Shown here piece by piece: positions 1 through 64,000 of a stretch of DNA of 64,000 nt (the first letter of the stretch is position 1; every line of letters begins with the position of its first letter). A model generated the notes under the pieces. The model made no database searches and was not told the origin of the DNA. It saw only the letters and a program-made list of their open reading frames with translations. The stretch is from positions 328,241 to 392,240 of the forward strand of contig CP070736.1 of NCBI GenBank assembly GCA_020347645.1, written 5' to 3'. Origin of the DNA: Methanobacteriota archaeon (lineage in GTDB: Archaea; Thermoplasmatota; Thermoplasmata; UBA10834). Made by a program: the position numbers and the translations under genes.

Positions 1-579
1 GAACTTGCGATAAGGGTCATTCCTCCATCGAGACCTCGTCGAAGGAGTCACGGCCATCCTGGCCATCATGGGAACGACATGTCGCACGTGGAGCTGCAGG
101 AGTTTGGCCATGGGTCCAGGCGGAGGTTTGGCAACATCAGCTATGAATACCTCACCGCCATCCTTTAGGACTCTATACATCTCCTTCGTCCCCTCCTCCC
201 TGTCTCGGAAATCTCTGAATGAGAATGAGCAGAACACTTTGTCGACCGATTCGTTCGCGAGGGGCACGCGCTCACCAACACCCCGTATCAAATTGGTCTT
301 CGAAGCATCCAGAAGGCCTTTGGACATGCTTATGAGTCTTCCCGACGGCTCTATGCAGTAGATTTGCCTGGCCTCGAGGTGTCTTGCGAAATTGCCAGGA
401 CCAGACCCTATCTCAAGAACGACATCGTCAGGTCCGGCTCGTCTGGCGACCTCCGCACGCCAAGCGTCGGCAAGTCCGAACGTTATGAGCTGGTTCACCC
501 TTTCATAGTATGGAGCCACCTCTTCCATCGCCTCTATGACTCCGAGCCACTCAGATGCGGTCATTCCAGCAGAGTTCAT
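1..579 (-). CDS. menG: MenG/UbiE-type quinone methyltransferase (3' end cut by window edge)
   Basis: Frame open from an ATG at 579 to the window edge (193 codons). It has class I SAM-methyltransferase motifs: an N-terminal APYYERVNQLITFG-like signature typical of UbiE/MenG, motif I VLEIGSGPGN, a PLANESVDKVFCSFSFRD segment and a YRVLKDGGEVFIADV segment. UbiE/MenG proteins methylate demethylmenaquinone at the last step of menaquinone synthesis. It lies 11 bp downstream of a polyprenyl diphosphate synthase on the same strand, with MenA just beyond, which supports menaquinone rather than another substrate. The C-terminus is missing here. A general UbiE-like methyltransferase remains possible. Confidence 0.75.
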   Translation of the reverse strand, partial: MNSAGMTASEWLGVIEAMEEVAPYYERVNQLITFGLADAWRAEVARRAGPDDVVLEIGSGPGNFARHLEARQIYCIEPSGRLISMSKGLLDASKTNLIRGVGERVPLANESVDKVFCSFSFRDFRDREEGTKEMYRVLKDGGEVFIADVAKPPPGPMAKLLQLHVRHVVPMMARMAVTPSTRSRWRNDPYRKF

Positions 580-590
580 GTATAGCGCAC

Positions 591-1562
591 CTATGAGTCT
601 CTCTCAAGTATCTTGGAAACGATGTCGCGCAACGCCTCGCTGTACTGTGTATTGGACAGGCAGCCGAGGTGCTGCAGGGCCTCCATGCCGTAGAACTCTG
701 CCATCGCCTTGGCCTTTTCGATTCCGCCAGAGGAGTTCACAATGTCGATGCACTGGCGGACGCTTTCGTCCGACGGATTATCCTGTTCTATTATGGCCGT
801 CACGGCGTTCCTTGCTTCGTCAGACTCCTTTATAGCAAGGAGGGACGGAAGCGTGAGATGTCCTTCCCTGAGATCGCTCCCGACGGGCTTGCCAGTCTTC
901 GACTCTTCCCCCACGAAATCGAGTACGTCGTCCACTATCTGAAACGCCACCCCAAGGTTCAATCCGTATGCGCCAAGGCAGCGGGTCTCCTCAACCGTCC
1001 CGCCCGCTTGATACGCTCCCAACATCGCGCCCGCCTTTAGAGGTTCAGCGGTCTTTCGCTCCATTATCTGAACGTATTTATCAAGGTCGATTTCCTGTGT
1101 ATGCCTGTAACGGCTCTGGACCATTTCTCCCTCGGCCAATCGAGCGCAAGCGTCGGCGATAGTCCTGACCACATCCTTGCCGTAAATTCCACCCAAAGAG
1201 AAAGCTTTGACGAATAGAAAGTCACCCGTTACTATAGCGTTATGAAGACCGTACCGTCGATAGACGGTCTCGCGGCCGCGCCTTGTGCTGCCACCGTCAT
1301 TGATATCGTCATGCACCAAAGTCGCGGAGTGAATCAGTTCGAACCCAGTGGCGATGTCTATGATCTTGTCCATATCCTCGCCCCCGAGGCTTCTATAAGA
1401 GAGAATGGCGATAGTCGGCCTCAATCGCTTGCCCCCGGCACCTATGACATGCATGGAGGCTTCGGTCAGAATCTTCTCTTCCGAATCGACCATCTCCAGC
1501 AGCCTGGCCTCGACCATTTCGAGTTCCCTGTTTATGCCGAAATCCCAGGTGGACTGACTCAT
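591..1562 (-). CDS. trans-polyprenyl diphosphate synthase
   Basis: All-alpha isoprenyl synthase of about 323 aa that elongates allylic diphosphates with IPP. The first Asp-rich motif is in LVHDDINDGGSTRRG and the second in FQIVDDVLDFVGEE, with GGKRLRP near the N-terminus and a late GKPVGSDLREG segment. The family supplies side chains for quinones or archaeal lipids; the neighbours (MenG-like gene 11 bp downstream, MenA divergent) suggest the menaquinone tail, while GGPP synthesis for lipids is the alternative. The start at 1562 (MSQSTW) is about 30 bp from a TATA-like AGTTAAGTAG, consistent with a leaderless message; in-frame starts at 1574 (ATG) and 1583 (TTG) cannot be excluded. Confidence 0.88.
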   Translation of the reverse strand: MSQSTWDFGINRELEMVEARLLEMVDSEEKILTEASMHVIGAGGKRLRPTIAILSYRSLGGEDMDKIIDIATGFELIHSATLVHDDINDGGSTRRGRETVYRRYGLHNAIVTGDFLFVKAFSLGGIYGKDVVRTIADACARLAEGEMVQSRYRHTQEIDLDKYVQIMERKTAEPLKAGAMLGAYQAGGTVEETRCLGAYGLNLGVAFQIVDDVLDFVGEESKTGKPVGSDLREGHLTLPSLLAIKESDEARNAVTAIIEQDNPSDESVRQCIDIVNSSGGIEKAKAMAEFYGMEALQHLGCLSNTQYSEALRDIVSKILERDS

Positions 1563-1587
1563 CGAATCCCGCATATGAGCCAATATC

Positions 1588-1597
1588 TACTTAACTC
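1588..1597 (-). promoter_or_regulatory. TATA-like box of the polyprenyl synthase gene
   Basis: AGTTAAGTAG on the minus strand. Its centre is about 30 bp from the ATG at 1562, as expected for an archaeal leaderless promoter. Confidence 0.45.
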
Positions 1598-1679
1598 TAG
1601 TGGTTTACTGGCTCCGTGCTGTACTGCGTCCAGATGACCCGCAATGGGGCATCTTGAGGGGCAGTAGCTAGGGTATCGA

Positions 1680-1690
1680 TTCATATATAT
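1680..1690 (+). promoter_or_regulatory. TATA box of menA
   Basis: TTCATATATAT centred about 30 bp upstream of the menA ATG at 1715. No clear Shine-Dalgarno site lies between, so the message is probably leaderless. Confidence 0.6.
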
Positions 1691-1714
1691 CCAAGTTCAA
1701 ACCGTCAGGGTTTC

Positions 1715-2653
1715 ATGACCACAGAGCCGAATGGACGGTCAAGAGCCGGTCTGAAGATATGGTTCCTCGAAATGAGGGCGCCTTTCTTCACCGCCACGAT
1801 CATCCCCACGTCTTTCGGTGCCGTCTTCGCATGGTATGAGGGGGTGCCGTTCAATATCCTGCTCTTCCTGACGACCCTTCTCGGTGTGCTTTTCCTGCAC
1901 GCCGGCACGAACGTCGTGAACGATTACTTCGATTACATAAGCGGCACGGACAGAGTAAACAGGAATAGAAGTCCATTCAATGGAGGAAGCCCTTTCATAG
2001 TCGAAGGGATTCTCACACCTCAGCAGGTCTACAGAGCCGCCATCGCTTTTTTCGCAATCGGAGGCATCTTAGGCATCCTTCTGGCATTCTCCGTATCCAT
2101 ACTTATAATCCCGCTGGGAGTGCTTGGAATCGGCCTTGGATATTTCTACACCGCGCCTAAAATAAACCTTGCGGCAAAGGGTCTCGGCGAGATTGCCGTG
2201 GGCCTTGGATTTGGCCCGTTGGTTGTCGGTGGGGCATATCTCGTCCAGTCAGGGGAACTCGTGTTGTTGCCATTCATTGCTGGATTGCCGATCGGCCTAT
2301 TGATAGGCCTCGTCCTATTCATAAACCAGTTCCCTGACGTAGAGGCGGATGGAGCCGTCGGCAAGACCCATTGGGTCGTCAGAATGGGCTTGGCCAAGGC
2401 ATCGATCCTTTATGCTGCAATCATGGCGTCCACTTTCATCGTCATAATCTTGCTTTGGATCGCCGGGGTTTATCCGCTACTGTCCCTGCTTGGCCTTATT
2501 CCAGCAGCGATAGCCGTCAAGGCCGTGAGGACGACTCTCCTCCAGCACGGACGTCCGAGCGAACTGCTACCCGCCCAGGCTATGACTGTACAGATACACC
2601 TGCTGGTGGGGCTACTCATAATCACGGGACTAATCGCATCGGAGATACTCTGA
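1715..2653 (+). CDS. menA: 1,4-dihydroxy-2-naphthoate polyprenyltransferase
   Basis: UbiA-superfamily membrane prenyltransferase of 312 aa with about eight hydrophobic segments. The first Asp-rich site NVVNDYFDYISGTD and the following NRSPFNGGSPFIVEG stretch are MenA-like; the second site is FPDVEADGAVGKTHWVVRMG. MenA attaches the polyprenyl chain to DHNA, giving demethylmenaquinone. It diverges from the polyprenyl synthase and MenG-like genes, so three menaquinone steps sit together beside the complex I operon, whose likely electron acceptor is that quinone. The UbiA protein at 55508-56356 is a different subfamily member, associated with lipid synthesis. Confidence 0.88.
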   Translation: MTTEPNGRSRAGLKIWFLEMRAPFFTATIIPTSFGAVFAWYEGVPFNILLFLTTLLGVLFLHAGTNVVNDYFDYISGTDRVNRNRSPFNGGSPFIVEGILTPQQVYRAAIAFFAIGGILGILLAFSVSILIIPLGVLGIGLGYFYTAPKINLAAKGLGEIAVGLGFGPLVVGGAYLVQSGELVLLPFIAGLPIGLLIGLVLFINQFPDVEADGAVGKTHWVVRMGLAKASILYAAIMASTFIVIILLWIAGVYPLLSLLGLIPAAIAVKAVRTTLLQHGRPSELLPAQAMTVQIHLLVGLLIITGLIASEIL

Positions 2654-2685
2654 CTTCGGCTGCAGCTCTCAAATCACTCGGAAAT

Positions 2686-4158
2686 CTACGGGATTGCCTG
2701 AAGGAGGGAGCCCGCAGCTTCACGGCACAGCTCCAGAACAGCGTCGAAGTAGATACCGAGCACGATTACCATTACAAGAGCAATCACTATTGCTGCTCCC
2801 GTCATCGTCGGGACGGTCACGCGCTCCTCGGGCCCCTTCTCCATATACATCTTCTTTATGACGCGCGCGTAGTAATACAGTGAGAGGGCGCTGTTCAAGA
2901 CTCCAGCCACGGCGAGCCAAACAAGCCAAGATGGTCCTGGGTCAATCGATGCATCGACGGCGGACGAGAACAGGACGAACTTGCTCGCAAAGCCTGCCAA
3001 CGGCGGAATGCCGGCCAAAGAAAGAAGGAACAACATCATGGCCAAGGCAAGGAACGGTGATCTCTTCCCGAGGCCTCTGAAATCATCCAGACTCTCGCCT
3101 ATTCCCCGCACCGTTAGAGCGGCAACAACCATGAACGCGCCTGACTTCATGAAAGCATGCGTGAGAACATGGAACAGGCCTCCGGCCACCGCATACTCGG
3201 TGCCTATCGGCAGCACGATCAGTATGTACCCCGCCTGCGCGATGGACGAGTATGCGAGCATCCTCTTGATGTTTGACTGTGAGATAGCGATAAGGTTGCC
3301 GACGGTCATCGTCACAACCGCTATCACGGCGATAGCCACTTCCCAGTCGGTCTTCGTCACGACGATTCCCACGAGGAATATCTTGAACATGGCTGCCACG
3401 CCCATCTTCTTGGACGCGGCTGCAAGCAGGCCGGAAATCGGGGTCGGTGCGCCTTCGTAGACGTCCGGAGCCCACATGTGAAACGGCACTGCCGCTATCT
3501 TGAATCCCAGCCCAGCGATCAGCATGACCGTTGCCAGGGTCGCTGCAGAGCGGATGCCATCGACTGACGAGAACATCGCCTCCATCTGCGGTCCCATGGC
3601 GGCTATCTCAGTGGTTCCTGAAACGCCATAGAAAAGCGAGATGGCGAAAAGAGTCATAGCGGAGGAGAATCCGCCAACTATGAAGTATTTCGTAGCGGCC
3701 TCGGCTGAACGCCTCTCCTTCTTGCTGAAACCCGAAAGCGCGAACGACGCGATGCCTGCAATCTCCAATCCTACGAACAGGACTATTAGATCCGTTGCGA
3801 GAGCAACAACGGTCATGCCTGTGACTGCCAGCAATATGAGCGAGTAGTATTCGCCCTGGTTTCTCTCGTTTCTTATGAACTCTGGCGAGCTGAGCGCGAC
3901 GATTATGCCGACTGCTACGAATGCCAAGGCGAAAGCGCCAGAGAACAGGTTGACCTCAATCAGCGGAACTCCGGTTTCGACCGATGGTGGCTGCCAATAG
4001 CCTCCCAATGTCCATGAGGCCAACGCAAACGCATATCCCAAGAGGGGGGTCAGTGCGACGAACGCGAGCCACCGTTTGTCCTTGACCATATAGTCCAGAG
4101 CGGGCATAATCAATGCGAAAAGGACCAACAGCAGCTGCGGCATGAACGCATTCAGCAT
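2686..4158 (-). CDS. nuoN: complex I proton-pumping subunit NuoN/FpoN
   Basis: Antiporter-like membrane subunit of about 490 aa with some 14 hydrophobic segments. The proton_antipo_M domain is visible as the AAVPFHMWAPDVYEGAPTPI stretch, with the conserved Lys of AASKKMG and the later HVLTHAFMKSGAF. It is the last gene of the nuo operon. The start at 4158 (MLNAFMPQ) has GGAGGT seven bases upstream; an ORF start at 4203 would overlap nuoM by 29 bp and has a polar N-terminus unlike the family, so it was not chosen. Convergent with menA, 32 bp away. Confidence 0.93.
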   Translation of the reverse strand: MLNAFMPQLLLVLFALIMPALDYMVKDKRWLAFVALTPLLGYAFALASWTLGGYWQPPSVETGVPLIEVNLFSGAFALAFVAVGIIVALSSPEFIRNERNQGEYYSLILLAVTGMTVVALATDLIVLFVGLEIAGIASFALSGFSKKERRSAEAATKYFIVGGFSSAMTLFAISLFYGVSGTTEIAAMGPQMEAMFSSVDGIRSAATLATVMLIAGLGFKIAAVPFHMWAPDVYEGAPTPISGLLAAASKKMGVAAMFKIFLVGIVVTKTDWEVAIAVIAVVTMTVGNLIAISQSNIKRMLAYSSIAQAGYILIVLPIGTEYAVAGGLFHVLTHAFMKSGAFMVVAALTVRGIGESLDDFRGLGKRSPFLALAMMLFLLSLAGIPPLAGFASKFVLFSSAVDASIDPGPSWLVWLAVAGVLNSALSLYYYARVIKKMYMEKGPEERVTVPTMTGAAIVIALVMVIVLGIYFDAVLELCREAAGSLLQAIP

Positions 4159-4174
4159 ATCCCAGACCTCCACC

Positions 4175-5692
4175 TCAGCCACCTCCAAATGCTCTGAGGG
4201 CAATCTCCACAGCCGGACCTATGCGTGAGAATACTAGCGATGGAAAAACGCCGAACAACGCGATTAGAAGGATTAGCACGGCTACCGGAACTCCTTCATA
4301 CCAGTCGACATCCTTTAGGTGCCAAGTGTCAATCTTCCCAGTCATCGGTCCAAACATTGAGCGCTGGAGAGCCCACAGATAGTACGCGGCTGTCACAGCG
4401 ACAGCGATCATCGGAAGAAATATCCAGAGTCCCCATTCGAAAAACACTGCGGCGAAGACCATGAACTCCGCAGCGAAGCTGACCAGTCCCGGAAGGCCGA
4501 GTGAAGCAAGGAAGCCGATGGCGATGAGAGTGGCGGCTATCGGCATCTTTCTCGCGAGTCCTCCCAAGAGGGAAATCAGTCTCGTGCCGCACTTGTGCTG
4601 CACAACCCCGCACATCATGAATAGAACGGCAGTAACCAAGCCATGAGCGAACATCTGGAAAACGCCCGCAACGACGCCCAACTCGCCAAGAGTAGAATAG
4701 CCCAGGAGCACGAAGCCCATATGGCTAATCGAGGAGTACGCTACCATCTTCTTCAAGTCGTCCTGGGCAAGACAGAGTATTGCGCCGTAGAGTATGCTGG
4801 CGACTGCTATCACGGCCATTACCGGAACCATGTCCTCTGCGCCGGACGGAAGCGACGGTATTGCCACGCGTATTAGGCCGTAGCCACCCATTTTGAGCAG
4901 GAGTCCAGCAAGGAGAACGCTTCCCGCAGTCGGCGCCTCAACATGCGCGTCGGGCAACCACGTGTGGAACGGCACCATCGGCAGCTTTACCCCAAAGCCG
5001 AAAAGCATCGCCGCGAAGATCGCGAGCTGCATCCCCCTGCTGAAATAAATGCTCTCACCTGCGATTGCCTCCATGCCGAAGGTTCCTATGTTGGCCTCGA
5101 AGTACATCGCCATGATGGCGAGGAGCATCGCAAGGCTCGCGATATGAGTATATATGAAGAACTTGATCGCTGCGTAATCCTTTCTTGGACCCCCCCAGAT
5201 GCCGATCAGGAAATACATTGGTATCAGGACTATCTCCCAGAATATGTAGAACATGAAATAGTCCAGTGCTACAAAGACTCCGAGGATGCCCACCTCCAAT
5301 ACTAGCATCAAACCGAAGTACTCTTTCGGCCTTCGATCCGTATCCCATGAGAATATGACAGAAAGCATACACAGCAACGTCGTCAAGACAAACAGCGGCA
5401 AGCTGATGCCATCAAGGCCAACGATATAGTTGATGCCAAGGGATTCAATCCACACATGCGATTCGTAGAATTGATATCCGTTGCTGTATCCGTCAATCTC
5501 GCCGGCGGAAGCGGAGTATGGGTCTACTACGAACTCGTAAGTGACCAATAACGAGAGTATGAACGCAGCAGCTGAGAAAGCGAGCGCGACCCATTTCGCC
5601 AAGTGTTCGCGTCTGCCGAGCATCAATGATGCAAGCGCTCCCACGAAGGGCAACAGGATTATCAACGATAGTATCGGGATATCCTCAATCAA
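4175..5692 (-). CDS. nuoM: complex I proton-pumping subunit NuoM/FpoM
   Basis: Antiporter-like membrane subunit of 505 aa with about 14 transmembrane segments. Characteristic stretches are KLPMVPFHTWLPDAHVEAPT, LLLKMGGYGLIRV and the YSSISHMGFVLLG segment. It forms one of the three distal proton channels of complex I. The start is a TTG one base after the nuoL stop, with GGAGGGTGG about ten bases upstream. Order nuoL-nuoM-nuoN is as in bacterial and Fpo complexes. Confidence 0.94.
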   Translation of the reverse strand: MIEDIPILSLIILLPFVGALASLMLGRREHLAKWVALAFSAAAFILSLLVTYEFVVDPYSASAGEIDGYSNGYQFYESHVWIESLGINYIVGLDGISLPLFVLTTLLCMLSVIFSWDTDRRPKEYFGLMLVLEVGILGVFVALDYFMFYIFWEIVLIPMYFLIGIWGGPRKDYAAIKFFIYTHIASLAMLLAIMAMYFEANIGTFGMEAIAGESIYFSRGMQLAIFAAMLFGFGVKLPMVPFHTWLPDAHVEAPTAGSVLLAGLLLKMGGYGLIRVAIPSLPSGAEDMVPVMAVIAVASILYGAILCLAQDDLKKMVAYSSISHMGFVLLGYSTLGELGVVAGVFQMFAHGLVTAVLFMMCGVVQHKCGTRLISLLGGLARKMPIAATLIAIGFLASLGLPGLVSFAAEFMVFAAVFFEWGLWIFLPMIAVAVTAAYYLWALQRSMFGPMTGKIDTWHLKDVDWYEGVPVAVLILLIALFGVFPSLVFSRIGPAVEIALRAFGGG

Positions 5693-5693
5693 C

Positions 5694-7655
5694 CTACCAC
5701 CACCCTCCTGGCGCTATATACAGCATGAACATCAGCAGTAGACAAAGCCCCACGACTATGATGGTTGTATAGCGCTGAACGTTCCCGCTCTGGGCCTTGC
5801 GCAACAAGTTGCCCGAGCGGGCGCCGAGGAACGCGAAGCCGTTCACCAAACCGTCTATTACAACGCGATCAAACGCGTCGGCCACGAGCGAGAAGGCATA
5901 GACCACCTTGACGGCGAAATCGTCGTAGAACTGACTGATATACCATCTATTCTGTAGTGCCCTCTGGAATCTGCCTGCAGTGCCGGTGGCAAACACCGTC
6001 CTATCGAACCCGGGAACGCAGTATATACGGTACGCCAAGACTATGCCTGCGATAGCTAGCACCAGAGAGACATAGGTGAGTGGGTCTCCGAATATATGGG
6101 CGAGAATGTCCACTGCGGATTCGTGATGCTCACCATGGTAAAGACCAGCAATCGATTCTCCAGCGAACACGCCGAAGCCGTCACCGACAAAAAGGGCAAA
6201 CCCTGATGAGACTGCCAGAACCGCGAGAATCATTAGCGGGACCGTCATAAGCTTGGGCGATTCATGCGCATGATAATCCGAGCGCGGCTTGCCTGCAAAG
6301 GTCATGAACCACATCCTGAACATATAGAACGCGGTCATGAACGCTGTCGCGATTCCCATAGCCCATAGGAGGAAGAACAGGCTGTCGAATTCTCCAGCGT
6401 TATACACTGCAGCGAGAACCTCGTCCTTGCTCCAGAACCCCGAAAGCGGCGGCACACCAGAAATGGCGATGGCGCCGACCAACATCGTGAGCGACGTAAT
6501 GCGCATCTTCTTCCCCAGACCACCCATCAATCTCATGTCGTTGGTACCGACGGCGTGTATGACGCTGCCCGCACAAAGGAACAGCAGCGCCTTGAAGAAC
6601 GCATGATTCATAAGGTGGAATAACGCGGCGGAGTATCCTCCCGCGGTGTCTGCATACACGACCAGATAACCACCCGCGCCAAGAGCGAGCGTCATGTATC
6701 CCAACTGGCTGATAGTGCTGTAGGCGAGAACCCGTTTGATGTCCGAAGCGGCAAGCGCGACTGTTGCAGCGATCAACGCGGTCACGCCACCGATGACGGC
6801 AACGAACAGCAGAGTCTCGGGGGCCTGCACAAGCAGCGGATACGATCGTGCGGTCAAGTAGACCCCGGCCTTCACCATTGTCGCCGCATGAATGAGAGCT
6901 GAGACTGTAGTCGGACCTTCCATGGCATCTGGCAACCATTCGTGCAACGGGAACTGGGCGCTCTTTCCGATCGCGCCGCCGAAGATCAGGGCAGTGGCGA
7001 GAATCATCATGTCGTTCGGAACGGCTGCTATTCCGTCCTCACCGAATAAGTTGTCAAAGCCGAGCGAACCCACGTACTTGAACAGGATTATTATGCCCGC
7101 CATGAACATAATGTCGCCCACACGCGTCACTATGAACGCCCTCTTGGCGGCACTCGCCGCTGAAGGCTTCTCGTACCAGAAACCTATCAACAGATAGGAG
7201 CACAAACCGACGAGTTCCCAGAATATGAACATCTGAAGGTAGTTGTCAGAAATGACGAGGCCGTACATGACGGATATGAACAGCATGATTTCGGCGTAGT
7301 ATCGCCGTCGCTTCTCTCCTTCCTCGTGCATGTAGCCGCCCGAGTAGACGACCACAAGCGTGCCCACGACAGAAACGACAAGCAGCATCACCGCCGTGAG
7401 TTGGTCTACCCATATTCCGAACGTGACCTCCAAGTTGGCAATCACTAGCCACGTGAACTTCGGACCATCTCCGACCATCGTATTGCCAGCTAAAACATCT
7501 CCGATCACCAAGGCGGAAAGGACAAGAGCTCCGGCAGCGCCGCCGATCGCATAACCCGCTCCGTCTTCCCAAGAGAGCGTGCGTTTTGGAAGCAGCGAGA
7601 TGAGCAGGAATGCCAAGAACGGAAACACCGGTATCAGCCATGCGTACTCCAGCAC
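5694..7655 (-). CDS. nuoL: complex I proton-pumping subunit NuoL/FpoL
   Basis: Largest membrane subunit, 653 aa. The QFPLHEWLPDAMEGPTTVSA stretch with HAATMVKAGVY and the Lys/His-rich antiporter core are clear, followed by a C-terminal region with the long lateral helix expected of NuoL (residues about 540-610) and a final membrane segment. The GTG start follows the nuoK stop by one base and has GAGGTGGT upstream. In complex I it pumps protons and its lateral helix clamps NuoM and NuoN. Confidence 0.94.
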   Translation of the reverse strand: MLEYAWLIPVFPFLAFLLISLLPKRTLSWEDGAGYAIGGAAGALVLSALVIGDVLAGNTMVGDGPKFTWLVIANLEVTFGIWVDQLTAVMLLVVSVVGTLVVVYSGGYMHEEGEKRRRYYAEIMLFISVMYGLVISDNYLQMFIFWELVGLCSYLLIGFWYEKPSAASAAKRAFIVTRVGDIMFMAGIIILFKYVGSLGFDNLFGEDGIAAVPNDMMILATALIFGGAIGKSAQFPLHEWLPDAMEGPTTVSALIHAATMVKAGVYLTARSYPLLVQAPETLLFVAVIGGVTALIAATVALAASDIKRVLAYSTISQLGYMTLALGAGGYLVVYADTAGGYSAALFHLMNHAFFKALLFLCAGSVIHAVGTNDMRLMGGLGKKMRITSLTMLVGAIAISGVPPLSGFWSKDEVLAAVYNAGEFDSLFFLLWAMGIATAFMTAFYMFRMWFMTFAGKPRSDYHAHESPKLMTVPLMILAVLAVSSGFALFVGDGFGVFAGESIAGLYHGEHHESAVDILAHIFGDPLTYVSLVLAIAGIVLAYRIYCVPGFDRTVFATGTAGRFQRALQNRWYISQFYDDFAVKVVYAFSLVADAFDRVVIDGLVNGFAFLGARSGNLLRKAQSGNVQRYTTIIVVGLCLLLMFMLYIAPGGWW

Positions 7656-7656
7656 T

Positions 7657-7977
7657 CTACCACCTCAGGATACTGATCTTATCGATCTCGATAGTCTGGT
7701 AACGCCTATACACGGAGAGGAGAATGGCCAATCCGACCGCTACCTCTGCTGCGGCTATGGCGATCGTGAACAAAGTGAAGACATATCCTGAAGGGTCAAC
7801 GACCCCGTGCAGGACGGAGTGATACGAGCTGAACATCACCAGATTTATGTTCGCGGAGTTGAGCATAATCTCGATGCACATGAGCACGACTATCGCATTT
7901 CTGCGGGTTAGGACGCCGTAGGCCCCTATGCAGAAGAGGAGCGAGCTGAACACCAGCCAATACTCGATCGGTATCAT
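7657..7977 (-). CDS. nuoK: complex I membrane subunit NuoK
   Basis: A 106-aa protein with three hydrophobic helices, the family length. The conserved membrane glutamates are visible in VLMCIEIMLNSANINLV and in AAAEVAVGLAI. The ATG overlaps the nuoJ2 stop as ATGA, so translation is probably coupled. NuoK forms part of the E-channel between the quinone site and the antiporter subunits. Confidence 0.93.
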   Translation of the reverse strand: MIPIEYWLVFSSLLFCIGAYGVLTRRNAIVVLMCIEIMLNSANINLVMFSSYHSVLHGVVDPSGYVFTLFTIAIAAAEVAVGLAILLSVYRRYQTIEIDKISILRW

Positions 7978-8222
7978 CCTTTCTCATCCTCCTCCTTCGC
8001 AAGGAATACGCCTCCGAGCATGGCGACAAGCAACAGCAAGCCGACCAGAAACACTACGAGGCCGTAACCCTCAGCCCCGCTCACACCGAAAAGGGTGTTT
8101 CCAATATCCTCGTTGGATACTTGATCCATATCGCCTTCTGGCCAGGATGCGTCCGTGACGGCAAGCACCAAAAGGAGCGCGAGAAGACCGATCGACGCTA
8201 GCTTGAGTGCGCTCTGCCTCAT
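7974..8222 (-). CDS. nuoJ2: complex I subunit J, C-terminal part (split NuoJ)
   Basis: An 82-aa protein with an N-terminal hydrophobic helix (residues about 6-24), a polar loop and a second helix (about 52-76) ending in charged residues. It follows the N-terminal NuoJ half with an ATGA overlap and precedes nuoK with another. Bacterial NuoJ is a single protein of about 170-200 aa; here it is split into two, as in the fpoJ1/fpoJ2 arrangement reported for Methanosarcina (established). The sequence alone is weakly diagnostic; position and topology carry the call. Confidence 0.75.
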   Translation of the reverse strand: MRQSALKLASIGLLALLLVLAVTDASWPEGDMDQVSNEDIGNTLFGVSGAEGYGLVVFLVGLLLLVAMLGGVFLAKEEDEKG

Positions 8223-8488
8223 TTCCTCTCACTCTCCATGATCTCACGCCGGGTGAGCATTATACCGAACAGAATGACTATTGTGACTGCGCCGACGTAC
8301 ACGAGGAACTGCACTATTGCCACGAACTCCGCATTCAGCATTATGAACAGGCAGCCAATCGCTATAAAGCAAGAAACGAGACCGATCACGCTGTGGACTA
8401 TCTCCTTGGCATTGATCACCCACAGTGCGGATAACAACGCAGTCGATGCGAGAAACAGGAACACTAGCAACTCCCATGTCAACGTCAT
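8219..8488 (-). CDS. nuoJ1: complex I subunit J, N-terminal part (split NuoJ)
   Basis: An 89-aa membrane protein with three helices. It contains the NuoJ pattern NAEFVAIVQFLVYVGAVTIV, where the conserved Glu/Gln-Tyr-Gly segment forms the pi-bulge region of TM3 in known structures. The ATG at 8488 overlaps the nuoI stop as ATGA and has GGGGGTGGAG directly upstream; a longer ORF from 8557 would run through the nuoI end and was rejected. Partner of the 82-aa half that follows. Confidence 0.88.
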   Translation of the reverse strand: MTLTWELLVFLFLASTALLSALWVINAKEIVHSVIGLVSCFIAIGCLFIMLNAEFVAIVQFLVYVGAVTIVILFGIMLTRREIMESERK

Positions 8489-9402
8489 CTCTCCACCCCC
8501 GACATGCTGATCGCATCGAACCGGCACGTCTGATAGCACCTGCCGCAACCGACGCACTTCTCAAGCACAAACACTGCTCTCTTCTTCGGCTTGCCCTTCT
8601 TGCCGCCCTTCAGGGTCTTCTCGGTTCCTGGCATCTCGTACATATAGATCGCTTCCGAAGGGCACTTCCTTGCACAGGCGCCGCATCCTGAGCACTTGTC
8701 GAGCATCAGCTTCGGCTCGGGCATTTCGAAGTACGACTCGTACACCTCGGTCATTGTGAGCGCCTTCTCTGGGCAGACCTCGGCGCATATTCCCTTTGAC
8801 GAACACTTGGAGAGGTTGATCTCGGGTTTCTTGGCGTCGGTCTTTTCGATCGGCATCATGGCTATGCAAATCTCAGGGCATTCGCCGGCACACTTCTCGC
8901 ACCCGTTACATTTCGATAGATCGAGCACTGGAACGAGCCGTTTCTGTCTTTCCTCGGTGAATGTCGATCCGAAGGCGTCGTCCCGGATATCTTTCGGGCC
9001 GAGCTTTAGCTCGTCCCTCTTGTCGTTGGCGAGCTCGAACTCCGTGGTCATGTGAAGGGCGACCGTCGGGCATACTTCAGCGCAGAAGCCGCAGAACAGA
9101 CATCGACCCAGGTCGACTCCCGGCCGCTCTATCTTTCCGAGCTCTGGGTCATCTATCTTTTCGAGCCACATACAATCATTCGGGCATATCGTCACACAGT
9201 TTCCACAGCCTATGCACTTCTTGAAATCAAGGACATGCTTGCCCCTGTAAACCTGCGGAAGATCTAGCTTCTGCTCCGGATACAGGACCGTATTGGGTTT
9301 GCCGAGGATGAGTGTTCGCACGAGTTGGCTGCCGGTCCTCTTCATAGGCTTGAGGACAAAACCGAGCGAACCTCGCTTTCTCGGTCTGCCACCCGCAACC
9401 AT
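8485..9402 (-). CDS. nuoI: complex I ferredoxin subunit NuoI with extra Fe-S tail
   Basis: 305 aa, about twice the usual NuoI length. Residues about 60-115 are normal NuoI with two 4Fe-4S motifs (CIGCGNCVTICP and CLFCGFCAEVCP). The tail then adds four more cluster motifs: CNGCEKCAGECP (C165-C175), CSSKGICAEVCP (C200-C210, with Lys in place of the second Cys), CSGCGACARKCP (C237-C247) and CVGCGRCYQTCR (C283-C293), with a Lys/Gly-rich linker at about 262-275. The ATG at 9402 overlaps the nuoH stop as TGATG, with GGAGGCTGG upstream. Since NADH and F420 modules are absent, the tail may extend the electron-input wire or dock a carrier such as ferredoxin (inference). Confidence 0.9.
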   Translation of the reverse strand: MVAGGRPRKRGSLGFVLKPMKRTGSQLVRTLILGKPNTVLYPEQKLDLPQVYRGKHVLDFKKCIGCGNCVTICPNDCMWLEKIDDPELGKIERPGVDLGRCLFCGFCAEVCPTVALHMTTEFELANDKRDELKLGPKDIRDDAFGSTFTEERQKRLVPVLDLSKCNGCEKCAGECPEICIAMMPIEKTDAKKPEINLSKCSSKGICAEVCPEKALTMTEVYESYFEMPEPKLMLDKCSGCGACARKCPSEAIYMYEMPGTEKTLKGGKKGKPKKRAVFVLEKCVGCGRCYQTCRFDAISMSGVER

Positions 9403-10529
9403 CAAAACCAGCCTCCTGTCTTCAAAACGGCTGCAATCAACAGATTAAGCACGGCGAGCGGGAGTAGCCTCCTCCATCCGAGGCCGAGCATCTGATCGAT
9501 TCTTATTCTCGGTACAGACCATGTCAGCCACATGAAGACGGTGTAGACGATGTACGCCTTTATGAGAAACCATATCTCATCGGGAATCAACGATGGTCCC
9601 TGCCAACCGCCCAGGAAAAGTGCGGTCGCGAGTGCTCCACCTGCGTACGACCTTATGGCTGTCGTCATGTAGAACAACCCGAACCTCATGCCGCCGTACT
9701 CGGTCGTCCACCCTTCCACTAGCTCCGCTTCGGCCTCGGGCAGGTCGAACGGAACAATCTCCACCTCTGCTATCAGACAGACCAGGAAGACAACAAAACC
9801 GATGAACATGGGTACGAAGAACCATATGTCGCGTTGCGCATCCACGATATCCACGAAGTTGAAACTCCCAGCGAGAAGGAAGACGCTGGCGGCGCACAGT
9901 ATCAAAGGTATTTCGTAGCTCATCATCTGAGCCGCGGACCTCATGCCACCAATCAGGGTGTACTTGTTGTTCGAAGACCATCCCGCAAGCAGAATTGCGA
10001 ATGGGGCGATTGAGAAGGCCGCCAACGCAAAAAGCGCTCCCGCAGGAACGTACTCTCCTGAGCTGTTGGTGGAGAGTCCGAAATTCTCGCTGAGGGGAAT
10101 GACCGAAAGGATGAGCAGAGACGATCCGACGAAGATGATAGGAGCGAGGAAGAACCCCAGTTTGTCGGCCTTTGTTGGAACGATAATCTCCTTGAGGAAG
10201 AGTTTGATGCCGTCTGCCAGGTTCTGAAGCCAACCTCCAATCCTATATCCGACGTAGTACGGTCCGTAGAAGTCAAGTATCCGGCCACTTATCTTCCTGA
10301 AGATCCAAAGGAAGTTGAGCACGTTTATTAGGGCAACCAGGATGATGATTATGCTCTCTAGTAGGATCGTCATGAAGGACAGATGACTGTCCGACGCAGC
10401 GAAATCCCCCACTCCGGTAAAGAAATCACCGAAGTACCAGGGCAGAACATCTCCTAACCGATACCATAGGTTGTTGACGAGGTCCACGAGCCAGTGGATG
10501 ATACCGTAGCAGAATTCGAACAGGTTCAT
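9402..10529 (-). CDS. nuoH: complex I quinone-site membrane subunit NuoH
   Basis: About 375 aa with eight or nine hydrophobic segments. Family stretches: ADGIKLFLKEIIVPTKAD, the AGWSSNNKYTLIGGMRSAAQ segment, EVEIVPFDLPEAEAELVEG and LTWSVPRIRIDQMLGLGWR. NuoH forms the quinone entry chamber and connects the hydrophilic arm to the membrane arm. The start at 10529 (MNLFEF) has AGGTGAGGT just upstream and lies 4 bp after the nuoD stop; the longer ORF from 10565 would overlap nuoD by 32 bp. Confidence 0.93.
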   Translation of the reverse strand: MNLFEFCYGIIHWLVDLVNNLWYRLGDVLPWYFGDFFTGVGDFAASDSHLSFMTILLESIIIILVALINVLNFLWIFRKISGRILDFYGPYYVGYRIGGWLQNLADGIKLFLKEIIVPTKADKLGFFLAPIIFVGSSLLILSVIPLSENFGLSTNSSGEYVPAGALFALAAFSIAPFAILLAGWSSNNKYTLIGGMRSAAQMMSYEIPLILCAASVFLLAGSFNFVDIVDAQRDIWFFVPMFIGFVVFLVCLIAEVEIVPFDLPEAEAELVEGWTTEYGGMRFGLFYMTTAIRSYAGGALATALFLGGWQGPSLIPDEIWFLIKAYIVYTVFMWLTWSVPRIRIDQMLGLGWRRLLPLAVLNLLIAAVLKTGGWF

Positions 10530-10533
10530 GACC

Positions 10534-11616
10534 TCACCTATCGTTCTCCCCCAGACACATGTCAAGCCCGCCCATGATGACTACGACATCGGCCAATTTG
10601 TAGCCGACGAGAATCTTTGGGGCTGCCGATAACGTCACGAATATCGGGCTCCGGATCTTGAGCCTGTACGGCTTGTCCGAGCCGTCCCCGACGACGTACA
10701 TGACTGCTTCACCCCTGGGGTCTTCCACCCTGCCGAGCCCCGTGCTAGCAGGAGCGTTTCGAGGCGCAACGACTCTCCACTTGCCCTTTGGCATCTTCTT
10801 AAGAGCCTGGCGTATGATGCTGCAGCACTCCCACATCTCGTCCATCCTGACTCTGTAGCGAGCGTAGCAGTCACCATCCTTGTGCGTTGCTACGTTGAAA
10901 TCGATCTCAGGGTAGACGGAGTACGGCATGTCCTTCCTCAGGTCATAGGATGCGCCGCTTGCCCTCAGGGATGGGCCCGTTACGCCTAGATCTATGCCAT
11001 CCTCCTTTCGAAGAATGCCAATCCCGACATTCCTCATCATGAAGATCTTTGAGTTGTCGAAGAGGTCCTCGTATTCCTTGAGACGCTGTTCCATGTACCG
11101 GACAGTACGCAACGCATCCCTCTCGAAATTCGGCGGGAGGTCGTGCGCAACACCTCCGATCCTTGGGTAGTTGTAGGTCAATCTTGATCCGGCAAGACCC
11201 TGAAGGAGGTCTATGAAGACCTCCCTGTCCCTCATAGCGTTCGTGAATCCCACCGACAAACCGAGATCGCCTGCGTATGCTGCAAGCCACATTAGGTGGG
11301 AGGCAATCCTCTGCATCTCGATGGCCATCACTCTTATGTATTCTGCACGCTCGGGGACCTCGACATCCATCAAATCCTCTGCCGTTAGGCAGTAAAGATG
11401 AGACCAGGTGAAGGACGACCCATAGCAGAGCCTATCCGCTATCGGAATGATCTGCGGGTATGTCAGCCCCTCGCATATCTTTTCAATACCTCTGTGAAGG
11501 TACCCCACCTCCGGCTCGGCGTCTACAATGGTCTCACCATCGACCTTTACTCTTAGGTTCCAGAGTCCGTGTGTCATCGGGTGCTGGGGTCCCATATTGA
11601 TCCACATCTCAGCCAT
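10534..11616 (-). CDS. nuoD: complex I 49-kDa subunit NuoD
   Basis: 360 aa, related to the large subunit of Ni-Fe hydrogenases. N-terminal NMGPQHPMTHG is the quinone-site loop, followed by GYLHRGIEKICEGLTYPQ. The C-terminal Ni-binding cysteine pairs of hydrogenases are absent, as expected for complex I. It is separate from NuoC, not fused as in Escherichia coli. It lies between nuoC (6 bp gap) and nuoH in the operon. With NuoB it forms the quinone-reducing site. Confidence 0.94.
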   Translation of the reverse strand: MAEMWINMGPQHPMTHGLWNLRVKVDGETIVDAEPEVGYLHRGIEKICEGLTYPQIIPIADRLCYGSSFTWSHLYCLTAEDLMDVEVPERAEYIRVMAIEMQRIASHLMWLAAYAGDLGLSVGFTNAMRDREVFIDLLQGLAGSRLTYNYPRIGGVAHDLPPNFERDALRTVRYMEQRLKEYEDLFDNSKIFMMRNVGIGILRKEDGIDLGVTGPSLRASGASYDLRKDMPYSVYPEIDFNVATHKDGDCYARYRVRMDEMWECCSIIRQALKKMPKGKWRVVAPRNAPASTGLGRVEDPRGEAVMYVVGDGSDKPYRLKIRSPIFVTLSAAPKILVGYKLADVVVIMGGLDMCLGENDR

Positions 11617-11622
11617 GCACGG

Positions 11623-12132
11623 TCACCCCCTGAAATCCTTCCTGAGCGGATGGTAGAGCACATCCTTAGGCAGGAGTATCCGCTCGAGTTTCGGGTGGTT
11701 GCGGAACACAACACCCATGAGGTCATACGACTCCCTCTCCTGCCAGTTCGCGCCGCCCCAGATCGACGATATGGAGTCCACGGTAGGGTCGGTCTTCGGA
11801 GCTGATGTAATGAGTTCAAGCAGGAGTCCCGCCTGATGCGACGTTATATGGTAGACTACTTCAAACCCATCATCGTATTCCACCGCTGAAATCATAGTGA
11901 GATGTTCGAAGCCATGGTGGTCCTTGAGGCTCCTGCAGACGCTGTAGAGGTCCGAGCGGTCCACACGTGCGCGTATGAATCTGGGCTTCACCTGTGCTCC
12001 ATCCGAAACCGTCTCTGGGAAGGCTTCAGTCAACGCCCTCAGCACTCTTTGTCCGGGATCAGCATCAATTCTGCTGGGAGCAGTCTCGATACTATTGGTC
12101 CCTGTCGAGCCTCGTTCATCCCCCTCAGACAT
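11623..12132 (-). CDS. nuoC: complex I 30-kDa subunit NuoC
   Basis: 169 aa. The family signature YHITSHQAGLLLELIT is weaker than usual, but the C-terminal part with SIWGGANWQERESYDLMGV, NHPKLERILLPKD and a final YHPLRKDF is diagnostic. The first 30 residues are polar and low in complexity. The start has GGTGGCGG about four bases upstream. NuoC is a peripheral scaffold of the hydrophilic arm. Between nuoB and nuoD in standard order. Confidence 0.92.
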   Translation of the reverse strand: MSEGDERGSTGTNSIETAPSRIDADPGQRVLRALTEAFPETVSDGAQVKPRFIRARVDRSDLYSVCRSLKDHHGFEHLTMISAVEYDDGFEVVYHITSHQAGLLLELITSAPKTDPTVDSISSIWGGANWQERESYDLMGVVFRNHPKLERILLPKDVLYHPLRKDFRG

Positions 12133-12143
12133 TCTGCCGCCAC

Positions 12144-12716
12144 CTACCTGCCCGTGAGCAGGCCTTTCTTATTCTTCTTAATCAGTTTTTGAAGCTTCAG
12201 GAAGCCGTCTATCAAGGCCTCGGGCCTGGCAGGACAGCCAGGAATGTAGATATCCACAGGTATGAACTGGTCCACACCGGGGACTACGCTGTAGCTGTTG
12301 TAGAACGGTCCGCCCGAAATGGCGCATTCGCCCATCGCCATCACCCACTTCGGCTCAGGCATCTGGTCGTACAGCCTTCTCAACGCTGGCTTCAGCTTCT
12401 TGGTAACTGGTCCATTGACCAAAAGCACATCGCACTGTCTAGGGCTTGATCTCGGTATGATCCCAAACCGCTGCTGGTCAAATCTCGGGGCCGACGCGAC
12501 CGCCATCTCCAAGGCGCAACACATGATCCCGAAGTGGAGAAAGTAGAGCGAATTCCTTGTTGCCCAGTTGAAGAAATCTTTGGTGATAAAATCAACGCTG
12601 CCAGCTACGGGGGATTTTCGGAGGAGGTATTCCATTGCATTATCGGACCATTTCAGGAAGTCCTTGGACCTGAACATTACCGCCTGTCCTAAAGAGTGCT
12701 CGGCCTTCCCGCTCAA
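12144..12716 (-). CDS. nuoB: complex I subunit NuoB (cluster N2)
   Basis: 190 aa. The four N2 cluster ligands are present: the tandem Cys of [11 protein letters not shown], the Cys of [10 protein letters not shown] and the Cys of [36 protein letters not shown] is also typical. NuoB passes electrons to the quinone. The start is a TTG whose last base pair overlaps the nuoA stop (TTGA), with GGAGGT about ten bases upstream. The N-terminal 45 residues are longer than in many bacteria but follow the Fpo type. Confidence 0.94.
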
Positions 12717-13072
12717 ATCCAGACTACCTCCTCCTTCTTAAGAGCGTAAGTTACACCCACAAGAAGAACTCCAAGGAACATGAGCATGTACAGCTTCGCG
12801 AGGTCGCTCAGACCCGAGAAGACCAGTGCCCACATAAGGACGAATACTGTCACGAGGTCGAAGGCGACGAAGATGATTGCGTACATGTAGTACTGGAAAT
12901 GGAACTGTATCTGCGCGTCGCCGATTGGCACTTCACCGCACTCATAGGTCGTTCTTGATCTTGCGTCATTCTTATCGGTTCTGAAGTATCTCGAAAGGAA
13001 GAAGACGACTGTGGGGAAGAGGAGGGCAATGATAGCGAAGACTGCAACGCCCATATAATCGTCTTGGAGCAT
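12713..13072 (-). CDS. nuoA: complex I membrane subunit NuoA
   Basis: 119 aa with three hydrophobic helices and the conserved loop [20 protein letters not shown]. First gene of the operon. The ATG at 13072 lies about 23 bp from the centre of a TATA box (CTTATATGTG), suggesting a leaderless message; an upstream in-frame TTG at 13114 would place the TATA box inside the gene and was rejected. NuoA lines the quinone channel with NuoH. Confidence 0.93.
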
Positions 13073-13090
13073 TGTCCGAGGATTCACGAC

Positions 13091-13100
13091 CACATATAAG
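13091..13100 (-). promoter_or_regulatory. TATA box of the nuo operon
   Basis: CTTATATGTG on the minus strand, centred about 23 bp from the nuoA ATG. It is the only obvious promoter for all twelve nuo genes. Confidence 0.6.
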
Positions 13101-13221
13101 GCCTTTTCCGGCAAGCGATTAGAGTGCGTAGATGTCAGTACACCGGCAGCACGTGGATTTGTGTCGAGAAAAACTGCCGGTTTCGTGGATTAAGAACTCA
13201 GCGGGGTCGTTGAATAGAAGG

Positions 13222-13230
13222 CTTTTATTA
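13222..13230 (+). promoter_or_regulatory. TATA box of the radical SAM gene
   Basis: CTTTTATTA centred 28 bp upstream of the ATG at 13254. It diverges from the nuo operon promoter about 120 bp away. Confidence 0.55.
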
Positions 13231-13253
13231 TCCGAGGAGACTTGTCAACTCGC

Positions 13254-14960
13254 ATGGCGTCTCCCGACCTCGTCTTGATGCATCCTCCGAGCGTCATGGA
13301 TTTCAGGAAGAGAACCCAGCTCTACGGACCCGTGAGCGACCTGATACCGTCGACACCGGTCTTCGAGATGTATCCAATCGGCTTCACGACCATAGCGTCG
13401 CATCTGGAGTCGCGTGGATACTCTGTCCGAATGGTGAACATCGCCTCTCGGATGCTCGCCTCGGATAGGTTCAGCCCAGAGAGGTTCGTACGGTCAATCG
13501 ATGCCTCCGTGTTCGGCATAGACTTGCACTGGATGCCTCATGTCCAGGGAGCGCTCGAACTCGCCCGAATGGTGAAGAAGCACCATCCCAATCGCCCCGT
13601 CGTGTTTGGGGGCTTTAGCTCCTCATACTATCACGATGAGCTTATCCGGTCATTCCCGCAGGTCGACTATGTCCTCCGTGGAGATTCTACCGAAGTGCCC
13701 TTCGAGAATCTTATGGCCGTGATTGAAAAAGGATCCTCCGCAGAAGATGTCCCAAACCTAACCTGGAGGAGGGAGGGGCGCGTGATGGAGAATCCTCTAT
13801 CCCACGTCCCCGACACTCTTGACGACATCGTCATCGACTACGGTCTCCTGGTTCGCAAGGTTCTGAAGTACAGGGACTTGACAGGACATCTTCCGTATGC
13901 GAACTGGAAGTCGAACCCGATGACCATTGCGATGGGGTTAAGAGGATGCATTCACAACTGCCTAACCTGTGGCGGATCATGCGACTCTTTCGCCAAGTTC
14001 TTCAACAGGACGGCGCCAGCCTTCAGGTCCCCCCATCTGTTGGCAGAGGATATCGAGAGAGCCGAAAACTACATCAAGGGAGCGACTTTGGTAGTCGGAG
14101 ATATTCGTCAAGCTGGTAAGACTTATGCATCCAAGTTCCTGAAAGAGCTGAAGGAGAGGGACGTCGACAACGAGGTGATTCTTGAACTCTTCAGTCCTGC
14201 GGACAAGTCATTCGCGGAAGAGGTTGGTTCGAGTATCCCGAGGTTTAGCGTACAACTATCACCAGAGACTCACGACGAAGAAGCACGTAAGACCTTGGGC
14301 AAACCATACACGAACGCTGGTATGGAGAAATCCGTGGATTTCTTCATTGAGGCCGGCTGCGGCAGATTCGACCTGTTCTATATGATTGGGTTGCCCCTCC
14401 AGACAAGGGAGTCCGTCCTTGGTACTGTCGAATACACGCGCAGGCTATACGAGAGGCACAAGGGGTCACGCCTTCACCCATTCATAAGCCCCCTCGCTCC
14501 TTTTCTCGACCCCGGCGGGAGCGCCTTCGAGAACCCCCAGGCGCATGGGTACAAGCTATTCGCGTCCTCACTAGAGGAGCATGCCAAGCTAGCGGTGATG
14601 CCGAGCTGGAAGTATGTTCTGAACTACGAGACGGTCTGGATGTCGAGAGCGGCTATTGCCGAATCGACCTACGCTTCAGGCCTCGGACTCAACTCGATAA
14701 AGAGGGATCTGGGCCTTATACCGCAGGATGTCGCCGATGCGGTCGAGGAACGCATCAATGACGCGTCGGCCCTAATGGACGGGATCGACGCTATCGTCGC
14801 GAAAAAGACGACGACGAGTAGAGAACTTGACAACCTGAGAGAACTTGCTTCGCGATTGAGCGAGTCCACGGTGTGTGACAAAGAGGAACTCGACTGGTCC
14901 ACGAACTCTATCTACGCGAGCATTCCCAGGATGGTAGGAGCACTCCTGAGAGGGAAGTGA
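13254..14960 (+). CDS. B12-binding domain radical SAM protein
   Basis: About 568 aa. Residues about 1-190 form a Rossmann-like cobalamin-binding region (PDLVLMHPP start, VFGGFSSSYYHDEL), and the radical SAM core carries the cluster motif CIHNCLTCGG at about residues 234-243. It resembles the Ta0216-type family found in Thermoplasmata; no reaction is known to me. Residues about 520-560 look helical. Start at 13254 fits the TATA spacing; TTG at 13242 is the alternative. It diverges from the nuo operon and is followed by mobB, a weak hint of a role in cofactor or redox metabolism. Confidence 0.85.
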   Translation: MASPDLVLMHPPSVMDFRKRTQLYGPVSDLIPSTPVFEMYPIGFTTIASHLESRGYSVRMVNIASRMLASDRFSPERFVRSIDASVFGIDLHWMPHVQGALELARMVKKHHPNRPVVFGGFSSSYYHDELIRSFPQVDYVLRGDSTEVPFENLMAVIEKGSSAEDVPNLTWRREGRVMENPLSHVPDTLDDIVIDYGLLVRKVLKYRDLTGHLPYANWKSNPMTIAMGLRGCIHNCLTCGGSCDSFAKFFNRTAPAFRSPHLLAEDIERAENYIKGATLVVGDIRQAGKTYASKFLKELKERDVDNEVILELFSPADKSFAEEVGSSIPRFSVQLSPETHDEEARKTLGKPYTNAGMEKSVDFFIEAGCGRFDLFYMIGLPLQTRESVLGTVEYTRRLYERHKGSRLHPFISPLAPFLDPGGSAFENPQAHGYKLFASSLEEHAKLAVMPSWKYVLNYETVWMSRAAIAESTYASGLGLNSIKRDLGLIPQDVADAVEERINDASALMDGIDAIVAKKTTTSRELDNLRELASRLSESTVCDKEELDWSTNSIYASIPRMVGALLRGK

Positions 14961-15013
14961 CACGGTCCGAACAGTTTATTCCACTCCCTGCCGATAATGG
15001 TGGAGGAATCAGT

Positions 15014-15736
15014 ATGATTATCGGAGTCTACGGCTACCAAGACTCAGGGAAGACGACATTCTCAGAGAATCTAATCAGGGAGCTCGTCAGAAGAGGTTTC
15101 AGCATTTCGTCAATTAAGCATTCCCCGCACACAATTGAAGTGGACGAGAAGAGCAAGGATACATGGAGACTCTCGGAGGCTGGCAGCAATCCAGTCGTGC
15201 TTGAGGCGGCGGGGGGAACAGTGCTCATCGGGAGGCCTAGACTCGATTTTGAGAGGATAGTGGAGCTGGTGCAGCGTGAGTTCTGTCCAGACGTCGTGAT
15301 TGTGGAAGGACACAAAGAGGGAGACTTCCCTAAGATTGCCCTCGGCGACGTCGAACTCACCCACGGGACAGTACTTGTGAACCCTGAGTTCGAAGATGCG
15401 CTGTCGTTCATCGAGGAGGAGCTTGCGCACGAGAAGATGCTTGATCGACTACCTCGGCTGGACTGTGGGAAGTGTGGATTCACCTGCGAAACCTTCGCCC
15501 GCGAAATCATCGCAAGTGGCAGGAGCCTTGACGATTGCCCAGAAAGACCCTCTCGAGAAGTGGATATTGTAATAGATGGCAATAGGCTGCCCGTTGGCGC
15601 GTTCGTAGCTGAAATCGCGGAGAAAACAATACGGGGATTTCTATCGAGTTTGAAGGGGTACTCGAAGATTGGCGATGTCGAAATCCGCATCCGCTCCCCA
15701 CCCGATGATACGATATCCGAGGATATCGACAGGTGA
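15014..15736 (+). CDS. mobB: MobB-type GTPase fused to an Fe-S domain
   Basis: 240 aa. The N-terminal half is MobB, with the P-loop GYQDSGKTTF, HSPHTIEVDEKSKDTWRLSEAG and IVEGHKEGDFPKI. MobB proteins help attach guanine nucleotide to molybdopterin. Residues about 145-178 add a four-Cys cluster motif DCGKCGFTCETF (C151, C154, C158, C175), like the Fe-S domain of RnfB or AcsC. The last 60 residues form a further alpha/beta region. ATG at 15014 with TGGAGGA upstream is preferred over 14957, which overlaps the previous gene. The likely client is the FdhA at 27 kb (inference). Confidence 0.85.
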   Translation: MIIGVYGYQDSGKTTFSENLIRELVRRGFSISSIKHSPHTIEVDEKSKDTWRLSEAGSNPVVLEAAGGTVLIGRPRLDFERIVELVQREFCPDVVIVEGHKEGDFPKIALGDVELTHGTVLVNPEFEDALSFIEEELAHEKMLDRLPRLDCGKCGFTCETFAREIIASGRSLDDCPERPSREVDIVIDGNRLPVGAFVAEIAEKTIRGFLSSLKGYSKIGDVEIRIRSPPDDTISEDIDR

Positions 15737-15845
15737 GATGAGGAGCAACTCTTCTTGCTGCGAGGCATGCGCTACATTTATCAACATCGAAGATATCCTG
15801 GGAATCGACAGTATACTCTGACTCAATTCGAAATCGGTGAAACCA

Positions 15846-17003
15846 ATGAGAGACATCTCAGAGATCGAGAAGGACCTCAACGCATGTCTGCAATGCGGAT
15901 ATTGTCGGGACCCCTGTCCCATATACAAGAGCATAGGCTGGGAGTCGGCAACACCCCGAGGAAAGGTGTACTACCTCAAGCAGATAGCGTATCAATCGCC
16001 TATTGATAGGATTCTCAGACGTCGCCCCAAGGTGGACGAGAAGCTGACAGAACGCATATTCCAGTGCACCTCTTGCGGTGCATGCGAGCACAACTGCCAT
16101 GTCGAAATCGAGTTTCCCCACCTCTGGGAGGAGGTCAAGGAATGGTTGATTTCGCAGGGCTATGGCCCCATGGAGGCACACAAGCGAATAGCCCAGAGGG
16201 TCATAGGTAAGAAGAATCCATTCGACGAGCCCGCTGAGAAGCGCGCTGATTGGCTCCCGGATGACGTCAGACTGTCGGATGACCCAGAGGTTGTCTTTTT
16301 CACGGGGTGTACGGAGGCCTACAGGATGCAGCCGCTCGCGGCCGCCACTGCGAAGCTACTTGACAAGGCCGGGGTCAAATTCACAATCATGGGAGAGGAA
16401 GAATGGTGCTGCGGTTCACCTCTTCTACGAACAGGACAGAAGCTCCCAGTTATGCGGGAAGTCGCTCCGCACAACGTACGCGAGATGGAGAAACATGGCT
16501 GGAAGGTTATGGTGAGTGCCTGTGCAGGCTGCTACAACACTATCAAGAACGATTACCCAAAGATTGTGGGCAAGCCATCATTCGAATTGTACCATATCTC
16601 GGAATACCTTGAGAAGCTAATAAAGGACGGGCGGCTCAAGTTCACAAAGGAGTTCAACAAGAAGGTCGCGTACCACGACCCATGCCATCTCGGAAGACAC
16701 GCAAAGGTCTATGATGCCCCAAGGAACGTTCTGAAGGCGATTCCAGGGCTGGAGCTCGTGGAGATGAAGCATGAACGCGACGATTCGCAGTGTTGTGGCG
16801 CTGGAGGAGGTTTCAAAGCCGCCTTCAACGACATGGCCGAGTCAATAGCCGCCGACAGAGTCAAGGAGGCTGTGCGAGCGGGAGCAGAATTGATTGTTAC
16901 ATCGTGTCCGTTCTGTCTGGTCAATCTAAACGCAGGCGCCAAAAAGGCCGGATTGGACATCAAGACTGTTGATGTCGTTCAGGTCGCGCTGCAGGCGGTC
17001 TAG
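15846..17003 (+). CDS. HdrD/GlpC-like iron-sulfur protein with two CCG domains
   Basis: 385 aa. Two 4Fe-4S motifs at the N-terminus (CLQCGYCRDPCP at residues 14-25 and CTSCGACEHNCH), then two cysteine-rich CCG domains with EEWCCGSPLLRTG/ACAGCYNT and SQCCGAGGGFKA/SCPFCLVNL. CCG domains hold noncubane clusters in heterodisulfide reductases, or electron-transfer sites in glycolate, lactate and glycerol-3-phosphate systems. No membrane or flavoprotein partner is adjacent, so the substrate is unknown. The ATG at 15846 has GGTGA five bases upstream; the GTG at 15837 is the alternative. The end overlaps the convergent AlkD gene by 44 bp. Confidence 0.85.
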   Translation: MRDISEIEKDLNACLQCGYCRDPCPIYKSIGWESATPRGKVYYLKQIAYQSPIDRILRRRPKVDEKLTERIFQCTSCGACEHNCHVEIEFPHLWEEVKEWLISQGYGPMEAHKRIAQRVIGKKNPFDEPAEKRADWLPDDVRLSDDPEVVFFTGCTEAYRMQPLAAATAKLLDKAGVKFTIMGEEEWCCGSPLLRTGQKLPVMREVAPHNVREMEKHGWKVMVSACAGCYNTIKNDYPKIVGKPSFELYHISEYLEKLIKDGRLKFTKEFNKKVAYHDPCHLGRHAKVYDAPRNVLKAIPGLELVEMKHERDDSQCCGAGGGFKAAFNDMAESIAADRVKEAVRAGAELIVTSCPFCLVNLNAGAKKAGLDIKTVDVVQVALQAV

Positions 17004-17694
17004 ACCGAAGACGTCTCTGCACGGCCTCGCCTCTTAGCTCTCGCAATGCGTCCGAGGCCACCCATTTCGCGGATCGGGAATCGATTCCAGATATTTCCGT
17101 GGCAATTCTTATGGCTTCTTTGTTGAGAATCTGGTTCCTCTTGCCGATTTGCCTCAAAGCCCAGTTGACTGCCTTCATAACATACTTTCGGTCGTCGCAA
17201 GATTCCCTCTTCACGTGGTCGAAAAAGCTCATGAACACTTCATTGGATGCAGTCTTGTCGTGCACCGCCAATCCGGCCATTAGCACGAATCCTGCCCTCT
17301 TGACGAATTCCTCTTTTCTATGGCTCCATTCAACAGCCTTTTCGATTGCGTAGGGGGTTCTGTCGAAAAGGCAGGTACAGGCCTGGTCACAAATGTCCCA
17401 GGAGTCGAAGTCTCCGACCCATGCCTCCATCTGCTGCTCCGTTACCTTCGAAGGCTCATCTATAATCGCTGCGAGTATTTTCGCTTCGTGTACGCCTGAA
17501 CCCCACAGTTGCTGTGCTAAGGAATGACTCTTCCCAATCGGTCTGGCCACCTTCCTCAGCTCGGTTACGGATATTCCCAAAGCGTTCTTTGGATTTATTC
17601 CAAACCGGGCCATGCCCTCGACATTTCTAGGGTTGGCCCTGGACTTCAATTCGTCAAGTATCTGCTTGGCATTCGTCCTCATATACCCGTCCAT
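16960..17694 (-). CDS. AlkD-like DNA alkylation repair protein
   Basis: 244 aa, all-helical HEAT-repeat protein. FGINPKNALGISVTELRKVAR near the start, DSWDICDQACTCLFD in the middle and YVMKAVNWALRQIGKRN are typical of the AlkD/YhaZ family of DNA glycosylases, which remove positively charged alkyl bases. The C-terminus (about 25 Arg/Pro-rich residues) overlaps the convergent HdrD-like gene. The ATG is preceded by AAAGGAG and overlaps the end of the lrp gene, so the two are cotranscribed. Confidence 0.85.
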   Translation of the reverse strand: MDGYMRTNAKQILDELKSRANPRNVEGMARFGINPKNALGISVTELRKVARPIGKSHSLAQQLWGSGVHEAKILAAIIDEPSKVTEQQMEAWVGDFDSWDICDQACTCLFDRTPYAIEKAVEWSHRKEEFVKRAGFVLMAGLAVHDKTASNEVFMSFFDHVKRESCDDRKYVMKAVNWALRQIGKRNQILNKEAIRIATEISGIDSRSAKWVASDALRELRGEAVQRRLRSRPPAARPERHQQS

Positions 17695-18197
17695 GGAACT
17701 CCTTTGTAGGCGCTCATGACGATCTGTGTGTCTGTCTCCTTGATGCCTTCCATCTTGAGAAAGGAGTCTATGAATTTCTGAAGCTCAGCCATGCCGACAA
17801 AGAGGGCCACCACCATGAGATCGCATTCGCCCGTCACACGGTAGACAGCCACAACTCTGTTGTGACTTGTCAAGTGTTCGACCACCTCATCGAGCTTGTC
17901 GCTCAAGGACTTGACGTGGATATACGCCTTGACGGTATTCTCGATGAGCCTGTAGTCGAGGTGGATGGAGAACCGCAATATGATGCCTTTATCGATGAGA
18001 TTCTTTATCCTTCTCCTAACGGTAGCCTCAGTCACACCCAGTTTCTTGGCAATCTCCGAGTTGCTCATTCTCGAGTTCTCTCTGAGCTCGCAGAGAATTC
18101 TTATGTCCATCTTGTCGATTGGCAGAAGCTTGAGATCGAGACCTTTCCATCGCTCGTAAATCTCGCAAGGATGGTCGTCTATGGATGATGCCGTCAT
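17679..18197 (-). CDS. Lrp/AsnC family transcriptional regulator
   Basis: 172 aa. After a 30-residue N-terminal extension comes the AsnC-type helix-turn-helix (DIRILCELRENSRMSNSEIAKKLG, then TEATVRRRIKNLIDKGII), then an alpha/beta RAM domain (AYIHVKSLSDKLDEV, VYRVTGECDLMVVALF). Regulators of this family bind amino acids or related ligands through the RAM domain. ATG at 18197 chosen; a GTG two codons upstream is possible. A TATA-like GGTTTATGTATG lies at 18251-18262. Overlaps the AlkD gene by 16 bp. Confidence 0.9.
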   Translation of the reverse strand: MTASSIDDHPCEIYERWKGLDLKLLPIDKMDIRILCELRENSRMSNSEIAKKLGVTEATVRRRIKNLIDKGIILRFSIHLDYRLIENTVKAYIHVKSLSDKLDEVVEHLTSHNRVVAVYRVTGECDLMVVALFVGMAELQKFIDSFLKMEGIKETDTQIVMSAYKGVPWTGI

Positions 18198-18337
18198 CTT
18201 CACTTCCCCAACTCCGATATCAAGGCGAAGTACTTCAAATTAACGGAATTCATACATAAACCGGCTATTTACGCACATCTTGCGGACAAATTGAATGCTA
18301 ATTCGCACCAATAGTGGCAAGAAATGGCGAGAATGCT

Positions 18338-19120
18338 CTATTCTCCAAATCGCCGCTTCCTCAGCTGGAAGGAGCGAACCGCCCTTAAGAAATCGATCTT
18401 TCTGAAGCCTGGCCAATACACGTCCGAAAAATAGAGCTCCGAATACGCAAGCTGCCACAACAGGAAATTCGAGATGCGCTCCTCACCAGATGTTCTCAGC
18501 ACAAGGTCGGGATCCGGCAAATCAGAGGTATAGAGATGTCTGTAGAAAGCTTCCTCGCTGATGTCATCGATTTTCATTCTACCGTCCCTCACTTCTTCCG
18601 CAATCTTCCTGACTGCGCGCAGAAGCTCTTGTCTGCCACCGTAGCCAACAGCGATGTTGAACGAATATGCGTCGTAGTCCTTTGTACGCTCTTCCGCGTA
18701 TTCGATCGCGCTCCTGACATCCTCCGGGAGCTGCTCCCTCTGACCTATCACTCTGATCCTGATTCCGTGCTTGTGCACCCGATCGTCGTCCGCCAGGTTT
18801 CTGAAGTTGGCAGCGAACATCCTCATCAGGGTAGTGACCTCATGACTCCCTCTGCTCACGTTTTCCGTGGAGAACGCGTAGACCGTCAACACGCGTATGC
18901 CGAGCTCAAGGCACCACTCGATCATCTCTTCCAGCTTCTCCTTGCCCTTCTCGTGACCTTCGGACACGAGGAGTCCGAACTCCTTCGCGTACCTTCTGTT
19001 ACCGTCCATTATCACTGCAACATGTCCGGGAACCGGTCGCGAGGTGATCTCCTTGAGAAGCCTCTTCTCATAGGTCTGGTATGCCGTCGAAGCGATTGCC
19101 CTGGATATCTCGCCCGTCAT
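18338..19120 (-). CDS. uppS: cis-prenyltransferase (polyprenyl diphosphate synthase, UppS family)
   Basis: 260 aa. Family signatures: HVAVIMDGNRRYAKEFG with the catalytic Asp, EEMIEWCLELGIRVLTVYAFSTEN, FNIAVGYGGRQEL, PDPDLVLRTSGEERISNFLLWQ and YSELYFSDVYWP. In archaea these enzymes make the long cis-polyprenyl carrier for glycans. An SD-like GAGAGG lies upstream of the ATG. It is the third gene of a minus-strand group with the TiaS-like and UPF0173 genes. Confidence 0.93.
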   Translation of the reverse strand: MTGEISRAIASTAYQTYEKRLLKEITSRPVPGHVAVIMDGNRRYAKEFGLLVSEGHEKGKEKLEEMIEWCLELGIRVLTVYAFSTENVSRGSHEVTTLMRMFAANFRNLADDDRVHKHGIRIRVIGQREQLPEDVRSAIEYAEERTKDYDAYSFNIAVGYGGRQELLRAVRKIAEEVRDGRMKIDDISEEAFYRHLYTSDLPDPDLVLRTSGEERISNFLLWQLAYSELYFSDVYWPGFRKIDFLRAVRSFQLRKRRFGE

Positions 19121-19164
19121 CCGAATGACTTCCTCTCCGAAGATATGCTAGCCGGATTCTTAAA

Positions 19165-20127
19165 CTATGTGCGTCTGAAATCCTCAGGGAGCCCGGCGCT
19201 GTAAAGACCCAGGTCGACGCAGCCTATCGCAGCAACGGCTCCTATCGCACCTCTAGTGCCCGTTATGTCGATCAACCTCACCCCGCTACCGTCGGCCGCA
19301 TGCTCGGCATCGTGGATAGACAGAATCCTCTCCTTCGCTTCAGCCCCGAAACGAGCCAGCTTGTCCGGAACTCTCAGGCTTTCGAATACTGCCATCACTG
19401 TCTCCTCCGAGTAGGTGTTGTCGGAAATGAAGTCCCTGGCCCATTTGACCGCCTCTTCCCTCTCATCAGGTCTTACTGCAAACGAGATTGCGGTCGACGA
19501 GCAATTAGTAGTCTTTTGCGGCGCATCCGGGTTCAGCTGTACAATCTTGTGTGAAAGAAATTCCCCATGTGGCATTTCGTGAGCCAATCGAAGGCCGAGG
19601 ACCCATGTGGCGCCCTTCTCCTTCGTATCCGTGTCGTCGATGCCCAAAACGAGCCGGTGATGCAATGGCGTGGTAATTCTGAGTTCGACCACCTTCGAAC
19701 CTCCAACTTCTTCGTCACTTAGGAATTTGACCTTCTTTACGCCCTCCGCCTGCGGCAAACACGCTCCGACGCCAACGCTAGCACCAGCCAATCCGAGCCA
19801 GGTCGTCTCAACTTCGTCATCGCTGATATGCATCGATTTGAGAGCCTGACCGCCGGTGTCCTTCGAGGCAGGCCCGAATCTGACTTCGCCCTCACCTAGC
19901 CGAGCATCCATGATGAGTGTATTGCCCTGAACCTCAACATGCTCAATGACTCCTCTCGACCTCAGCCGGTTGATCGCATCCCACTCGACCGGCCCTTGAG
20001 CGCAACATTCCTCGATGATTCTAGCTTTGCCGACGCTCTCATCCACAAGGGTTATCAATCGCTTTGCGAACATGCTTCCGTGACGCTTCCTGATCTCGTC
20101 TGGAGTTGTTGAACCAACCATGGCCAA
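19165..20127 (-). CDS. TiaS-related protein, resembles methanogenesis marker 11
   Basis: 320 aa. The centre holds a TiaS-like nucleotide-binding motif LVLGIDDTDTKEKGATW, and the C-terminal half has HKIVQLNPDAPQKTTNC and a RLIDITGTRGAIGAVAAIG ending. TiaS modifies tRNA-Ile2 in archaea, but this protein lacks the zinc-ribbon and OB-fold tail of TiaS. From memory it matches the family called methanogenesis marker protein 11, whose function is unknown; that match needs a search. Translation starts right at the end of the UPF0173 gene (adjacent codons), so the two are coupled. Confidence 0.6.
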   Translation of the reverse strand: MAMVGSTTPDEIRKRHGSMFAKRLITLVDESVGKARIIEECCAQGPVEWDAINRLRSRGVIEHVEVQGNTLIMDARLGEGEVRFGPASKDTGGQALKSMHISDDEVETTWLGLAGASVGVGACLPQAEGVKKVKFLSDEEVGGSKVVELRITTPLHHRLVLGIDDTDTKEKGATWVLGLRLAHEMPHGEFLSHKIVQLNPDAPQKTTNCSSTAISFAVRPDEREEAVKWARDFISDNTYSEETVMAVFESLRVPDKLARFGAEAKERILSIHDAEHAADGSGVRLIDITGTRGAIGAVAAIGCVDLGLYSAGLPEDFRRT

Positions 20128-20811
20128 TCATACTTCCAATGATTCACCCGGCTTGAGAACGACGACCTTCGTTTTGGGAGAAGAGCTTCCAACGAGTTTC
20201 TCAAACTCAATCGGGTCTTGTTCGATTGGCTCCCATGTGCCATAATGCATTGGTATGACGGATGATGGTCTGATCAGTGAGGTAGCGAGAGCGGCCTGCT
20301 GCGGGTCCATTGTAAAGAACCCTCCGATTGGGAGGAGCGCCACCTCCGGCGCATATATTTCACCGATGAGCTTCATATCGCCAAAAACACAAGTGTCACC
20401 GGCATGGTAGACCACTTTTTCAGTGTCTATCAGCAGACCGACTGGCATAGCCGCTGAGAACTCCAGGCCCGGCGCGCCTATGCTTGACGAATGGAACGCA
20501 GGTACCATTGTTATTGACGTGTTCTTCACCTTGGCAGTTCCTCCGAGATTGAATCCGATGCTCTCTACGTCACATCGCTCGATGTACATTGACATCTCCA
20601 CGATGCTTGCGATGACCGCGCCCGTTCGTCTGGCAATCTCCACCGCGTCGCCGAGATGATCGGCATGCCCATGTGTGACGCAGATCACGTCGCAATCCAC
20701 ATCATCCGGTGACACGGAAGCTTTTGGATTGCCCGTCAGGAACGGATCCACAAGCACCTTGTCCCTGCCCTCTATCAAGAACGCTGCATGTCCAAGCCAA
20801 GTTATCTTCAT
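20128..20811 (-). CDS. metal-dependent hydrolase, UPF0173 (beta-lactamase fold)
   Basis: 227 aa. Starts MKITWLGHAAFLIEG and contains the metal motif THGHADHLGDA, an AFHSSS segment, a YHAGDT motif and a final MHYGTW, matching UPF0173 proteins. The family binds two metal ions; natural substrates are not known. First gene of a three-gene group with the TiaS-like protein and UppS. Confidence 0.9.
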   Translation of the reverse strand: MKITWLGHAAFLIEGRDKVLVDPFLTGNPKASVSPDDVDCDVICVTHGHADHLGDAVEIARRTGAVIASIVEMSMYIERCDVESIGFNLGGTAKVKNTSITMVPAFHSSSIGAPGLEFSAAMPVGLLIDTEKVVYHAGDTCVFGDMKLIGEIYAPEVALLPIGGFFTMDPQQAALATSLIRPSSVIPMHYGTWEPIEQDPIEFEKLVGSSSPKTKVVVLKPGESLEV

Positions 20812-20869
20812 TATACCATCCAGATAGACGAATGTCCCAGTGCTATTTCTTAATTACGCGCAAGAGCCA

Positions 20870-21724
20870 CTATTGAACGCGCCCGATTCCGACGAATCGG
20901 GACGGTACATCGGCCAGACTCAACGCGTTCATGCCTCCGGAGCGGTATATCAGCCATCTTCCCTTGACGCCCACCAACTCGCCCCGGTGCCTTCCCGGAG
21001 TGTTCATGAGGCTCGGCTTCATATCAAGCGGAAGCTCGATTGGGTACGAATCGAGCCGCCGTAGCTCTTCTGGCTTTAGGTTGAAATGCGTCTCCAACGA
21101 GGAGCAGAGTCTCGCAAACTTGTTCTCAACCGTTTTCTGATCCATGCGGCGGGCTAGGTCTTCCAGAAGAACCCTCTGTCGAAACGACTGCGGTATCCTC
21201 AGGCGAGCTGATATCTCTTTCTCCGCTTCACGTGCCCGCTTCCTCGTACGGTACACGCCGATCTGAGCGTAGGCGTCAGCGCCTTGCTCGATCAACCTTT
21301 CCTCCAAACGGCGCGCAGAACTCATGCCAATCTTGACTCTGGCATTGTAAAATGCGAGATACAGAACATGTTCCCGGCCGCAGAAATCAACGTCGCACAG
21401 TTCGCCGTCGCATTTCGGCTCGAAGACACACTCCTGATAGGGTATGAATGATTCCTCAGCACAATCAGGGCATTGTGTGAATCGCGAGACCCCGGCGCTG
21501 CGTGGACACGGGGTGTGTTGCTGATCCTGAAAGCACCCTACGCATTCTCTGTGGCCACTGATCACATAATCGACGCTTTTTAGATCCAGGTGGAGAGGCG
21601 AGTCGTCGGAGCGGTTCACGCAATGGAGAACGGGGTCGAACCCTCTCCACTCGAACCCTATAGCGTGAAACGGCAGCGACCGCTCTATCTGCGCCAGCCA
21701 GAGCCGGTCTGCTCGTTCGAACAT
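20870..21724 (-). CDS. DUF2797 family protein
   Basis: 284 aa. Two cysteine pairs near residues 60-100 (CVGCF, then CPDC) suggest a zinc site. The segment GREHVLYLAFYNARVKIGMSS followed by RLIEQGADAYAQIGVYRTRKRA is typical of DUF2797, which has a GIY-YIG-like core. Function unknown. A TATA box (GGTTTATATGC, 21747-21757) sits about 28 bp upstream of the start, and GGTGA directly precedes the ATG. Confidence 0.8.
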   Translation of the reverse strand: MFERADRLWLAQIERSLPFHAIGFEWRGFDPVLHCVNRSDDSPLHLDLKSVDYVISGHRECVGCFQDQQHTPCPRSAGVSRFTQCPDCAEESFIPYQECVFEPKCDGELCDVDFCGREHVLYLAFYNARVKIGMSSARRLEERLIEQGADAYAQIGVYRTRKRAREAEKEISARLRIPQSFRQRVLLEDLARRMDQKTVENKFARLCSSLETHFNLKPEELRRLDSYPIELPLDMKPSLMNTPGRHRGELVGVKGRWLIYRSGGMNALSLADVPSRFVGIGRVQ

Positions 21725-21746
21725 TCACCAAACACTACCCCTGCGG

Positions 21747-21757
21747 GCATATAAACC
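21747..21757 (-). promoter_or_regulatory. TATA box of the DUF2797 gene
   Basis: GGTTTATATGC on the minus strand, centred 28 bp from the ATG at 21724. Confidence 0.55.
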
Positions 21758-21799
21758 GTTTGCCCGCTGGTGTGCGAAAGTGGCTGCTGAAGAGGGAGG

Positions 21800-22543
21800 C
21801 TATTCTGAACCGCTCTTGTCCTCTTCGCTGGTGACCATCTCCGAATCCTCGGTCTGAGACGACTCTTCAGTCTCCTCCTTTGAACTATCAGACGGATATT
21901 TGCTCAAGTCCACGTCCATCTTCTTCAGGTATTTTGGGCCTATCTCCTCTGCAAGATAGACGGTCTTGCCCGCTTTCTGAATGACAACACCGTCCTCGGA
22001 AGCAGACTTGACATCTACTTCCAGGATGACCGGGGATTCGGTGCGAACCCTGCCGGCGTTGACAGCATCTCCCACGGTCTTGCTTAGGTGGACTCGCTTC
22101 CTGTCCGAAGGTTTGATTCCCGTCTCAACTATGATGTCGACCTCTTCCTCAGTTGCAGGATAATATAGGGAGTCGGGAATGCCTACATTGCTCGAGTCGA
22201 GTTCCACATCAAAAGAGTGAGCGTAGGTCGCCCTTATCTTGCCATCCCGAAACTCGTATCGCCCCTTGTTGTCCGTCTCTATGATAGCCAGGACATGATG
22301 CGGCCTCAGCCAATGGTACCGCCTCTGCTTCGACTGAATGGCGTTGACGAACTCTCGGAGGTCTACGAAACCGTATCTGTCAACCTCAAGATCGAACCTC
22401 TCAGGGAAGTGCCTGAGCACACCGGCAAGAGTCCTGCTGAGCCGGTCCAGTTCCTCCGAATTCATGAGGAATCTACCCTCTTGTCCACATACGGGACAGT
22501 ACTCGGCCCTGAAATGGCCGTGTTCTTTGCATTCTCTGAGCAA
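21800..22543 (-). CDS. kptA: RNA 2'-phosphotransferase KptA/Tpt1
   Basis: 247 aa. A zinc ribbon (CKEHGHF, then CPVCGQEG) opens the protein, as in archaeal KptA. The transferase core follows: LSRTLAGVLRHFPERF, YHWLRPHHVLAII, IRATYAHSFDV and the VHLSKTVGDAVNAG segment, carrying the Arg-His-Arg-Arg type site. The last 30 residues are a Glu/Ser-rich acidic tail unusual for the family. The start is TTG at 22543: GGAGGT lies five bases upstream, and a TATA box at 22581-22592 puts the transcript start just before it. The enzyme moves a 2'-phosphate from spliced RNA to NAD. Confidence 0.9.
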   Translation of the reverse strand: MLRECKEHGHFRAEYCPVCGQEGRFLMNSEELDRLSRTLAGVLRHFPERFDLEVDRYGFVDLREFVNAIQSKQRRYHWLRPHHVLAIIETDNKGRYEFRDGKIRATYAHSFDVELDSSNVGIPDSLYYPATEEEVDIIVETGIKPSDRKRVHLSKTVGDAVNAGRVRTESPVILEVDVKSASEDGVVIQKAGKTVYLAEEIGPKYLKKMDVDLSKYPSDSSKEETEESSQTEDSEMVTSEEDKSGSE

Positions 22544-22580
22544 GCGATACCTCCGACAGTCTCGGAATACCAGGAACCAC

Positions 22581-22592
22581 AATATATCTTTT
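22581..22592 (-). promoter_or_regulatory. TATA box of kptA
   Basis: AAAAGATATATT on the minus strand, centred about 43 bp upstream of the TTG start; this leaves a short leader of about 17 bases containing GGAGGT. Confidence 0.55.
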
Positions 22593-22663
22593 GGCTATGC
22601 CGAGCAGATTTTGACCGTTCGAGTACGAACAGCTTTCTATTGACTGGTGTAAGGCTCGGAAGG

Positions 22664-22809
22664 CTTTAACTATGAAGGCGTAATACCATGCGCGAAGTCA
22701 GTGAGTCCAGTTCACTGAGCGGGCAGAAGTCACATCTACTGGACAAGGGTTCCCAAACCCTTCCCTGGTCGAAGGATATGGGCCTGCGAGCAGAACGAGG
22801 AGGGATGAA
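22664..22809 (+). promoter_or_regulatory. promoter and structured leader of the hdr-fdh operon
   Basis: A TATA-like CTTTAACTAT at 22664-22673 predicts a transcript start near 22693. The leader of about 115 bases then contains two perfect hairpins: TCAGTGA/TCACTGA (22698-22718, 7-base loop) and AAGGGTT/AACCCTT (22745-22762, 4-base loop), before GAGGAGGG and the TTG start. Such a folded leader is uncommon next to the short or absent leaders elsewhere in this window. Whether it regulates is not known. Confidence 0.5.
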
Positions 22810-24117
22810 TTGGACAAGAATCGAGTTGTCGTAATCGGTGGCGGCATAGCGGGCATTCAGGCATCGTTGGATCTTGCCGACCGGGGATACGAAGTGCACG
22901 TTGTTGAGAAATCACCTTCGATCGGAGGACACATGGCTCAGCTTGACAAGACCTTCCCGACAAACGATTGCTCGTTGTGCATACTCTCCCCTAAGATGAT
23001 ATCCTGCGCGGATCACGACAATGTCGTCCTGCATACGTACTCCGAACTGGATTCAGTCGACGGAGCATATCCCGATTTCAAGGTGAGAATTCGCGAAAAA
23101 GCCAGGTTCATCAACACGGACCGGTGTACTGCGTGCGGAGACTGCATAGCCAAATGTCCCGTCAAGGTCCCGAGTGAATTCGAAGAAGGACTGTCGAAGC
23201 GGAAGGCGATATACCTTCCGTTTCCTCAAGCGGTCCCAAGGAAGGTCACTATCGATAAGGATCATTGCAGGATGCTGACGAAAGAGAAGTGTGGGGTATG
23301 CAAGAAGATATGCCAGGCAGGTGCCATAGACTACGAACAAGAGGATAGAATCGTAGAATTGAGTGCCTCAGCAGTCGTGGTGGCCAACGGCTTTGACCTG
23401 ATGGACGCTACTTCGATGCCCCAATTCGGCCTCGGGATATGCAAGGATGTAATCACATCGATTCAATTCGAGAGAATCCTGTCAGCATCTGGACCTACAA
23501 ATGGACATCTTCAGCGTCCGTCCGACGCCACGGAACCGAGAAATCTGGGCTTCGTGCAGTGCGTTGGCTCTCGCGATGCCAAGACCCACAATTACTGCAG
23601 CAGCGTGTGCTGCATGTACGCGACGAAAGAGTCGATTCTCGCGCGCGAACACGCTCCGGATGTCGATATCGCAATATTCTACATGGATATGAGAGCTACC
23701 GGAAAGGGGTTCCAGGAGTTCGTGTCCCGAGCCAAGGAGACCTATGGGGTTAGATACATCCGATCGAGACCTGCGAAGATACAGCCGGCGAACGGCGACA
23801 GTGGCGTTCTCATGAGCTATGAGACAAGAGGGCTCGACGGCGAGTCGAAGACGGAGGAATTCGACATGATGGTGTTGTGCCCGGCCCTGTTGCCTTCGGG
23901 GGACAACGCACGCCTGGCTGAGATGCTCGGCGTCGAGCTTGACGATGACGGATTCTTCAGAACCCCTGACCTGATCCACCCAGTGGACACGACTGGCAGA
24001 GGGATACTGGTATGCGGATTTGCCAGCGGCCCGATAGACATACCAGACTCAGTATCCCAGGCGTCAGCAGTTGCTGCGCGTGCCGCAGAACTCATTGAAG
24101 GGGGTGAACTCCGATGA
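22810..24117 (+). CDS. hdrA: HdrA-type flavoprotein, QmoA-like (formate module)
   Basis: 435 aa. FAD-binding VVVIGGGIAGIQAS at the N-terminus and EKSPSIGGHM; next the HdrA cysteines C54, C57 and C66; an inserted two-cluster ferredoxin region (CTACGDCIAKCP at 106-117 and C153/C161/C164/C168); then the FVQCVGSR and YCSSVCC motifs shared by HdrA and QmoA. It lacks the HdrA N-terminal domain and the C-terminal ferredoxin, which the next gene supplies. HdrA proteins bifurcate or confurcate electrons at FAD. TTG start with GAGGAGGG upstream. First gene of a five-gene operon ending in fdhA. Confidence 0.87.
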   Translation: MDKNRVVVIGGGIAGIQASLDLADRGYEVHVVEKSPSIGGHMAQLDKTFPTNDCSLCILSPKMISCADHDNVVLHTYSELDSVDGAYPDFKVRIREKARFINTDRCTACGDCIAKCPVKVPSEFEEGLSKRKAIYLPFPQAVPRKVTIDKDHCRMLTKEKCGVCKKICQAGAIDYEQEDRIVELSASAVVVANGFDLMDATSMPQFGLGICKDVITSIQFERILSASGPTNGHLQRPSDATEPRNLGFVQCVGSRDAKTHNYCSSVCCMYATKESILAREHAPDVDIAIFYMDMRATGKGFQEFVSRAKETYGVRYIRSRPAKIQPANGDSGVLMSYETRGLDGESKTEEFDMMVLCPALLPSGDNARLAEMLGVELDDDGFFRTPDLIHPVDTTGRGILVCGFASGPIDIPDSVSQASAVAARAAELIEGGELR

Positions 24118-25808
24118 CGAGAATAGGCGTGTTTATATGCCATTGCGGACACAATATCGCCTCCGCGATCGACATCGAGAAGGTAGTTGAGTATGCGAAG
24201 GGGCTTCCTGGCGTGGCATACGCGGGGCACAACCTGTACTCATGTTCTCAAGAGGGGCTCGGTTCAATCAAAAAGAGTATTGAAGATAACGACCTGGACA
24301 GGGTGGTCGTAGCGGCATGCACGCCGCGAACCCACGAACCATTGTTTAGAAGAGCTTGTGAGCAGGCTGGCATCAACAAATACCTGTTCGAATTCGTCAA
24401 CATCAGAGAGCACTGTTCATGGATCCACGCAAAAGAACCAGAAGCTGCGACAGAGAAGGCGAAGAAGCTCGTAGCCATGGGCGTCGCCAAAGCGGCGCTG
24501 CTTGAACCGCAGGAGGAAGGCGAATCCGAGGTCGTTCCGAGGACAGTCGTCATAGGAGCAGGGATATCTGGACTGGCTGCGACCGCATCCCTTCTGGAGC
24601 AGGGAATAGAGACGCATTTGGTGGAGAGGGGCGACCGTGTAGGCGGATTGTTGAAAGACATATCGATGGTGGGTCCCGAAGGAATCTGCTCAAGAGATTT
24701 GATTGAGGCGCTCGTGGATGACATCGAAAATTCGCCCAAGGCGCACCTACACCTCAACTCGCGTGTCAAGGAGTTGAAGGGATTCATTGGCAACTTCGAT
24801 GTCATCATCACCAAGGGGGATGAAGATCTAACAGTCAAAGCCGGTGCCATAATCGTTGCCACTGGCGCGCAAGAGCTGCAACCAAAGGGAGAATATGGGT
24901 TTGGTGAACACCCGGCCGTGATTACACAGCTGGAGCTTGAGAGAAGGCTCGGTCGCTCTGGCTTGGCCGCGAAGAAGATTGTGATAGTCAACTGCACGGG
25001 TAGTAGGCAACCTGGAAGGGAGTACTGTTCCAGGATATGCTGCAACGCCTCTCTGAAGAATGCGATTCGAATATTGGAGGCGAATCCGGAGGCAAAGATC
25101 ACCATCCTTCACAGAGACATCATGAGTTGCGGTACCACGGCGGAGGCACTGTACAGAGAGGCTTCGGAGAAAGGTGTGAGGTTCGTAAGGTATGGACTGG
25201 AGCAGAAGCCTGGAATCAGCACCCACGGCAAGAGCATCAAGCTCAAGGTGTTCGACGAAGCCCTTGATGAAAGCATCGACCTCGATGCTGACCTGATTGT
25301 GTTGGCGACTCCGCTCGTCTCACCTGATGATTCGGAAGAGACAAGCAAACTGCTCAAAGTTCCACGAGACAAATACGGATTCTTCCTCGAAGCACACGTC
25401 AAGCTGAGACCGGTCGAATTTGCGACGGATGGGGTTTTCGTGTGCGGGTCCGCAAGATGGCCAGTCAGTGCGAGAGAGTCCATCTGGCAGGGACAGGCCG
25501 CTGCGGCCAAGGCATCCATTCCCATAAGCGAGGGAAAGGTCCGAATTGAGGCAATCACAGCGGAGGTGGACTCTGAAAAATGTGCTGCGTGCGGAAACTG
25601 CGTGTTGGCCTGCCCTTACGAGGCAATCGAAATCGTCGATGACGAGGGTCGGAGAGCTGCCAAGGTCAGTGAGGCGCAGTGCAAAGGCTGTGGCACATGC
25701 GTTGCCGCCTGTCACAACGATGCAATACAACAGAAGGGTTTCAGCAGCAGACAGCTCGGTGCGATGATTGACGCTCTGGCAAGGGCGAGCACGGAGGGAA
25801 CCCAATGA
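24114..25808 (+). CDS. hdrA: HdrA-type flavoprotein, QmoB-like (formate module)
   Basis: 564 aa. Residues 1-140 are the HdrA N-terminal domain (GVFICHCGHNI and a CTPRTHEPLF segment). A second FAD domain follows (TVVIGAGISGLAATAS, ERGDRVGGLL), with VNCTGSR, YCSRICC and FVCGSARWP. Two 4Fe-4S clusters close the protein (CAACGNCVLACP and CKGCGTCVAACH). ATGA overlap with the previous gene. Together the two proteins cover a complete HdrA plus an extra flavin domain, as in the QmoA/QmoB pair of sulfate reducers (established family relation). Partner choice here is inferred from the operon. Confidence 0.87.
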   Translation: MTRIGVFICHCGHNIASAIDIEKVVEYAKGLPGVAYAGHNLYSCSQEGLGSIKKSIEDNDLDRVVVAACTPRTHEPLFRRACEQAGINKYLFEFVNIREHCSWIHAKEPEAATEKAKKLVAMGVAKAALLEPQEEGESEVVPRTVVIGAGISGLAATASLLEQGIETHLVERGDRVGGLLKDISMVGPEGICSRDLIEALVDDIENSPKAHLHLNSRVKELKGFIGNFDVIITKGDEDLTVKAGAIIVATGAQELQPKGEYGFGEHPAVITQLELERRLGRSGLAAKKIVIVNCTGSRQPGREYCSRICCNASLKNAIRILEANPEAKITILHRDIMSCGTTAEALYREASEKGVRFVRYGLEQKPGISTHGKSIKLKVFDEALDESIDLDADLIVLATPLVSPDDSEETSKLLKVPRDKYGFFLEAHVKLRPVEFATDGVFVCGSARWPVSARESIWQGQAAAAKASIPISEGKVRIEAITAEVDSEKCAACGNCVLACPYEAIEIVDDEGRRAAKVSEAQCKGCGTCVAACHNDAIQQKGFSSRQLGAMIDALARASTEGTQ

Positions 25809-26224
25809 ATGACTTCAATCCGAACATACTGGCATTCTGCTGCAACTGGTGTTCGTATGCAGGAGCGGACCTAGCAGGCGTCAACCGTCTGCAGATGCCT
25901 CCGAACGTGAACGTCGTCAGAGTGATGTGCAGCGCAAGCGTCAAGCCTGAATACGTTTTCAAAGCGATTTCCCAGGGCATCGACGGTGTCCTGGTTCTAG
26001 GATGCCATATCGGTGACTGCCACTACCTCACAGGCAACCATCGAACCGCCAAACGCATCCCGCTAGCAGCGAAGATCCTTGATAAGGTTGGCATTGACTC
26101 CAGGCGCGTGAGACTCGACTGGGTCAGTGCTGCAGAGGGAGAGAAGTTCCAGAAGGTCGTGACGGAGTTCGTCGAGGAGATGAGAAGCCTCGGACCCAAC
26201 CCGATGAAGGAGGTGAGATTCTGA
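25805..26224 (+). CDS. mvhD: MvhD/HdrA-linked 2Fe-2S electron carrier
   Basis: 139 aa, family length. Conserved cysteines in FCCNWCSYAGADLAG, RVMCSASVKP and VLGCHIGDCHYLTGN are all present. In methanogens MvhD binds a 2Fe-2S cluster and passes electrons from hydrogenase or formate dehydrogenase to HdrA. Here it sits between the HdrA pair and the formate dehydrogenase genes, with ATGA and CTGA overlaps, the expected wiring. A paralogue at 38591-39010 has lost one of these cysteines. Confidence 0.93.
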   Translation: MNDFNPNILAFCCNWCSYAGADLAGVNRLQMPPNVNVVRVMCSASVKPEYVFKAISQGIDGVLVLGCHIGDCHYLTGNHRTAKRIPLAAKILDKVGIDSRRVRLDWVSAAEGEKFQKVVTEFVEEMRSLGPNPMKEVRF

Positions 26225-27021
26225 GCACAGACACTAATAAGATCGTACGCCTCGCCTTCGAGGAACGAGGAGCGAACTACCTTCTCGCTGCCAGGGAAGA
26301 GCACGGGAACGTTGCCCCGGTGTTGCTCGAGAGAGTCGACAATCCCGGCAAGCTGAGATTCGATGTCCCGTATCAGATGGCGATGATCCTGACCAAGATC
26401 AATCGGTTTGTCAAAGAAGGCAAGATAGCGATCGTGGCCCGCAGGTGCGACGAAAAGGCCATTGCGGAGTTGGTCAAGCGGGATCTCTTGGACGGCAGTC
26501 GTCTTGAGTTGATAGGCCTGGCGTGCAGCGCTGAACAGGTGGAAGCCTGCAGATGCACGGATCCATGCCCCAGCCGCGTGGACATTGGACAGCCTTCGGA
26601 ACCGGTGAAGGACGACCAAAACTTCGCAGGCATGCTAGATATGAGCCTTGAGGATCGCCTCGACTTTTGGATAAATCAGTTTCGCAAGTGCAACAAGTGC
26701 TTTGGCTGTACCCTCAACTGCCCCGTGTGTTTCTGCGACGAGTGCTTGTTGGAGGAGAAAACCTTCGCACCGGACAAAGGAATTCCGCCGGGTCTCACGT
26801 TCCACCTTATCCGTACCGTGCATCTTGCAGACAAGTGCGTCGAGTGCGGAGAATGTGAGAGATCATGCCCAGTGGACATTCCACTCCTCTCGTTGAGGAA
26901 GATGGTAAACCGGGACATGAAGAAGATGTTCAACTACGTCAGTGGAGATCCGGAACGCATGAGCCCGTTGCTCACCACGCTCGAGGGGGACCCGATGGAG
27001 GATGATCCCAATGTCTGTTAA
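26221..27021 (+). CDS. iron-sulfur protein linking MvhD and FdhA (FrhB/FdhB-like)
   Basis: About 266 aa. An N-terminal alpha/beta region with GNVAPVLLERVDNP and IAIVARRCDEKAIAEL precedes Cys-rich segments: CRCTDPCP, CNKCFGCTLNCPVCFCDEC and CVECGECERSCP, enough for at least two 4Fe-4S clusters. Related Fe-S proteins accompany MvhD and formate dehydrogenase or heterodisulfide reductase genes in many anaerobes. The likely start is a CTG at 26221: GGAGGTGA ends four bases upstream, and CTGA overlaps the mvhD stop just as ATGA does elsewhere in this operon. The first standard start, GTG at 26320, has no SD site and would remove 33 residues. Confidence 0.75.
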   Translation: MSTDTNKIVRLAFEERGANYLLAAREEHGNVAPVLLERVDNPGKLRFDVPYQMAMILTKINRFVKEGKIAIVARRCDEKAIAELVKRDLLDGSRLELIGLACSAEQVEACRCTDPCPSRVDIGQPSEPVKDDQNFAGMLDMSLEDRLDFWINQFRKCNKCFGCTLNCPVCFCDECLLEEKTFAPDKGIPPGLTFHLIRTVHLADKCVECGECERSCPVDIPLLSLRKMVNRDMKKMFNYVSGDPERMSPLLTTLEGDPMEDDPNVC

Positions 27022-29047
27022 GCATACACTGACAACCTGCCCCTACTGCGGCACGGGATGCAATTTCTTCCTGCAGGTAGTCGATGGGAGAGTCGTCGAT
27101 GTTGTGCCCTGTAAGACCGACGAGACGAGCAGGGGTGGACTCTGCATCAAAGGGTACAACGCCCACGCGTTTGTGAACCATCCGGACAGACTTCTGCATC
27201 CGATGGTGAGAGAGGCGAACCAGCTAACCAAGGCGACTTGGGATGATGCCTTGCGGAGAATATCATCCGAACTGAACCGGATCGCGTCCGAGCATGGCAA
27301 GGACTCGATAATGATACTGGCTTCGGCGAAGTGCACGAACGAGGAGAACTACCTGTTCCAGAAGCTCGCACGAGCGGCCATTGGCACCAACAATGTGGAC
27401 CACTGTGCCAGGCTGTGCCATGCATCTACCGTCGCAGGACTCCTCCAATCGTTTGGCAGCGGTGCGATGACCAACACGATACCGGAATTCGAGGATGCCG
27501 ATTGCGTCCTCGTCACGGGATCCAACACTCTTGAGGCGCATCCTCTCATTGGTGCGAGGATACTTCAGGCAGGGGACAAGGGTGCGAAGATCTTAGTTGT
27601 GGATCCGCGGGATACGCCCCTGTCGCGAGTTGCCACATTGACCCTGAGGCAGGAATCTGGAACTGACGTCGCATGGATAAATGGCATGATAAATGTGATA
27701 ATAAGCGAAGGGATGCTCGACAAGGAGTTCATCGATACCAGAACCACTGGCTTCGAAGAGCTGAAGGAAATTGTCAAGAAGTACACGCCTGAGAAGGTCG
27801 AGGAGATAACGGGCATACCCAAAGAAGACCTCGTCGCTGCGGCCAAGATCTACGCCTCGGGAGAGAGGGCGATGATCGCCTATGCGATGGGAATCACGCA
27901 ACACAGCAACGGAACGGATCTTGTACGGACTCTCGCGAACCTGGCGATGGTCACCGGAAATGTCGGCAAGGAATCCACCGGCGTCAATCCCCTAAGGGGG
28001 CAGTGCAACGTGCAGGGCGCCTGTGACGCGGGAGCCCTGCCAAACCTATACCCAGGATATCAGAGTGTTGAGGACGCAGAGACGAAGACGATGTTTGAGA
28101 AGGCGTGGGGAACGAAGCTTAGTGACAAGAAGGGTATGACTCTGACGGCTGCGTTCAACAAAGCCCTGACCGGAGATGTGAAGGCTATGCTCATTTTCGG
28201 CGAGAATCCGATGATGTCCGATCCGGATATTGGACATGTCGAAGAGGCGATATCGAAGCTTGAGTTCATGGCGGTCGTCGACATATTCCCGACTGAGACA
28301 GCGAAGCTTGCAGATGTTGTCCTCCCTGCCGCGTGCTATGCTGAGAAGGATGGCACATTCACCGCTACTGATAGAGCCATCAGAGCAGTGAGGAAGGCTG
28401 TCGACCCACCAGGCGACGCAAGGGCTGACTGGAAGATCGCCTGCGACCTCGGCAAGATGCTGGGAGGAGCCGGCTTCGAATTCGATACGCCTGGACAGGT
28501 GATGGCTGAGATGAGTGCTGTCGCGCCAATCTACGGCGGAATCGACTATGAGAGGATAGAAAAAGAAATGGTCCGATGGCCGTGTCCGTCTAAGGACCAC
28601 CCGGGAACAAAGGTTCTTCACGCCGATTCGTTCAAGATCGGAAGGGGGGTCTTCGCACCAATAAGACACACACCGCCGGCTGAGGAGACTTCGGAGGAGT
28701 TCCCCTTCATCCTGACCACAGGGAGGAACTTGTTCCATTTCCATACGGGCACGATGACCAGGAGATCCGCGAAACTGCAGCGCGAGGCGGCCGGACCGTA
28801 TGTGGAAATCAACGAGAAGGACGCACGCGACCTCGGCATAGCAGATGATTCGAGTGTGAAGGTATCCTCGCGAAGGGGTTCGATCACGCTGTCTGCAAGG
28901 GTCACGCCGTGGATACGGCCAGGAACGATATTCATACCGTTCCACTATGCGGAGGCCGCTGCCAACAGACTCACAAACAATGCTCTCGACCCGGTCGCAC
29001 AGATTCCGGAATTCAAAGTGTGCGCGGCCAATGTCCAGAAGGGTTGA
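27011..29047 (+). CDS. fdhA: formate dehydrogenase catalytic subunit FdhA
   Basis: 678 aa molybdopterin oxidoreductase. Cluster ligands C10, C13, C17 and C45 (CPYCGTGC, GGLC). The metal ligand is C136 in NNVDHCARLCHAST, so this is a Cys rather than selenocysteine enzyme; the invariant His follows. GENPMMSDPD, PTETAKLADVVLPAACYAEKDGTF and the C-terminal TGRNLFHFHTGTMTRR fit FdhA. It oxidises formate to CO2 or works in reverse. The ATG at 27011 has GGAGG nine bases upstream; it overlaps the previous gene. No NAD- or F420-binding subunit is adjacent, so electrons probably leave through MvhD and HdrA. Confidence 0.9.
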   Translation: MSVKHTLTTCPYCGTGCNFFLQVVDGRVVDVVPCKTDETSRGGLCIKGYNAHAFVNHPDRLLHPMVREANQLTKATWDDALRRISSELNRIASEHGKDSIMILASAKCTNEENYLFQKLARAAIGTNNVDHCARLCHASTVAGLLQSFGSGAMTNTIPEFEDADCVLVTGSNTLEAHPLIGARILQAGDKGAKILVVDPRDTPLSRVATLTLRQESGTDVAWINGMINVIISEGMLDKEFIDTRTTGFEELKEIVKKYTPEKVEEITGIPKEDLVAAAKIYASGERAMIAYAMGITQHSNGTDLVRTLANLAMVTGNVGKESTGVNPLRGQCNVQGACDAGALPNLYPGYQSVEDAETKTMFEKAWGTKLSDKKGMTLTAAFNKALTGDVKAMLIFGENPMMSDPDIGHVEEAISKLEFMAVVDIFPTETAKLADVVLPAACYAEKDGTFTATDRAIRAVRKAVDPPGDARADWKIACDLGKMLGGAGFEFDTPGQVMAEMSAVAPIYGGIDYERIEKEMVRWPCPSKDHPGTKVLHADSFKIGRGVFAPIRHTPPAEETSEEFPFILTTGRNLFHFHTGTMTRRSAKLQREAAGPYVEINEKDARDLGIADDSSVKVSSRRGSITLSARVTPWIRPGTIFIPFHYAEAAANRLTNNALDPVAQIPEFKVCAANVQKG

Positions 29048-29062
29048 ATAGAGAGCTCTGGG

Positions 29063-30337
29063 TCAAGGACTCGATTGCCTCCTAGTCGGAGGTTTGGTCA
29101 CAAGCGCGATGCAGAATGCTGCAAACGACGCCAAGGCTACCACTACGAAGACCCATGCGAAACCGTCTTCGGTCGCGGCCATAAAACCGGGTATCAGACC
29201 TCCCACGACGCCTGCGACACCGTAACCGTTGAAGACCAGACCATAGTTGATACCCATATTCTTGGTGCCGAAGTACTCGGCGGTTGTCGAAGGGAATATG
29301 GCGAAGTTGCCCCCGAAAGTGAATCCCACAGCGGAGGCTAACAGGGTTAGACCTGTGAATTGGACTATTTCGCCTGACGGCCGAACCATCAGGAATCCAG
29401 CGGCCGCAAGGAGAACCATTGCCTGCATTAGGAACATCACCTTCATCGTATTCGCCCTTCCGAGTGAATCTGATGCCCTGCCCCAGACAATTCTTCCTGT
29501 CCCGTTGAACAGTGCAATCATCCCTGCGATGGTTTGGAACTGTGCAACGACGAGCAGGCTGCCGGATGGGTCCAGATACTGTGCAAGGTTCCTCACGTTG
29601 GCAATCATCATCAGGCCAGCCGTCGCCGATAACAGAAACATGGTAAAGAGCATGAAGAATTGTCTTGTCCGGATGGTCTCGCGCCAATCGTATTCGTGGT
29701 TTGTGCACCCGCTTTCCTCCAAAGGCACATACCCCCTCGGCAACCATCCCTTTGGAGGATTTCGCAGCAACTGCGCGCCGCTAACAATCATGGCCAGGAA
29801 TAGAATGCCGAGGTAGAGGAAGGCGTTGCTTAGCCCAGATGGCGAGATGTCGATCAGCCACTTGCCTAATTGGGTGAATAGAAATGCTCCGATACCGAAA
29901 CCCGTAACCGCGATCCCTGAGACCAGCCCCTTCTTGTCTGGAAACCACTTCACCGCAGCTGCAAGAGGACAGACGTATCCGAGACCAATACCGATTCCGC
30001 CCAGAACACCGTAGGACAGATACATCATCGTCAGACTCTCCGTTGAGAAAGCCGCTGCTATGTATCCTGTCCCGTAGATGAGGCCTCCTGCTGTGGCAAT
30101 CGCTCTTGGGCCTTTCCTGTCCTGCAAACGACCAGCCACAACCATAGTCAAAGCAAAGACCGCGATGGCCAAAGAGAATATTCCTAGTATGGCGAACGAT
30201 TTTGAATCATATCCGAGCGTTTCCGACAGAGGCGATGTGAATATCGAAAAAGCATAGACTGCGCCCAGTGCAAGCTGTATGAGCAGAGCCCCTGCGACGA
30301 CCAACCAGCGGTTCATGACTCGCCTCTTCATATCCAT
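29063..30337 (-). CDS. MFS transporter, oxalate/formate antiporter (OFA) family
   Basis: 424 aa with twelve hydrophobic segments. The N-terminal NRWLVVAGALLIQLALGAVYA start, GLGYVCPLAAAVKWFPDKKGL and the C-terminal half with FFMLFTMFLLSATAGLMM are typical of OFA carriers, which exchange oxalate, formate or related monocarboxylates. It converges on fdhA, 15 bp from its stop, so formate uptake is a reasonable guess; substrate cannot be read from sequence. SD-like GGGGAG just upstream of the ATG. Confidence 0.8.
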   Translation of the reverse strand: MDMKRRVMNRWLVVAGALLIQLALGAVYAFSIFTSPLSETLGYDSKSFAILGIFSLAIAVFALTMVVAGRLQDRKGPRAIATAGGLIYGTGYIAAAFSTESLTMMYLSYGVLGGIGIGLGYVCPLAAAVKWFPDKKGLVSGIAVTGFGIGAFLFTQLGKWLIDISPSGLSNAFLYLGILFLAMIVSGAQLLRNPPKGWLPRGYVPLEESGCTNHEYDWRETIRTRQFFMLFTMFLLSATAGLMMIANVRNLAQYLDPSGSLLVVAQFQTIAGMIALFNGTGRIVWGRASDSLGRANTMKVMFLMQAMVLLAAAGFLMVRPSGEIVQFTGLTLLASAVGFTFGGNFAIFPSTTAEYFGTKNMGINYGLVFNGYGVAGVVGGLIPGFMAATEDGFAWVFVVVALASFAAFCIALVTKPPTRRQSSP

Positions 30338-30645
30338 AGTCTCCCCTTCAGCCCTCTTTGTGTGACTCGTTGTACCTCCCCCGATGCTCAGATGTGTCGA
30401 TTAGTCTCGCACGCGTGGTGCCGAGTTGTACCTTGTAGGGGAACCGTTCCGAACTGATAGAATTCATGCTCGTCATCGATCGGCATAGTGAATGCCGTCG
30501 CTCGACCCGCGGGCTACCTGAATCTATCATTGATGCCGATGACTCTCGTGTAAGGCATAATCTATCCTTGCCCGAATCCGAGTTCAGTGAACAGTCCGGC
30601 AGATATGATGAACGCTCCGGCACAAGGGCGTCTGCGTTCAGCCGT
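30338..30645. other. intergenic, no convincing gene
   Basis: Short open frames on both strands have no recognisable sequence. A perfect hairpin CGGCAT/ATGCCG at 30481-30497 lies in the likely leader of the OFA transporter gene. Nothing else seen. Confidence 0.5.
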
Positions 30646-32403
30646 TCATTCCTCCAGCGTCGATGTGTCCCCTGTTGGAAGTCCGAGTTCTCTTGCCCTG
30701 AGGAGCCGCCTCATGATCTTCCCGCTCCTTGTCTTGGGGAGCGACTTGACAACATCGATCTCCCTCGGATACGCATGCCCTGCGAGATGACCTTTTACGA
30801 ACTTCTGGATATCCTTCTTCAACTCGTCCGATTCGGTGTAGCCAGGAGCTAGCACTATGAATGCCTTGATTATGTTTCCTCTGAGCTGGTCGGGCTTGCC
30901 TATGACGCCGGCCTCAACCACCGCCTCGTGTTCTATGAGAGCGCTCTCGACCTCGAACGGGCCGACGCGTTCTCCCGAGGTTTTGATGACATCGTCTGCC
31001 CTCCCGACATACCAGAAATAGCCTTCCTTGTCGATCTGTGCGGTGTCGCCAGTGTAGTACCAACCATTCCTGAGATACTCATTATACTTGGATTGGTTAT
31101 TCCATATCTGCCTCATCATGGAAGGCCAGCCAGGTCTGATCACAAGGTTGCCTTCATGGCCCTGCGGAAGAACGTTGCCCTCCTCGTCGACAATCTCAGC
31201 TTCGATTCCCGGCAGAGGCTTGCCCATGGAACCAGGCTTGATAGGCATCTCGGGGAAGTTCGTGATTAGGATGCTGCCTGTCTCCGTCTGCCACCATGTG
31301 TCGTGGAAAGGCTTGTTGTCGAAGACGTCGAGGGCCCATTTGACCCCCTCGGGGTTCAAAGGTTCTCCGACGGAGTACAGCACTCTCAACGAGGTCAAAT
31401 CGTACTTAGCAGGGAGGTCGTCCCCTTTGGCCATGAGCATCCTGACCGCAGTGGGAGCAGTGTACCAAACATTCACCCGGTGATCCTCAATCAATCTGTA
31501 CCATCGATCCGGGTCGAACCTCCCACCGAGACCAACCTGAGTAACGCCGCACGACCACGGACCAAGACATCCATAGACCACGCCCGTGATCCAGCCGAGG
31601 TCAGCCGTGCACCAGTACACGTCCTCATCGTGCAGGTCGAGGACCCATCTCGAAGTAAGCGTCTGCTGCACGATGCCTTTGTGAGCATGAACGACTCCCT
31701 TGGGTTTGCCGGTGGTACCAGAGGTGTAAAGCATGAATTGGAACTCCTCTGGGTTCATATGGAGCGTCTCAAAATTCTCAGAAGCGGCTCGCATCTCCGC
31801 CTCGTAGCTGATTTCGCCCAGCTCTGAATTCGCATCGCCAACCACCACGATGTGCTTGAGATCCGGAAGCTGATTCCTGACTGGATACACGCGCTTCACC
31901 AGCTCTGTATCTGTGACTATCGCGACGGCACCGCTATCGAGCAATCTGTCTCTGATCGCATCTGGCCCAAACGCTGGAAACATAGGGCTCGCGATAGCAC
32001 CTGCCTTAATGGCAGCCAAGAAGCTTACGTAAAGCTCCGGCGACCTCTGCAGGAACACAAATACCCTTTCCTGCTTCCTGATTCCCAATTTGGCCAGGAC
32101 ATTCGCGAACTTGTTGGTTTCGCGGTACATCTCCTCAAAGGATATCTTTTGCACATTCCCCTGTCCGTCATCATGGATAAGGGCGATCTTGTCCTTGTTC
32201 ATTCCCAGAGCATGCCTGTCAATAACATTGTACGCTGAGTTGACCTTCCCGTCAGGGTACCAATCAATAAGCTCTTCCGCGTCTGACCACTTGAACGTTT
32301 TTCTAAGCTTATCATAGCCCTGCAAGTTGGGCTTTAACCTCAGAAGAGCGAGGTCTTTCTCCACGGCTTCGCCGTGAATCAGCTCACTGGTTTCATCCTT
32401 CAT
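30646..32403 (-). CDS. acs: acetyl-CoA synthetase (AMP-forming)
   Basis: 585 aa ANL-superfamily ligase. P-loop-like [16 protein letters not shown], adenine motif [13 protein letters not shown], core motif [20 protein letters not shown] with the [15 protein letters not shown] hinge, and the C-terminal catalytic Lys in [15 protein letters not shown]. Length and the N-terminal [17 protein letters not shown] agree with acetate-CoA ligase, although propionate or other short acids are possible. It consumes ATP to AMP. It lies between the formate transporter and FolD and could join acetate metabolism to the Wood-Ljungdahl-type genes. Confidence 0.88.
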
Positions 32404-32832
32404 CTCGTCTCACATCCATCTTCCCTCGCGCCACTTGGGGGCTTCAGGCGGGACACCAGCCCAAAGTTGCGAAAGGCGCTTTCAACCGGTTACGCTATCC
32501 TGCGCTCATGACAGGATTCTCCCCTGCCGAGAGAGTATATCCGGTCCTGAATCCGTAAAGCCTATGCGTGCTTAAGGGTACGCGAACGCAGACCGCAAGT
32601 GTTTGTTTTCGCATACAATATTCATGAGCAACTCCTAAGACTTTTCGTTGCCACAACGGCGATTTACGGACTTTCTAATTCCTTATAGGACTAGGATTAT
32701 GTGAGTATGTGTCGAAATTCGTAGCGTAACGACAATAATCGAAATATTATAATAATCAATGACACTGACAGAAAAGGTTTTGGAGCAAGGGGGGTTTCAT
32801 TTGGACTCACTACCGTCTCGCAGGGTCGAGCG
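32404..32832. other. 429-bp intergenic region between acs and folD
   Basis: AT-rich from about 32600 to 32790. It should contain the acs promoter on the minus strand; candidates are GGATATAC near 32538 and GAATATTGTATGC near 32622, the second implying a leader of about 200 bases. A short frame (28 codons from about 32760, plus strand) has no support. No structured RNA was recognised. Confidence 0.4.
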
Positions 32833-33726
32833 TCAGTCTTTGTAGTTGTGATGCACCTTGGCAGCGCGGACCGTGTTCTTCATCAACATCGTAATAGTCA
32901 TTGGTCCGACACCTCCGGGCACCGGCGTGATTGCCTTCGCTTTCTCCTTGACGGTTTCGAAGTCCACATCGCCCACTAGTCGCTTGCCGCTCTTCGTCGT
33001 CGGATCATCTATCCGGTTCACGCCCACATCGATTACGACCACCCCATCGCCAACCATGTCTGCCTTTACGAACTTGGGCACACCCATAGCAGCGATGAGG
33101 ATGTCAGCCTGCTTGGAGAGCGCAGGGAGGTTCTTTGTGCGGGAGTGACACACAGTGACAGTAGCATCGGCCCCTGATGCCTTCTGAACCAGTATGTTCG
33201 CTATTGGCTTCCCGACGATGTTGCTTCTACCGAGTACTACCACATGCTTTCCCTTCGGGTCGTTGCCACTTCGAACAAGAAGTTCCTGTATGCCGGCGGG
33301 TGTGCACGGAAGATAGGTTTCCGTACCGACTACCATCTTGCCGACATTCACAGGATGAAACCCATCCACATCCTTTCCCGGATCGATCCTCATCAGGACC
33401 TTCTCCTCGCTGATTTGCTTGGGCAGCGGCAACTGCACGAGTATGCCATCGAACTTCGGGTCGGCGTTGTACTTATCGATGAGTCCCAACATCTCGTCTT
33501 CGGAAGTCGTCGCGGGAAGTCTGATCGTCTCGGAGTGAATCCCCAATTCCTGACAAGCTTCACCCTTCTTCCTGACGTACACTTGTGATGCCGCATTTTC
33601 ACCAACAAGAATGACTACCAGACCGGGTATCACACCGGAAGCTTTCATCTTCGAAATCTCTTCCTTCAGCTCGGCCCTTATAGCTTTCGCAACGTCGTTT
33701 CCATTTATGATTTCCGCCGCCATCAT
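32833..33726 (-). CDS. folD: methylene-THF dehydrogenase / methenyl-THF cyclohydrolase
   Basis: 297 aa. The catalytic Lys-containing YVRKKGEACQELGI, the GILVQLPLPKQISEEKV and PGKDVDGFHPVNVGKM segments, the Rossmann motif VLGRSNIVGKPIANIL and a final TPVPGGVGPMTITMLMKN are all FolD. It interconverts methylene-THF and 10-formyl-THF with NAD(P). It diverges from fhs with TATA boxes about 50 bp apart, so the two steps are probably expressed together. No clear SD site; ATG codons at 33726 and 33723 are equivalent. Confidence 0.95.
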   Translation of the reverse strand: MMAAEIINGNDVAKAIRAELKEEISKMKASGVIPGLVVILVGENAASQVYVRKKGEACQELGIHSETIRLPATTSEDEMLGLIDKYNADPKFDGILVQLPLPKQISEEKVLMRIDPGKDVDGFHPVNVGKMVVGTETYLPCTPAGIQELLVRSGNDPKGKHVVVLGRSNIVGKPIANILVQKASGADATVTVCHSRTKNLPALSKQADILIAAMGVPKFVKADMVGDGVVVIDVGVNRIDDPTTKSGKRLVGDVDFETVKEKAKAITPVPGGVGPMTITMLMKNTVRAAKVHHNYKD

Positions 33727-33755
33727 ACCACGCTCTGAAGAGCTGATGCGGACTC

Positions 33756-33767
33756 CTTACTTAAGCC
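33756..33767 (-). promoter_or_regulatory. TATA-like box of folD
   Basis: GGCTTAAGTAAG on the minus strand, about 36 bp from the folD start. Confidence 0.45.
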
Positions 33768-33808
33768 TTCGCGCACGCGAGGAACCAATCAGAGACTCTA
33801 CGAAAGGA

Positions 33809-33844
33809 TTTATACAACTCCCCGAATACGGGGAGAAAGGAGGT
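33809..33844 (+). promoter_or_regulatory. fhs core promoter with operator-like palindrome
   Basis: TATA box TTTATACA at 33809-33816, then a perfect 7-bp palindrome CTCCCCG-AATA-CGGGGAG at 33818-33835, then AAAGGAGGT at 33836-33844, eight bases before the ATG. TATA spacing puts transcription start near 33837, so the palindrome fills the gap between TATA box and start site. It is better read as a DNA operator than an RNA hairpin. Confidence 0.55.
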
Positions 33845-33852
33845 AATGCAAA

Positions 33853-35532
33853 ATGGCAATGAAGCCAGATATAGAGATTGCTCAAGAAGCGAAGCCTCAG
33901 CACATCGAAAAGATTGCCGAGAAGATCGGCCTCTCCAGGGACGACCTTGATTTCTACGGGAAATACAAAGCTAAGGTACCACTGAGCGTGCTGAAGCGAT
34001 TTGACGGTAACAAAGATGGGAAACTGATATTCGTCACAGCCATCACGGCTACGAAGGCTGGGGAAGGCAAGACGGTGACTTCCATCGGACTCTGTCAAGC
34101 CTTCGGGCAGCTAGACAAAAAGGTCATGCTGTCCTTGAGGGAGCCGTCCTTGGGTCCTACGTTCGGAATCAAGGGAGGTGCAACGGGCGGTGGATATTCG
34201 CAGGTATACCCGATGTGGGACATCGACCTACACTTCACCGGAGACATACATGCAGTTGGTACAGCGCACAACCTTCTGTCCGCGCTGGTTGAGAACCATG
34301 TCACCAAGAAGAACCAGCTAGACATCGACCCGACCAGAATCGTCCTGAGAAAGGCGCTCGATATGAACTGCAGGGAGCTCAGGGACATCGTCGTCGGACT
34401 CGGCGGCAGGAGCAAGGGAGGAGTCCCGAGGGAGAGCGGTTTCGACATAACCGTGGCCAGCGAGATAAATGCGATACTCGCTCTGGCGAACGACATGGCG
34501 GACCTCAGGAAGAGGTTGTCGAGAATCGTAGTCGCGTACACTCGCGACGGCAAGCCCGTCACTGCTGAGAAGCTGAACGGAATTGGCGCGATGTGCCTTC
34601 TGCTGAAGGACGCTATCAACCCGACACTGGTCCAGACCCTCGAAGGACAGCCTGCACTGATCCATGGCTCTCCGTTCGCCAACATCGCGCACGGCAACAG
34701 CTCGATCATTGCGACGAAGTACGCCCTCAAGATGGCGGACTACGTGATTACCGAAGGCGGTTTCGCTGCTGACCTCGGAGGCGAGAAGTTCTTCAACATA
34801 GTCTGCAGGGTTGGCAATTTGAAGCCGGATGTGGCTGTTCTCGTCGCCAGCATAAGAGCTCTGAAGATGCATGGAGGAATGGATGTCAAGGAGATTGGCA
34901 ATCCAAACACGGACTTCCTCGAGAAGGGGTATTCGAACCTCGACAAGCACATCGAGAACATAAAGAAGTTCGGAGTACCCGTCGTGGTCGCCATTAACCA
35001 GTTCCCGACAGACTCCCCCGAGGAAATCGAGCATATCAAGAAGCACTGTGAGAAGGTGGGAGCCAGGTTTGGCTTGTCGAAGGTCTTCACAGACGGAGGC
35101 AAAGGAGGAGTGGAACTCGCTGAGGCCGTGCTCGAATCCCTGGACAAGGAGAAGTCCGAGTTCAACGTCCTTTACGACGAGAAAGCATCGATCAAGGACA
35201 AGATCAGGGCGATAGCGACGGAGATCTATGGAGCGGATGATGTCGTCTACACCGGTACCGCACCGGCGGACATAAAGGCGATTGAGGCTGCAGGGAACGA
35301 CAAGCTCCCCATATGCACTGCCAAGACGCAATTGTCGATAACTGATGACCCCGCCAAGAAGGGTGCTCCGAAGGATTGGGTTCTTACCGTCAGGGAGGTC
35401 AGATTGTCCGCTGGCGCCGGGTTCATCGTGCCTCTGACTGGAGAGATCATGACGATGCCGGGTCTGCCTACCGTGCCTGCGGCTGAGCGCATCAACATCG
35501 ATGACAAAGGCCACATAACGGGTTTGAACTGA
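33853..35532 (+). CDS. fhs: formate-tetrahydrofolate ligase
   Basis: 559 aa, full length. Walker A-like ATKAGEGKT, then REPSLGPTFGIKGGATGGGYSQV, the DIHAVGTAHNLLSAL segment, EAGFAADLG-like EGGFAADLGGEKF, and the C-terminal PTVPAAERINID. The enzyme joins formate to THF with ATP, forming 10-formyl-THF. It is typical of bacterial acetogens and rare in archaea, where formyl-methanofuran chemistry is usual. Strong SD AAAGGAGGT. Upstream and divergent is FolD, downstream the Hdr-MetVF operon, so three successive steps of a THF methyl branch are together. Confidence 0.96.
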   Translation: MAMKPDIEIAQEAKPQHIEKIAEKIGLSRDDLDFYGKYKAKVPLSVLKRFDGNKDGKLIFVTAITATKAGEGKTVTSIGLCQAFGQLDKKVMLSLREPSLGPTFGIKGGATGGGYSQVYPMWDIDLHFTGDIHAVGTAHNLLSALVENHVTKKNQLDIDPTRIVLRKALDMNCRELRDIVVGLGGRSKGGVPRESGFDITVASEINAILALANDMADLRKRLSRIVVAYTRDGKPVTAEKLNGIGAMCLLLKDAINPTLVQTLEGQPALIHGSPFANIAHGNSSIIATKYALKMADYVITEGGFAADLGGEKFFNIVCRVGNLKPDVAVLVASIRALKMHGGMDVKEIGNPNTDFLEKGYSNLDKHIENIKKFGVPVVVAINQFPTDSPEEIEHIKKHCEKVGARFGLSKVFTDGGKGGVELAEAVLESLDKEKSEFNVLYDEKASIKDKIRAIATEIYGADDVVYTGTAPADIKAIEAAGNDKLPICTAKTQLSITDDPAKKGAPKDWVLTVREVRLSAGAGFIVPLTGEIMTMPGLPTVPAAERINIDDKGHITGLN

Positions 35533-35754
35533 GCCAGTAAGGATCCCGTTTGCTCTGGGCGGTTGCGACACTGCGTCCGGAGGTTTCAAACCCTTTCCTT
35601 TTGATTACACGTCGGGGACGACTTTGATGTTCCCGCAAACGCCAAACGCAATGCCCCACAAGCGTGCAGATGATGCCTGAGCTTGTAGAGGCGTTGTGCA
35701 CGCAACGGCAATGACTCTCATAAGATGATGTAGGTCTGCAAGTGAGGGAGGGTA
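35533..35754. promoter_or_regulatory. upstream region of the hdr-met operon
   Basis: 222 bp. CTCATAAGATG near 35717-35727 may be a weak TATA box, with GGGAGGG just before the ATG at 35755. A short inverted repeat CGTTG/CAACG lies at about 35693-35708. No gene is visible. Confidence 0.35.
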
Positions 35755-37011
35755 ATGACAACCAAGGTCCTCGTGATAGGTGGGGGTCCTGCGGGCTTGA
35801 CTGCAGCGGAGACCCTTGTGAGCAGGAAACAGGAAGTAGTGTTGGTCGAGAAAGAGGACAGCCTTGGAGGCATGGCTCGGGAACTTGCATGCAAGGGCAT
35901 CTCTGAATGCAGAGATTGCGGCGTGTGTTACGCTATCGACCGAGCTGACGAGGCCACCAGGACCCCTGGTCTGGAGGTGCTTCTAAAGTCGAACGTGACT
36001 TCCTTGGAAAGGGTCAACGGGGGTTTCAAAGTCAAGATACGCTCCCTGCCACGTTATGTCACCGGAGATTGCATAGACTGCAACAAGTGCGTCGAAGCCT
36101 GTCCTGTCGACGGCAAAGCGATTTTCGCACCTACTGGAAGCGGCAGACCGCGCCCTTACTGGATTGACCGCGGCAAATGCCTCCACTTCAAGAAGAGCAA
36201 GTGCGAGAAATGCGCGCAGGTATGCCCTACTAATGCAGTCGATTATGAAGACAGGGCAAAGAACGTGACCAGGAATGTGTCAAGAGTGATTCTCGCGACT
36301 GGAATCGAGCCGACTGATGCGAGGGAAGTGCCGCGTTTAGGCTACGGCACGGTTCCGAACGTGGTGTCAAGCGTGGACGTCGAGAGGATCCTCAACGACG
36401 AGGGGCGGGTTGTCAGACCATTGGATGGAGTGGCGCCGAAGAAGGTGGCAATGATACAGTGTGTGGGTTCCCGCAGCGAGAAATCCGGCGTCGAGTACTG
36501 CTCGAAGTTCTGCTGCAAGTACGGCACAAAGATCGCGCAGCTCATGATGGATGGCGACCCAGACATGGACCTGGATTTCTATTTCATGGACCTGAGGACA
36601 CTATATGAGCCTCAGGAGGACTTCAAGCGATGGGCAAAAGGCATGAAGAGGAAGGTGGAGAAGAAGAAGGTACCGCGGGTCAGACTAATAAGGAGTATGC
36701 CGTCTCAGGCATACCCGGGAGAGGAAGGCAAGATCTGGCTGAGGTCTTCGGGAGAGACCGACTCCGAGGTGACTGAGACTCCCTATGACCTCGTAGTATT
36801 ATCCGTAGGCATGAAGCCGCGAGCATTGCCAGAGAGTCTCACTTCTCCCCTGGGCGTGACCCTTGATTGCCACGGGTTTGCCCGGTGTGAGACTTCGGAC
36901 TGTGACCAGAAGGTGCTTGCACTCGGTGCTGCCTGCGGACCTATGGACATCGAGGAGACCGTCACCAACGCAATCGCTGCCGCAGCGATTCCGCCGAAGG
37001 AGGGGAATTGA
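35755..37011 (+). CDS. hdrA: HdrA-type flavoprotein, QmoA-like (methylene-THF module)
   Basis: 418 aa. FAD motif VLVIGGGPAGLTAAET with EKEDSLGGMA; HdrA cysteines in ECRDCGVCYA; inserted ferredoxin region (CIDCNKCVEACP and C-x(6-7)-CEKCAQVCP); then IQCVGSR and YCSKFCC. Domain order matches the protein at 22810-24117, but sequence has diverged clearly, so the two operons are old paralogues. It begins an operon of five genes ending in metF, joined by short overlaps. Probable role: electron transfer between a low-potential carrier and the MetVF reductase (inference). Confidence 0.85.
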   Translation: MTTKVLVIGGGPAGLTAAETLVSRKQEVVLVEKEDSLGGMARELACKGISECRDCGVCYAIDRADEATRTPGLEVLLKSNVTSLERVNGGFKVKIRSLPRYVTGDCIDCNKCVEACPVDGKAIFAPTGSGRPRPYWIDRGKCLHFKKSKCEKCAQVCPTNAVDYEDRAKNVTRNVSRVILATGIEPTDAREVPRLGYGTVPNVVSSVDVERILNDEGRVVRPLDGVAPKKVAMIQCVGSRSEKSGVEYCSKFCCKYGTKIAQLMMDGDPDMDLDFYFMDLRTLYEPQEDFKRWAKGMKRKVEKKKVPRVRLIRSMPSQAYPGEEGKIWLRSSGETDSEVTETPYDLVVLSVGMKPRALPESLTSPLGVTLDCHGFARCETSDCDQKVLALGAACGPMDIEETVTNAIAAAAIPPKEGN

Positions 37012-38591
37012 TGAAGCGCAGGGTACAGGTCGTTATATGTCGCACGTGCTCTGGAGCGGCGGATGTTCTGGATGTCGATCGGCTTCTGAGAGTAGCTTCG
37101 GACGCACCCTATGTCGGTTCCGCTGTGATCGTCAACTACGCCTGCAACAAGAAGTCAATATCGGAAATTGTGGATGACGCTAAGAGCAAAGAAGTCGACC
37201 GACTGCTGCTGGTTCCTTGCTCAAAGAAGGATGTCTCTCCTACCTTGTTCCAGGCTTATGTCAAGAAGGCCAAGATGAACGAATTCTTGATGGAGACTGT
37301 GGACCTCGTTGGCGAGGCAGCTCTCCCGCACAGAGACGATCCCGCCCGCGCTCAGGCAAAAGCTGAGGCTAAGCTACTTGCGGCAATCGCCCGCACTGCT
37401 TTGCTCGAACCATTGCATAAGATCACAGAGGACATGAGAACCAAGAACGTTGTCGTCATCGGAGCAGGCGTTGCTGGGGTCGAAGCCGCGACCACTGCCG
37501 CCAACCTTGGCATGCATACGATCATCATCGAGAAATCTGAAAAGAAGCTCAAGGTGCCCGGAGTCATGATGACAAAGTCGCGAGTCATCTCTACAGAAGG
37601 GCACGCGGGCAATTACAGTCTGTCCATAGAGGCGGGGGAGAAGAGGGAAACCCTGGAATGCGCCGCAGTCGTCGTTGCGTCTGGAGGTGATTGGTCGGAT
37701 GCAGAGAGGCGCTTCATCGACGCCGCACCGGATTCGAAACCGTTGTATCAACTGGATAGGGATGTAAGTGAAGGGAAGACACCTGACGGAACCGTCATCA
37801 TAATTGACACACCTGACCCCGAGGGCGCAAGAACCGCGGCTCAGGATTTCGCTTGGGAAGAAGCGCTCGACTGCGCCATCGAGATACGAAAGAAATCACC
37901 AGCCACGGAGGTCTACCTCCTATTTCAAGAGATGCGCGCGATGGGACTGGCTGAACTAGCATACAAGGAAGCTGCGGGGTTGGGCGTCACGTTCGTCCGA
38001 TATGATGCGAAGAGACCCCCAGAGTTCGATTCTGAAGACGGGAATCGTGTGACTGTCTTGGACATGGCCCAGGATGAGACCCTTTCCATAGCGTTTGACG
38101 CCCTCTACTATGCCTCGGTATCTCCGAATCCAGACAACATCGCTATTGCTGACGCTCTGCGTATTCCGATGTCTCCGAGTGGCGGCATTAGAAGAGGCAG
38201 CATACAGAGAGGCCCCGTGACTACATTACGCCCCGGAATATTCGTCTGCGGGTCTGCCAAGTTCCCAAAATCCGAAGGAATGGCAAGGCTCGAGGGAAGA
38301 GCTGCCGGATTGCTCGCCGCCCAATTTGCCGCTGCCGGTGAAGTGGAATCCGGAGGTTCCGTTGCAGAGGTAGCACCCGAAAAGTGCTCGGCTTGTCTAA
38401 CGTGCGTTAGGACATGTCCTTACGAAGCACCGTTCATAGGCGTCGCTGGGAAGGCAGAGATCGCGATTCAGATGTGCCAGGGTTGTGGCATGTGTGCGGG
38501 AATATGCCCCAGCAAGGCCATCGAATTGCACCACTTCACCGATGAACAGCTCTTGACGGAGGCCGCCGTCTATCTCAGGGGTGATTTCTAA
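37011..38591 (+). CDS. hdrA: HdrA-type flavoprotein, QmoB-like, with altered cofactor sites
   Basis: 526 aa. Same plan as the formate-module paralogue: N-terminal domain (VVICRTCSGAADV, VPCSKKDVSP), an FAD domain (NVVVIGAGVAGVEAAT), IFVCGSAKFP, and two terminal clusters (CSACLTCVRTCP and CQGCGMCAGICP). Differences: the GG of the second FAD motif is replaced (EKSEKKLKVPG), and the VNCTGSR/YCSRICC segment is missing, its place taken by IIIDTPDPEGA. So one cluster or thiol site seen in HdrA is probably lost. The ATG overlaps the previous stop as TGATG with GGAGG upstream. Confidence 0.82.
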   Translation: MKRRVQVVICRTCSGAADVLDVDRLLRVASDAPYVGSAVIVNYACNKKSISEIVDDAKSKEVDRLLLVPCSKKDVSPTLFQAYVKKAKMNEFLMETVDLVGEAALPHRDDPARAQAKAEAKLLAAIARTALLEPLHKITEDMRTKNVVVIGAGVAGVEAATTAANLGMHTIIIEKSEKKLKVPGVMMTKSRVISTEGHAGNYSLSIEAGEKRETLECAAVVVASGGDWSDAERRFIDAAPDSKPLYQLDRDVSEGKTPDGTVIIIDTPDPEGARTAAQDFAWEEALDCAIEIRKKSPATEVYLLFQEMRAMGLAELAYKEAAGLGVTFVRYDAKRPPEFDSEDGNRVTVLDMAQDETLSIAFDALYYASVSPNPDNIAIADALRIPMSPSGGIRRGSIQRGPVTTLRPGIFVCGSAKFPKSEGMARLEGRAAGLLAAQFAAAGEVESGGSVAEVAPEKCSACLTCVRTCPYEAPFIGVAGKAEIAIQMCQGCGMCAGICPSKAIELHHFTDEQLLTEAAVYLRGDF

Positions 38592-39010
38592 TGCCGGACA
38601 GAGAACCGAAGATCGTCGGCTTCTGCTGCGAGAAACACGGGATCGACAGCGTAGACCTTGCGGCCAGAAGCGGCAGACAGTATGATTCGAGCATCAGACT
38701 GGTCAGAGTGCCCTGTACTGGCAGAGTCGACGGGACACACCTCCTCAAGGCACTTGAAGAAGGTGCCGACGCGGTTTTCGTGCTCGGCTGTCTGGAGAAG
38801 AACTGCTATTACGATACGGGATCTATCGAAGGACGGAAGAGAGTGGCATATGTTAAATCAATGCTTTCCGAGGTCGGAATCGAACCGGAGCGCGTAGAGA
38901 TGTTCAATGCCAGCTCTTCCATGTCCTGGAAATTCTCCGAGATCGCCTCGAATATGGTGAAAGTGGCCGCGCGTCTTGGGCCAATTGGGTCGAGGGGTGG
39001 TGGAAGATGA
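38591..39010 (+). CDS. mvhD: MvhD-like protein with a changed cysteine set
   Basis: 139 aa, same length as the paralogue at 25805-26224. It keeps FCC, VPCTGRVDG and LGCLEKNCYYDTGS, but the third cysteine of the first motif is a His (CCEKHG instead of CCNWCS). This could still bind a 2Fe-2S cluster with mixed ligation, or a different centre. Overlap TAATG with hdrA and ATGA with metV. Likely links the HdrA pair to the MetVF reductase (inference). Confidence 0.85.
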   Translation: MPDREPKIVGFCCEKHGIDSVDLAARSGRQYDSSIRLVRVPCTGRVDGTHLLKALEEGADAVFVLGCLEKNCYYDTGSIEGRKRVAYVKSMLSEVGIEPERVEMFNASSSMSWKFSEIASNMVKVAARLGPIGSRGGGR

Positions 39011-39711
39011 TTATTGCAGAGCGCAAGCCCCTCGGTGAGATTGCGATGATGGTCGCCCCGCACGAAAAGGTCACGGTGATAGGATGCAGGAGTTGTGTGG
39101 CGATATGTCTCGCCGGGGGCGAGAAGGAGGTCGACACACTCGTATCAGCCATGAAACTCAAGAGTATGAACGAAGGGCGTACCCAGTACTTCGACGGGTT
39201 CGTTCTTGAAAGACAGTGTGAAAAGGAATGGGTAAAGGAAGTCGAAGATAAGATCCTCGCAGCCGACGTTGTGCTTTCGATGTCTTGTTCACTTGGAGCG
39301 CAGACAATCGGGGACTTGTACCCGGAGAAAATCGTTGTGCCGGGATTGAACACAGCTATGTTCGGCGTTCCTGAGGAGCAGGGAGTATGGTCCGAGAAAT
39401 GCCTTGGATGCGGAGACTGCATAATCCACACGACCGGAGGCATATGTCCGATTGCCAGATGCGCCAAGAGCATGCTCAATGGTCCATGCGGAGGATCGTC
39501 CAACGGGCATTGCGAGGTCAACCTCGAAATCGAATGTGCATGGTACGCGATATATGAACGATTGAAGCTCCAGGACAGGCTCGACCTGATGGATACGGTT
39601 AGGCCCCCTAAGGAATGGAGTACGAGCCATAGCGGAGGGCGAAGGGTGATAGTGCGAGAGGATGCCAAGCTCACCCCGCACCAGATCAGAGGAAAGGAGG
39701 CGTCGCTATGA
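39007..39711 (+). CDS. metV: MetV, Fe-S/zinc subunit of methylene-THF reductase
   Basis: 234 aa. N-terminal GCRSCVAICLAGGEKEV motif and a C-terminal Cys-rich region CLGCGDCIIHTTGGICP, then a RCAKSMLNGPCGGSSNGHC segment, which match MetV (annotated as MTHFR C-terminal domain). In acetogens such as Moorella, MetV binds clusters and feeds MetF, and is associated with HdrABC and MvhD (established). Here it follows an HdrA-HdrA-MvhD set directly, with ATGA overlaps on both sides. Confidence 0.9.
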   Translation: MIIAERKPLGEIAMMVAPHEKVTVIGCRSCVAICLAGGEKEVDTLVSAMKLKSMNEGRTQYFDGFVLERQCEKEWVKEVEDKILAADVVLSMSCSLGAQTIGDLYPEKIVVPGLNTAMFGVPEEQGVWSEKCLGCGDCIIHTTGGICPIARCAKSMLNGPCGGSSNGHCEVNLEIECAWYAIYERLKLQDRLDLMDTVRPPKEWSTSHSGGRRVIVREDAKLTPHQIRGKEASL

Positions 39712-40628
39712 AGGCTGGAAGCAATCTGGAGAAGGTGCTCGAAGCAGGCAAGTTCGCCGTCACCGCGGAGATTGGCCCACCCCAGTCATCAAACCCGGAA
39801 CCATTGACACATCATGCTAGAATGATGAAGGGATCTGCCGACGCTTTCAACCTTACAGACAACCAGACTGCGGTCGTCAGGCTATCCAGTATTGCCAGCG
39901 CAGCGATAATCATGAGGGAAGATATCGAGCCAGTCATCCAGATGACTTGCAGGGATAGAAACAGGATTGCCCTTCAGAGCGACCTCCTGGGAGCAAGCGC
40001 GATTGGCGTCAAGAATGTGCTTTGCCTAACGGGGGACCACCAAACCTTCGGAAATGAGAGAGCTGCGAAAAGTGTGTTCGATTTCGACTCCGTGTCCGAA
40101 CTCTACACATTCGACAAGCTCAGGACCGAGGGACTGCAATCAGGAGGAACCGTAATCGATGACAAGCCCGAGTTGTATCTCGGCTGCGCGGAGAATCCCT
40201 TCGCTACTCCGTATGAATTCAGAGCAACGAGATTGGCAAAGAAAGTCGACTCTGGCGCTGATTTCGTGCAGACTCAAGCGATATTCGACATGGATATGTT
40301 CGAAAAATGGATGGACGAGGTCAGGAGCAGAGGCTTGGACAAGAAGACTCACATCCTTGCCGGCGTAATTCCGATGAAGACAGCAGGAGCAGCGAGATAC
40401 ATGAAGAACAAGGTGCCTGGAATGATAGTCCCCGATTACATCATTGAGAGAATGAGAAACGCCTCAGACGCGAAGGAGGAGGGCATAAGACTGTGCGTCG
40501 AGCAGATCGAGACTTTGAAGACCATCAAGGGTGTGCACGGGGTCCACGTAATGGCAGTCATGTGGGAGGAGATGGTGCCCCGAATAGTGGAAATGGCCGG
40601 ACTTCTTCCTAGACCTACCGTTAAGTAG
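39708..40628 (+). CDS. metF: methylenetetrahydrofolate reductase catalytic subunit
   Basis: 306 aa TIM-barrel flavoprotein. FAVTAEIGPPQSSNPEP at the start, a PVIQMTCRDRNRIALQSDLLG segment, the VLCLTGDH motif, LYLGCAENPF, GADFVQTQAIFDMDMF and a C-terminal GVHGVHVMAVMWE. It reduces methylene-THF to methyl-THF with FMN or FAD. No NADH-binding partner is present; MetV and the Hdr module upstream are the probable electron source. Last gene of the operon. Confidence 0.95.
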   Translation: MKAGSNLEKVLEAGKFAVTAEIGPPQSSNPEPLTHHARMMKGSADAFNLTDNQTAVVRLSSIASAAIIMREDIEPVIQMTCRDRNRIALQSDLLGASAIGVKNVLCLTGDHQTFGNERAAKSVFDFDSVSELYTFDKLRTEGLQSGGTVIDDKPELYLGCAENPFATPYEFRATRLAKKVDSGADFVQTQAIFDMDMFEKWMDEVRSRGLDKKTHILAGVIPMKTAGAARYMKNKVPGMIVPDYIIERMRNASDAKEEGIRLCVEQIETLKTIKGVHGVHVMAVMWEEMVPRIVEMAGLLPRPTVK

Positions 40629-40728
40629 TCGTGGTACGGCAAGGAAGGATATCTCGGTTGCCGCTGTTAAGGGCTTTCAGCAAGCGCAACTATCTTAGCT
40701 GAGTTGGCTCTATTACCATATCGAGATA

Positions 40729-42396
40729 ATGGCATCACCCGCCTTTGACGCTCTGAACGAGCGAATGCTTCATAGGCTGTTCGATATCAACCCAGACATG
40801 GCTACAATCCTGGGAAGACATGATCCGTACGACCACCTTCTACCACACGGCGGCGTCAGGAGGCTTGAAGACAACCTCGCACTGTTGAGAGACTGGGCTC
40901 AAGAAGCGAAGCGAGTCTCTGACGGTGAACAGCTGTCCAGAGACCAATCCATCTCTATGGAAGTCCTGAACATGACCCTCGCACTCCAGGAATTCGCCTT
41001 GATAGATTATCCCGTCTGGAAGATGAATCCGGATGCCTTTGAACAGCCAGGATGGACTCTATTCACGATGTTGATACGGAACTACGCACCGTTTGAGAGC
41101 AGAATCAAAGGGATCACATCAAGAATCGAGCGGCTGCCAAAATACCTAGCCCAATTCCAGGAGCGTTTCGATGATTCTCGCGCTGTACGTCCCTGGGCAG
41201 AGGCGGCGCTCGAGGGATGCGATGCGTTCCCCACATTCCTGACTTCGATAAGGCTCATCTCTGCTGGCAAAGTTGCCTTAGACCTCCAAGAGAAGCTCGA
41301 AGACGATTGTGACAAGTGCGCGGAAATCGTGAAGTCTCATCGCGAATGGTTGACGGGCATTATTGATGAAGCCACGGACGAATTCGCACTGGGAAAGGAG
41401 AAACTGGCAAAGCTTCTGAGCATCAGAGGCTTCGACCTCACACCGAAAGACATGCTCGACATCGGTGAAGACTATCTCGCCAAGATGCGAAGGCAACGTA
41501 GCGAAATAGCGAAGAGAATCGTGCCAAATGGCGACATGCATATCGTAACGAAGACCATCCGAGAGAACAGCGCATCATCATTCGACGACGTGATTCGGGA
41601 AACTGTCGAGGAGACTCAGAAGGCTATGACATTCATATCAGAACATAGCCTTGCCACTTTGGATAATTATGCCGTGCTCGACATCTACGAGACTCCGGAG
41701 TTCCTCAGACCGGCGCTGCCGGTCGCAGCGCTCATGTCACCAGCGAAGTTCGAGGAATCTCAGATCGGTGCGTATCTGATGACTCGTCCAAAGGAGGCGA
41801 GCGATATTTCTGCTCTCTGGAATAGAGCGATGATCACCAACACGACGGTTCATGAGGCATATCCAGGCCATTTCCTTCAGTGTGTTATGTCCAACAAGAT
41901 GCCGTGGATGCACCAACTCCCACACATGTTCGCAATGGCAGACACGATGACCCCGCCATATGAGACAGGCGAAGGATGGGCGCACTATTGCGAGGAGATG
42001 ATGTACGAGGAAGGATTTGAGGCGACGGACCAGGCAGCCGTAGCGATGTTGGATGCAGGTATATGGAGAGCGTGCAGAACGATCTACGACGTGAAGCTAC
42101 ACAGCGGAATGGCAACCATAGAAGAGATGGCGGACCTACTTGCAAAGGAGTCGAACACTGTGATCTCAGCTGCCAGAGAAGATGTAATTGGATTCTCGCG
42201 TGCACCTGCGTACCCGTTGTCATACCTGATAGGCAAACACCTCGTCAACGAGTTGCGGAGCCGATTGATGAACACTCTTGGCCAGGAGTTTGACAAGAAG
42301 AAGTTCCATGACCGACTGGCGGAGAACGGCAATCTTCCGTTCAACATTGCCAAGAGAGTCATCTGGGAGGACCTGACTGGCCGCAAGGATTATTGA
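40729..42396 (+). CDS. DUF885 zinc peptidase-like protein
   Basis: 555 aa, mostly helical. The metal motif is TTVHEAYPGHFLQ (HEAYPGH, residues about 375), followed by TGEGWAHYCEEMMYEEGF, both typical of DUF885. These proteins are related to M32-type carboxypeptidases; natural substrates are uncertain. No signal peptide, so it is cytoplasmic. A weak TATA-like CTATTACCATAT lies at about 40706-40717. It stands alone between metF and purH and may serve peptide degradation, a common lifestyle in this archaeal group (inference). Confidence 0.87.
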   Translation: MASPAFDALNERMLHRLFDINPDMATILGRHDPYDHLLPHGGVRRLEDNLALLRDWAQEAKRVSDGEQLSRDQSISMEVLNMTLALQEFALIDYPVWKMNPDAFEQPGWTLFTMLIRNYAPFESRIKGITSRIERLPKYLAQFQERFDDSRAVRPWAEAALEGCDAFPTFLTSIRLISAGKVALDLQEKLEDDCDKCAEIVKSHREWLTGIIDEATDEFALGKEKLAKLLSIRGFDLTPKDMLDIGEDYLAKMRRQRSEIAKRIVPNGDMHIVTKTIRENSASSFDDVIRETVEETQKAMTFISEHSLATLDNYAVLDIYETPEFLRPALPVAALMSPAKFEESQIGAYLMTRPKEASDISALWNRAMITNTTVHEAYPGHFLQCVMSNKMPWMHQLPHMFAMADTMTPPYETGEGWAHYCEEMMYEEGFEATDQAAVAMLDAGIWRACRTIYDVKLHSGMATIEEMADLLAKESNTVISAAREDVIGFSRAPAYPLSYLIGKHLVNELRSRLMNTLGQEFDKKKFHDRLAENGNLPFNIAKRVIWEDLTGRKDY

Positions 42397-42423
42397 CCGA
42401 ACTGCCAAGTAGCTACGAAAATC

Positions 42424-42431
42424 GTTATAAC
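42424..42431 (+). promoter_or_regulatory. TATA box of purH
   Basis: GTTATAAC. Transcription would start near 42453, leaving a GC-rich leader of about 68 bases before the ATG at 42521. Confidence 0.5.
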
Positions 42432-42520
42432 CGTTCAGGCAATACTCTCGTGGCATACCTTTGCCTTGCAGGGGGAGGGATGCTTTGGCCAGGCGTTGCC
42501 GACACTGTGGAGTAGATAGT

Positions 42521-44077
42521 ATGAGCAAGGTGAAGAGAGCGCTCTTGAGCGTTTCGGACAAGACAGGACTAGCTGAATTTGCCAAAGGTCTTTCTGAGCT
42601 TGGGGTGGCCATCATATCGACCGGAGGAACTGCGACCATGCTCGAAAGCAGCGGCGTGCCTGTGATCGGCGTGTCCGATGTAACCAAGTTCCCGGAAATG
42701 CTGGATGGACGCGTCAAGACCCTCCATCCTGCCATCCATGGAGGACTCCTAGCAGTAAGAGACAAAGCGAATCACATGGAGGCCATCGGCAAGCATGGTA
42801 TCGAGCCTATAGACATGGTCGTGGTCAATCTATATCCATTCGAGGCGACGGTCTCCAAGAAGGATGTCAAGTTGGAGGACGCAGTGGAAAACATAGACAT
42901 AGGAGGACCGTCCATGCTCAGATCTGCGGCGAAGAATCACGCCTCTGTCGCTGTGGTCGTAAATCCTGCTCAGTACTCGGACGTACTGCTGGAGCTCAAG
43001 GAAAACGACTGCAAGCTCTCGCTTGCGACAAGACAGAAACTGGCTCTCGAAGCTTTCAGAGCTACGGCAAGATACGATTCTGCAATATCCAATTTCCTAG
43101 GCAAGCAGTTTTCAAGAGACGAACTCTTCCCTTCGAACCTGACGCTCTCTTTCGAGAAATTACACGATCTCAGATACGGTGAGAATCCTCACCAGAAGGC
43201 TGCCTTCTACAAGGACCTATTCGACCAGACGCCGCTGAGTGCAGCCGCCGCCGAGAAGGTCCACGGCAAACAGATATCCTACTGCAATGTGCTAGACCTC
43301 GACTCAGCACTCGCGATTGTATCTGATTTTGAGAAACCCACTGCAGCCGTCATAAAACACACCAACCCTTCGGGGGTTGCCAGCGCCGACACGACTGCTG
43401 AAGCATTTAGGGTGGCATACAATGCGGATTCTGTTAGCGCGTTCGGCTGTGTTGTAGGGCTTAACCGTGAGGTCGATATCGACACCGCCGAGGAGATCTC
43501 AAATCATTTCGTCGAAGCGGTTATTGCGCCTGGATATTCATCCGACGCTGAGAAGCTCCTCGGAGAGAAGAAGAACATACGGCTGATGCGCACCAACGCG
43601 CCCATAAAGCGCGAAGACGGCAGACTCATGATGGCAAAGGTGAAAGGAGGGTTGCTGGTGCAGACCGATCCCTACACGGATCTGGATAAGGAGAAACTGA
43701 AGATCGTGACGAAGAGGATCCCAACCGATGACGAGATAAATGCTATGATCTTCGGGGTCAAGGTCTGCCGGCATATAAAATCCAATACGATCCTTCTTGT
43801 CAAGGGCGAAAGAACCGTCGGAGTCGGCGCAGGACAGATGAGCAGAGTAGATTCTGCCAGAATTGCAGGCATGAAGGCAGGGGATGACGCGAAGGGTAGC
43901 GTGCTCATATCTGACGCATTCTTTCCGTTCAGAGATGGCGTGGACGCGGCTGCGAACGTCGGAGTATCAGCAATCATTCAGCCCGGTGGTTCCATGAGAG
44001 ACGATGAGGCTATCGCCGCTGCGGACGAACACGGGATCGCTATGGTGTTCAGTGGTCTTCGGCTATTCAAACACTGA
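42521..44077 (+). CDS. purH: bifunctional AICAR transformylase / IMP cyclohydrolase
   Basis: 518 aa. The N-terminal MGS-like domain has VKRALLSVSDKTGLAEFA, STGGTATMLESSGVPV and VKTLHPAIHGGLL; the C-terminal transformylase has LRYGENPHQKAAFY, AAVIKHTNPSGVA and the final ADEHGIAMVFSG. It uses 10-formyl-THF to finish IMP, so it needs the folate pool made by Fhs and FolD. Many archaea use formate-dependent PurP and PurO instead; PurH agrees with a folate-based organism. The ATG at 42521 follows GTGGAG; the longer frame from 42461 has no conserved start. Confidence 0.95.
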   Translation: MSKVKRALLSVSDKTGLAEFAKGLSELGVAIISTGGTATMLESSGVPVIGVSDVTKFPEMLDGRVKTLHPAIHGGLLAVRDKANHMEAIGKHGIEPIDMVVVNLYPFEATVSKKDVKLEDAVENIDIGGPSMLRSAAKNHASVAVVVNPAQYSDVLLELKENDCKLSLATRQKLALEAFRATARYDSAISNFLGKQFSRDELFPSNLTLSFEKLHDLRYGENPHQKAAFYKDLFDQTPLSAAAAEKVHGKQISYCNVLDLDSALAIVSDFEKPTAAVIKHTNPSGVASADTTAEAFRVAYNADSVSAFGCVVGLNREVDIDTAEEISNHFVEAVIAPGYSSDAEKLLGEKKNIRLMRTNAPIKREDGRLMMAKVKGGLLVQTDPYTDLDKEKLKIVTKRIPTDDEINAMIFGVKVCRHIKSNTILLVKGERTVGVGAGQMSRVDSARIAGMKAGDDAKGSVLISDAFFPFRDGVDAAANVGVSAIIQPGGSMRDDEAIAAADEHGIAMVFSGLRLFKH

Positions 44078-44120
44078 AGCTCCGAGACCCGTTCAGCCTC
44101 GATTCGGGTTCGAGCATGGT

Positions 44121-45689
44121 TCACAGTATCGGCACGAGCTTCGGCCTGAAATCGCCAGGCTCTGGCTGGACCATCGCATATGGCGCTGTAAACGGCTCCT
44201 CTCCTCTGACCATGGTCACACCCGATATCTTGTCCAGGCGTATGTGAGTATGTGCGAGATCTGCCAGCCGGTTCGTCGACCGAACGGATGGAGTGACTGT
44301 GCCCAGCAAAATGCCATCGTTGTTCAAGAGCGAAGTCAGGAAGTCCATCAGACCATCCAGAACGCCAGGCCCATAGATTGACTCTAACGAATCGAAACCT
44401 ATCGAAGCAAGGAATGGCTGTTTGGTATCTCTCAGAGCATATTGCAGGTCTTGCCACTTCATATCGACCTTGACATTCTCCCCTTCGAGCGTCATCGTGT
44501 AATTCCTGGGTGACTCGGAAGCGGCATGCGGCTCCAAAATGCGGACGTTCCTATCGAATACATCTGGCGGTAGAAATCCCAGTAGTTCCTCTCTTGCTGT
44601 ATCCGCTCCTGTCTTCTTCGTCGGCATCCAGGCGACGCCGTGGCCCTGTGACGCAAAATTGCAGATTACTGCATGCTCTATCTGGGCTGAAGAAGCGACG
44701 GGCACCCCCGGGCTCAGCTCGATGAGTGCTATCGTACCCTTCCTAAGACCGCCTTCGAGCATATCGTCAAGATCCGGATTTCCAGTTGACAGATACTTGT
44801 CGTTGATAGGCATCACCGGTTCGAAGGGCTTTGGCTGTTCCGGCTTGCTGTATCTGCTGTATTCGAATGTCCTGACACGGCCTCCGAGCAACGTGTAGAC
44901 ATACTTGGGCTGCCTGATTTCGCAGCCTCTCAACTTAAGGAGGTCCATCTCACGTATTCTGCGTCCGGCGGAACTATCCAGTGAAAGATACAGCACTCCG
45001 TCCCCTAGATAATCCAGGAGTGGGTCGGGAGTCTCCAGCACATAGACAACGTTCGTACCGCACCCCTCCACCAAATCCTTCTGAAGGGCCGTGATCAACC
45101 TCGCTGGGGGTACTCCGTACTTGTCGGCGAGGGCATCTATGCTGTCTATGATTATAAGCGTCCTCTCGGGGAGGGCCTTGTCGACCACGTCATAAGCCAT
45201 CTCGATTTCAGGCATCATTGATCCCACGGTGACCGTGATTTCGTTCTCACCCGTGGGCTCGGCGGGCGAGTCCTCATCTTCGCCGGACTCTATGCTTCCT
45301 TCTAGCTTCAGGAGTTCGGTCCTAGGTGCCTTGGCTTTCTCCCCCTGCATCTCACCCTTGATTGCGGCCAATCCGAGCAGTATCTTCTCGACCTGCATCT
45401 CAGCGTCGGCCTTTGTCCTCAGCTTCTTTCGGGCTTTGAGTATCTCTCCCTCCTTGACCTTGTCCATAAGCCACGGAAACTGATTGAAAAGAGAATGGTC
45501 AGAAACCCTTGTGGACATGTAATAGCTTTGTTGAAGCTGCGCCAATTCCTCTATCATCTGAAGGGCCAAAGTCGTCTTTCCGGTCCCCGCCATCCCCCTT
45601 AGGATCAGGGAATGCCCTCCCGAACTAGCGAGGAACTTGAGTACTTCTTTTGGAAATGTCGCCGATTCCGTTTCCGTTTTCTCTTCCAT
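44121..45689 (-). CDS. GvpD-like RecA-superfamily ATPase
   Basis: 522 aa with two RecA-like domains. The first has Walker A RGMAGTGKTTLALQM and Walker B RTLIIIDSIDALAD, plus an acidic insertion at about residues 130-150. The second begins STGNPDLDDMLEGGLRKG but its Walker A position is degenerate (LSPGVPVAS), so it probably does not bind ATP. Related proteins are annotated as GvpD or KaiC-like P-loop proteins in Thermoplasmata and haloarchaea, where GvpD is a regulator; no gas vesicle genes are seen here. ATG with GGAGTTGG upstream, 32 bp after the HTH gene, so likely an operon. Confidence 0.75.
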   Translation of the reverse strand: MEEKTETESATFPKEVLKFLASSGGHSLILRGMAGTGKTTLALQMIEELAQLQQSYYMSTRVSDHSLFNQFPWLMDKVKEGEILKARKKLRTKADAEMQVEKILLGLAAIKGEMQGEKAKAPRTELLKLEGSIESGEDEDSPAEPTGENEITVTVGSMMPEIEMAYDVVDKALPERTLIIIDSIDALADKYGVPPARLITALQKDLVEGCGTNVVYVLETPDPLLDYLGDGVLYLSLDSSAGRRIREMDLLKLRGCEIRQPKYVYTLLGGRVRTFEYSRYSKPEQPKPFEPVMPINDKYLSTGNPDLDDMLEGGLRKGTIALIELSPGVPVASSAQIEHAVICNFASQGHGVAWMPTKKTGADTAREELLGFLPPDVFDRNVRILEPHAASESPRNYTMTLEGENVKVDMKWQDLQYALRDTKQPFLASIGFDSLESIYGPGVLDGLMDFLTSLLNNDGILLGTVTPSVRSTNRLADLAHTHIRLDKISGVTMVRGEEPFTAPYAMVQPEPGDFRPKLVPIL

Positions 45690-45721
45690 CACAATCCAAC
45701 TCCTCCAACAACAGCTGCGAC

Positions 45722-46120
45722 CTACCTCTCCATGGGTCTAAGAAGGCCTCCAGACGCGCCCTCCTCCTCCTCATCCTCTTCAATCAGCTTAATCTCCTTC
45801 CACTCACCGCCGAAGTCCTGTGTGACTCCGGTCACCATCTGGAACCTGACTCTGAGTTTTCCCCCCTCAAAGAAGATATACGCATTCTTGAGCATCGATT
45901 GGTAGAGTACTATCCTCTTGCCCTGCTGGGTAAGCGCCCGATCTACAGCTTTCAGAAGCCCTGCCTTCTCGAGGACGTGTATGCGCCTGTAGCATGCAGC
46001 GATCGGTATGTTCAGTTTGGAGCTGAGTTCCAGCGCATGCTTCGGTTTGCGGGAGCAGGCGACCAGTATCTTTGCGGCATATGTATCCATTATCAGTCTA
46101 GATGCCTCGATGGGGTCCAA
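45722..46120 (-). CDS. winged-helix transcriptional regulator
   Basis: About 132 aa. SRLIMDTYAAKILVACSRKPKHALELSSKLNIPIAACYRRIHVLEKAGLL is an ArsR-like winged helix, given here in part; the C-terminal third is a beta-rich segment ending in an acidic run (EEDEEEEG). The start is probably TTG at 46120, eight bases after GGAGG. It precedes the GvpD-like ATPase and may act with it. Confidence 0.8.
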   Translation of the reverse strand: MDPIEASRLIMDTYAAKILVACSRKPKHALELSSKLNIPIAACYRRIHVLEKAGLLKAVDRALTQQGKRIVLYQSMLKNAYIFFEGGKLRVRFQMVTGVTQDFGGEWKEIKLIEEDEEEEGASGGLLRPMER

Positions 46121-46320
46121 TGGCAAGGCCTCCGTTGCACTGCCAAACCGCTACGGCCTGCTTTAGCTCTGGTCCTGGGGGGATTCGCGGCGAAGCGTCC
46201 GACGCTTCAGTTGGCGTGTACAGCGAATAGCTATCTGGCATTTAATACTCTTTCGCTATTCATACTTCAGCGAATGCGAAATCCGTCCTCAACATCATTT
46301 CGAAGAGCATACATGAAATA

Positions 46321-46788
46321 GTGAGTAGGATATTGGAGGTGTCCGGACTCAGCCAATATACTCAACAGGTCACTGTGGGAATGGTCACGCATGGCGTTCA
46401 CTGGAGAACTGTAACCATGAACGGCGTCAAATGCAGATGCGGATTCGCCACGACGGCGAGGCGGCTTCGCTGTCCCAGATGCGGAAAACACATGAAGGTC
46501 ACCTATTGGCCGAACCAAGGACGCGTGCTTGCGTTCATCAAGCTGGACATCATACCCACTGGCCAGGAATTCCCCATGGACCTCCTTATGCTCGAAGTGG
46601 AGGACGGACCTAAGTTCATCTGTTGGACGGACACGCCCTTCTCAATAGGCGAGCGTGTGACCTTCGTTCAACTTGGAAGCTCGTTCATTTGCAGCCCCTC
46701 CAAGGACTTCGACGAAATTGCCCGCGAAGTTGGCGAGTCAGAAGGAGATGGAGGAGATACTGGCGAGAGAGAATCGCTGTCCCAGTGA
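46321..46788 (+). CDS. zinc ribbon/OB-fold protein (DUF35-like)
   Basis: About 155 aa. A zinc ribbon (KCRCGFATTARRLRCPRCG) precedes a beta-rich OB-like domain with RVLAFIKLDIIPTGQEFP, the plan of DUF35 proteins that accompany acyl-CoA thiolases in archaea; no thiolase gene is adjacent. The start is uncertain: GTG at 46321, or ATG at 46380 or 46417. The acidic C-terminus overlaps the convergent ACT-domain gene by 51 bp. Confidence 0.6.
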   Translation: MSRILEVSGLSQYTQQVTVGMVTHGVHWRTVTMNGVKCRCGFATTARRLRCPRCGKHMKVTYWPNQGRVLAFIKLDIIPTGQEFPMDLLMLEVEDGPKFICWTDTPFSIGERVTFVQLGSSFICSPSKDFDEIAREVGESEGDGGDTGERESLSQ

Positions 46789-47730
46789 CGATATCCTGTC
46801 CTCCAGGATCCCTCGCAGCTCGTCAATAGTCTGCGCCTCACATCTTCTCAAGTCAACGACGAGTTCGCTTGTCATATGCTCGTAGTACACGAGCACGTTC
46901 GTATAGCCAGCAATGACGTTGAGAGAAAGCTCTCCAAGAACGTTCATGACTTCGTGGAGCGACCCGGGTCGATCGGGCAGATCAAGCTTCAACCTGCATA
47001 GGTTGACATCTTCCTCGAGAAACACTATCGACAGAATCCAGGCTTCGGGATCGCCTATAAGCATTATTGGTCCGGAATCCTTCCCCATGAAGCTGGCATA
47101 GGCTTGAGGAAGCTTGAAGGAGTTCTCCTCGATGATGCTTGCCTTCTTCTCCGTCTTCCTGAGCGCCTTTGTCTTAACGCTCTCCGAATCCAGGGAAGCC
47201 CCAAGGGTGTATCGAGTCGCAAGGTCGGAATCTTCCACATCAAGGTAGTCCACGAGTTCGAGAGCGGGGTCTCTGGCGGTCTTAGCGTCGTCAAATTCGC
47301 GCTTCAGCGAAGCTGAATCGCCGTAGAACGAAAGGTCGACAAGCATCTCCCAAATCATCACTACGTTGGGAATCGAGCTAACAGTCTCAGAATTCAGAAT
47401 ATCGATGTTGAGCGATTTTAGAAACTGAGCGGCCTGAGATAGTGCGCCCGGCTCGTCCTTGACCTGAATAGTCACATATGCAATCTCCCTGTAGTTCTCA
47501 GGTCCGAACGGAGAGAGGACTATTTCGTACGCCACCCTATCACCAGCCTCGTACTTGAACAAGGAGCTGAACACTTCGCTCCCGTTCACTAGGCCGAGTG
47601 GCTCACCCACCTTTGGGCTTATCCTAATCCTTCCGGAAGTTACCCGTCCGAAATCCCAGAGCTTCATGTGCCTCGCCTCTGCGTATTCGGTAAGCTGAAC
47701 CACGACATAAAGATGTTGAGGAATGCTCAT
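46738..47730 (-). CDS. protein with two ACT domains
   Basis: 330 aa. A short N-terminal part with RISPKVGEPLGLVNGSEVF resembles an AbrB-type swapped hairpin, then come two ACT-like domains: VTIQVKDEPGALSQAAQFLKSL and LKLDLPDRPGSLHEVMNVLG, both with the ligand-binding Asp-x-Pro-Gly turn. This suggests amino-acid sensing. The ATG overlaps the zinc-ribbon gene stop as ATGA; a second start at 47667 (MKLWDFG) has its own GGCGAGG and is possible. Function unknown. Confidence 0.65.
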   Translation of the reverse strand: MSIPQHLYVVVQLTEYAEARHMKLWDFGRVTSGRIRISPKVGEPLGLVNGSEVFSSLFKYEAGDRVAYEIVLSPFGPENYREIAYVTIQVKDEPGALSQAAQFLKSLNIDILNSETVSSIPNVVMIWEMLVDLSFYGDSASLKREFDDAKTARDPALELVDYLDVEDSDLATRYTLGASLDSESVKTKALRKTEKKASIIEENSFKLPQAYASFMGKDSGPIMLIGDPEAWILSIVFLEEDVNLCRLKLDLPDRPGSLHEVMNVLGELSLNVIAGYTNVLVYYEHMTSELVVDLRRCEAQTIDELRGILEDRISSLGQRFSLASISSISF

Positions 47731-48119
47731 TCCTTCGGAGAGAATATGTACAGAATGGGCACTCTATTCTTGAGACCGGTCCAATAGCCGCAAGACTTGC
47801 ATTTGTAGCCCATCGTGACAGACCCTCCATAGACTGTGAGGTTTCTGATTCTCTCAGTTCTGCCTCCACACACGGGGCATGCTCCAGCAGAGGTCTTGTC
47901 TTTGGTGTCTCTGCACCGAATCTCTATGGTCGCGAGATTGTTGCTGAGGGCGAGCTTCCTCACCCGCTCTTGACTGACCGTATAGTCCGAGTCATGGCGT
48001 CTCAATGACCTCAATACCAAAGCCGTGAGTTTGCGCTGAGAATTGATTACACCATGTCTATCCAGGATGTCTCTGATGGCCTTCACAACCTCAGTGTCAG
48101 ACGGGATTCTATAGGCCAT
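47727..48119 (-). CDS. conserved zinc-ribbon protein, possible regulator
   Basis: 130 aa. The first 65 residues look helical and basic (SDTEVVKAIRDILDRHG, then TVSQERVRKLALSNN), like a small DNA- or RNA-binding fold, followed by a zinc ribbon CPVCGGRTERI and CKSCGYWTG. Coupled to the ACT-domain protein by an ATGA overlap, so the pair may form a ligand-responsive regulator (inference). No family name recognised. Confidence 0.7.
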   Translation of the reverse strand: MAYRIPSDTEVVKAIRDILDRHGVINSQRKLTALVLRSLRRHDSDYTVSQERVRKLALSNNLATIEIRCRDTKDKTSAGACPVCGGRTERIRNLTVYGGSVTMGYKCKSCGYWTGLKNRVPILYIFSPKE

Positions 48120-48228
48120 CGAAAGGTGATTGCGATTCGCTTACGAATACCTTTCCACAGGCCTGCCGTATGCCGGAAGGCTTGTTGGAGGTTTTCGAGC
48201 CCCGATTATCGCATTCGTCGCTCGGCAA

Positions 48229-48238
48229 AAGATATAAG
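48229..48238 (+). promoter_or_regulatory. TATA box of the cDPG synthetase gene
   Basis: AAGATATAAG, about 40 bp upstream of the ATG at 48274, leaving a leader of about 15 bases with GATGAGG. Confidence 0.5.
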
Positions 48239-48273
48239 AGAGCAATGACTACTCGCCAGACGGTGATGAGGGC

Positions 48274-49584
48274 ATGCGAGCGAAAGTCATCATTATGGGA
48301 GCCGCGGGAAGAGACTTCCACAATTTCAACGTGTACTTCCGCAACAACGCCAACTACGAGGTAGTGGCGTTCACCGCGACACAGATACCGAACATCGAGG
48401 GTAGGAAGTATCCACCAGCACTCGCGGGTAAGTTGTATCCCAGAGGCGTCGATATTCATCCAGAATCAGATCTGCCTAGACTCATATCCGAGTTCGGAGT
48501 CGAGCAGGTGGTTTTCGCTTACTCGGATATCCCGCATGTTGAGGTTATGCACAAAGCGTCCTTAGTCAACGCCGAGGGTGCTGATTTCAGGCTGATGGGG
48601 TCCAATCAGACCGCTCTGAAGGCGAAGGTCCCCGTTATAGCGATATGTGCCGTCCGGACTGGATCAGGGAAATCGCAGACGACGCGGGCAGTGGCATCAG
48701 TGCTGAGAAGCAAGGGGAGGCGTGTAGTAGCCATCCGACATCCGATGCCCTACGGCGACTTAGAGAAGCAGGCCGTTCAACGGTTTGCCACATATGAAGA
48801 CCTTGACAAGCACGATTGCACCATCGAGGAAAGAGAGGAGTACGAGCCGCACATAGACAAAGGAATAATCGTCTATGCCGGGGTTGACTACGAGAAGATA
48901 CTCAGGCAGGCGGAACAGGAGGCGGAAGTCATTCTCTGGGATGGTGGGAATAACGACACGCCATTCTATGTTCCAGACCTCCACATCGTGGTGGCCGACC
49001 CACATAGAGCAGGACATGGTAAGGCGTATCATCCGGGAGAATCGAACATACGCATGGCCGACATTGTCGTCATCAACAAGGTTGACACTGCCGAACCGGA
49101 CAAGGTTGTGGCAGTGAAGAAAGTAATTGCCGAGCTCAATCCTGCTGCACAGGTCGTGACTGCAGGTTCCCCTTTGACTGTGGAGGATTCGGCGGCGATC
49201 AATGGAAAGAGAGTGCTGGTCATAGAAGATGGTCCCACTGTCACCCATGGAGAGATGGCTTTTGGCGCTGGATTGATCGCCGCGAAGAACGCCGGTGCGA
49301 AGGACATAATCGACCCTAGACCGTTTGCCGTTGGATCAATTAAGGCGACATTCGAGAAGTACAGCCATCTTGAGAAGGTACTTCCAGCGATGGGATATGG
49401 AAGTCGTCAGGTCGCGGAACTTGAGGAAACCATCAACTCCTCAAACTGTGACGTTGTGGTCTCAGGAACCCCCATCGACTTGACCAGAGTCCTTGGAAAG
49501 GTCAATAAGACGATAGTCAGGGTGAAGTACGATCTCCAAGTGATTGGAGAGCCGACCCTAGAGCAGATGCTGGACGGTTTTTAG
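48274..49584 (+). CDS. cyclic 2,3-diphosphoglycerate synthetase family GTPase-like protein
   Basis: 436 aa. N-terminal Rossmann-like region (VIIMGAAGRDFHNFN), then a P-loop AVRTGSGKSQTTRAV and the stretches RHPMPYGDLEKQAVQRF, EVILWDGGNNDTPFY and ADPHRAGH. This matches the cDPG synthetase family described from Methanothermus fervidus. True cDPG producers are mainly methanogens; many homologues elsewhere have unknown substrates, so the biochemical role is open. ATG preceded by GGTGATGAGG. Confidence 0.8.
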   Translation: MRAKVIIMGAAGRDFHNFNVYFRNNANYEVVAFTATQIPNIEGRKYPPALAGKLYPRGVDIHPESDLPRLISEFGVEQVVFAYSDIPHVEVMHKASLVNAEGADFRLMGSNQTALKAKVPVIAICAVRTGSGKSQTTRAVASVLRSKGRRVVAIRHPMPYGDLEKQAVQRFATYEDLDKHDCTIEEREEYEPHIDKGIIVYAGVDYEKILRQAEQEAEVILWDGGNNDTPFYVPDLHIVVADPHRAGHGKAYHPGESNIRMADIVVINKVDTAEPDKVVAVKKVIAELNPAAQVVTAGSPLTVEDSAAINGKRVLVIEDGPTVTHGEMAFGAGLIAAKNAGAKDIIDPRPFAVGSIKATFEKYSHLEKVLPAMGYGSRQVAELEETINSSNCDVVVSGTPIDLTRVLGKVNKTIVRVKYDLQVIGEPTLEQMLDGF

Positions 49585-49631
49585 CCATCCTTTGAAAAGT
49601 GTTAAGCCTGAGTGGGGGGATTCGGATTTTC

Positions 49632-49739
49632 GCGGGAGTAGCTAAGCCTGGCCAAAGGCGCAGGACTTAAGGTCCGCTGCGACGCGGATAGGGGATTCTG
49701 TCTCATAGGAGTCCAGGGGTTCAAATCCCCTCTCCCGCA
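49632..49739 (+). tRNA. tRNA-Leu (UAA) with intron
   Basis: Acceptor GCGGGAG (49632-49638) pairs with CTCCCGC (49732-49738), discriminator A49739. D arm GCT/GGC with loop AAGCCTGGCCAAA; anticodon stem CAGGA (49661-49665) pairs with TTCTG (49696-49700); anticodon TAA at 49668-49670; variable arm CTC/GAG (49702-49711); T arm AGGGG-TTCAAAT-CCCCT. Mature length is 85 nt after removal of a 23-nt intron. CCA is not encoded. Confidence 0.93.
49672..49694 (+). other. tRNA intron at 37/38 (bulge-helix-bulge)
   Basis: 23 nt. Canonical BHB: exon CTTA (49666-49669) pairs with intron TAGG (49689-49692) as the 4-bp central helix; 3-nt bulges AG|G and GG|A carry the splice points; the intron closes as TCCGC/GCGGA with a 6-nt loop. 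The archaeal splicing endonuclease should cut both bulges. Confidence 0.9.
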
Positions 49740-49766
49740 CAATCATGCGTAGCCAGACAAATATTC

Positions 49767-50099
49767 TTAGTTTTCAATTAAAGAGGTTTTTGCACTTCGT
49801 GGGATTTCGGACTGCCAGGAATCCGTCATCTCCTTCAGTGCGACTTCTTCTCTCTTCCGGCAGTAGTAGCTCTCTGTGGTCTTAGTGCTGCCGTGTCCCA
49901 TAATAAGGGACACGCTGTCCAACGGGACGCTGTCGTCGATGCATGACTGACCAAAGGTTCTCCGACAAGCTCTGAGGTCGAATCTCGCACCAAAATCCTC
50001 TTCCACAATCGTTGAGAAAAGGCCATAGGGGCGGAAAGATGGAAAGGAAAAGGTTTCGTGGGGGTTGTGACGCAGTTCTTGCCGTTTCCAGATGAGCGG
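49767..50099 (-). pseudogene. tyrosine recombinase (integrase) C-terminal remnant
   Basis: Open frame of about 110 codons with no plausible full-length start. It contains the end of a phage-type integrase: DLRACRRTFGQSCIDDSVPLDSVSLIMGHG, then STKTTESYY with the nucleophile Tyr. The first catalytic His of the HxxR box is not evident. The N-terminal catalytic part is gone. Its stop is 27 bp from the 3' end of tRNA-Leu, the usual side for archaeal integrases. The frame is continuous with the secreted-protein gene upstream, separated by one TGA. Confidence 0.75.
50014..50036 (+). repeat. 23-bp direct repeat, copy 1
   Basis: Perfect match to 52059-52081; the sequence begins GAGAAAAGGCCA and ends GGGGCGGAA. 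This copy lies inside the integrase remnant, where the minus strand reads FRPYGLFS. Confidence 0.85.
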
Positions 50100-50585
50100 T
50101 CACGGAGGCACCAAGGCCATTGTTCCTATAGCAGTTATCTCGTCCTCGGAGAAGTTCACGACTCCCTGTCCGTGCAAGTTCCATCCCAGCAAGTAGCTCC
50201 ATTCACCCGTTGCTGCTGTCACCGAGCCAGTGTAATGGAACTTGAGATTGTCCAGGTTAAAGACGCCCTGATCGACTCCCTCGATGCTGTTGTCTCCATC
50301 CACTATCACGAAGTCCTCGAAGTAGTGCTCAACTACGGGGTCTTCAGCTGGGCCAGTAAAGAACATCTCATCCCAGCGTTCCCAAAGCTGGTAGATTCCC
50401 GTGACGTCGCCGTCGACAGATCCGTCCCAATCGGGCTCACCTTCGTCAGGGGCGAGATTCAACTCCAACTCTATCGTGCATTTGAGAGCCATGCCGCAAC
50501 ATGTATCCGCGACCGCTGGAACCGACAACATTGACATGAAAGCAAGCGTACTAGCTACGAACGATGCGAAGAACAGCTTTCTCAT
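50100..50585 (-). CDS. secreted protein of unknown function
   Basis: 161 aa. A clear signal peptide (MRKLFFASFVASTLAFMS, cleavage likely after VPAVA) is followed by DTCCGMALKC and a polar, acidic beta-rich domain with many Asp and Gly. No family recognised. GAGGAGGTGAG precedes the ATG at 50585. The gene abuts an integrase remnant in the same reading frame; its stop TGA is the boundary. It may belong to an integrated element. Confidence 0.65.
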   Translation of the reverse strand: MRKLFFASFVASTLAFMSMLSVPAVADTCCGMALKCTIELELNLAPDEGEPDWDGSVDGDVTGIYQLWERWDEMFFTGPAEDPVVEHYFEDFVIVDGDNSIEGVDQGVFNLDNLKFHYTGSVTAATGEWSYLLGWNLHGQGVVNFSEDEITAIGTMALVPP

Positions 50586-50803
50586 ACTCTCACCTCCTCC
50601 TCGAACCACCACCGAGGCGCAGACTTCGCGCCCTTCTTGGGACACGGTCGGGAGGAAATCGACGAGCGTAGTCATAAGTGCAGGTCAATGCGGCGATTAC
50701 GGTTCGGTCACGAATCGATGACGTTCTGGTCACTTCTATCAAGCCCGAGTCAACAAATCGGACAGTCAAAGAGGCGGTCCGCGGCTCAGGCCCGGATGCC
50801 GGG

Positions 50804-51775
50804 TCACCGAGTCAGGGAGCGCTGATGGAGTCTTTCGTGACCCATGGAATTCCGCAGCCAGATGTCAGGCAACTCCTCAGTCCAGTTGTCATACAGGCGC
50901 TCATGATAGACTAGGTTAGGCGTTATCGCTGCGACGTCATCGTCCTCGCGAATCTCTGCGAGGATCTTGCGTATCTCGCTCATCCTGTTCGAACTGATGA
51001 TGCCAAGAAGAAAACCTGGAAGGTTGCTGAACGACCTGAAGTAGGTCAAGTGGATCGGGTCCTTCGAAAGCAATCTCCTCGCGACTCTCACCTTGTCAGC
51101 ATCCTCCTTCAGGTGCACGTGCACCACGGTCAGCATGTCTTCGCCCGAGGGAATGTCCCAAGGGATGTCATAGTCCAATGATCCTCCGGAGATCATGTCA
51201 TTCAGATGGCGGCCGACGGTTTTGGCCGATACTCCGAGCATCTCGGCTATCTCCGCCGTTGGCTTGCGCACGTTACCCCTTAGCGAAATGATGATTCTCA
51301 GGTCTAGAGGTGATAGCCTCTTGTAGCTCTGCCTGCGCTCTTCTCCGCTGACGTGGGATAGGATCCCATCACTAAAGACGGCCAGGCCTATTGTTGGCTC
51401 CGAAATCTCCGCAGTTCGTTTGGCGAATTCGACATAGCCATCGAGTTCCGAGGCGTTCCTAAGGCAGCCGAGGATGTAGAGGTAGTTCCCCCCAGCGACG
51501 ACGACACGGCCAACGAATTCGTTCTCACCCAGTCTATCCAAGGTCTCCTCAATCGATGACGTTCTGGACCTGCCCCAGACCGCTGCAGCAACCCCGTCAA
51601 TGTAGTGAATCGAGACTCCGGGCCTCATAATCCTGAACACTCCACTCTTCGCTAGAGCGAGCATTCGATGGTGAATGGTCTGTCTCGACATCCCTAGCTT
51701 CTTCTCAAGTTCCTTGTTATGCATCCTAGGATTCTCATATAGCAGGAGCAGCAAGTTCCTGTCTACATCGTCCAT
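50804..51775 (-). CDS. transcriptional regulator with two AsnC-type HTH domains
   Basis: 323 aa. HTH 1 at residues about 1-50 (RNLLLLLYENPRMHNKELEKKLG, SRQTIHHRMLALAKSG) and HTH 2 at about 155-205 (DLRIIISLRGNVRKPTAEIAEMLG, SAKTVGRHLNDMI). Each is followed by an alpha/beta region; the sequence looks like two Lrp-like halves joined. Such double regulators are common in Thermoplasmata and haloarchaea. SD-like TGAGGA before the ATG. No obvious target other than its own region. Confidence 0.8.
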   Translation of the reverse strand: MDDVDRNLLLLLYENPRMHNKELEKKLGMSRQTIHHRMLALAKSGVFRIMRPGVSIHYIDGVAAAVWGRSRTSSIEETLDRLGENEFVGRVVVAGGNYLYILGCLRNASELDGYVEFAKRTAEISEPTIGLAVFSDGILSHVSGEERRQSYKRLSPLDLRIIISLRGNVRKPTAEIAEMLGVSAKTVGRHLNDMISGGSLDYDIPWDIPSGEDMLTVVHVHLKEDADKVRVARRLLSKDPIHLTYFRSFSNLPGFLLGIISSNRMSEIRKILAEIREDDDVAAITPNLVYHERLYDNWTEELPDIWLRNSMGHERLHQRSLTR

Positions 51776-52367
51776 TTCCTCAGAGTGAAGAGCACCAAGC
51801 AGACTATTGAATCTTTGCTGTCCCTATCCTGATGCCGAGGGTTGCCCCGCATATCGGGATTTGCCGAGGGGCAATCGCCCCTTCCTCTTGGTCTTCTCTC
51901 TCGAGGTGATGGGCACAGTCGGTCTTCTCACCGGCATAGAACTCCGCCTTGAATCTTCAAGCTGCTACCTTTAACCACCGGCAAATTCCGGGTCAATATC
52001 CGGGACTTCAGGAATCGCTCATGCGATGCATGAACCGTGTGTTCAAACAGGAATCTCAGAGAAAAGGCCATAGGGGCGGAATGGTTAGGTCTTCCCAGAA
52101 CCGTCAGATGGGGAGTCTCATGCTGGTTCTCTCTAGCAATGCGAGCCGCCGTCGCCTGATTGTCAAATTGTCAGCGAGATCCAGCGAATCTGAGACTCTA
52201 CAATCTAATGCGTGACGGTCTAGAGCGCAATACCATCAAGGGAGTTTGGAGTCGATGGCCCTGACCAATCGAAATGCCGGAGATCGCTCTACAACAACGG
52301 TGGCAGTGAAAACCATAAACTGAAGGGTTTGCGCGTCGAAAACATAGATCAGAGAGCTAAATGGCAC
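51776..52367. other. intergenic region of 592 bp, no gene seen
   Basis: Contains the second copy of the 23-bp repeat at 52059-52081. Both strands have short open frames without recognisable motifs. Likely decayed accessory DNA. Confidence 0.45.
52059..52081 (+). repeat. 23-bp direct repeat, copy 2
   Basis: Identical to 50014-50036. Flanking sequence on either side does not match copy 1. Confidence 0.85.
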
Positions 52368-52544
52368 CTAAAAGCGTCTCGGCGGCCTGTGCTTCTGATA
52401 ACATTCCCTGCAATACACAGGCCTTCCTTCCGTCGGCTTGAATGGGACCTGTGTTTCAGCACCGCAGTCGGAACATGTCGCGGAATGCATCTCTCTTGGC
52501 CTGGAGCCGAAGCCGCGATCGTTCCTGCGGGGTCTGTCGTTTAT
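52368..52544 (-). CDS. small CxxC-CxxC zinc-binding protein, probable ATA start
   Basis: 58 aa. An Arg/Asn/Gly-rich N-terminus (NDRPRRNDRGFGSRPREM) leads to one zinc site, CSDCGAETQVPF ending in VYCRECYQKH. Similar small proteins are widespread in archaea; function unknown. The best SD site, GGAGGT at 52552-52557, is seven bases from an ATA codon; the protein from there matches the family's usual length. In-frame upstream starts exist (for example ATG at 52595) but would include the SD site and a leader hairpin. Confidence 0.7.
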   Translation of the reverse strand: MNDRPRRNDRGFGSRPREMHSATCSDCGAETQVPFKPTEGRPVYCRECYQKHRPPRRF

Positions 52545-52626
52545 GAGGACTACCTCCAATACTTCTCTTCTAGCCCCCAAAAGGGCTAGAGGCACTCCTG
52601 GAGTTAATCTGATATGTATATTAAAC
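52545..52626 (-). promoter_or_regulatory. promoter and hairpin leader of the zinc-binding protein
   Basis: TATA box GTTTAATATACATATC at 52611-52626. Transcription would begin near 52593. The leader forms an 8-bp hairpin, TCTAGCCC/GGGCTAGA, at 52569-52590, about ten bases before GGAGGT. Confidence 0.55.
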
Positions 52627-52638
52627 CTCTGGCCAAAT

Positions 52639-52656
52639 AGACGCTATAGAGCGTCT
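52639..52656. repeat. inverted repeat AGACGCT-ATAG-AGCGTCT
   Basis: Perfect 7-bp arms with 4-bp spacer, 12 bp upstream of the TATA box of the zinc-binding protein gene. Could be an operator. Confidence 0.5.
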
Positions 52657-52895
52657 GTCAACTTCGAGCTCCTCATTAACCTCACCTTCCCTTCCATGAG
52701 ATGAACTCGTTAATTCTGGGAGACAAGGGGCTATTCCAATCACGGAGCATCTTCACCAATAGTGCTGCTTTCCCTTGATTGAACCAAGACACATCCGACC
52801 CCCACTATATGGGCAGAGGACTTAGGGAGCGTGAGAGAATGGTCCATCTGGCCATTTCCATCTTGACTATATGATCCTCATCGGCTCAAGATACG
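52657..52895. other. intergenic region, nothing recognised
   Basis: Lies downstream of the histidine kinase and upstream of the zinc-binding protein promoter. No gene or clear terminator. Confidence 0.4.
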
Positions 52896-54350
52896 TCAAG
52901 TACGTCCTGCAAATCTGAATTTCCCTCGAGGGACGGCCATCTCGAATTTCGCGCCCTCTCTCGGCGACCCGACTTCCGAAATCGTTATTCCAGTCATGGC
53001 CAGAATCTCTCTTATCAGGAAAAGGCCAAGGCCGCTCTCCTCTCCGTATCCAGGCTCGAATATCTTCTCCTTATCGGATACGGGTATTCCTATGCCGTCG
53101 TCCGAGTAGGTTACAATCAAGTCTTCGCCTCTGCTGAAATAGGTCACCGCGATCGTGGTCACCTTCCTTCCGTGCTTGCGAGAATTGACCAACAGATTGA
53201 GAAAGACCTTCTCGAACATAGGATCGACAAGTATCTCAAGATCCTCTAGCGAGTCCGTCAACTCAATTCCTCCCATATCCAAGGTAGACACTGCACCGGC
53301 TAATTCCAGCTTCACCCTTGCCCATTCCGGCGACTTGGTACCAGCTCTCTGATAGTTGCCCGCGAATTGCAACTGCTCAGTAATCGCATAGCACGCCTGC
53401 TTCGCAGCGCTGATATGAGCGGAACGTGCATCATCGTCTGAGTCGTCCTCCAGCAGGTCAAGGTACCCCATTAGTATGCCTATCTGATTGACGACATCGT
53501 GCCTTGTCAGAGAGCCCAAGAGTCCCAGCTTTTCGTTCGCCTGTCTCAGAGCCTCTTCTGTTCTTCTTCTCTCAGTTACATCTCTCGCAATCGCGGACGC
53601 TCCTATGATCCTACCCGCTCCGTCTTTAACCGGGGATATTGTCAGAGACACATCCACCCTAGTACCATCATTTCTCACCCTGATGGTCTCGAACCAGGGA
53701 ACGCGTTTTCCACGCTTCACTTGTTTGAAGGCATTGAAATACTCCTCATACCGTTCAGGAGGAACAATCATTGAGATGGGCTTTCCAATGGCCTCCTCGG
53801 CTGAGTAACCATAAAGCTCCTCGGCCGCGGGATTCCAGCTGAGGATGGTGCCGTTCAGACTCTTGCCGATTATGGCATCGAGGGAGGAATCGACGATCAG
53901 AGCCAATCTCTCAACTTCTTCCTGATACTTCTTCCGGTCGGTTATGTCCAGAACGATTCCCTGATAATCTAGGATGTTGCCTTCGGAATCCCTCCTTATG
54001 AGAACTCTAGAATCAACCCATCGAATCTCCCCGGTCTTTGTCAGGATTCGGCATTCGAGTTCGATCTTGTGGTCTCCTGCTTCTATTCGCTCCGTAGCCT
54101 CGTTCTCAAGAGCGTCTAAATCATGCGGATGAACAGTTTCCGCAAAAGTCAGTTTTCCCGATTCAAACTCGTACGGTGTGTACCCGAACTGAGTCACGTT
54201 TTCGGAGACGAAGATGACTGACCATAAGGGGTCTGGCCTCATAAGAAAGACGACAGCCGGACTAGCGTTGACGACGCTCTCGAAGTATTCGCGGTTTTCG
54301 AGGCGCTCGGCCCGCTCCTCTTGAGGGTTTGCCGTCCGATCAGTCCCCAT
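52896..54350 (-). CDS. PAS-domain sensor histidine kinase
   Basis: 484 aa, no membrane segment. PAS 1 at about 20-145 (VVNASPAVVFLM, ending DITDRKKYQEEVERL), PAS 2 at about 150-270 (SLDAIIGKSLNGTILSWNPAAEELYGYS, ending ARDVTERRRTEEALR), a short HisKA-like helix pair with the phospho-acceptor in LTRHDVVNQIGILMGYLDLL, and a HATPase domain with NLLVNSRKHG, YSDDGIGIP and GLGLFLIREILAMTG. A cytoplasmic sensor. No response regulator is adjacent. Confidence 0.9.
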   Translation of the reverse strand: MGTDRTANPQEERAERLENREYFESVVNASPAVVFLMRPDPLWSVIFVSENVTQFGYTPYEFESGKLTFAETVHPHDLDALENEATERIEAGDHKIELECRILTKTGEIRWVDSRVLIRRDSEGNILDYQGIVLDITDRKKYQEEVERLALIVDSSLDAIIGKSLNGTILSWNPAAEELYGYSAEEAIGKPISMIVPPERYEEYFNAFKQVKRGKRVPWFETIRVRNDGTRVDVSLTISPVKDGAGRIIGASAIARDVTERRRTEEALRQANEKLGLLGSLTRHDVVNQIGILMGYLDLLEDDSDDDARSAHISAAKQACYAITEQLQFAGNYQRAGTKSPEWARVKLELAGAVSTLDMGGIELTDSLEDLEILVDPMFEKVFLNLLVNSRKHGRKVTTIAVTYFSRGEDLIVTYSDDGIGIPVSDKEKIFEPGYGEESGLGLFLIREILAMTGITISEVGSPREGAKFEMAVPRGKFRFAGRT

Positions 54351-54551
54351 AATCTCTTTGAGCCCATGTACCCGATTGGACTAAAAACCTTCCGTCGATG
54401 GCCGATAGCCGTGCGATGGATGTTCGATTGCATCCGACATGACCACCCTCAGTTCAAAGCCGAAGCACAACTTACAATCTCATTGGACAAATCTCTATGA
54501 CACGATCTATCTCGGCCTCAGTTGACAGGAACTTGGATATCCCTATCGGAC

Positions 54552-54695
54552 TCATGCTCGTCTAGCGATTTGAATGTAGTGGCATTCCGGACATTCAAAG
54601 GTCTTTCCTTTAGTCTCAACGAGCTTCACATGTTTCTTGTGCTTTTCGCATTCAGGGCAGTTGATGTCCTTCTCCGCATGTCTACGATGATCCAT
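54552..54695 (-). CDS. 47-aa zinc-ribbon protein
   Basis: Reads from ATG at 54695 to TGA at 54552. Two CPEC pairs (residues 13-16 and 35-38) about 18 residues apart, with a Lys/His-rich spacer, form a small zinc ribbon. GTGGGG lies just upstream as a weak SD. Related to short C2C2 proteins often missed in annotation; function unknown. Confidence 0.6.
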   Translation of the reverse strand: MDHRRHAEKDINCPECEKHKKHVKLVETKGKTFECPECHYIQIARRA

Positions 54696-54761
54696 AATCC
54701 CCACGTTGACGCCTCCATGCGTTCATCGCTTTATCACGGATGAATCTTGTCACGTTCATGT

Positions 54762-55511
54762 TCAGAAATGACTTGCGCAGCCGTGTACGGCTTTGATTAT
54801 CGCTTCAAGTGAGGATTCGAAATCACCGTTTTCCACAAGGGTTCCCGTGACGATGATATCTGCTCCGGCAGAGCAGAGTTTCTCTGCTGTCTCGGGGGAA
54901 TTGATGCCGCCTCCTACAACCACGGGGACGCCGACGTTGTTCTTGACCTCCCGTACCATCATTTCCGGCACAGGTTGTGGAGCTCCCGAACCTGCTTCGA
55001 GGTAGACAAGAGCCATGCCGAAAAGCTCAGCCGCGATCGCATAGCCTACGGCTCTATCAACATCATCCCTTCTGACTACATCCGCTTCCCCCACCTCGCC
55101 GACCTTCATGCCTGGCTCCACGATTATGTAGCCCATAGATATCGTTTCAAGACCCAGCCTCTTTATCATCGGGGCTCCCTTGCGCTGCTCACCAGTGAGG
55201 TTTCGGACATTGCGCGAGTTGAGCATGCTCATGAAATAAACGGCATCGCACCTCTTAGCGATGGCATCTGCTCTCGATGGAAAATAGATTACGGGCAAGG
55301 CGCACCTGCTCTTGATCTGGTCCACGGTGAGATCCAGATTTTCCTGAGTTACCCCGGTGGATCCCCCCACCATTATAGCATCCGTCCCGGCTGCGGCAGC
55401 CCTCTCCGATATGTCTCCGGCGACCGAGGTTGGCTGCTTTGCAGGGTCTATCAGAGTCATGTGCAGCCTCCTCTGCCTCAGCCCATCATCGATGTAAGCC
55501 TTCACCTTCAT
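54762..55511 (-). CDS. geranylgeranylglyceryl phosphate synthase
   Basis: 249 aa TIM barrel. HMTLIDPAKQPTS, DAIMVGGSTGVTQENLD, PVIYFPSRADAIAKRCDAVYFMSMLNS, MGYIIVEPGMKVGEV, YLEAGSGAPQPVP and VVVGGGINSPETAEKL are the family signatures. It forms the first ether bond of archaeal lipids from sn-glycerol-1-phosphate and GGPP, and so marks the organism as an archaeon. Coupled by an ATGA overlap to the UbiA-family gene upstream. Confidence 0.95.
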   Translation of the reverse strand: MKVKAYIDDGLRQRRLHMTLIDPAKQPTSVAGDISERAAAAGTDAIMVGGSTGVTQENLDLTVDQIKSRCALPVIYFPSRADAIAKRCDAVYFMSMLNSRNVRNLTGEQRKGAPMIKRLGLETISMGYIIVEPGMKVGEVGEADVVRRDDVDRAVGYAIAAELFGMALVYLEAGSGAPQPVPEMMVREVKNNVGVPVVVGGGINSPETAEKLCSAGADIIVTGTLVENGDFESSLEAIIKAVHGCASHF

Positions 55512-56356
55512 GTTACACCACCGAACAGAAACGCCGTTAAGGCAATCAGCATAGCCAGCTTGATGACTTTCTGACCCTGCTCAGGGTCCGCGAAGTGTAT
55601 CATAGCGCTGTATATAAAGACTGTATCGGCGACAGCCACTAGAGGCATATACCACACCGATACCAATGAAAGCAAGAAAGGGGCGGGACTGAGCAGAACC
55701 GCAATAGCTAGCATCGCAGACGCCACAACGCCTGCATTGCCCGGACCGATTCTGATGGGAAGGGTCTTGCGAGTACCGACGTCTCCCTTGATATCCTGGA
55801 TGTCCTTGACAATCTCCCTGCCAAGCGTCGCGAAGAAGGCCAAAGCAGCAAGTATCCAAGCCAGTTGCAGTTCGTCTACGGCCAAACCACCGAAAAGGAA
55901 CAGCGCGGCGGTCAACCAGCTTATGGCAAGGTTTCCGGCAAGCCCTTCGGACTTGAGAAAGATCTCGTATGCAAGCATAACTGCCGCAGAGCCCAATACG
56001 ACCGCAAGAGACCAGAATCCAACAATCCAACCGAGTACGAACGAAACTCCGAACATAGCGGTAGATGCGACCAGAGCTCCTCGAGGCGTCACGATCCCTT
56101 TGGGTATTGGTCTTGATGGATGGGCAGTCTTGTCTGTCTCGCGGTCGAAATAATCATTCAATGAATTGCCGCCAGCCATAAACGCAACGACCACAGCCAT
56201 GGATGTCAATACATCTGCAAATCTGTCGATCACGGTCTGCGGCTGAGAACATATGACCGCGGAGAGCAATACTGCAGCCGCTGCCATGGCGCAGTTGCCA
56301 AGGCGAGCCATCGCGACATACCCTTTCAGAACGCTAGGGTCGCCCCCGGAAGCCAT
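55508..56356 (-). CDS. digeranylgeranylglyceryl phosphate synthase (UbiA family)
   Basis: About 282 aa with eight or nine hydrophobic segments. First Asp-rich site GGNSLNDYFDRETDKTAHPSRPIP, second site IVKDIQDIKGDVGTRKTLPIRIG, the pattern of DGGGP synthases. It adds the second geranylgeranyl chain, the step after the next gene. The ATG at 56356 is 27 bp from a TATA box (CTCTTATATTC) located inside the longer frame that begins at 56404, so the shorter, leaderless start is preferred. Confidence 0.9.
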   Translation of the reverse strand: MASGGDPSVLKGYVAMARLGNCAMAAAAVLLSAVICSQPQTVIDRFADVLTSMAVVVAFMAGGNSLNDYFDRETDKTAHPSRPIPKGIVTPRGALVASTAMFGVSFVLGWIVGFWSLAVVLGSAAVMLAYEIFLKSEGLAGNLAISWLTAALFLFGGLAVDELQLAWILAALAFFATLGREIVKDIQDIKGDVGTRKTLPIRIGPGNAGVVASAMLAIAVLLSPAPFLLSLVSVWYMPLVAVADTVFIYSAMIHFADPEQGQKVIKLAMLIALTAFLFGGVT

Positions 56357-56377
56357 CAGAGCTGGCACTGCCTGCAC

Positions 56378-56388
56378 GAATATAAGAG
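56378..56388 (-). promoter_or_regulatory. TATA box of the lipid prenyltransferase operon
   Basis: CTCTTATATTC on the minus strand, 27 bp from the ATG at 56356. Confidence 0.6.
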
Positions 56389-56428
56389 TTTTGAGAGGTG
56401 TCATCCAAAAGCATTATGTAGTGACGCC

Positions 56429-58264
56429 ATGTTGGTCAGCCCTGCAATGCAGACTCCTATGCCTCCGGACGCTGCCAAGGAAATAGAATATGTAAAGAGC
56501 ATGGTGGCACGGCATTTTCCAGTATATGATGTGAAAGTGAATTACGACGTTGTTGAATTCTACTGCAGGATAGACGAGACGACGCTAGAGGAATCCTTCG
56601 ACAGACTCCGTGAGGAGATGGCGTCGCACGATTACATTCCGATGATAACCTATCAGAAAGGGGAGCATGTGGTTATCGTTGGCAAGAGGCCGCGGTCAAA
56701 ACACAGAAGCATCTATGTCAACCTTGTGATGTTGATAATCACGTTGACCGCGATGACGTTCGCAGGGGTAATGGACTGGGCATCGTATGCTGATGTTCCC
56801 AGCAGCGAAACTTTCAGCCTCGAGAACATAGCTAGAGGAGTACTGGTCTTCACCCTCCCTTTGTTTGCGATACTGACGGTGCACGAACTCGGTCACTATT
56901 TCATGGCAAGGAAGAGAGGAGTGGCCGCGTCACTCCCGTTCTTCATCCCTTCGATTCCTCCCCTTGGAACCTTTGGAGCATTCATTTCGCTGCGCGATCC
57001 GATACCCAGCAGGAAGAGCCTACTTGAAATCGGCGTTGCTGGGCCGCTCGCGGGGCTCATACTCGCCGTACCGATAGCCATAGCTGGCCTGATGCTCACA
57101 AACATCGATGCCAAACCCATCCCCGACGATTTCGAGAGCGGAAGCATCTTCCGCGTGGCATTTCCGCTGATGTACAGCTGGATAGAGGAGCTTTCGCCGA
57201 TACAAGGAGATTACCTCCTGCATCCGATGGCATTTGCGGCTTGGGTAGGTTTCCTGGTCACCGCACTCAATCTACTGCCCGCAGGGCAGCTCGATGGGGG
57301 ACACATTGCCAGAGCAGTCCTTGGACGGAATGCAAAGTTTGCTAGCTGGATCACTATAGCGGCACTCGTCGCCCTTTCGTTCTTCTATTTCGCATGGATG
57401 ATCTTCGCGATATTGATACTGTTTCTCGGGGCCAAACACCCGCCACCGCTCAACGACATAACCAAACTAGACACCAAAAGAAAGGTTGTGGGCGTATTCG
57501 CCTTTGCAATACTGGTAATTGCATTCGCTCCGGTGCCAATATCGGTGCTCGACTCCGACCATTCAGTGGAGTTATCTCCGATTGGAGACGTGAACGCCAT
57601 TTTGTCACCGGGCAGCACTATGGAATTCTCCTTTAGCGTCGAAAATCTCGGGAATGTAAGGAACAATATCACGGTGTTTGCAGACAGCCCGCCGCAGGGA
57701 TGGGTTGTTGCATTCAAACGAAATGCCTCGTTGGACCTGGATTATGAGCAATCAGTGGAACACAGGTTCGATGTATCGGAGAATCTGACGTACGATATGC
57801 GTGTGACCTGCGGCCCATCGCCTCCGGGGGAGGAACAGATTACTATTATCGCTCGGTCTCTGTCATCTCAGGAAGAAGAGTTCATTGAGGATAGCGCCGT
57901 CTATTCATTCAATGTAACGTACCCAATTCTGGAATTCTGGGTGAAGAACGACACAGTGACTGTTCCCATTGGAGGAGAGGCGAACGGCACGGTGCAGATG
58001 AACAACACCGGCGAGGTGGACATTGCCCTGACTTTGACGGTGTCAAATCTGCCTACGATAGGCGTGGATCTCTACGAAGACGAGCTCCAACCCAACCATA
58101 CTCAGGCGCTCCAGGTATCCATTCCTGCGAACGAGTCTATTTCGTTCCACGTGTTCATCTTCACATCGGATTCGACCGTCGAAGGTGATCGCATTGTGCC
58201 TATCCAGGTATTCTACTTCGGCTTCAACCTGGAAACGATAGAAGTCGGCTTGGTCGTGTTCTAG
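56429..58264 (+). CDS. M50 (site-2) membrane metalloprotease with extracytoplasmic domain
   Basis: 611 aa. A cytoplasmic N-terminal region of about 95 residues precedes the membrane domain. Metal site: LTVHELGHYFMARKRG; third ligand: NLLPAGQLDGGHIARA. The GVAASLPFFIPSIPPLGTFGAFI segment is like EGY1-type proteases of chloroplasts and archaea. After the last membrane helix (about 350-375) comes a beta-rich region of about 235 residues with repeated N-glycosylation-type Asn motifs (SVENLGNVRNNITV, VQMNNTGEVDIALTLTV), resembling CARDB/NEW3-like beta-sandwiches. The protein probably cuts within membranes; the outer domains may control access. Confidence 0.85.
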   Translation: MLVSPAMQTPMPPDAAKEIEYVKSMVARHFPVYDVKVNYDVVEFYCRIDETTLEESFDRLREEMASHDYIPMITYQKGEHVVIVGKRPRSKHRSIYVNLVMLIITLTAMTFAGVMDWASYADVPSSETFSLENIARGVLVFTLPLFAILTVHELGHYFMARKRGVAASLPFFIPSIPPLGTFGAFISLRDPIPSRKSLLEIGVAGPLAGLILAVPIAIAGLMLTNIDAKPIPDDFESGSIFRVAFPLMYSWIEELSPIQGDYLLHPMAFAAWVGFLVTALNLLPAGQLDGGHIARAVLGRNAKFASWITIAALVALSFFYFAWMIFAILILFLGAKHPPPLNDITKLDTKRKVVGVFAFAILVIAFAPVPISVLDSDHSVELSPIGDVNAILSPGSTMEFSFSVENLGNVRNNITVFADSPPQGWVVAFKRNASLDLDYEQSVEHRFDVSENLTYDMRVTCGPSPPGEEQITIIARSLSSQEEEFIEDSAVYSFNVTYPILEFWVKNDTVTVPIGGEANGTVQMNNTGEVDIALTLTVSNLPTIGVDLYEDELQPNHTQALQVSIPANESISFHVFIFTSDSTVEGDRIVPIQVFYFGFNLETIEVGLVVF

Positions 58265-58277
58265 GCTCAATGGCTTG

Positions 58278-59261
58278 TCAGATTCTCTCCAGGACGCAGA
58301 AATGGCGAGTGAGGGAGCGATGTACCCAAAAGTCGTGGCACACGATCTGTTGAAAATCCTCCGCAAGACTGGTCAGCTCAGAATCGTGCACTGCAATAGC
58401 TACTCTTGACCTCTTGTCTACAATCTCACCGAACGCGCGGAACGCTCGCTTGAATAACCTATCGACCGGCTCGCCATTAGTGCTTGACGATCTCCCATAG
58501 GGTGGATCGGTAGCTATACCATCGACGTGACGGATAAAAGCGTGTAACGAACCCACATCGCACTTGTGCAACATGGCCTCCGCACCGAGATACGCCAGAT
58601 TCGCTCTCGCTCCCTGGATCATCCTCTCCGAGATATCAGCTCCTATGGCCACGGTACCAGCAAGCGCCGCTTCGGCAACAACCGAACCCGTTCCGCAAAA
58701 CGGGTCGAGCAGCCTCTCGCCAGGGCGAGTCTCCGTCAGATTCACCAGGCATCTGGCGAATTTCGGATGGATGGAGATCGGGCGGTCGAAGGGCAGGTTC
58801 TTCGTCTTCCTGTGCTCATAAGATGCCCTATCGACGGATCCCAGCAGGCGGCCGATATGCACATCCTCGGAATAGACGATTCTTACCTCAGATTGCGGAT
58901 TGCGAAGGTCCACGCTCCGTCCCATGGCTTCTCCGATAGAATGATTCATTCGATCCAGATCGACATCTATGTGCGAAGTCCCTATTCTGGTAGAATGTAC
59001 CCGAATCGGTCCATGAACATCCAATGACGAGGCGGTACCCTCGACGTCCTCCGGATTGCAGGAACCCAAATACTCGGAAACAGAGTGACAGAGAGCGATT
59101 CTGTCGACAAATTTCGAAGGGTTGGCGTCCGTGTCTATGACCATTACTCCATCGTCCTCCAAAATGACCTCCGCCACATCTCCTATACCTCTGCCTACGG
59201 AAAGAGCCTCGGAACGAGCAAGAGGCTCGCACTCCATCGAGAGCTCGAGAAGGAGCTTCAT
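58278..59261 (-). CDS. tRNA (guanine-10-N2) methyltransferase family protein
   Basis: 327 aa. N-terminal THUMP-like region, then SAM motif I LDPFCGTGSVVAEAALAG, ADISERMIQGARANL, and the catalytic TDPPYGRSSSTNG motif, typical of archaeal Trm-G10/Trm11 enzymes. The gene follows radA by 40 bp on the same strand and converges on the protease gene. Confidence 0.87.
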   Translation of the reverse strand: MKLLLELSMECEPLARSEALSVGRGIGDVAEVILEDDGVMVIDTDANPSKFVDRIALCHSVSEYLGSCNPEDVEGTASSLDVHGPIRVHSTRIGTSHIDVDLDRMNHSIGEAMGRSVDLRNPQSEVRIVYSEDVHIGRLLGSVDRASYEHRKTKNLPFDRPISIHPKFARCLVNLTETRPGERLLDPFCGTGSVVAEAALAGTVAIGADISERMIQGARANLAYLGAEAMLHKCDVGSLHAFIRHVDGIATDPPYGRSSSTNGEPVDRLFKRAFRAFGEIVDKRSRVAIAVHDSELTSLAEDFQQIVCHDFWVHRSLTRHFCVLERI

Positions 59262-59301
59262 GCAGACTGCGAAGAGCAGCCGTCGGAAATAATTCTTCGC
59301 A

Positions 59302-60762
59302 TCAGTCTGTTATGCCTGCTTCTGACACCTGAAAGACCGCCTCCGCCTCAGGGAGGTTTGGTGAGTCTATCAGCCGGGCAATCCTCTTGCCTCCCTTGCT
59401 CTTTCTGAGGTAAAGCCTGAATGTCGCGGTGTGACCGACTATGTGGCCCCCAATAGGACGTGTTGGGTCGCCGAAGAAGGCGTCCGGCTTTGCTGCGACC
59501 TGGTTCGTCACAGCTATGACGGCGTTGTGAACGTCCCCGAAGCGGAGCATATCGTGCATATGCTTGTTGAGCATCTGCTGCCGCTCTGCCAGAGCTCCCC
59601 GACCGATGTATTCCGCCCTGAAATGCGCCGTCAGCGAATCGACTATGAGCAACCGCACAGGTATCTCACGGGCTACTTCAAACACCTTCTCCAGCAACAA
59701 CATCTGATGGTGACTGTTGAACGCGCGGGCGACATGTATCTTCTTCAATACTGCATCGGGGTCCATGTCGGCCGCCTCGGCCATCTGCGTGATCCGCTCT
59801 GGCCTGAAGGTCTGCTCGGTGTCGATCATTATGGTATGGGCATCTAGCCCTCCTTCCTCTTTGGGCTTTGAGCAGTTGACGGCGAGCTGATGGCATATCT
59901 GCGTGTTGTGCAGCACTGTCGGGAGGTTTCCCCCTACGAAAGAGTGTGTCCTCGGAACAACGAGATCGTACACGAAGCCGTCATGCGCGTAAGGCGCCAC
60001 AGAACGCACTTCGTCCCAAGATATCGGCTCCATCGAGCCAATATCGAGCTCGTAGTCTTCGTAGCAGCTCTCCAATGCGGGAACGGCTACGAGATCTCCT
60101 GCTCGGATTTCCCATGTAGGCTTCCAGGATATCTCCTGCCCTCGCATAACCAGCAGTTTGTGCGGGCCAGTGAGTTCCAAGAGCCTCCCTCCGGCCGTCA
60201 AGACCTCGAACATGAGCTTTACGCGCTCGCGGTATATCGCAACCGCTTCGGCGCGCTCGAGTCGCCCCTGAGAAAGGCTCGGAACGAATACATCGTTGAG
60301 TGGCAAGACCTCTCCAGAATCGAAAGGGACTCCCATTCCCAGCTTCGAGTACATCCTGGATATCTCATCGATATTCCTCTCGCCGTCGGCGAAATACAGC
60401 ACCTCGGTCCGCGGGGAGACGCACTTGCCCGAACCGTATTCTCCGAAGAACTCGACGATCGCCTGGCTCTCGAAACCACCTCCCATGAGGTCGTCGAACG
60501 CCTTGGAGCCCGAAGGTATCCTGGAGACATTCTTCCTCCGCTCCAAGATCAGGTCGCCGGTCTCGAACCCACCTACATCGGCGACTTTCTTGGCAGCAGC
60601 GATTATCTTGACAGCCGTCGCCTCACCTATCTCGGCGAGTTCAGCGAGATTCCTTGGGGAGTCCACCGCTATCATCATGATGTCGTTATAGCCTGCTTCC
60701 TTGAGCTTCTCAAATATCGCGGGTCCCACGCCTGGGAGCTTAGAGATCTCCTCCTCTGACAT
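59302..60762 (-). CDS. radA: RadA recombinase containing a mini-intein
   Basis: 486 codons. The host protein (about 313 aa after splicing) begins with a helix-hairpin-helix domain ([20 protein letters not shown]), then the RecA core: Walker [11 protein letters not shown], split by the intein between Lys and Thr; ATP cap and Walker [31 protein letters not shown] and the C-terminal [15 protein letters not shown]. RadA forms filaments on single-stranded DNA for strand exchange. The ATG at 60762 is about 43 bp from a TATA box; an ORF start at 60912 was rejected. Confidence 0.93.
59905..60423 (-). other. mini-intein in RadA (no homing endonuclease)
   Basis: 173 codons. It starts with Cys ([15 protein letters not shown], block A), has block B GPHKLLV-like [12 protein letters not shown], and block [17 protein letters not shown] and VLHN, with Thr as the +1 residue. 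No LAGLIDADG motifs are seen, and the length is that of the splicing domain alone. The insertion point is the invariant Walker A, a known radA intein site. Confidence 0.92.
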
Positions 60763-60800
60763 CTGATTCCAACACCTGCAGCCTCCAGGACGAGCGGGGC

Positions 60801-60810
60801 GCAATATAAG
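60801..60810 (-). promoter_or_regulatory. TATA box of radA
   Basis: CTTATATTGC on the minus strand; a transcript start near 60780 leaves a leader of about 18 bases. Confidence 0.55.
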
Positions 60811-60916
60811 CGTATTGATTGGAGGTACGCGAAAATGGGCGTCTTCTGGCTCACAGTGCGTCTCCTGAAAGGCTCTGACGACCACGGAGTCCGCGCTGCT
60901 GGCTGCCACCAAAAGG

Positions 60917-60925
60917 TATTAAATA
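60917..60925 (+). promoter_or_regulatory. TATA box of the 60951 gene
   Basis: TATTAAATA, centred 30 bp upstream of the ATG. Confidence 0.55.
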
Positions 60926-60950
60926 GGCTTGGCTCTTCCGAGGAAGCGGA

Positions 60951-61712
60951 ATGGCCAAGAAGAGGAAGAAGGACAAAGCCCGCAAGGAAGAGGAGTACGA
61001 GTTCAAGCCACCTGAGTTCGATGAGAAGGAGTTTCTGAGAAAGGAGATCAGAGACACGAAAACCGTGCTTATGACGGTAGGCTACGCAGCCTGTTTCGGC
61101 CTTGTCGCGGCCGCTCTGTCGAGCATATCGAGCAGACTGATAGGTGTCTCGTTCCTCCTTGTATTCGTCGGGCTCTACTCGCTCAAGTACTTCTATCCGT
61201 TCATACGTGTAGACACGGGCGAGTTCCAAAAGAAGAACTGGGCGGGAAATGTGGCATGGTTCTTCTTCACATTTCTCGCAGTGTGGGTGCTGACCTTCAA
61301 TTACCCGATATCGGACCATGCGAACCCGGCGATAGAGGATGTGGTCGTCTGGGTTACAGACAACGATACGGGCAATGTCACGGCACTGGACTACAAGTTC
61401 TTGTCCAGTGCGGGAACCTATGCCTGGGTGCCGAGGGTCGGAGAAAGCTTCTCCTTGCAGCCGAGTGCCAACTATACCATCAACATCACGGCACACATCT
61501 CTGACAACGGCGTTCTGACCGTCGCTGAAATCGCATTTGCCTCAGTATCCAGCACTTACTACGGCATGGTGGCGGAAGAGAACGGAAGATTTGGCTTCGA
61601 AGTGCCGGATGTCGCCCTCACCTCCGGTACGCCGTTCATGTTCTTCATCCACGCCGAGGACGACCACTCCAACGAGTTCACCTTTGTGCCCGTTGGGATA
61701 CCAGTAGTGTGA
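60951..61712 (+). CDS. membrane protein with an outer beta domain, unknown function
   Basis: 253 aa. The first 30 residues are strongly charged (Lys/Glu). Three hydrophobic helices follow (about 40-60, 62-80 and 100-120), then about 130 residues of beta-rich sequence with Asn-x-Thr motifs (NDTGNVTAL, NYTINITAH), probably outside the membrane. Topology resembles other Thermoplasmata surface proteins; no family recognised. It diverges from radA. Confidence 0.7.
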   Translation: MAKKRKKDKARKEEEYEFKPPEFDEKEFLRKEIRDTKTVLMTVGYAACFGLVAAALSSISSRLIGVSFLLVFVGLYSLKYFYPFIRVDTGEFQKKNWAGNVAWFFFTFLAVWVLTFNYPISDHANPAIEDVVVWVTDNDTGNVTALDYKFLSSAGTYAWVPRVGESFSLQPSANYTINITAHISDNGVLTVAEIAFASVSSTYYGMVAEENGRFGFEVPDVALTSGTPFMFFIHAEDDHSNEFTFVPVGIPVV

Positions 61713-61737
61713 CTTGGTCTCACAATAGCCGCAGTGT

Positions 61738-63066
61738 CTATCTCTCCCAGGGCATCCTCTCGTCAAGATATTCGGTCAGCAGGCGCGCGTATCGGTTGGT
61801 CAGCAGCTGCTTCCCAGATGCGATTTCGAACGATTGTATCTTCCTGATATCCTTTCCGAGCGTCAGTGAAGATATGCTCTCCCTGAGCAGGCCATCAGCC
61901 CGACGATGCCTTCGCTCCACCACGACGAACCACCTGCCGTCCTCCTTGAATGGTTTCGAGAGACCGGCAGCATCCCACTTGGACAGGAATTCCTGAGAAT
62001 TCGGCGAGTTGACAGGAGGTCCTTTGTGAATGCGCTCCCTCGGGAGTTCCATCGATTCGACCTCGATCAGGACGTCTACAGTGCTGTGGACATCCATGCC
62101 CGTCCTCACCACCTCGAAATCGTTCCTCCTGAGCAGAGATGTCATGGAGACAATCGACTTACGAAGCTGGGGATAGAGGACGTCGTCTATGAGGTCTAGT
62201 TTTTCGAATGACACCACCAGGAACGACTCGATCCGTTCGCCAGCCTCCTCCCGAATCCTTTCAACATCCCAATTCTTCTGTTCTCGAGGGTAGAAGAACC
62301 TCAGATCGGCCTTCTTCATGTAAGCACGGGCGGCTTTCATGAAGGTCATCATGGAAGCCGGTGAAACCGCTGAGGCAACGTTCCTTCCGCTGTCGATGGG
62401 GTCGACGAAGGTCAGCGACTCCGAAAACTCAATCCCTGGGTATTCTGGAAGAGCCAGTGCCTGCCCCATGGTCCATTCGGATGCCGCCTTGAGCACGCTG
62501 TCGAAATCGCCGAAGCGCATCACGAGCAGCTCGCATAGGTATCCGGAGAAGCCCTGTGTCTTCGCCTCAGCACCGTAGCACCCTATGCCCTTCATGAAGC
62601 GTTTGAGTAGCCGCACATGGTCGTGGAGGGAACGCTCGAGGTTGTCTGCGACGAACTCCGTGTGAAACGGGGTCCGGTCGACTGCGCTCATCTTCTTCTG
62701 CGGGTCTTTGACCAGGAAGCACGGTACGAGGTCCACCTGATAGCCATCGTAAGCGCCCCGGATGTAGGGGTGCTGCGCGTAGTGCTCCTCCCCTCCCAAT
62801 ACCTTCCTGCCGATTTCCAGGCCTTTGTCTCTGAGTTCTTCTGGCGGGGTGCTCTCAGGAAACATCATGAAGAGGTCGATGTCTGGATCCTTCATATGCG
62901 TCCCCTTGGCGACTGAGCCCACGAGCTTCAGCTCGATGTGCGCGCCGATCTCGGCTGCGGCAGCGCGAACCGCCTCGGAGAGCTTGGCGACGGCCTTCGT
63001 CATCCTGCGGTCCTCTTGTGCAGAGGGTTTGATCCTCGACAGCACCTCCCGCTCTATCTGCCTCAT
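61738..63066 (-). CDS. cca: CCA-adding tRNA nucleotidyltransferase
   Basis: 442 aa class I (archaeal) enzyme. The nucleotidyltransferase motif is LVGSVAKGTHMKDPDIDLFMMF with the third carboxylate in YQVDLVPCF; HVRLLKRFMKGIGCYGAEAKTQGFSGYLCELLV is also typical. It adds the 3' CCA, which the tRNA-Leu gene here does not encode. The ATG at 63066 is about 30 bp from TATA box GATTTAATAGC; a GTG at 63075 is the alternative. Confidence 0.94.
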   Translation of the reverse strand: MRQIEREVLSRIKPSAQEDRRMTKAVAKLSEAVRAAAAEIGAHIELKLVGSVAKGTHMKDPDIDLFMMFPESTPPEELRDKGLEIGRKVLGGEEHYAQHPYIRGAYDGYQVDLVPCFLVKDPQKKMSAVDRTPFHTEFVADNLERSLHDHVRLLKRFMKGIGCYGAEAKTQGFSGYLCELLVMRFGDFDSVLKAASEWTMGQALALPEYPGIEFSESLTFVDPIDSGRNVASAVSPASMMTFMKAARAYMKKADLRFFYPREQKNWDVERIREEAGERIESFLVVSFEKLDLIDDVLYPQLRKSIVSMTSLLRRNDFEVVRTGMDVHSTVDVLIEVESMELPRERIHKGPPVNSPNSQEFLSKWDAAGLSKPFKEDGRWFVVVERRHRRADGLLRESISSLTLGKDIRKIQSFEIASGKQLLTNRYARLLTEYLDERMPWER

Positions 63067-63090
63067 CTCGGACACGGGATGAATGCCCGG

Positions 63091-63101
63091 GCTATTAAAT
63101 C
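63091..63101 (-). promoter_or_regulatory. TATA box of cca
   Basis: GATTTAATAGC on the minus strand, about 30 bp upstream of the ATG at 63066. Confidence 0.55.
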
Positions 63102-63211
63102 AGGCGATTGGCGCAATACAGACTATCGGCGATGACACCTGCTGATGCAGGTATGTGGACATCATATCTCCGAGCAGCGAGCTCCAGACCGCTTCGGGAC
63201 AAGGAAAGAAT

Positions 63212-63290
63212 GGTGTCTTTAGGTCGGTGTGGTGGGGATTGTTAAAATCGTTTGCTTAGGAGGAAAGTTGAGTCACCAACCTAAGACACC
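63212..63290. repeat. large imperfect inverted repeat
   Basis: Arms 63212-63229 (starts GGTGTCTTTAGG) and 63274-63290 (ends CTAAGACACC) pair with one bulge and one mismatch around a 44-bp loop. The right arm can also pair locally as CTTAGG/CCTAAG (63255-63260 with 63280-63285). Confidence 0.6.
63245..63256 (-). promoter_or_regulatory. GCAAACGATTT motif, copy 1
   Basis: GCAAACGATTTT on the minus strand, followed by TAAC, which together resemble a BRE plus TATA element. It could drive a second, upstream cca transcript. Confidence 0.45.
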
Positions 63291-63380
63291 AATTCCTGCC
63301 TAATTTGCAGGTTCTATATGAAGATTTCATGGCAACAGCTTATGATTGTCGATGGTTTCTTACTCAATCTGCAGACGATG

Positions 63381-63740
63381 TCATGTGCCATCCCGGATCA
63401 GGGATGAATGCACATTCGAGGAGGATACCGAGTCCTCGAGATCCTTGAGCTGGGACTCATCCATCTCGGAGACGCTTACGAGTTCGGTGCGTCCTCCTCC
63501 GATAAACAACATTATCAGCATCTTCCCATCCGAATAGAATTCGGCGAATCCGAAATCGGAAAGGGGAGAGGCGATCACCCTCAAGAGAGGGAGAGAGCAG
63601 TCATTCGAAACCTGTTCGAAAATGGGTTGCATCTGCTGCGGCGCCTCGGGCGTGCGGACTACGGCTAGCGTCATCCGCGAAACGCGTGTGTGCTCGCGCA
63701 CGAGTGACATCTCAGACGGCGATAGTGCCGGAGGAGGCAT
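63381..63740 (-). CDS. hypothetical protein, 119 aa
   Basis: A plausible alpha/beta protein: SRMTLAVVRTPEAP, PLLRVIASPLSDFGFAEFYSDGKMLIMLFIGGG, then an acidic C-terminus rich in Ser. The frame is supported by a motif GCGCAAACGATTT with a TATA-like segment about 30 bp upstream. No family recognised. Opposite-strand frames here have biased, Ser/Arg-rich sequences and look like shadows. Confidence 0.6.
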   Translation of the reverse strand: MPPPALSPSEMSLVREHTRVSRMTLAVVRTPEAPQQMQPIFEQVSNDCSLPLLRVIASPLSDFGFAEFYSDGKMLIMLFIGGGRTELVSVSEMDESQLKDLEDSVSSSNVHSSLIRDGT

Positions 63741-63767
63741 CCGACTCGACTATCGGAGACGCATTAG

Positions 63768-63780
63768 AAATCGTTTGCGC
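63768..63780 (-). promoter_or_regulatory. GCGCAAACGATTT motif, copy 2
   Basis: Identical 13 bp to copy 3 but on the opposite strand; lies 28-40 bp upstream of the ATG at 63740. Confidence 0.55.
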
Positions 63781-63817
63781 TATCGTCTTCCGTTGCGACA
63801 CCTTTGTACGCGTACGC

Positions 63818-63830
63818 GCGCAAACGATTT
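63818..63830 (+). promoter_or_regulatory. GCGCAAACGATTT motif, copy 3
   Basis: Followed by ATG, giving a TATA-like GATTTATG, 36-48 bp upstream of the gene that begins at about 63866. Confidence 0.55.
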
Positions 63831-63865
63831 ATGCCGAGAATGCGATGCACCTCCAACGGGATGGG

Positions 63866-64000
63866 ATGGGCGTGTGTACTGAGGGAGATTGCAGATTGTT
63901 CAAGGGCATGATAAGAGCGTGTGACGAGTGCAGGATGTATGTCGCGCTGAACGAGGACGGGGTGGATGGCAGACGGCCGTTTTCCTCCCGCGGCTCGACC
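63866..64000 (+). CDS. Cys-rich protein, 5' part only (cut by window edge)
   Basis: Open for 45 codons to the window edge. MGVCTEGDCRLFKGMIRACDECRMYVAL has four cysteines spaced as a probable zinc site. ATG at 63866 is favoured by the promoter spacing; an in-frame ATG at 63845 is also possible. Too short to identify. Confidence 0.4.
   Translation, partial: MGVCTEGDCRLFKGMIRACDECRMYVALNEDGVDGRRPFSSRGST

Follow-up and report, generated by a model that had tools for sequence, protein, structure and literature searches.

How electrons enter a complex I of 11 subunits is an open question in bacteria as well as in archaea. The window analysed here, a stretch of 64,000 nucleotides from an archaeal genome of the Thermoplasmatota, raises it in a particular form. 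It carries a complete operon for such a complex (nuoABCDHIJJ'KLMN, minus strand, 13114 to 2686), whose NuoI protein continues far beyond the two usual iron-sulfur motifs. The following genes were assigned, the subunits around NuoI from sequence and operon order, and NuoI itself by the family model TIGR01971:

12713..13114 (-): nuoA
12144..12716 (-): nuoB
11623..12132 (-): nuoC
10534..11616 (-): nuoD
9402..10565 (-): nuoH
8485..9405 (-): nuoI, 306 aa, TTG start, six cluster motifs
7657..8486 (-): nuoJ (two parts) and nuoK
2686..7655 (-): nuoL, nuoM and nuoN, the proton-pumping subunits

The assignment to the headless, 11-subunit type is based on this complete operon and on the absence of NuoF from all 21 genomes of the order. 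NuoD gives a marginal score with PF00374, over its N-terminal 69 positions. No gene for a redox partner lies inside the operon or is fused to one of its genes; a UbiA-like prenyltransferase and a polyprenyl synthase follow downstream. Divergent from the operon and near nuoA, a gene for an HdrD/GlpC/TfrB-like iron-sulfur protein is located at 15837-17003 (+), a position kept in family f1 and in one genome of family f2 (G020). Its product may be a partner or a terminal reductase of the complex.

NuoI scores 167.1 bits with the NCBIfam model TIGR01971 (cut-off 113), with residues 34-139 as the best stretch. It has both CxxCxxCxxxCP motifs, and its gene adjoins nuoH. Motifs 1 and 2 comprise Cys 64-74 and 102-112 (CIGCGNCVTICP and CLFCGFCAEVCP, within residues 58-120). 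Past residue 120 follow 186 residues (9045-8488), which agrees well with the tail of about 190 residues in the original prediction, made from the letters alone. The four extra motifs that it had described after the two normal ones were all recovered, at residues 166-176 (CNGCEKCAGECP), 201-211 (CSSKGICAEVCP), 238-248 (CSGCGACARKCP) and 284-294 (CVGCGRCYQTC). The interval given there, 8485-8980, omits some of the linker. When the tail was shuffled 20,000 times, four motifs of this C5xC3xC type never appeared together, which rules out their origin by chance. Along the gene, the protein is organized as follows:

9046..9234 (-): canonical NuoI core, residues 58-120, motifs 1-2, clusters N6a/N6b, from alignment to NuoI in solved complex I structures
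8935..9045 (-): linker, residues 121-157, the least conserved part (mean 54.7% identity among six-motif proteins)
8734..8934 (-): first extra ferredoxin dicluster, residues 158-224, motifs 3-4, with a PorD/KorD-like stretch at 156-220
8785..8805 (-): CSSKGIC of motif 4, residues 201-207, with Lys for the second Cys (H/Q/E/C in relatives)
8497..8718 (-): second extra ferredoxin dicluster, residues 230-303, motifs 5-6, all eight Cys invariant in 19 of 19 proteins

A NuoI with six motifs, 297-325 aa long and in a single frame, was found in 19 of the 21 genomes of the order. In the two remaining genomes, NuoI is cut by a contig end (G016) or has no match in a fragmented assembly (G009). Motifs 1-2 of the core are invariant in the 19 relatives. 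Between the sister family (G019) and family f1, identity amounts to 75% in the core, 47% in dicluster 3-4 and 67% in dicluster 5-6; the last almost matches the core in conservation. With dN/dS of approximately 0.04-0.26 in both diclusters, the tail is, by this measure, under purifying selection. Together with the single frame throughout the order, this rules out a frameshift or gene-fusion artefact; such an artefact, or loss of the tail in relatives, had been named beforehand as the outcome that would speak against the prediction, and instead the frame is open and the tail is kept.

Of the 16 ligand positions in the tail, 14 hold Cys in every one of the 19 proteins with six motifs. Variation is confined to the second Cys of motif 3 and of motif 4, and never affects both in the same protein. 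In motif 4, this position (204) is Lys here, as had been noted, and His in the remaining six genomes of the genus; elsewhere it is Gln (two genomes), Glu (one) or Cys (nine). In motif 3, the two f2 genomes have Lys instead of the second Cys. Lys as a hallmark of the family is ruled out, as position 204 may be K, H, Q, E or C in relatives and the Lys of the sister family sits in motif 3. The Lys in CSSKGIC is thus a lineage-specific loss of one Cys ligand. Loss of the second Cys in motif 3 or 4 has apparently occurred several times (L012, L008, L009, L018, L019). In known ferredoxins, such a loss leads to [3Fe-4S] clusters or to clusters with a ligand other than Cys. The tail cluster that is without its second Cys is cluster 4 in the genus of the window and cluster 3 in the sister family; it is therefore probably of the [3Fe-4S] type or a [4Fe-4S] site with a ligand other than Cys.

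Taken by itself, the tail shows sequence matches to FwdF, MvhB and further polyferredoxins, and residues 236-301 resemble the ferredoxin domains of HdrA and FwdF. An AlphaFold2 model built from 34 sequences (mean pLDDT 82.8, pTM 0.62) repeats, at residues 155-222 and 243-293, the succession of strands and short helices that is typical of ferredoxins. A Foldseek search against the PDB returned FwdF, the polyferredoxin of formylmethanofuran dehydrogenase, as the best match, followed by NuoI subunits of complex I; the FwdF overlap has an rmsd of about 21 A and thus speaks for the domain type, not for the global arrangement. The protein is not itself a FwdF, as it reaches 77.8 bits with NF042909 against a cut-off of 375. 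The tail of the four-motif FpoI from a Methanomassiliicoccus was also modelled confidently. Sequence and model both reveal two 2[4Fe-4S] diclusters, in which one of the 16 ligand Cys is Lys. The view of the tail as a genuine, conserved polyferredoxin domain with two tandem folds of the bacterial ferredoxin type and four predicted cluster sites is therefore well supported, and all of these sites presumably hold clusters.

Which electron inputs do the genomes encode? In the order, all 21 genomes lack the C-terminal domains of NuoF (PF10589) and of FrhB/FpoF (PF04432) as well as RnfD/NqrB (PF03116), each of which gave matches in control genomes. The absence of NuoF and FpoF and the FwdF/MvhB likeness in sequence and predicted fold give good support to the earlier suggestion that a headless complex I has a polyferredoxin joined to its input end. 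An F420H2 dehydrogenase (Fpo/Fqo) is not indicated, since PF04432 is lacking in 21 of 21 genomes and the FpoI model NF040612 gives 113.7 bits, below its cut-off of 180. On the other hand, 2-oxoacid:ferredoxin oxidoreductases (Por/Kor, PF01855) occur in each of the 21 genomes with three to five matches. Most genomes of the order encode two NiFe hydrogenase large subunits besides NuoD; in the genome of the window, where these two are the only ones, sequence and gene order suggest one of the MvhAGD-HdrA type and one of the HydADGB type (group 3b), and no energy-converting (group 4) hydrogenase was seen. Given Por/Kor and the lack of NuoF, FpoF and Rnf, and with no energy-converting hydrogenase seen, the headless complex I is the obvious membrane outlet for reduced ferredoxin.

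We consider it fairly probable, if well short of certain, that the tail is a built-in polyferredoxin input module, by which ferredoxin feeds a complex I without NuoEFG and FpoF. Reduced ferredoxin would dock on the tail, and electrons would hop from cluster to cluster along it, reach N6a and N6b in NuoI and pass on to N2 in NuoB. A membrane quinone would then be reduced, with the membrane arm pumping protons meanwhile, and the tail would replace the missing NADH-reading part as the site of electron entry. The headless Fpo of Methanomassiliicoccus luminyensis, a species whose genus has a four-motif FpoI, is reported to pump protons and to oxidise the reduced ferredoxin that HdrABC-MvhADG supplies (PMC7374477, citing Kroeninger 2019; also PMC6019823). 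Ferredoxin fits best as the donor because of this precedent, the presence of Por/Kor in 21 of 21 genomes, the lack of Rnf and the group 4 hydrogenase not being seen; we infer that the tail lies in the electron path. Of the two sources named in the original prediction, a carrier or an Hdr complex, the first is thereby favoured, and nothing links the tail directly to the second.

Several facts count against the input-wire reading, namely families of Thermoplasmata with a two-motif NuoI, one tail cluster without full ligands, the pTM of 0.62 and the lack of a partner gene in the operon. For the Fpo of Methanothrix (Methanosaeta), which lacks FpoF and has no known extension, use of ferredoxin was reported or proposed (PMC4153887, PMC9012536). 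Ferredoxin can thus feed such a complex without a tail; the length of the NCBIfam FpoI model, only 135 positions, also counts against the need for one. The tail may set the choice of partner or the rate, not the reaction itself. The related families with two motifs also speak for a tail that is a redox side branch or a structural cap, which would steady the exposed end of the Q-module at the NuoG site or store electrons off the main path. The variable linker and the second ligand lost from cluster 3 or 4 in several lineages suit this reading too; a plain cap, however, would not need the 14 ligand Cys that are invariant across the order, and we hold it to be improbable.

Instead of serving free ferredoxin, the tail might dock one specific partner protein and take up its electrons. 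Candidates are the HdrA-MvhAGD hydrogenase, a complex of formate dehydrogenase with HdrA, and the HdrD/GlpC-like product of the gene near nuoA. The genome encodes HdrA pairs with FdhF as well as the HdrA-MvhAGD hydrogenase, dicluster 5-6 resembles a ferredoxin domain of HdrA, and FwdF is the polyferredoxin subunit of the solved Fdh-Hdr-Fwd complex 7bkb. Likeness between diclusters is generic, however, and the nuo operon holds no Hdr gene. The HdrD-like gene stays near nuoA in f1 and G020, but its orientation is divergent, and in G054 (f20) no such gene was found in the vicinity of nuo. On balance, a dedicated partner seems rather unlikely. Very improbable, finally, is operation in reverse, in which menaquinol and the proton motive force would drive ferredoxin reduction via the tail. 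Complex I is reversible in principle, and low-potential chemistry suits such a tail. The several ferredoxin-reducing Por/Kor per genome and the lack of Rnf, however, call for an oxidising outlet, and the Methanomassiliicoccus precedent runs in the forward direction.

An input module fed by ferredoxin, the reading we prefer, has partial counterparts in known systems. The headless Fpo-like complex of the Methanomassiliicoccales (FpoABCDHIJKLMN) has the same set of 11 subunits without FpoF/FpoO, and its FpoI (L036-L048) also bears a C-terminal extension with ferredoxin motifs. There, a single dicluster is added where the present protein has two, giving four motifs in 229-254 aa, and that complex, unlike the present one, is coupled to HdrD in a methanogen. 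FwdF and MvhB use tandem ferredoxin diclusters as a wire, and the structural match of FwdF (rmsd about 21 A) spans most of the length; both, however, are subunits in their own right, of formylmethanofuran dehydrogenase or of Mvh-Hdr complexes, and are not fused to NuoI. In the energy-converting hydrogenases Eha and Ehb, a polyferredoxin feeds an ion pump resembling complex I, but there it is a separate gene product and belongs to a hydrogenase. Photosynthetic NDH-1 and other 11-subunit forms lack NuoEFG and have ferredoxin as the donor, as proposed here. NdhI matches the two-motif core of NuoI only, and ferredoxin docks on NDH-1 via extra subunits (PMC11238625).

Within the phylum, the extension occurs in two lengths. 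We read 34 four-motif NuoI proteins with one extra dicluster (229-291 aa where the start is clear). They belong to families f6, f9, f10, f15, f19, f20, f21, f23, f24, f27, f29, f30, f32 and f33 of the same class and to the named Methanomassiliicoccales Methanomassiliicoccus, Methanoplasma and Methanomethylophilaceae. Outside the class, but within the phylum, families f36 and f52 have this form too. Two motifs are found in families f4, f5, f8, f11, f12, f14, f17 and f18, including Thermoplasmatales-like and other Thermoplasmata. Outside Thermoplasmatota, every NuoI that we read among the best 80 relatives of the public genome set, a sample and no census, has two motifs. The named six-motif relatives among these 80 are MAGs, e.g., CP070748.1, CP070732.1 and RBG_13_57_23. 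The NuoI of family f3 (L141:6299-7366) is greatly extended at its N-terminus, and its third motif is degenerate (YDGCSKC). In f19 (L179) and f15 (L180), nuoA and nuoB are divergent from nuoC onwards, and f19 has nuoM in two copies. NuoF (PF10589) occurs in the class mostly in families with a two-motif or no NuoI; one genome of the four-motif family f10, however, has PF10589, and PF04432 proteins occur in some four-motif families. This pattern, confounded by relatedness, is at most suggestive of a strict exclusion of NuoF by the tail.

In a tree of the NuoI core, which has too few columns to bear on a single origin of the tail across the class, the six-motif proteins form one clade (100/98). 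In a dicluster tree, again with few columns, dicluster 5-6 groups with the single dicluster of f9 (98/96), apart from 3-4; on the same small number of columns, a simple tandem duplication within the order is still compatible with the data in an AU test (p = 0.07). The second dicluster may have arisen here by duplication, or the other lineages may each have lost one. One may speculate, and we regard it as quite doubtful, that a built-in polyferredoxin as input arm dates far back in the Thermoplasmatota branch of archaeal complex I and is a defining trait of it. Lineages would then have retained one or two diclusters, and the middle cluster, which recurrently has three Cys, would act as a higher-potential gate or branch point admitting more than one donor.

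Full-text literature searches for a NuoI or FpoI that is extended or fused to a polyferredoxin brought up no account of the tail, though an earlier mention may exist, subscription papers being mostly outside their scope. For complex I, a survey of archaeal fusions (PMC11237513) names BC and BCD fusions. A headless complex I with an integral polyferredoxin arm thus appears to be a form for which no description was found. A covalent wire would mark the point of electron entry and make it open to a deletion test. As the Methanomassiliicoccales, including gut methanogens, have the four-motif form, the idea is testable in cultured M. luminyensis.

Two HdrA-like proteins are encoded elsewhere in the window, each as adjacent halves (22810-29047 and 35755-40628, both +), one pair beside a formate dehydrogenase-like gene and the other beside MetF/MetV-like and folate C1 genes. 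A RadA recombinase gene at 59302-60912 (-) contains an apparent in-frame mini-intein (end VLHNT) in its Walker A region.
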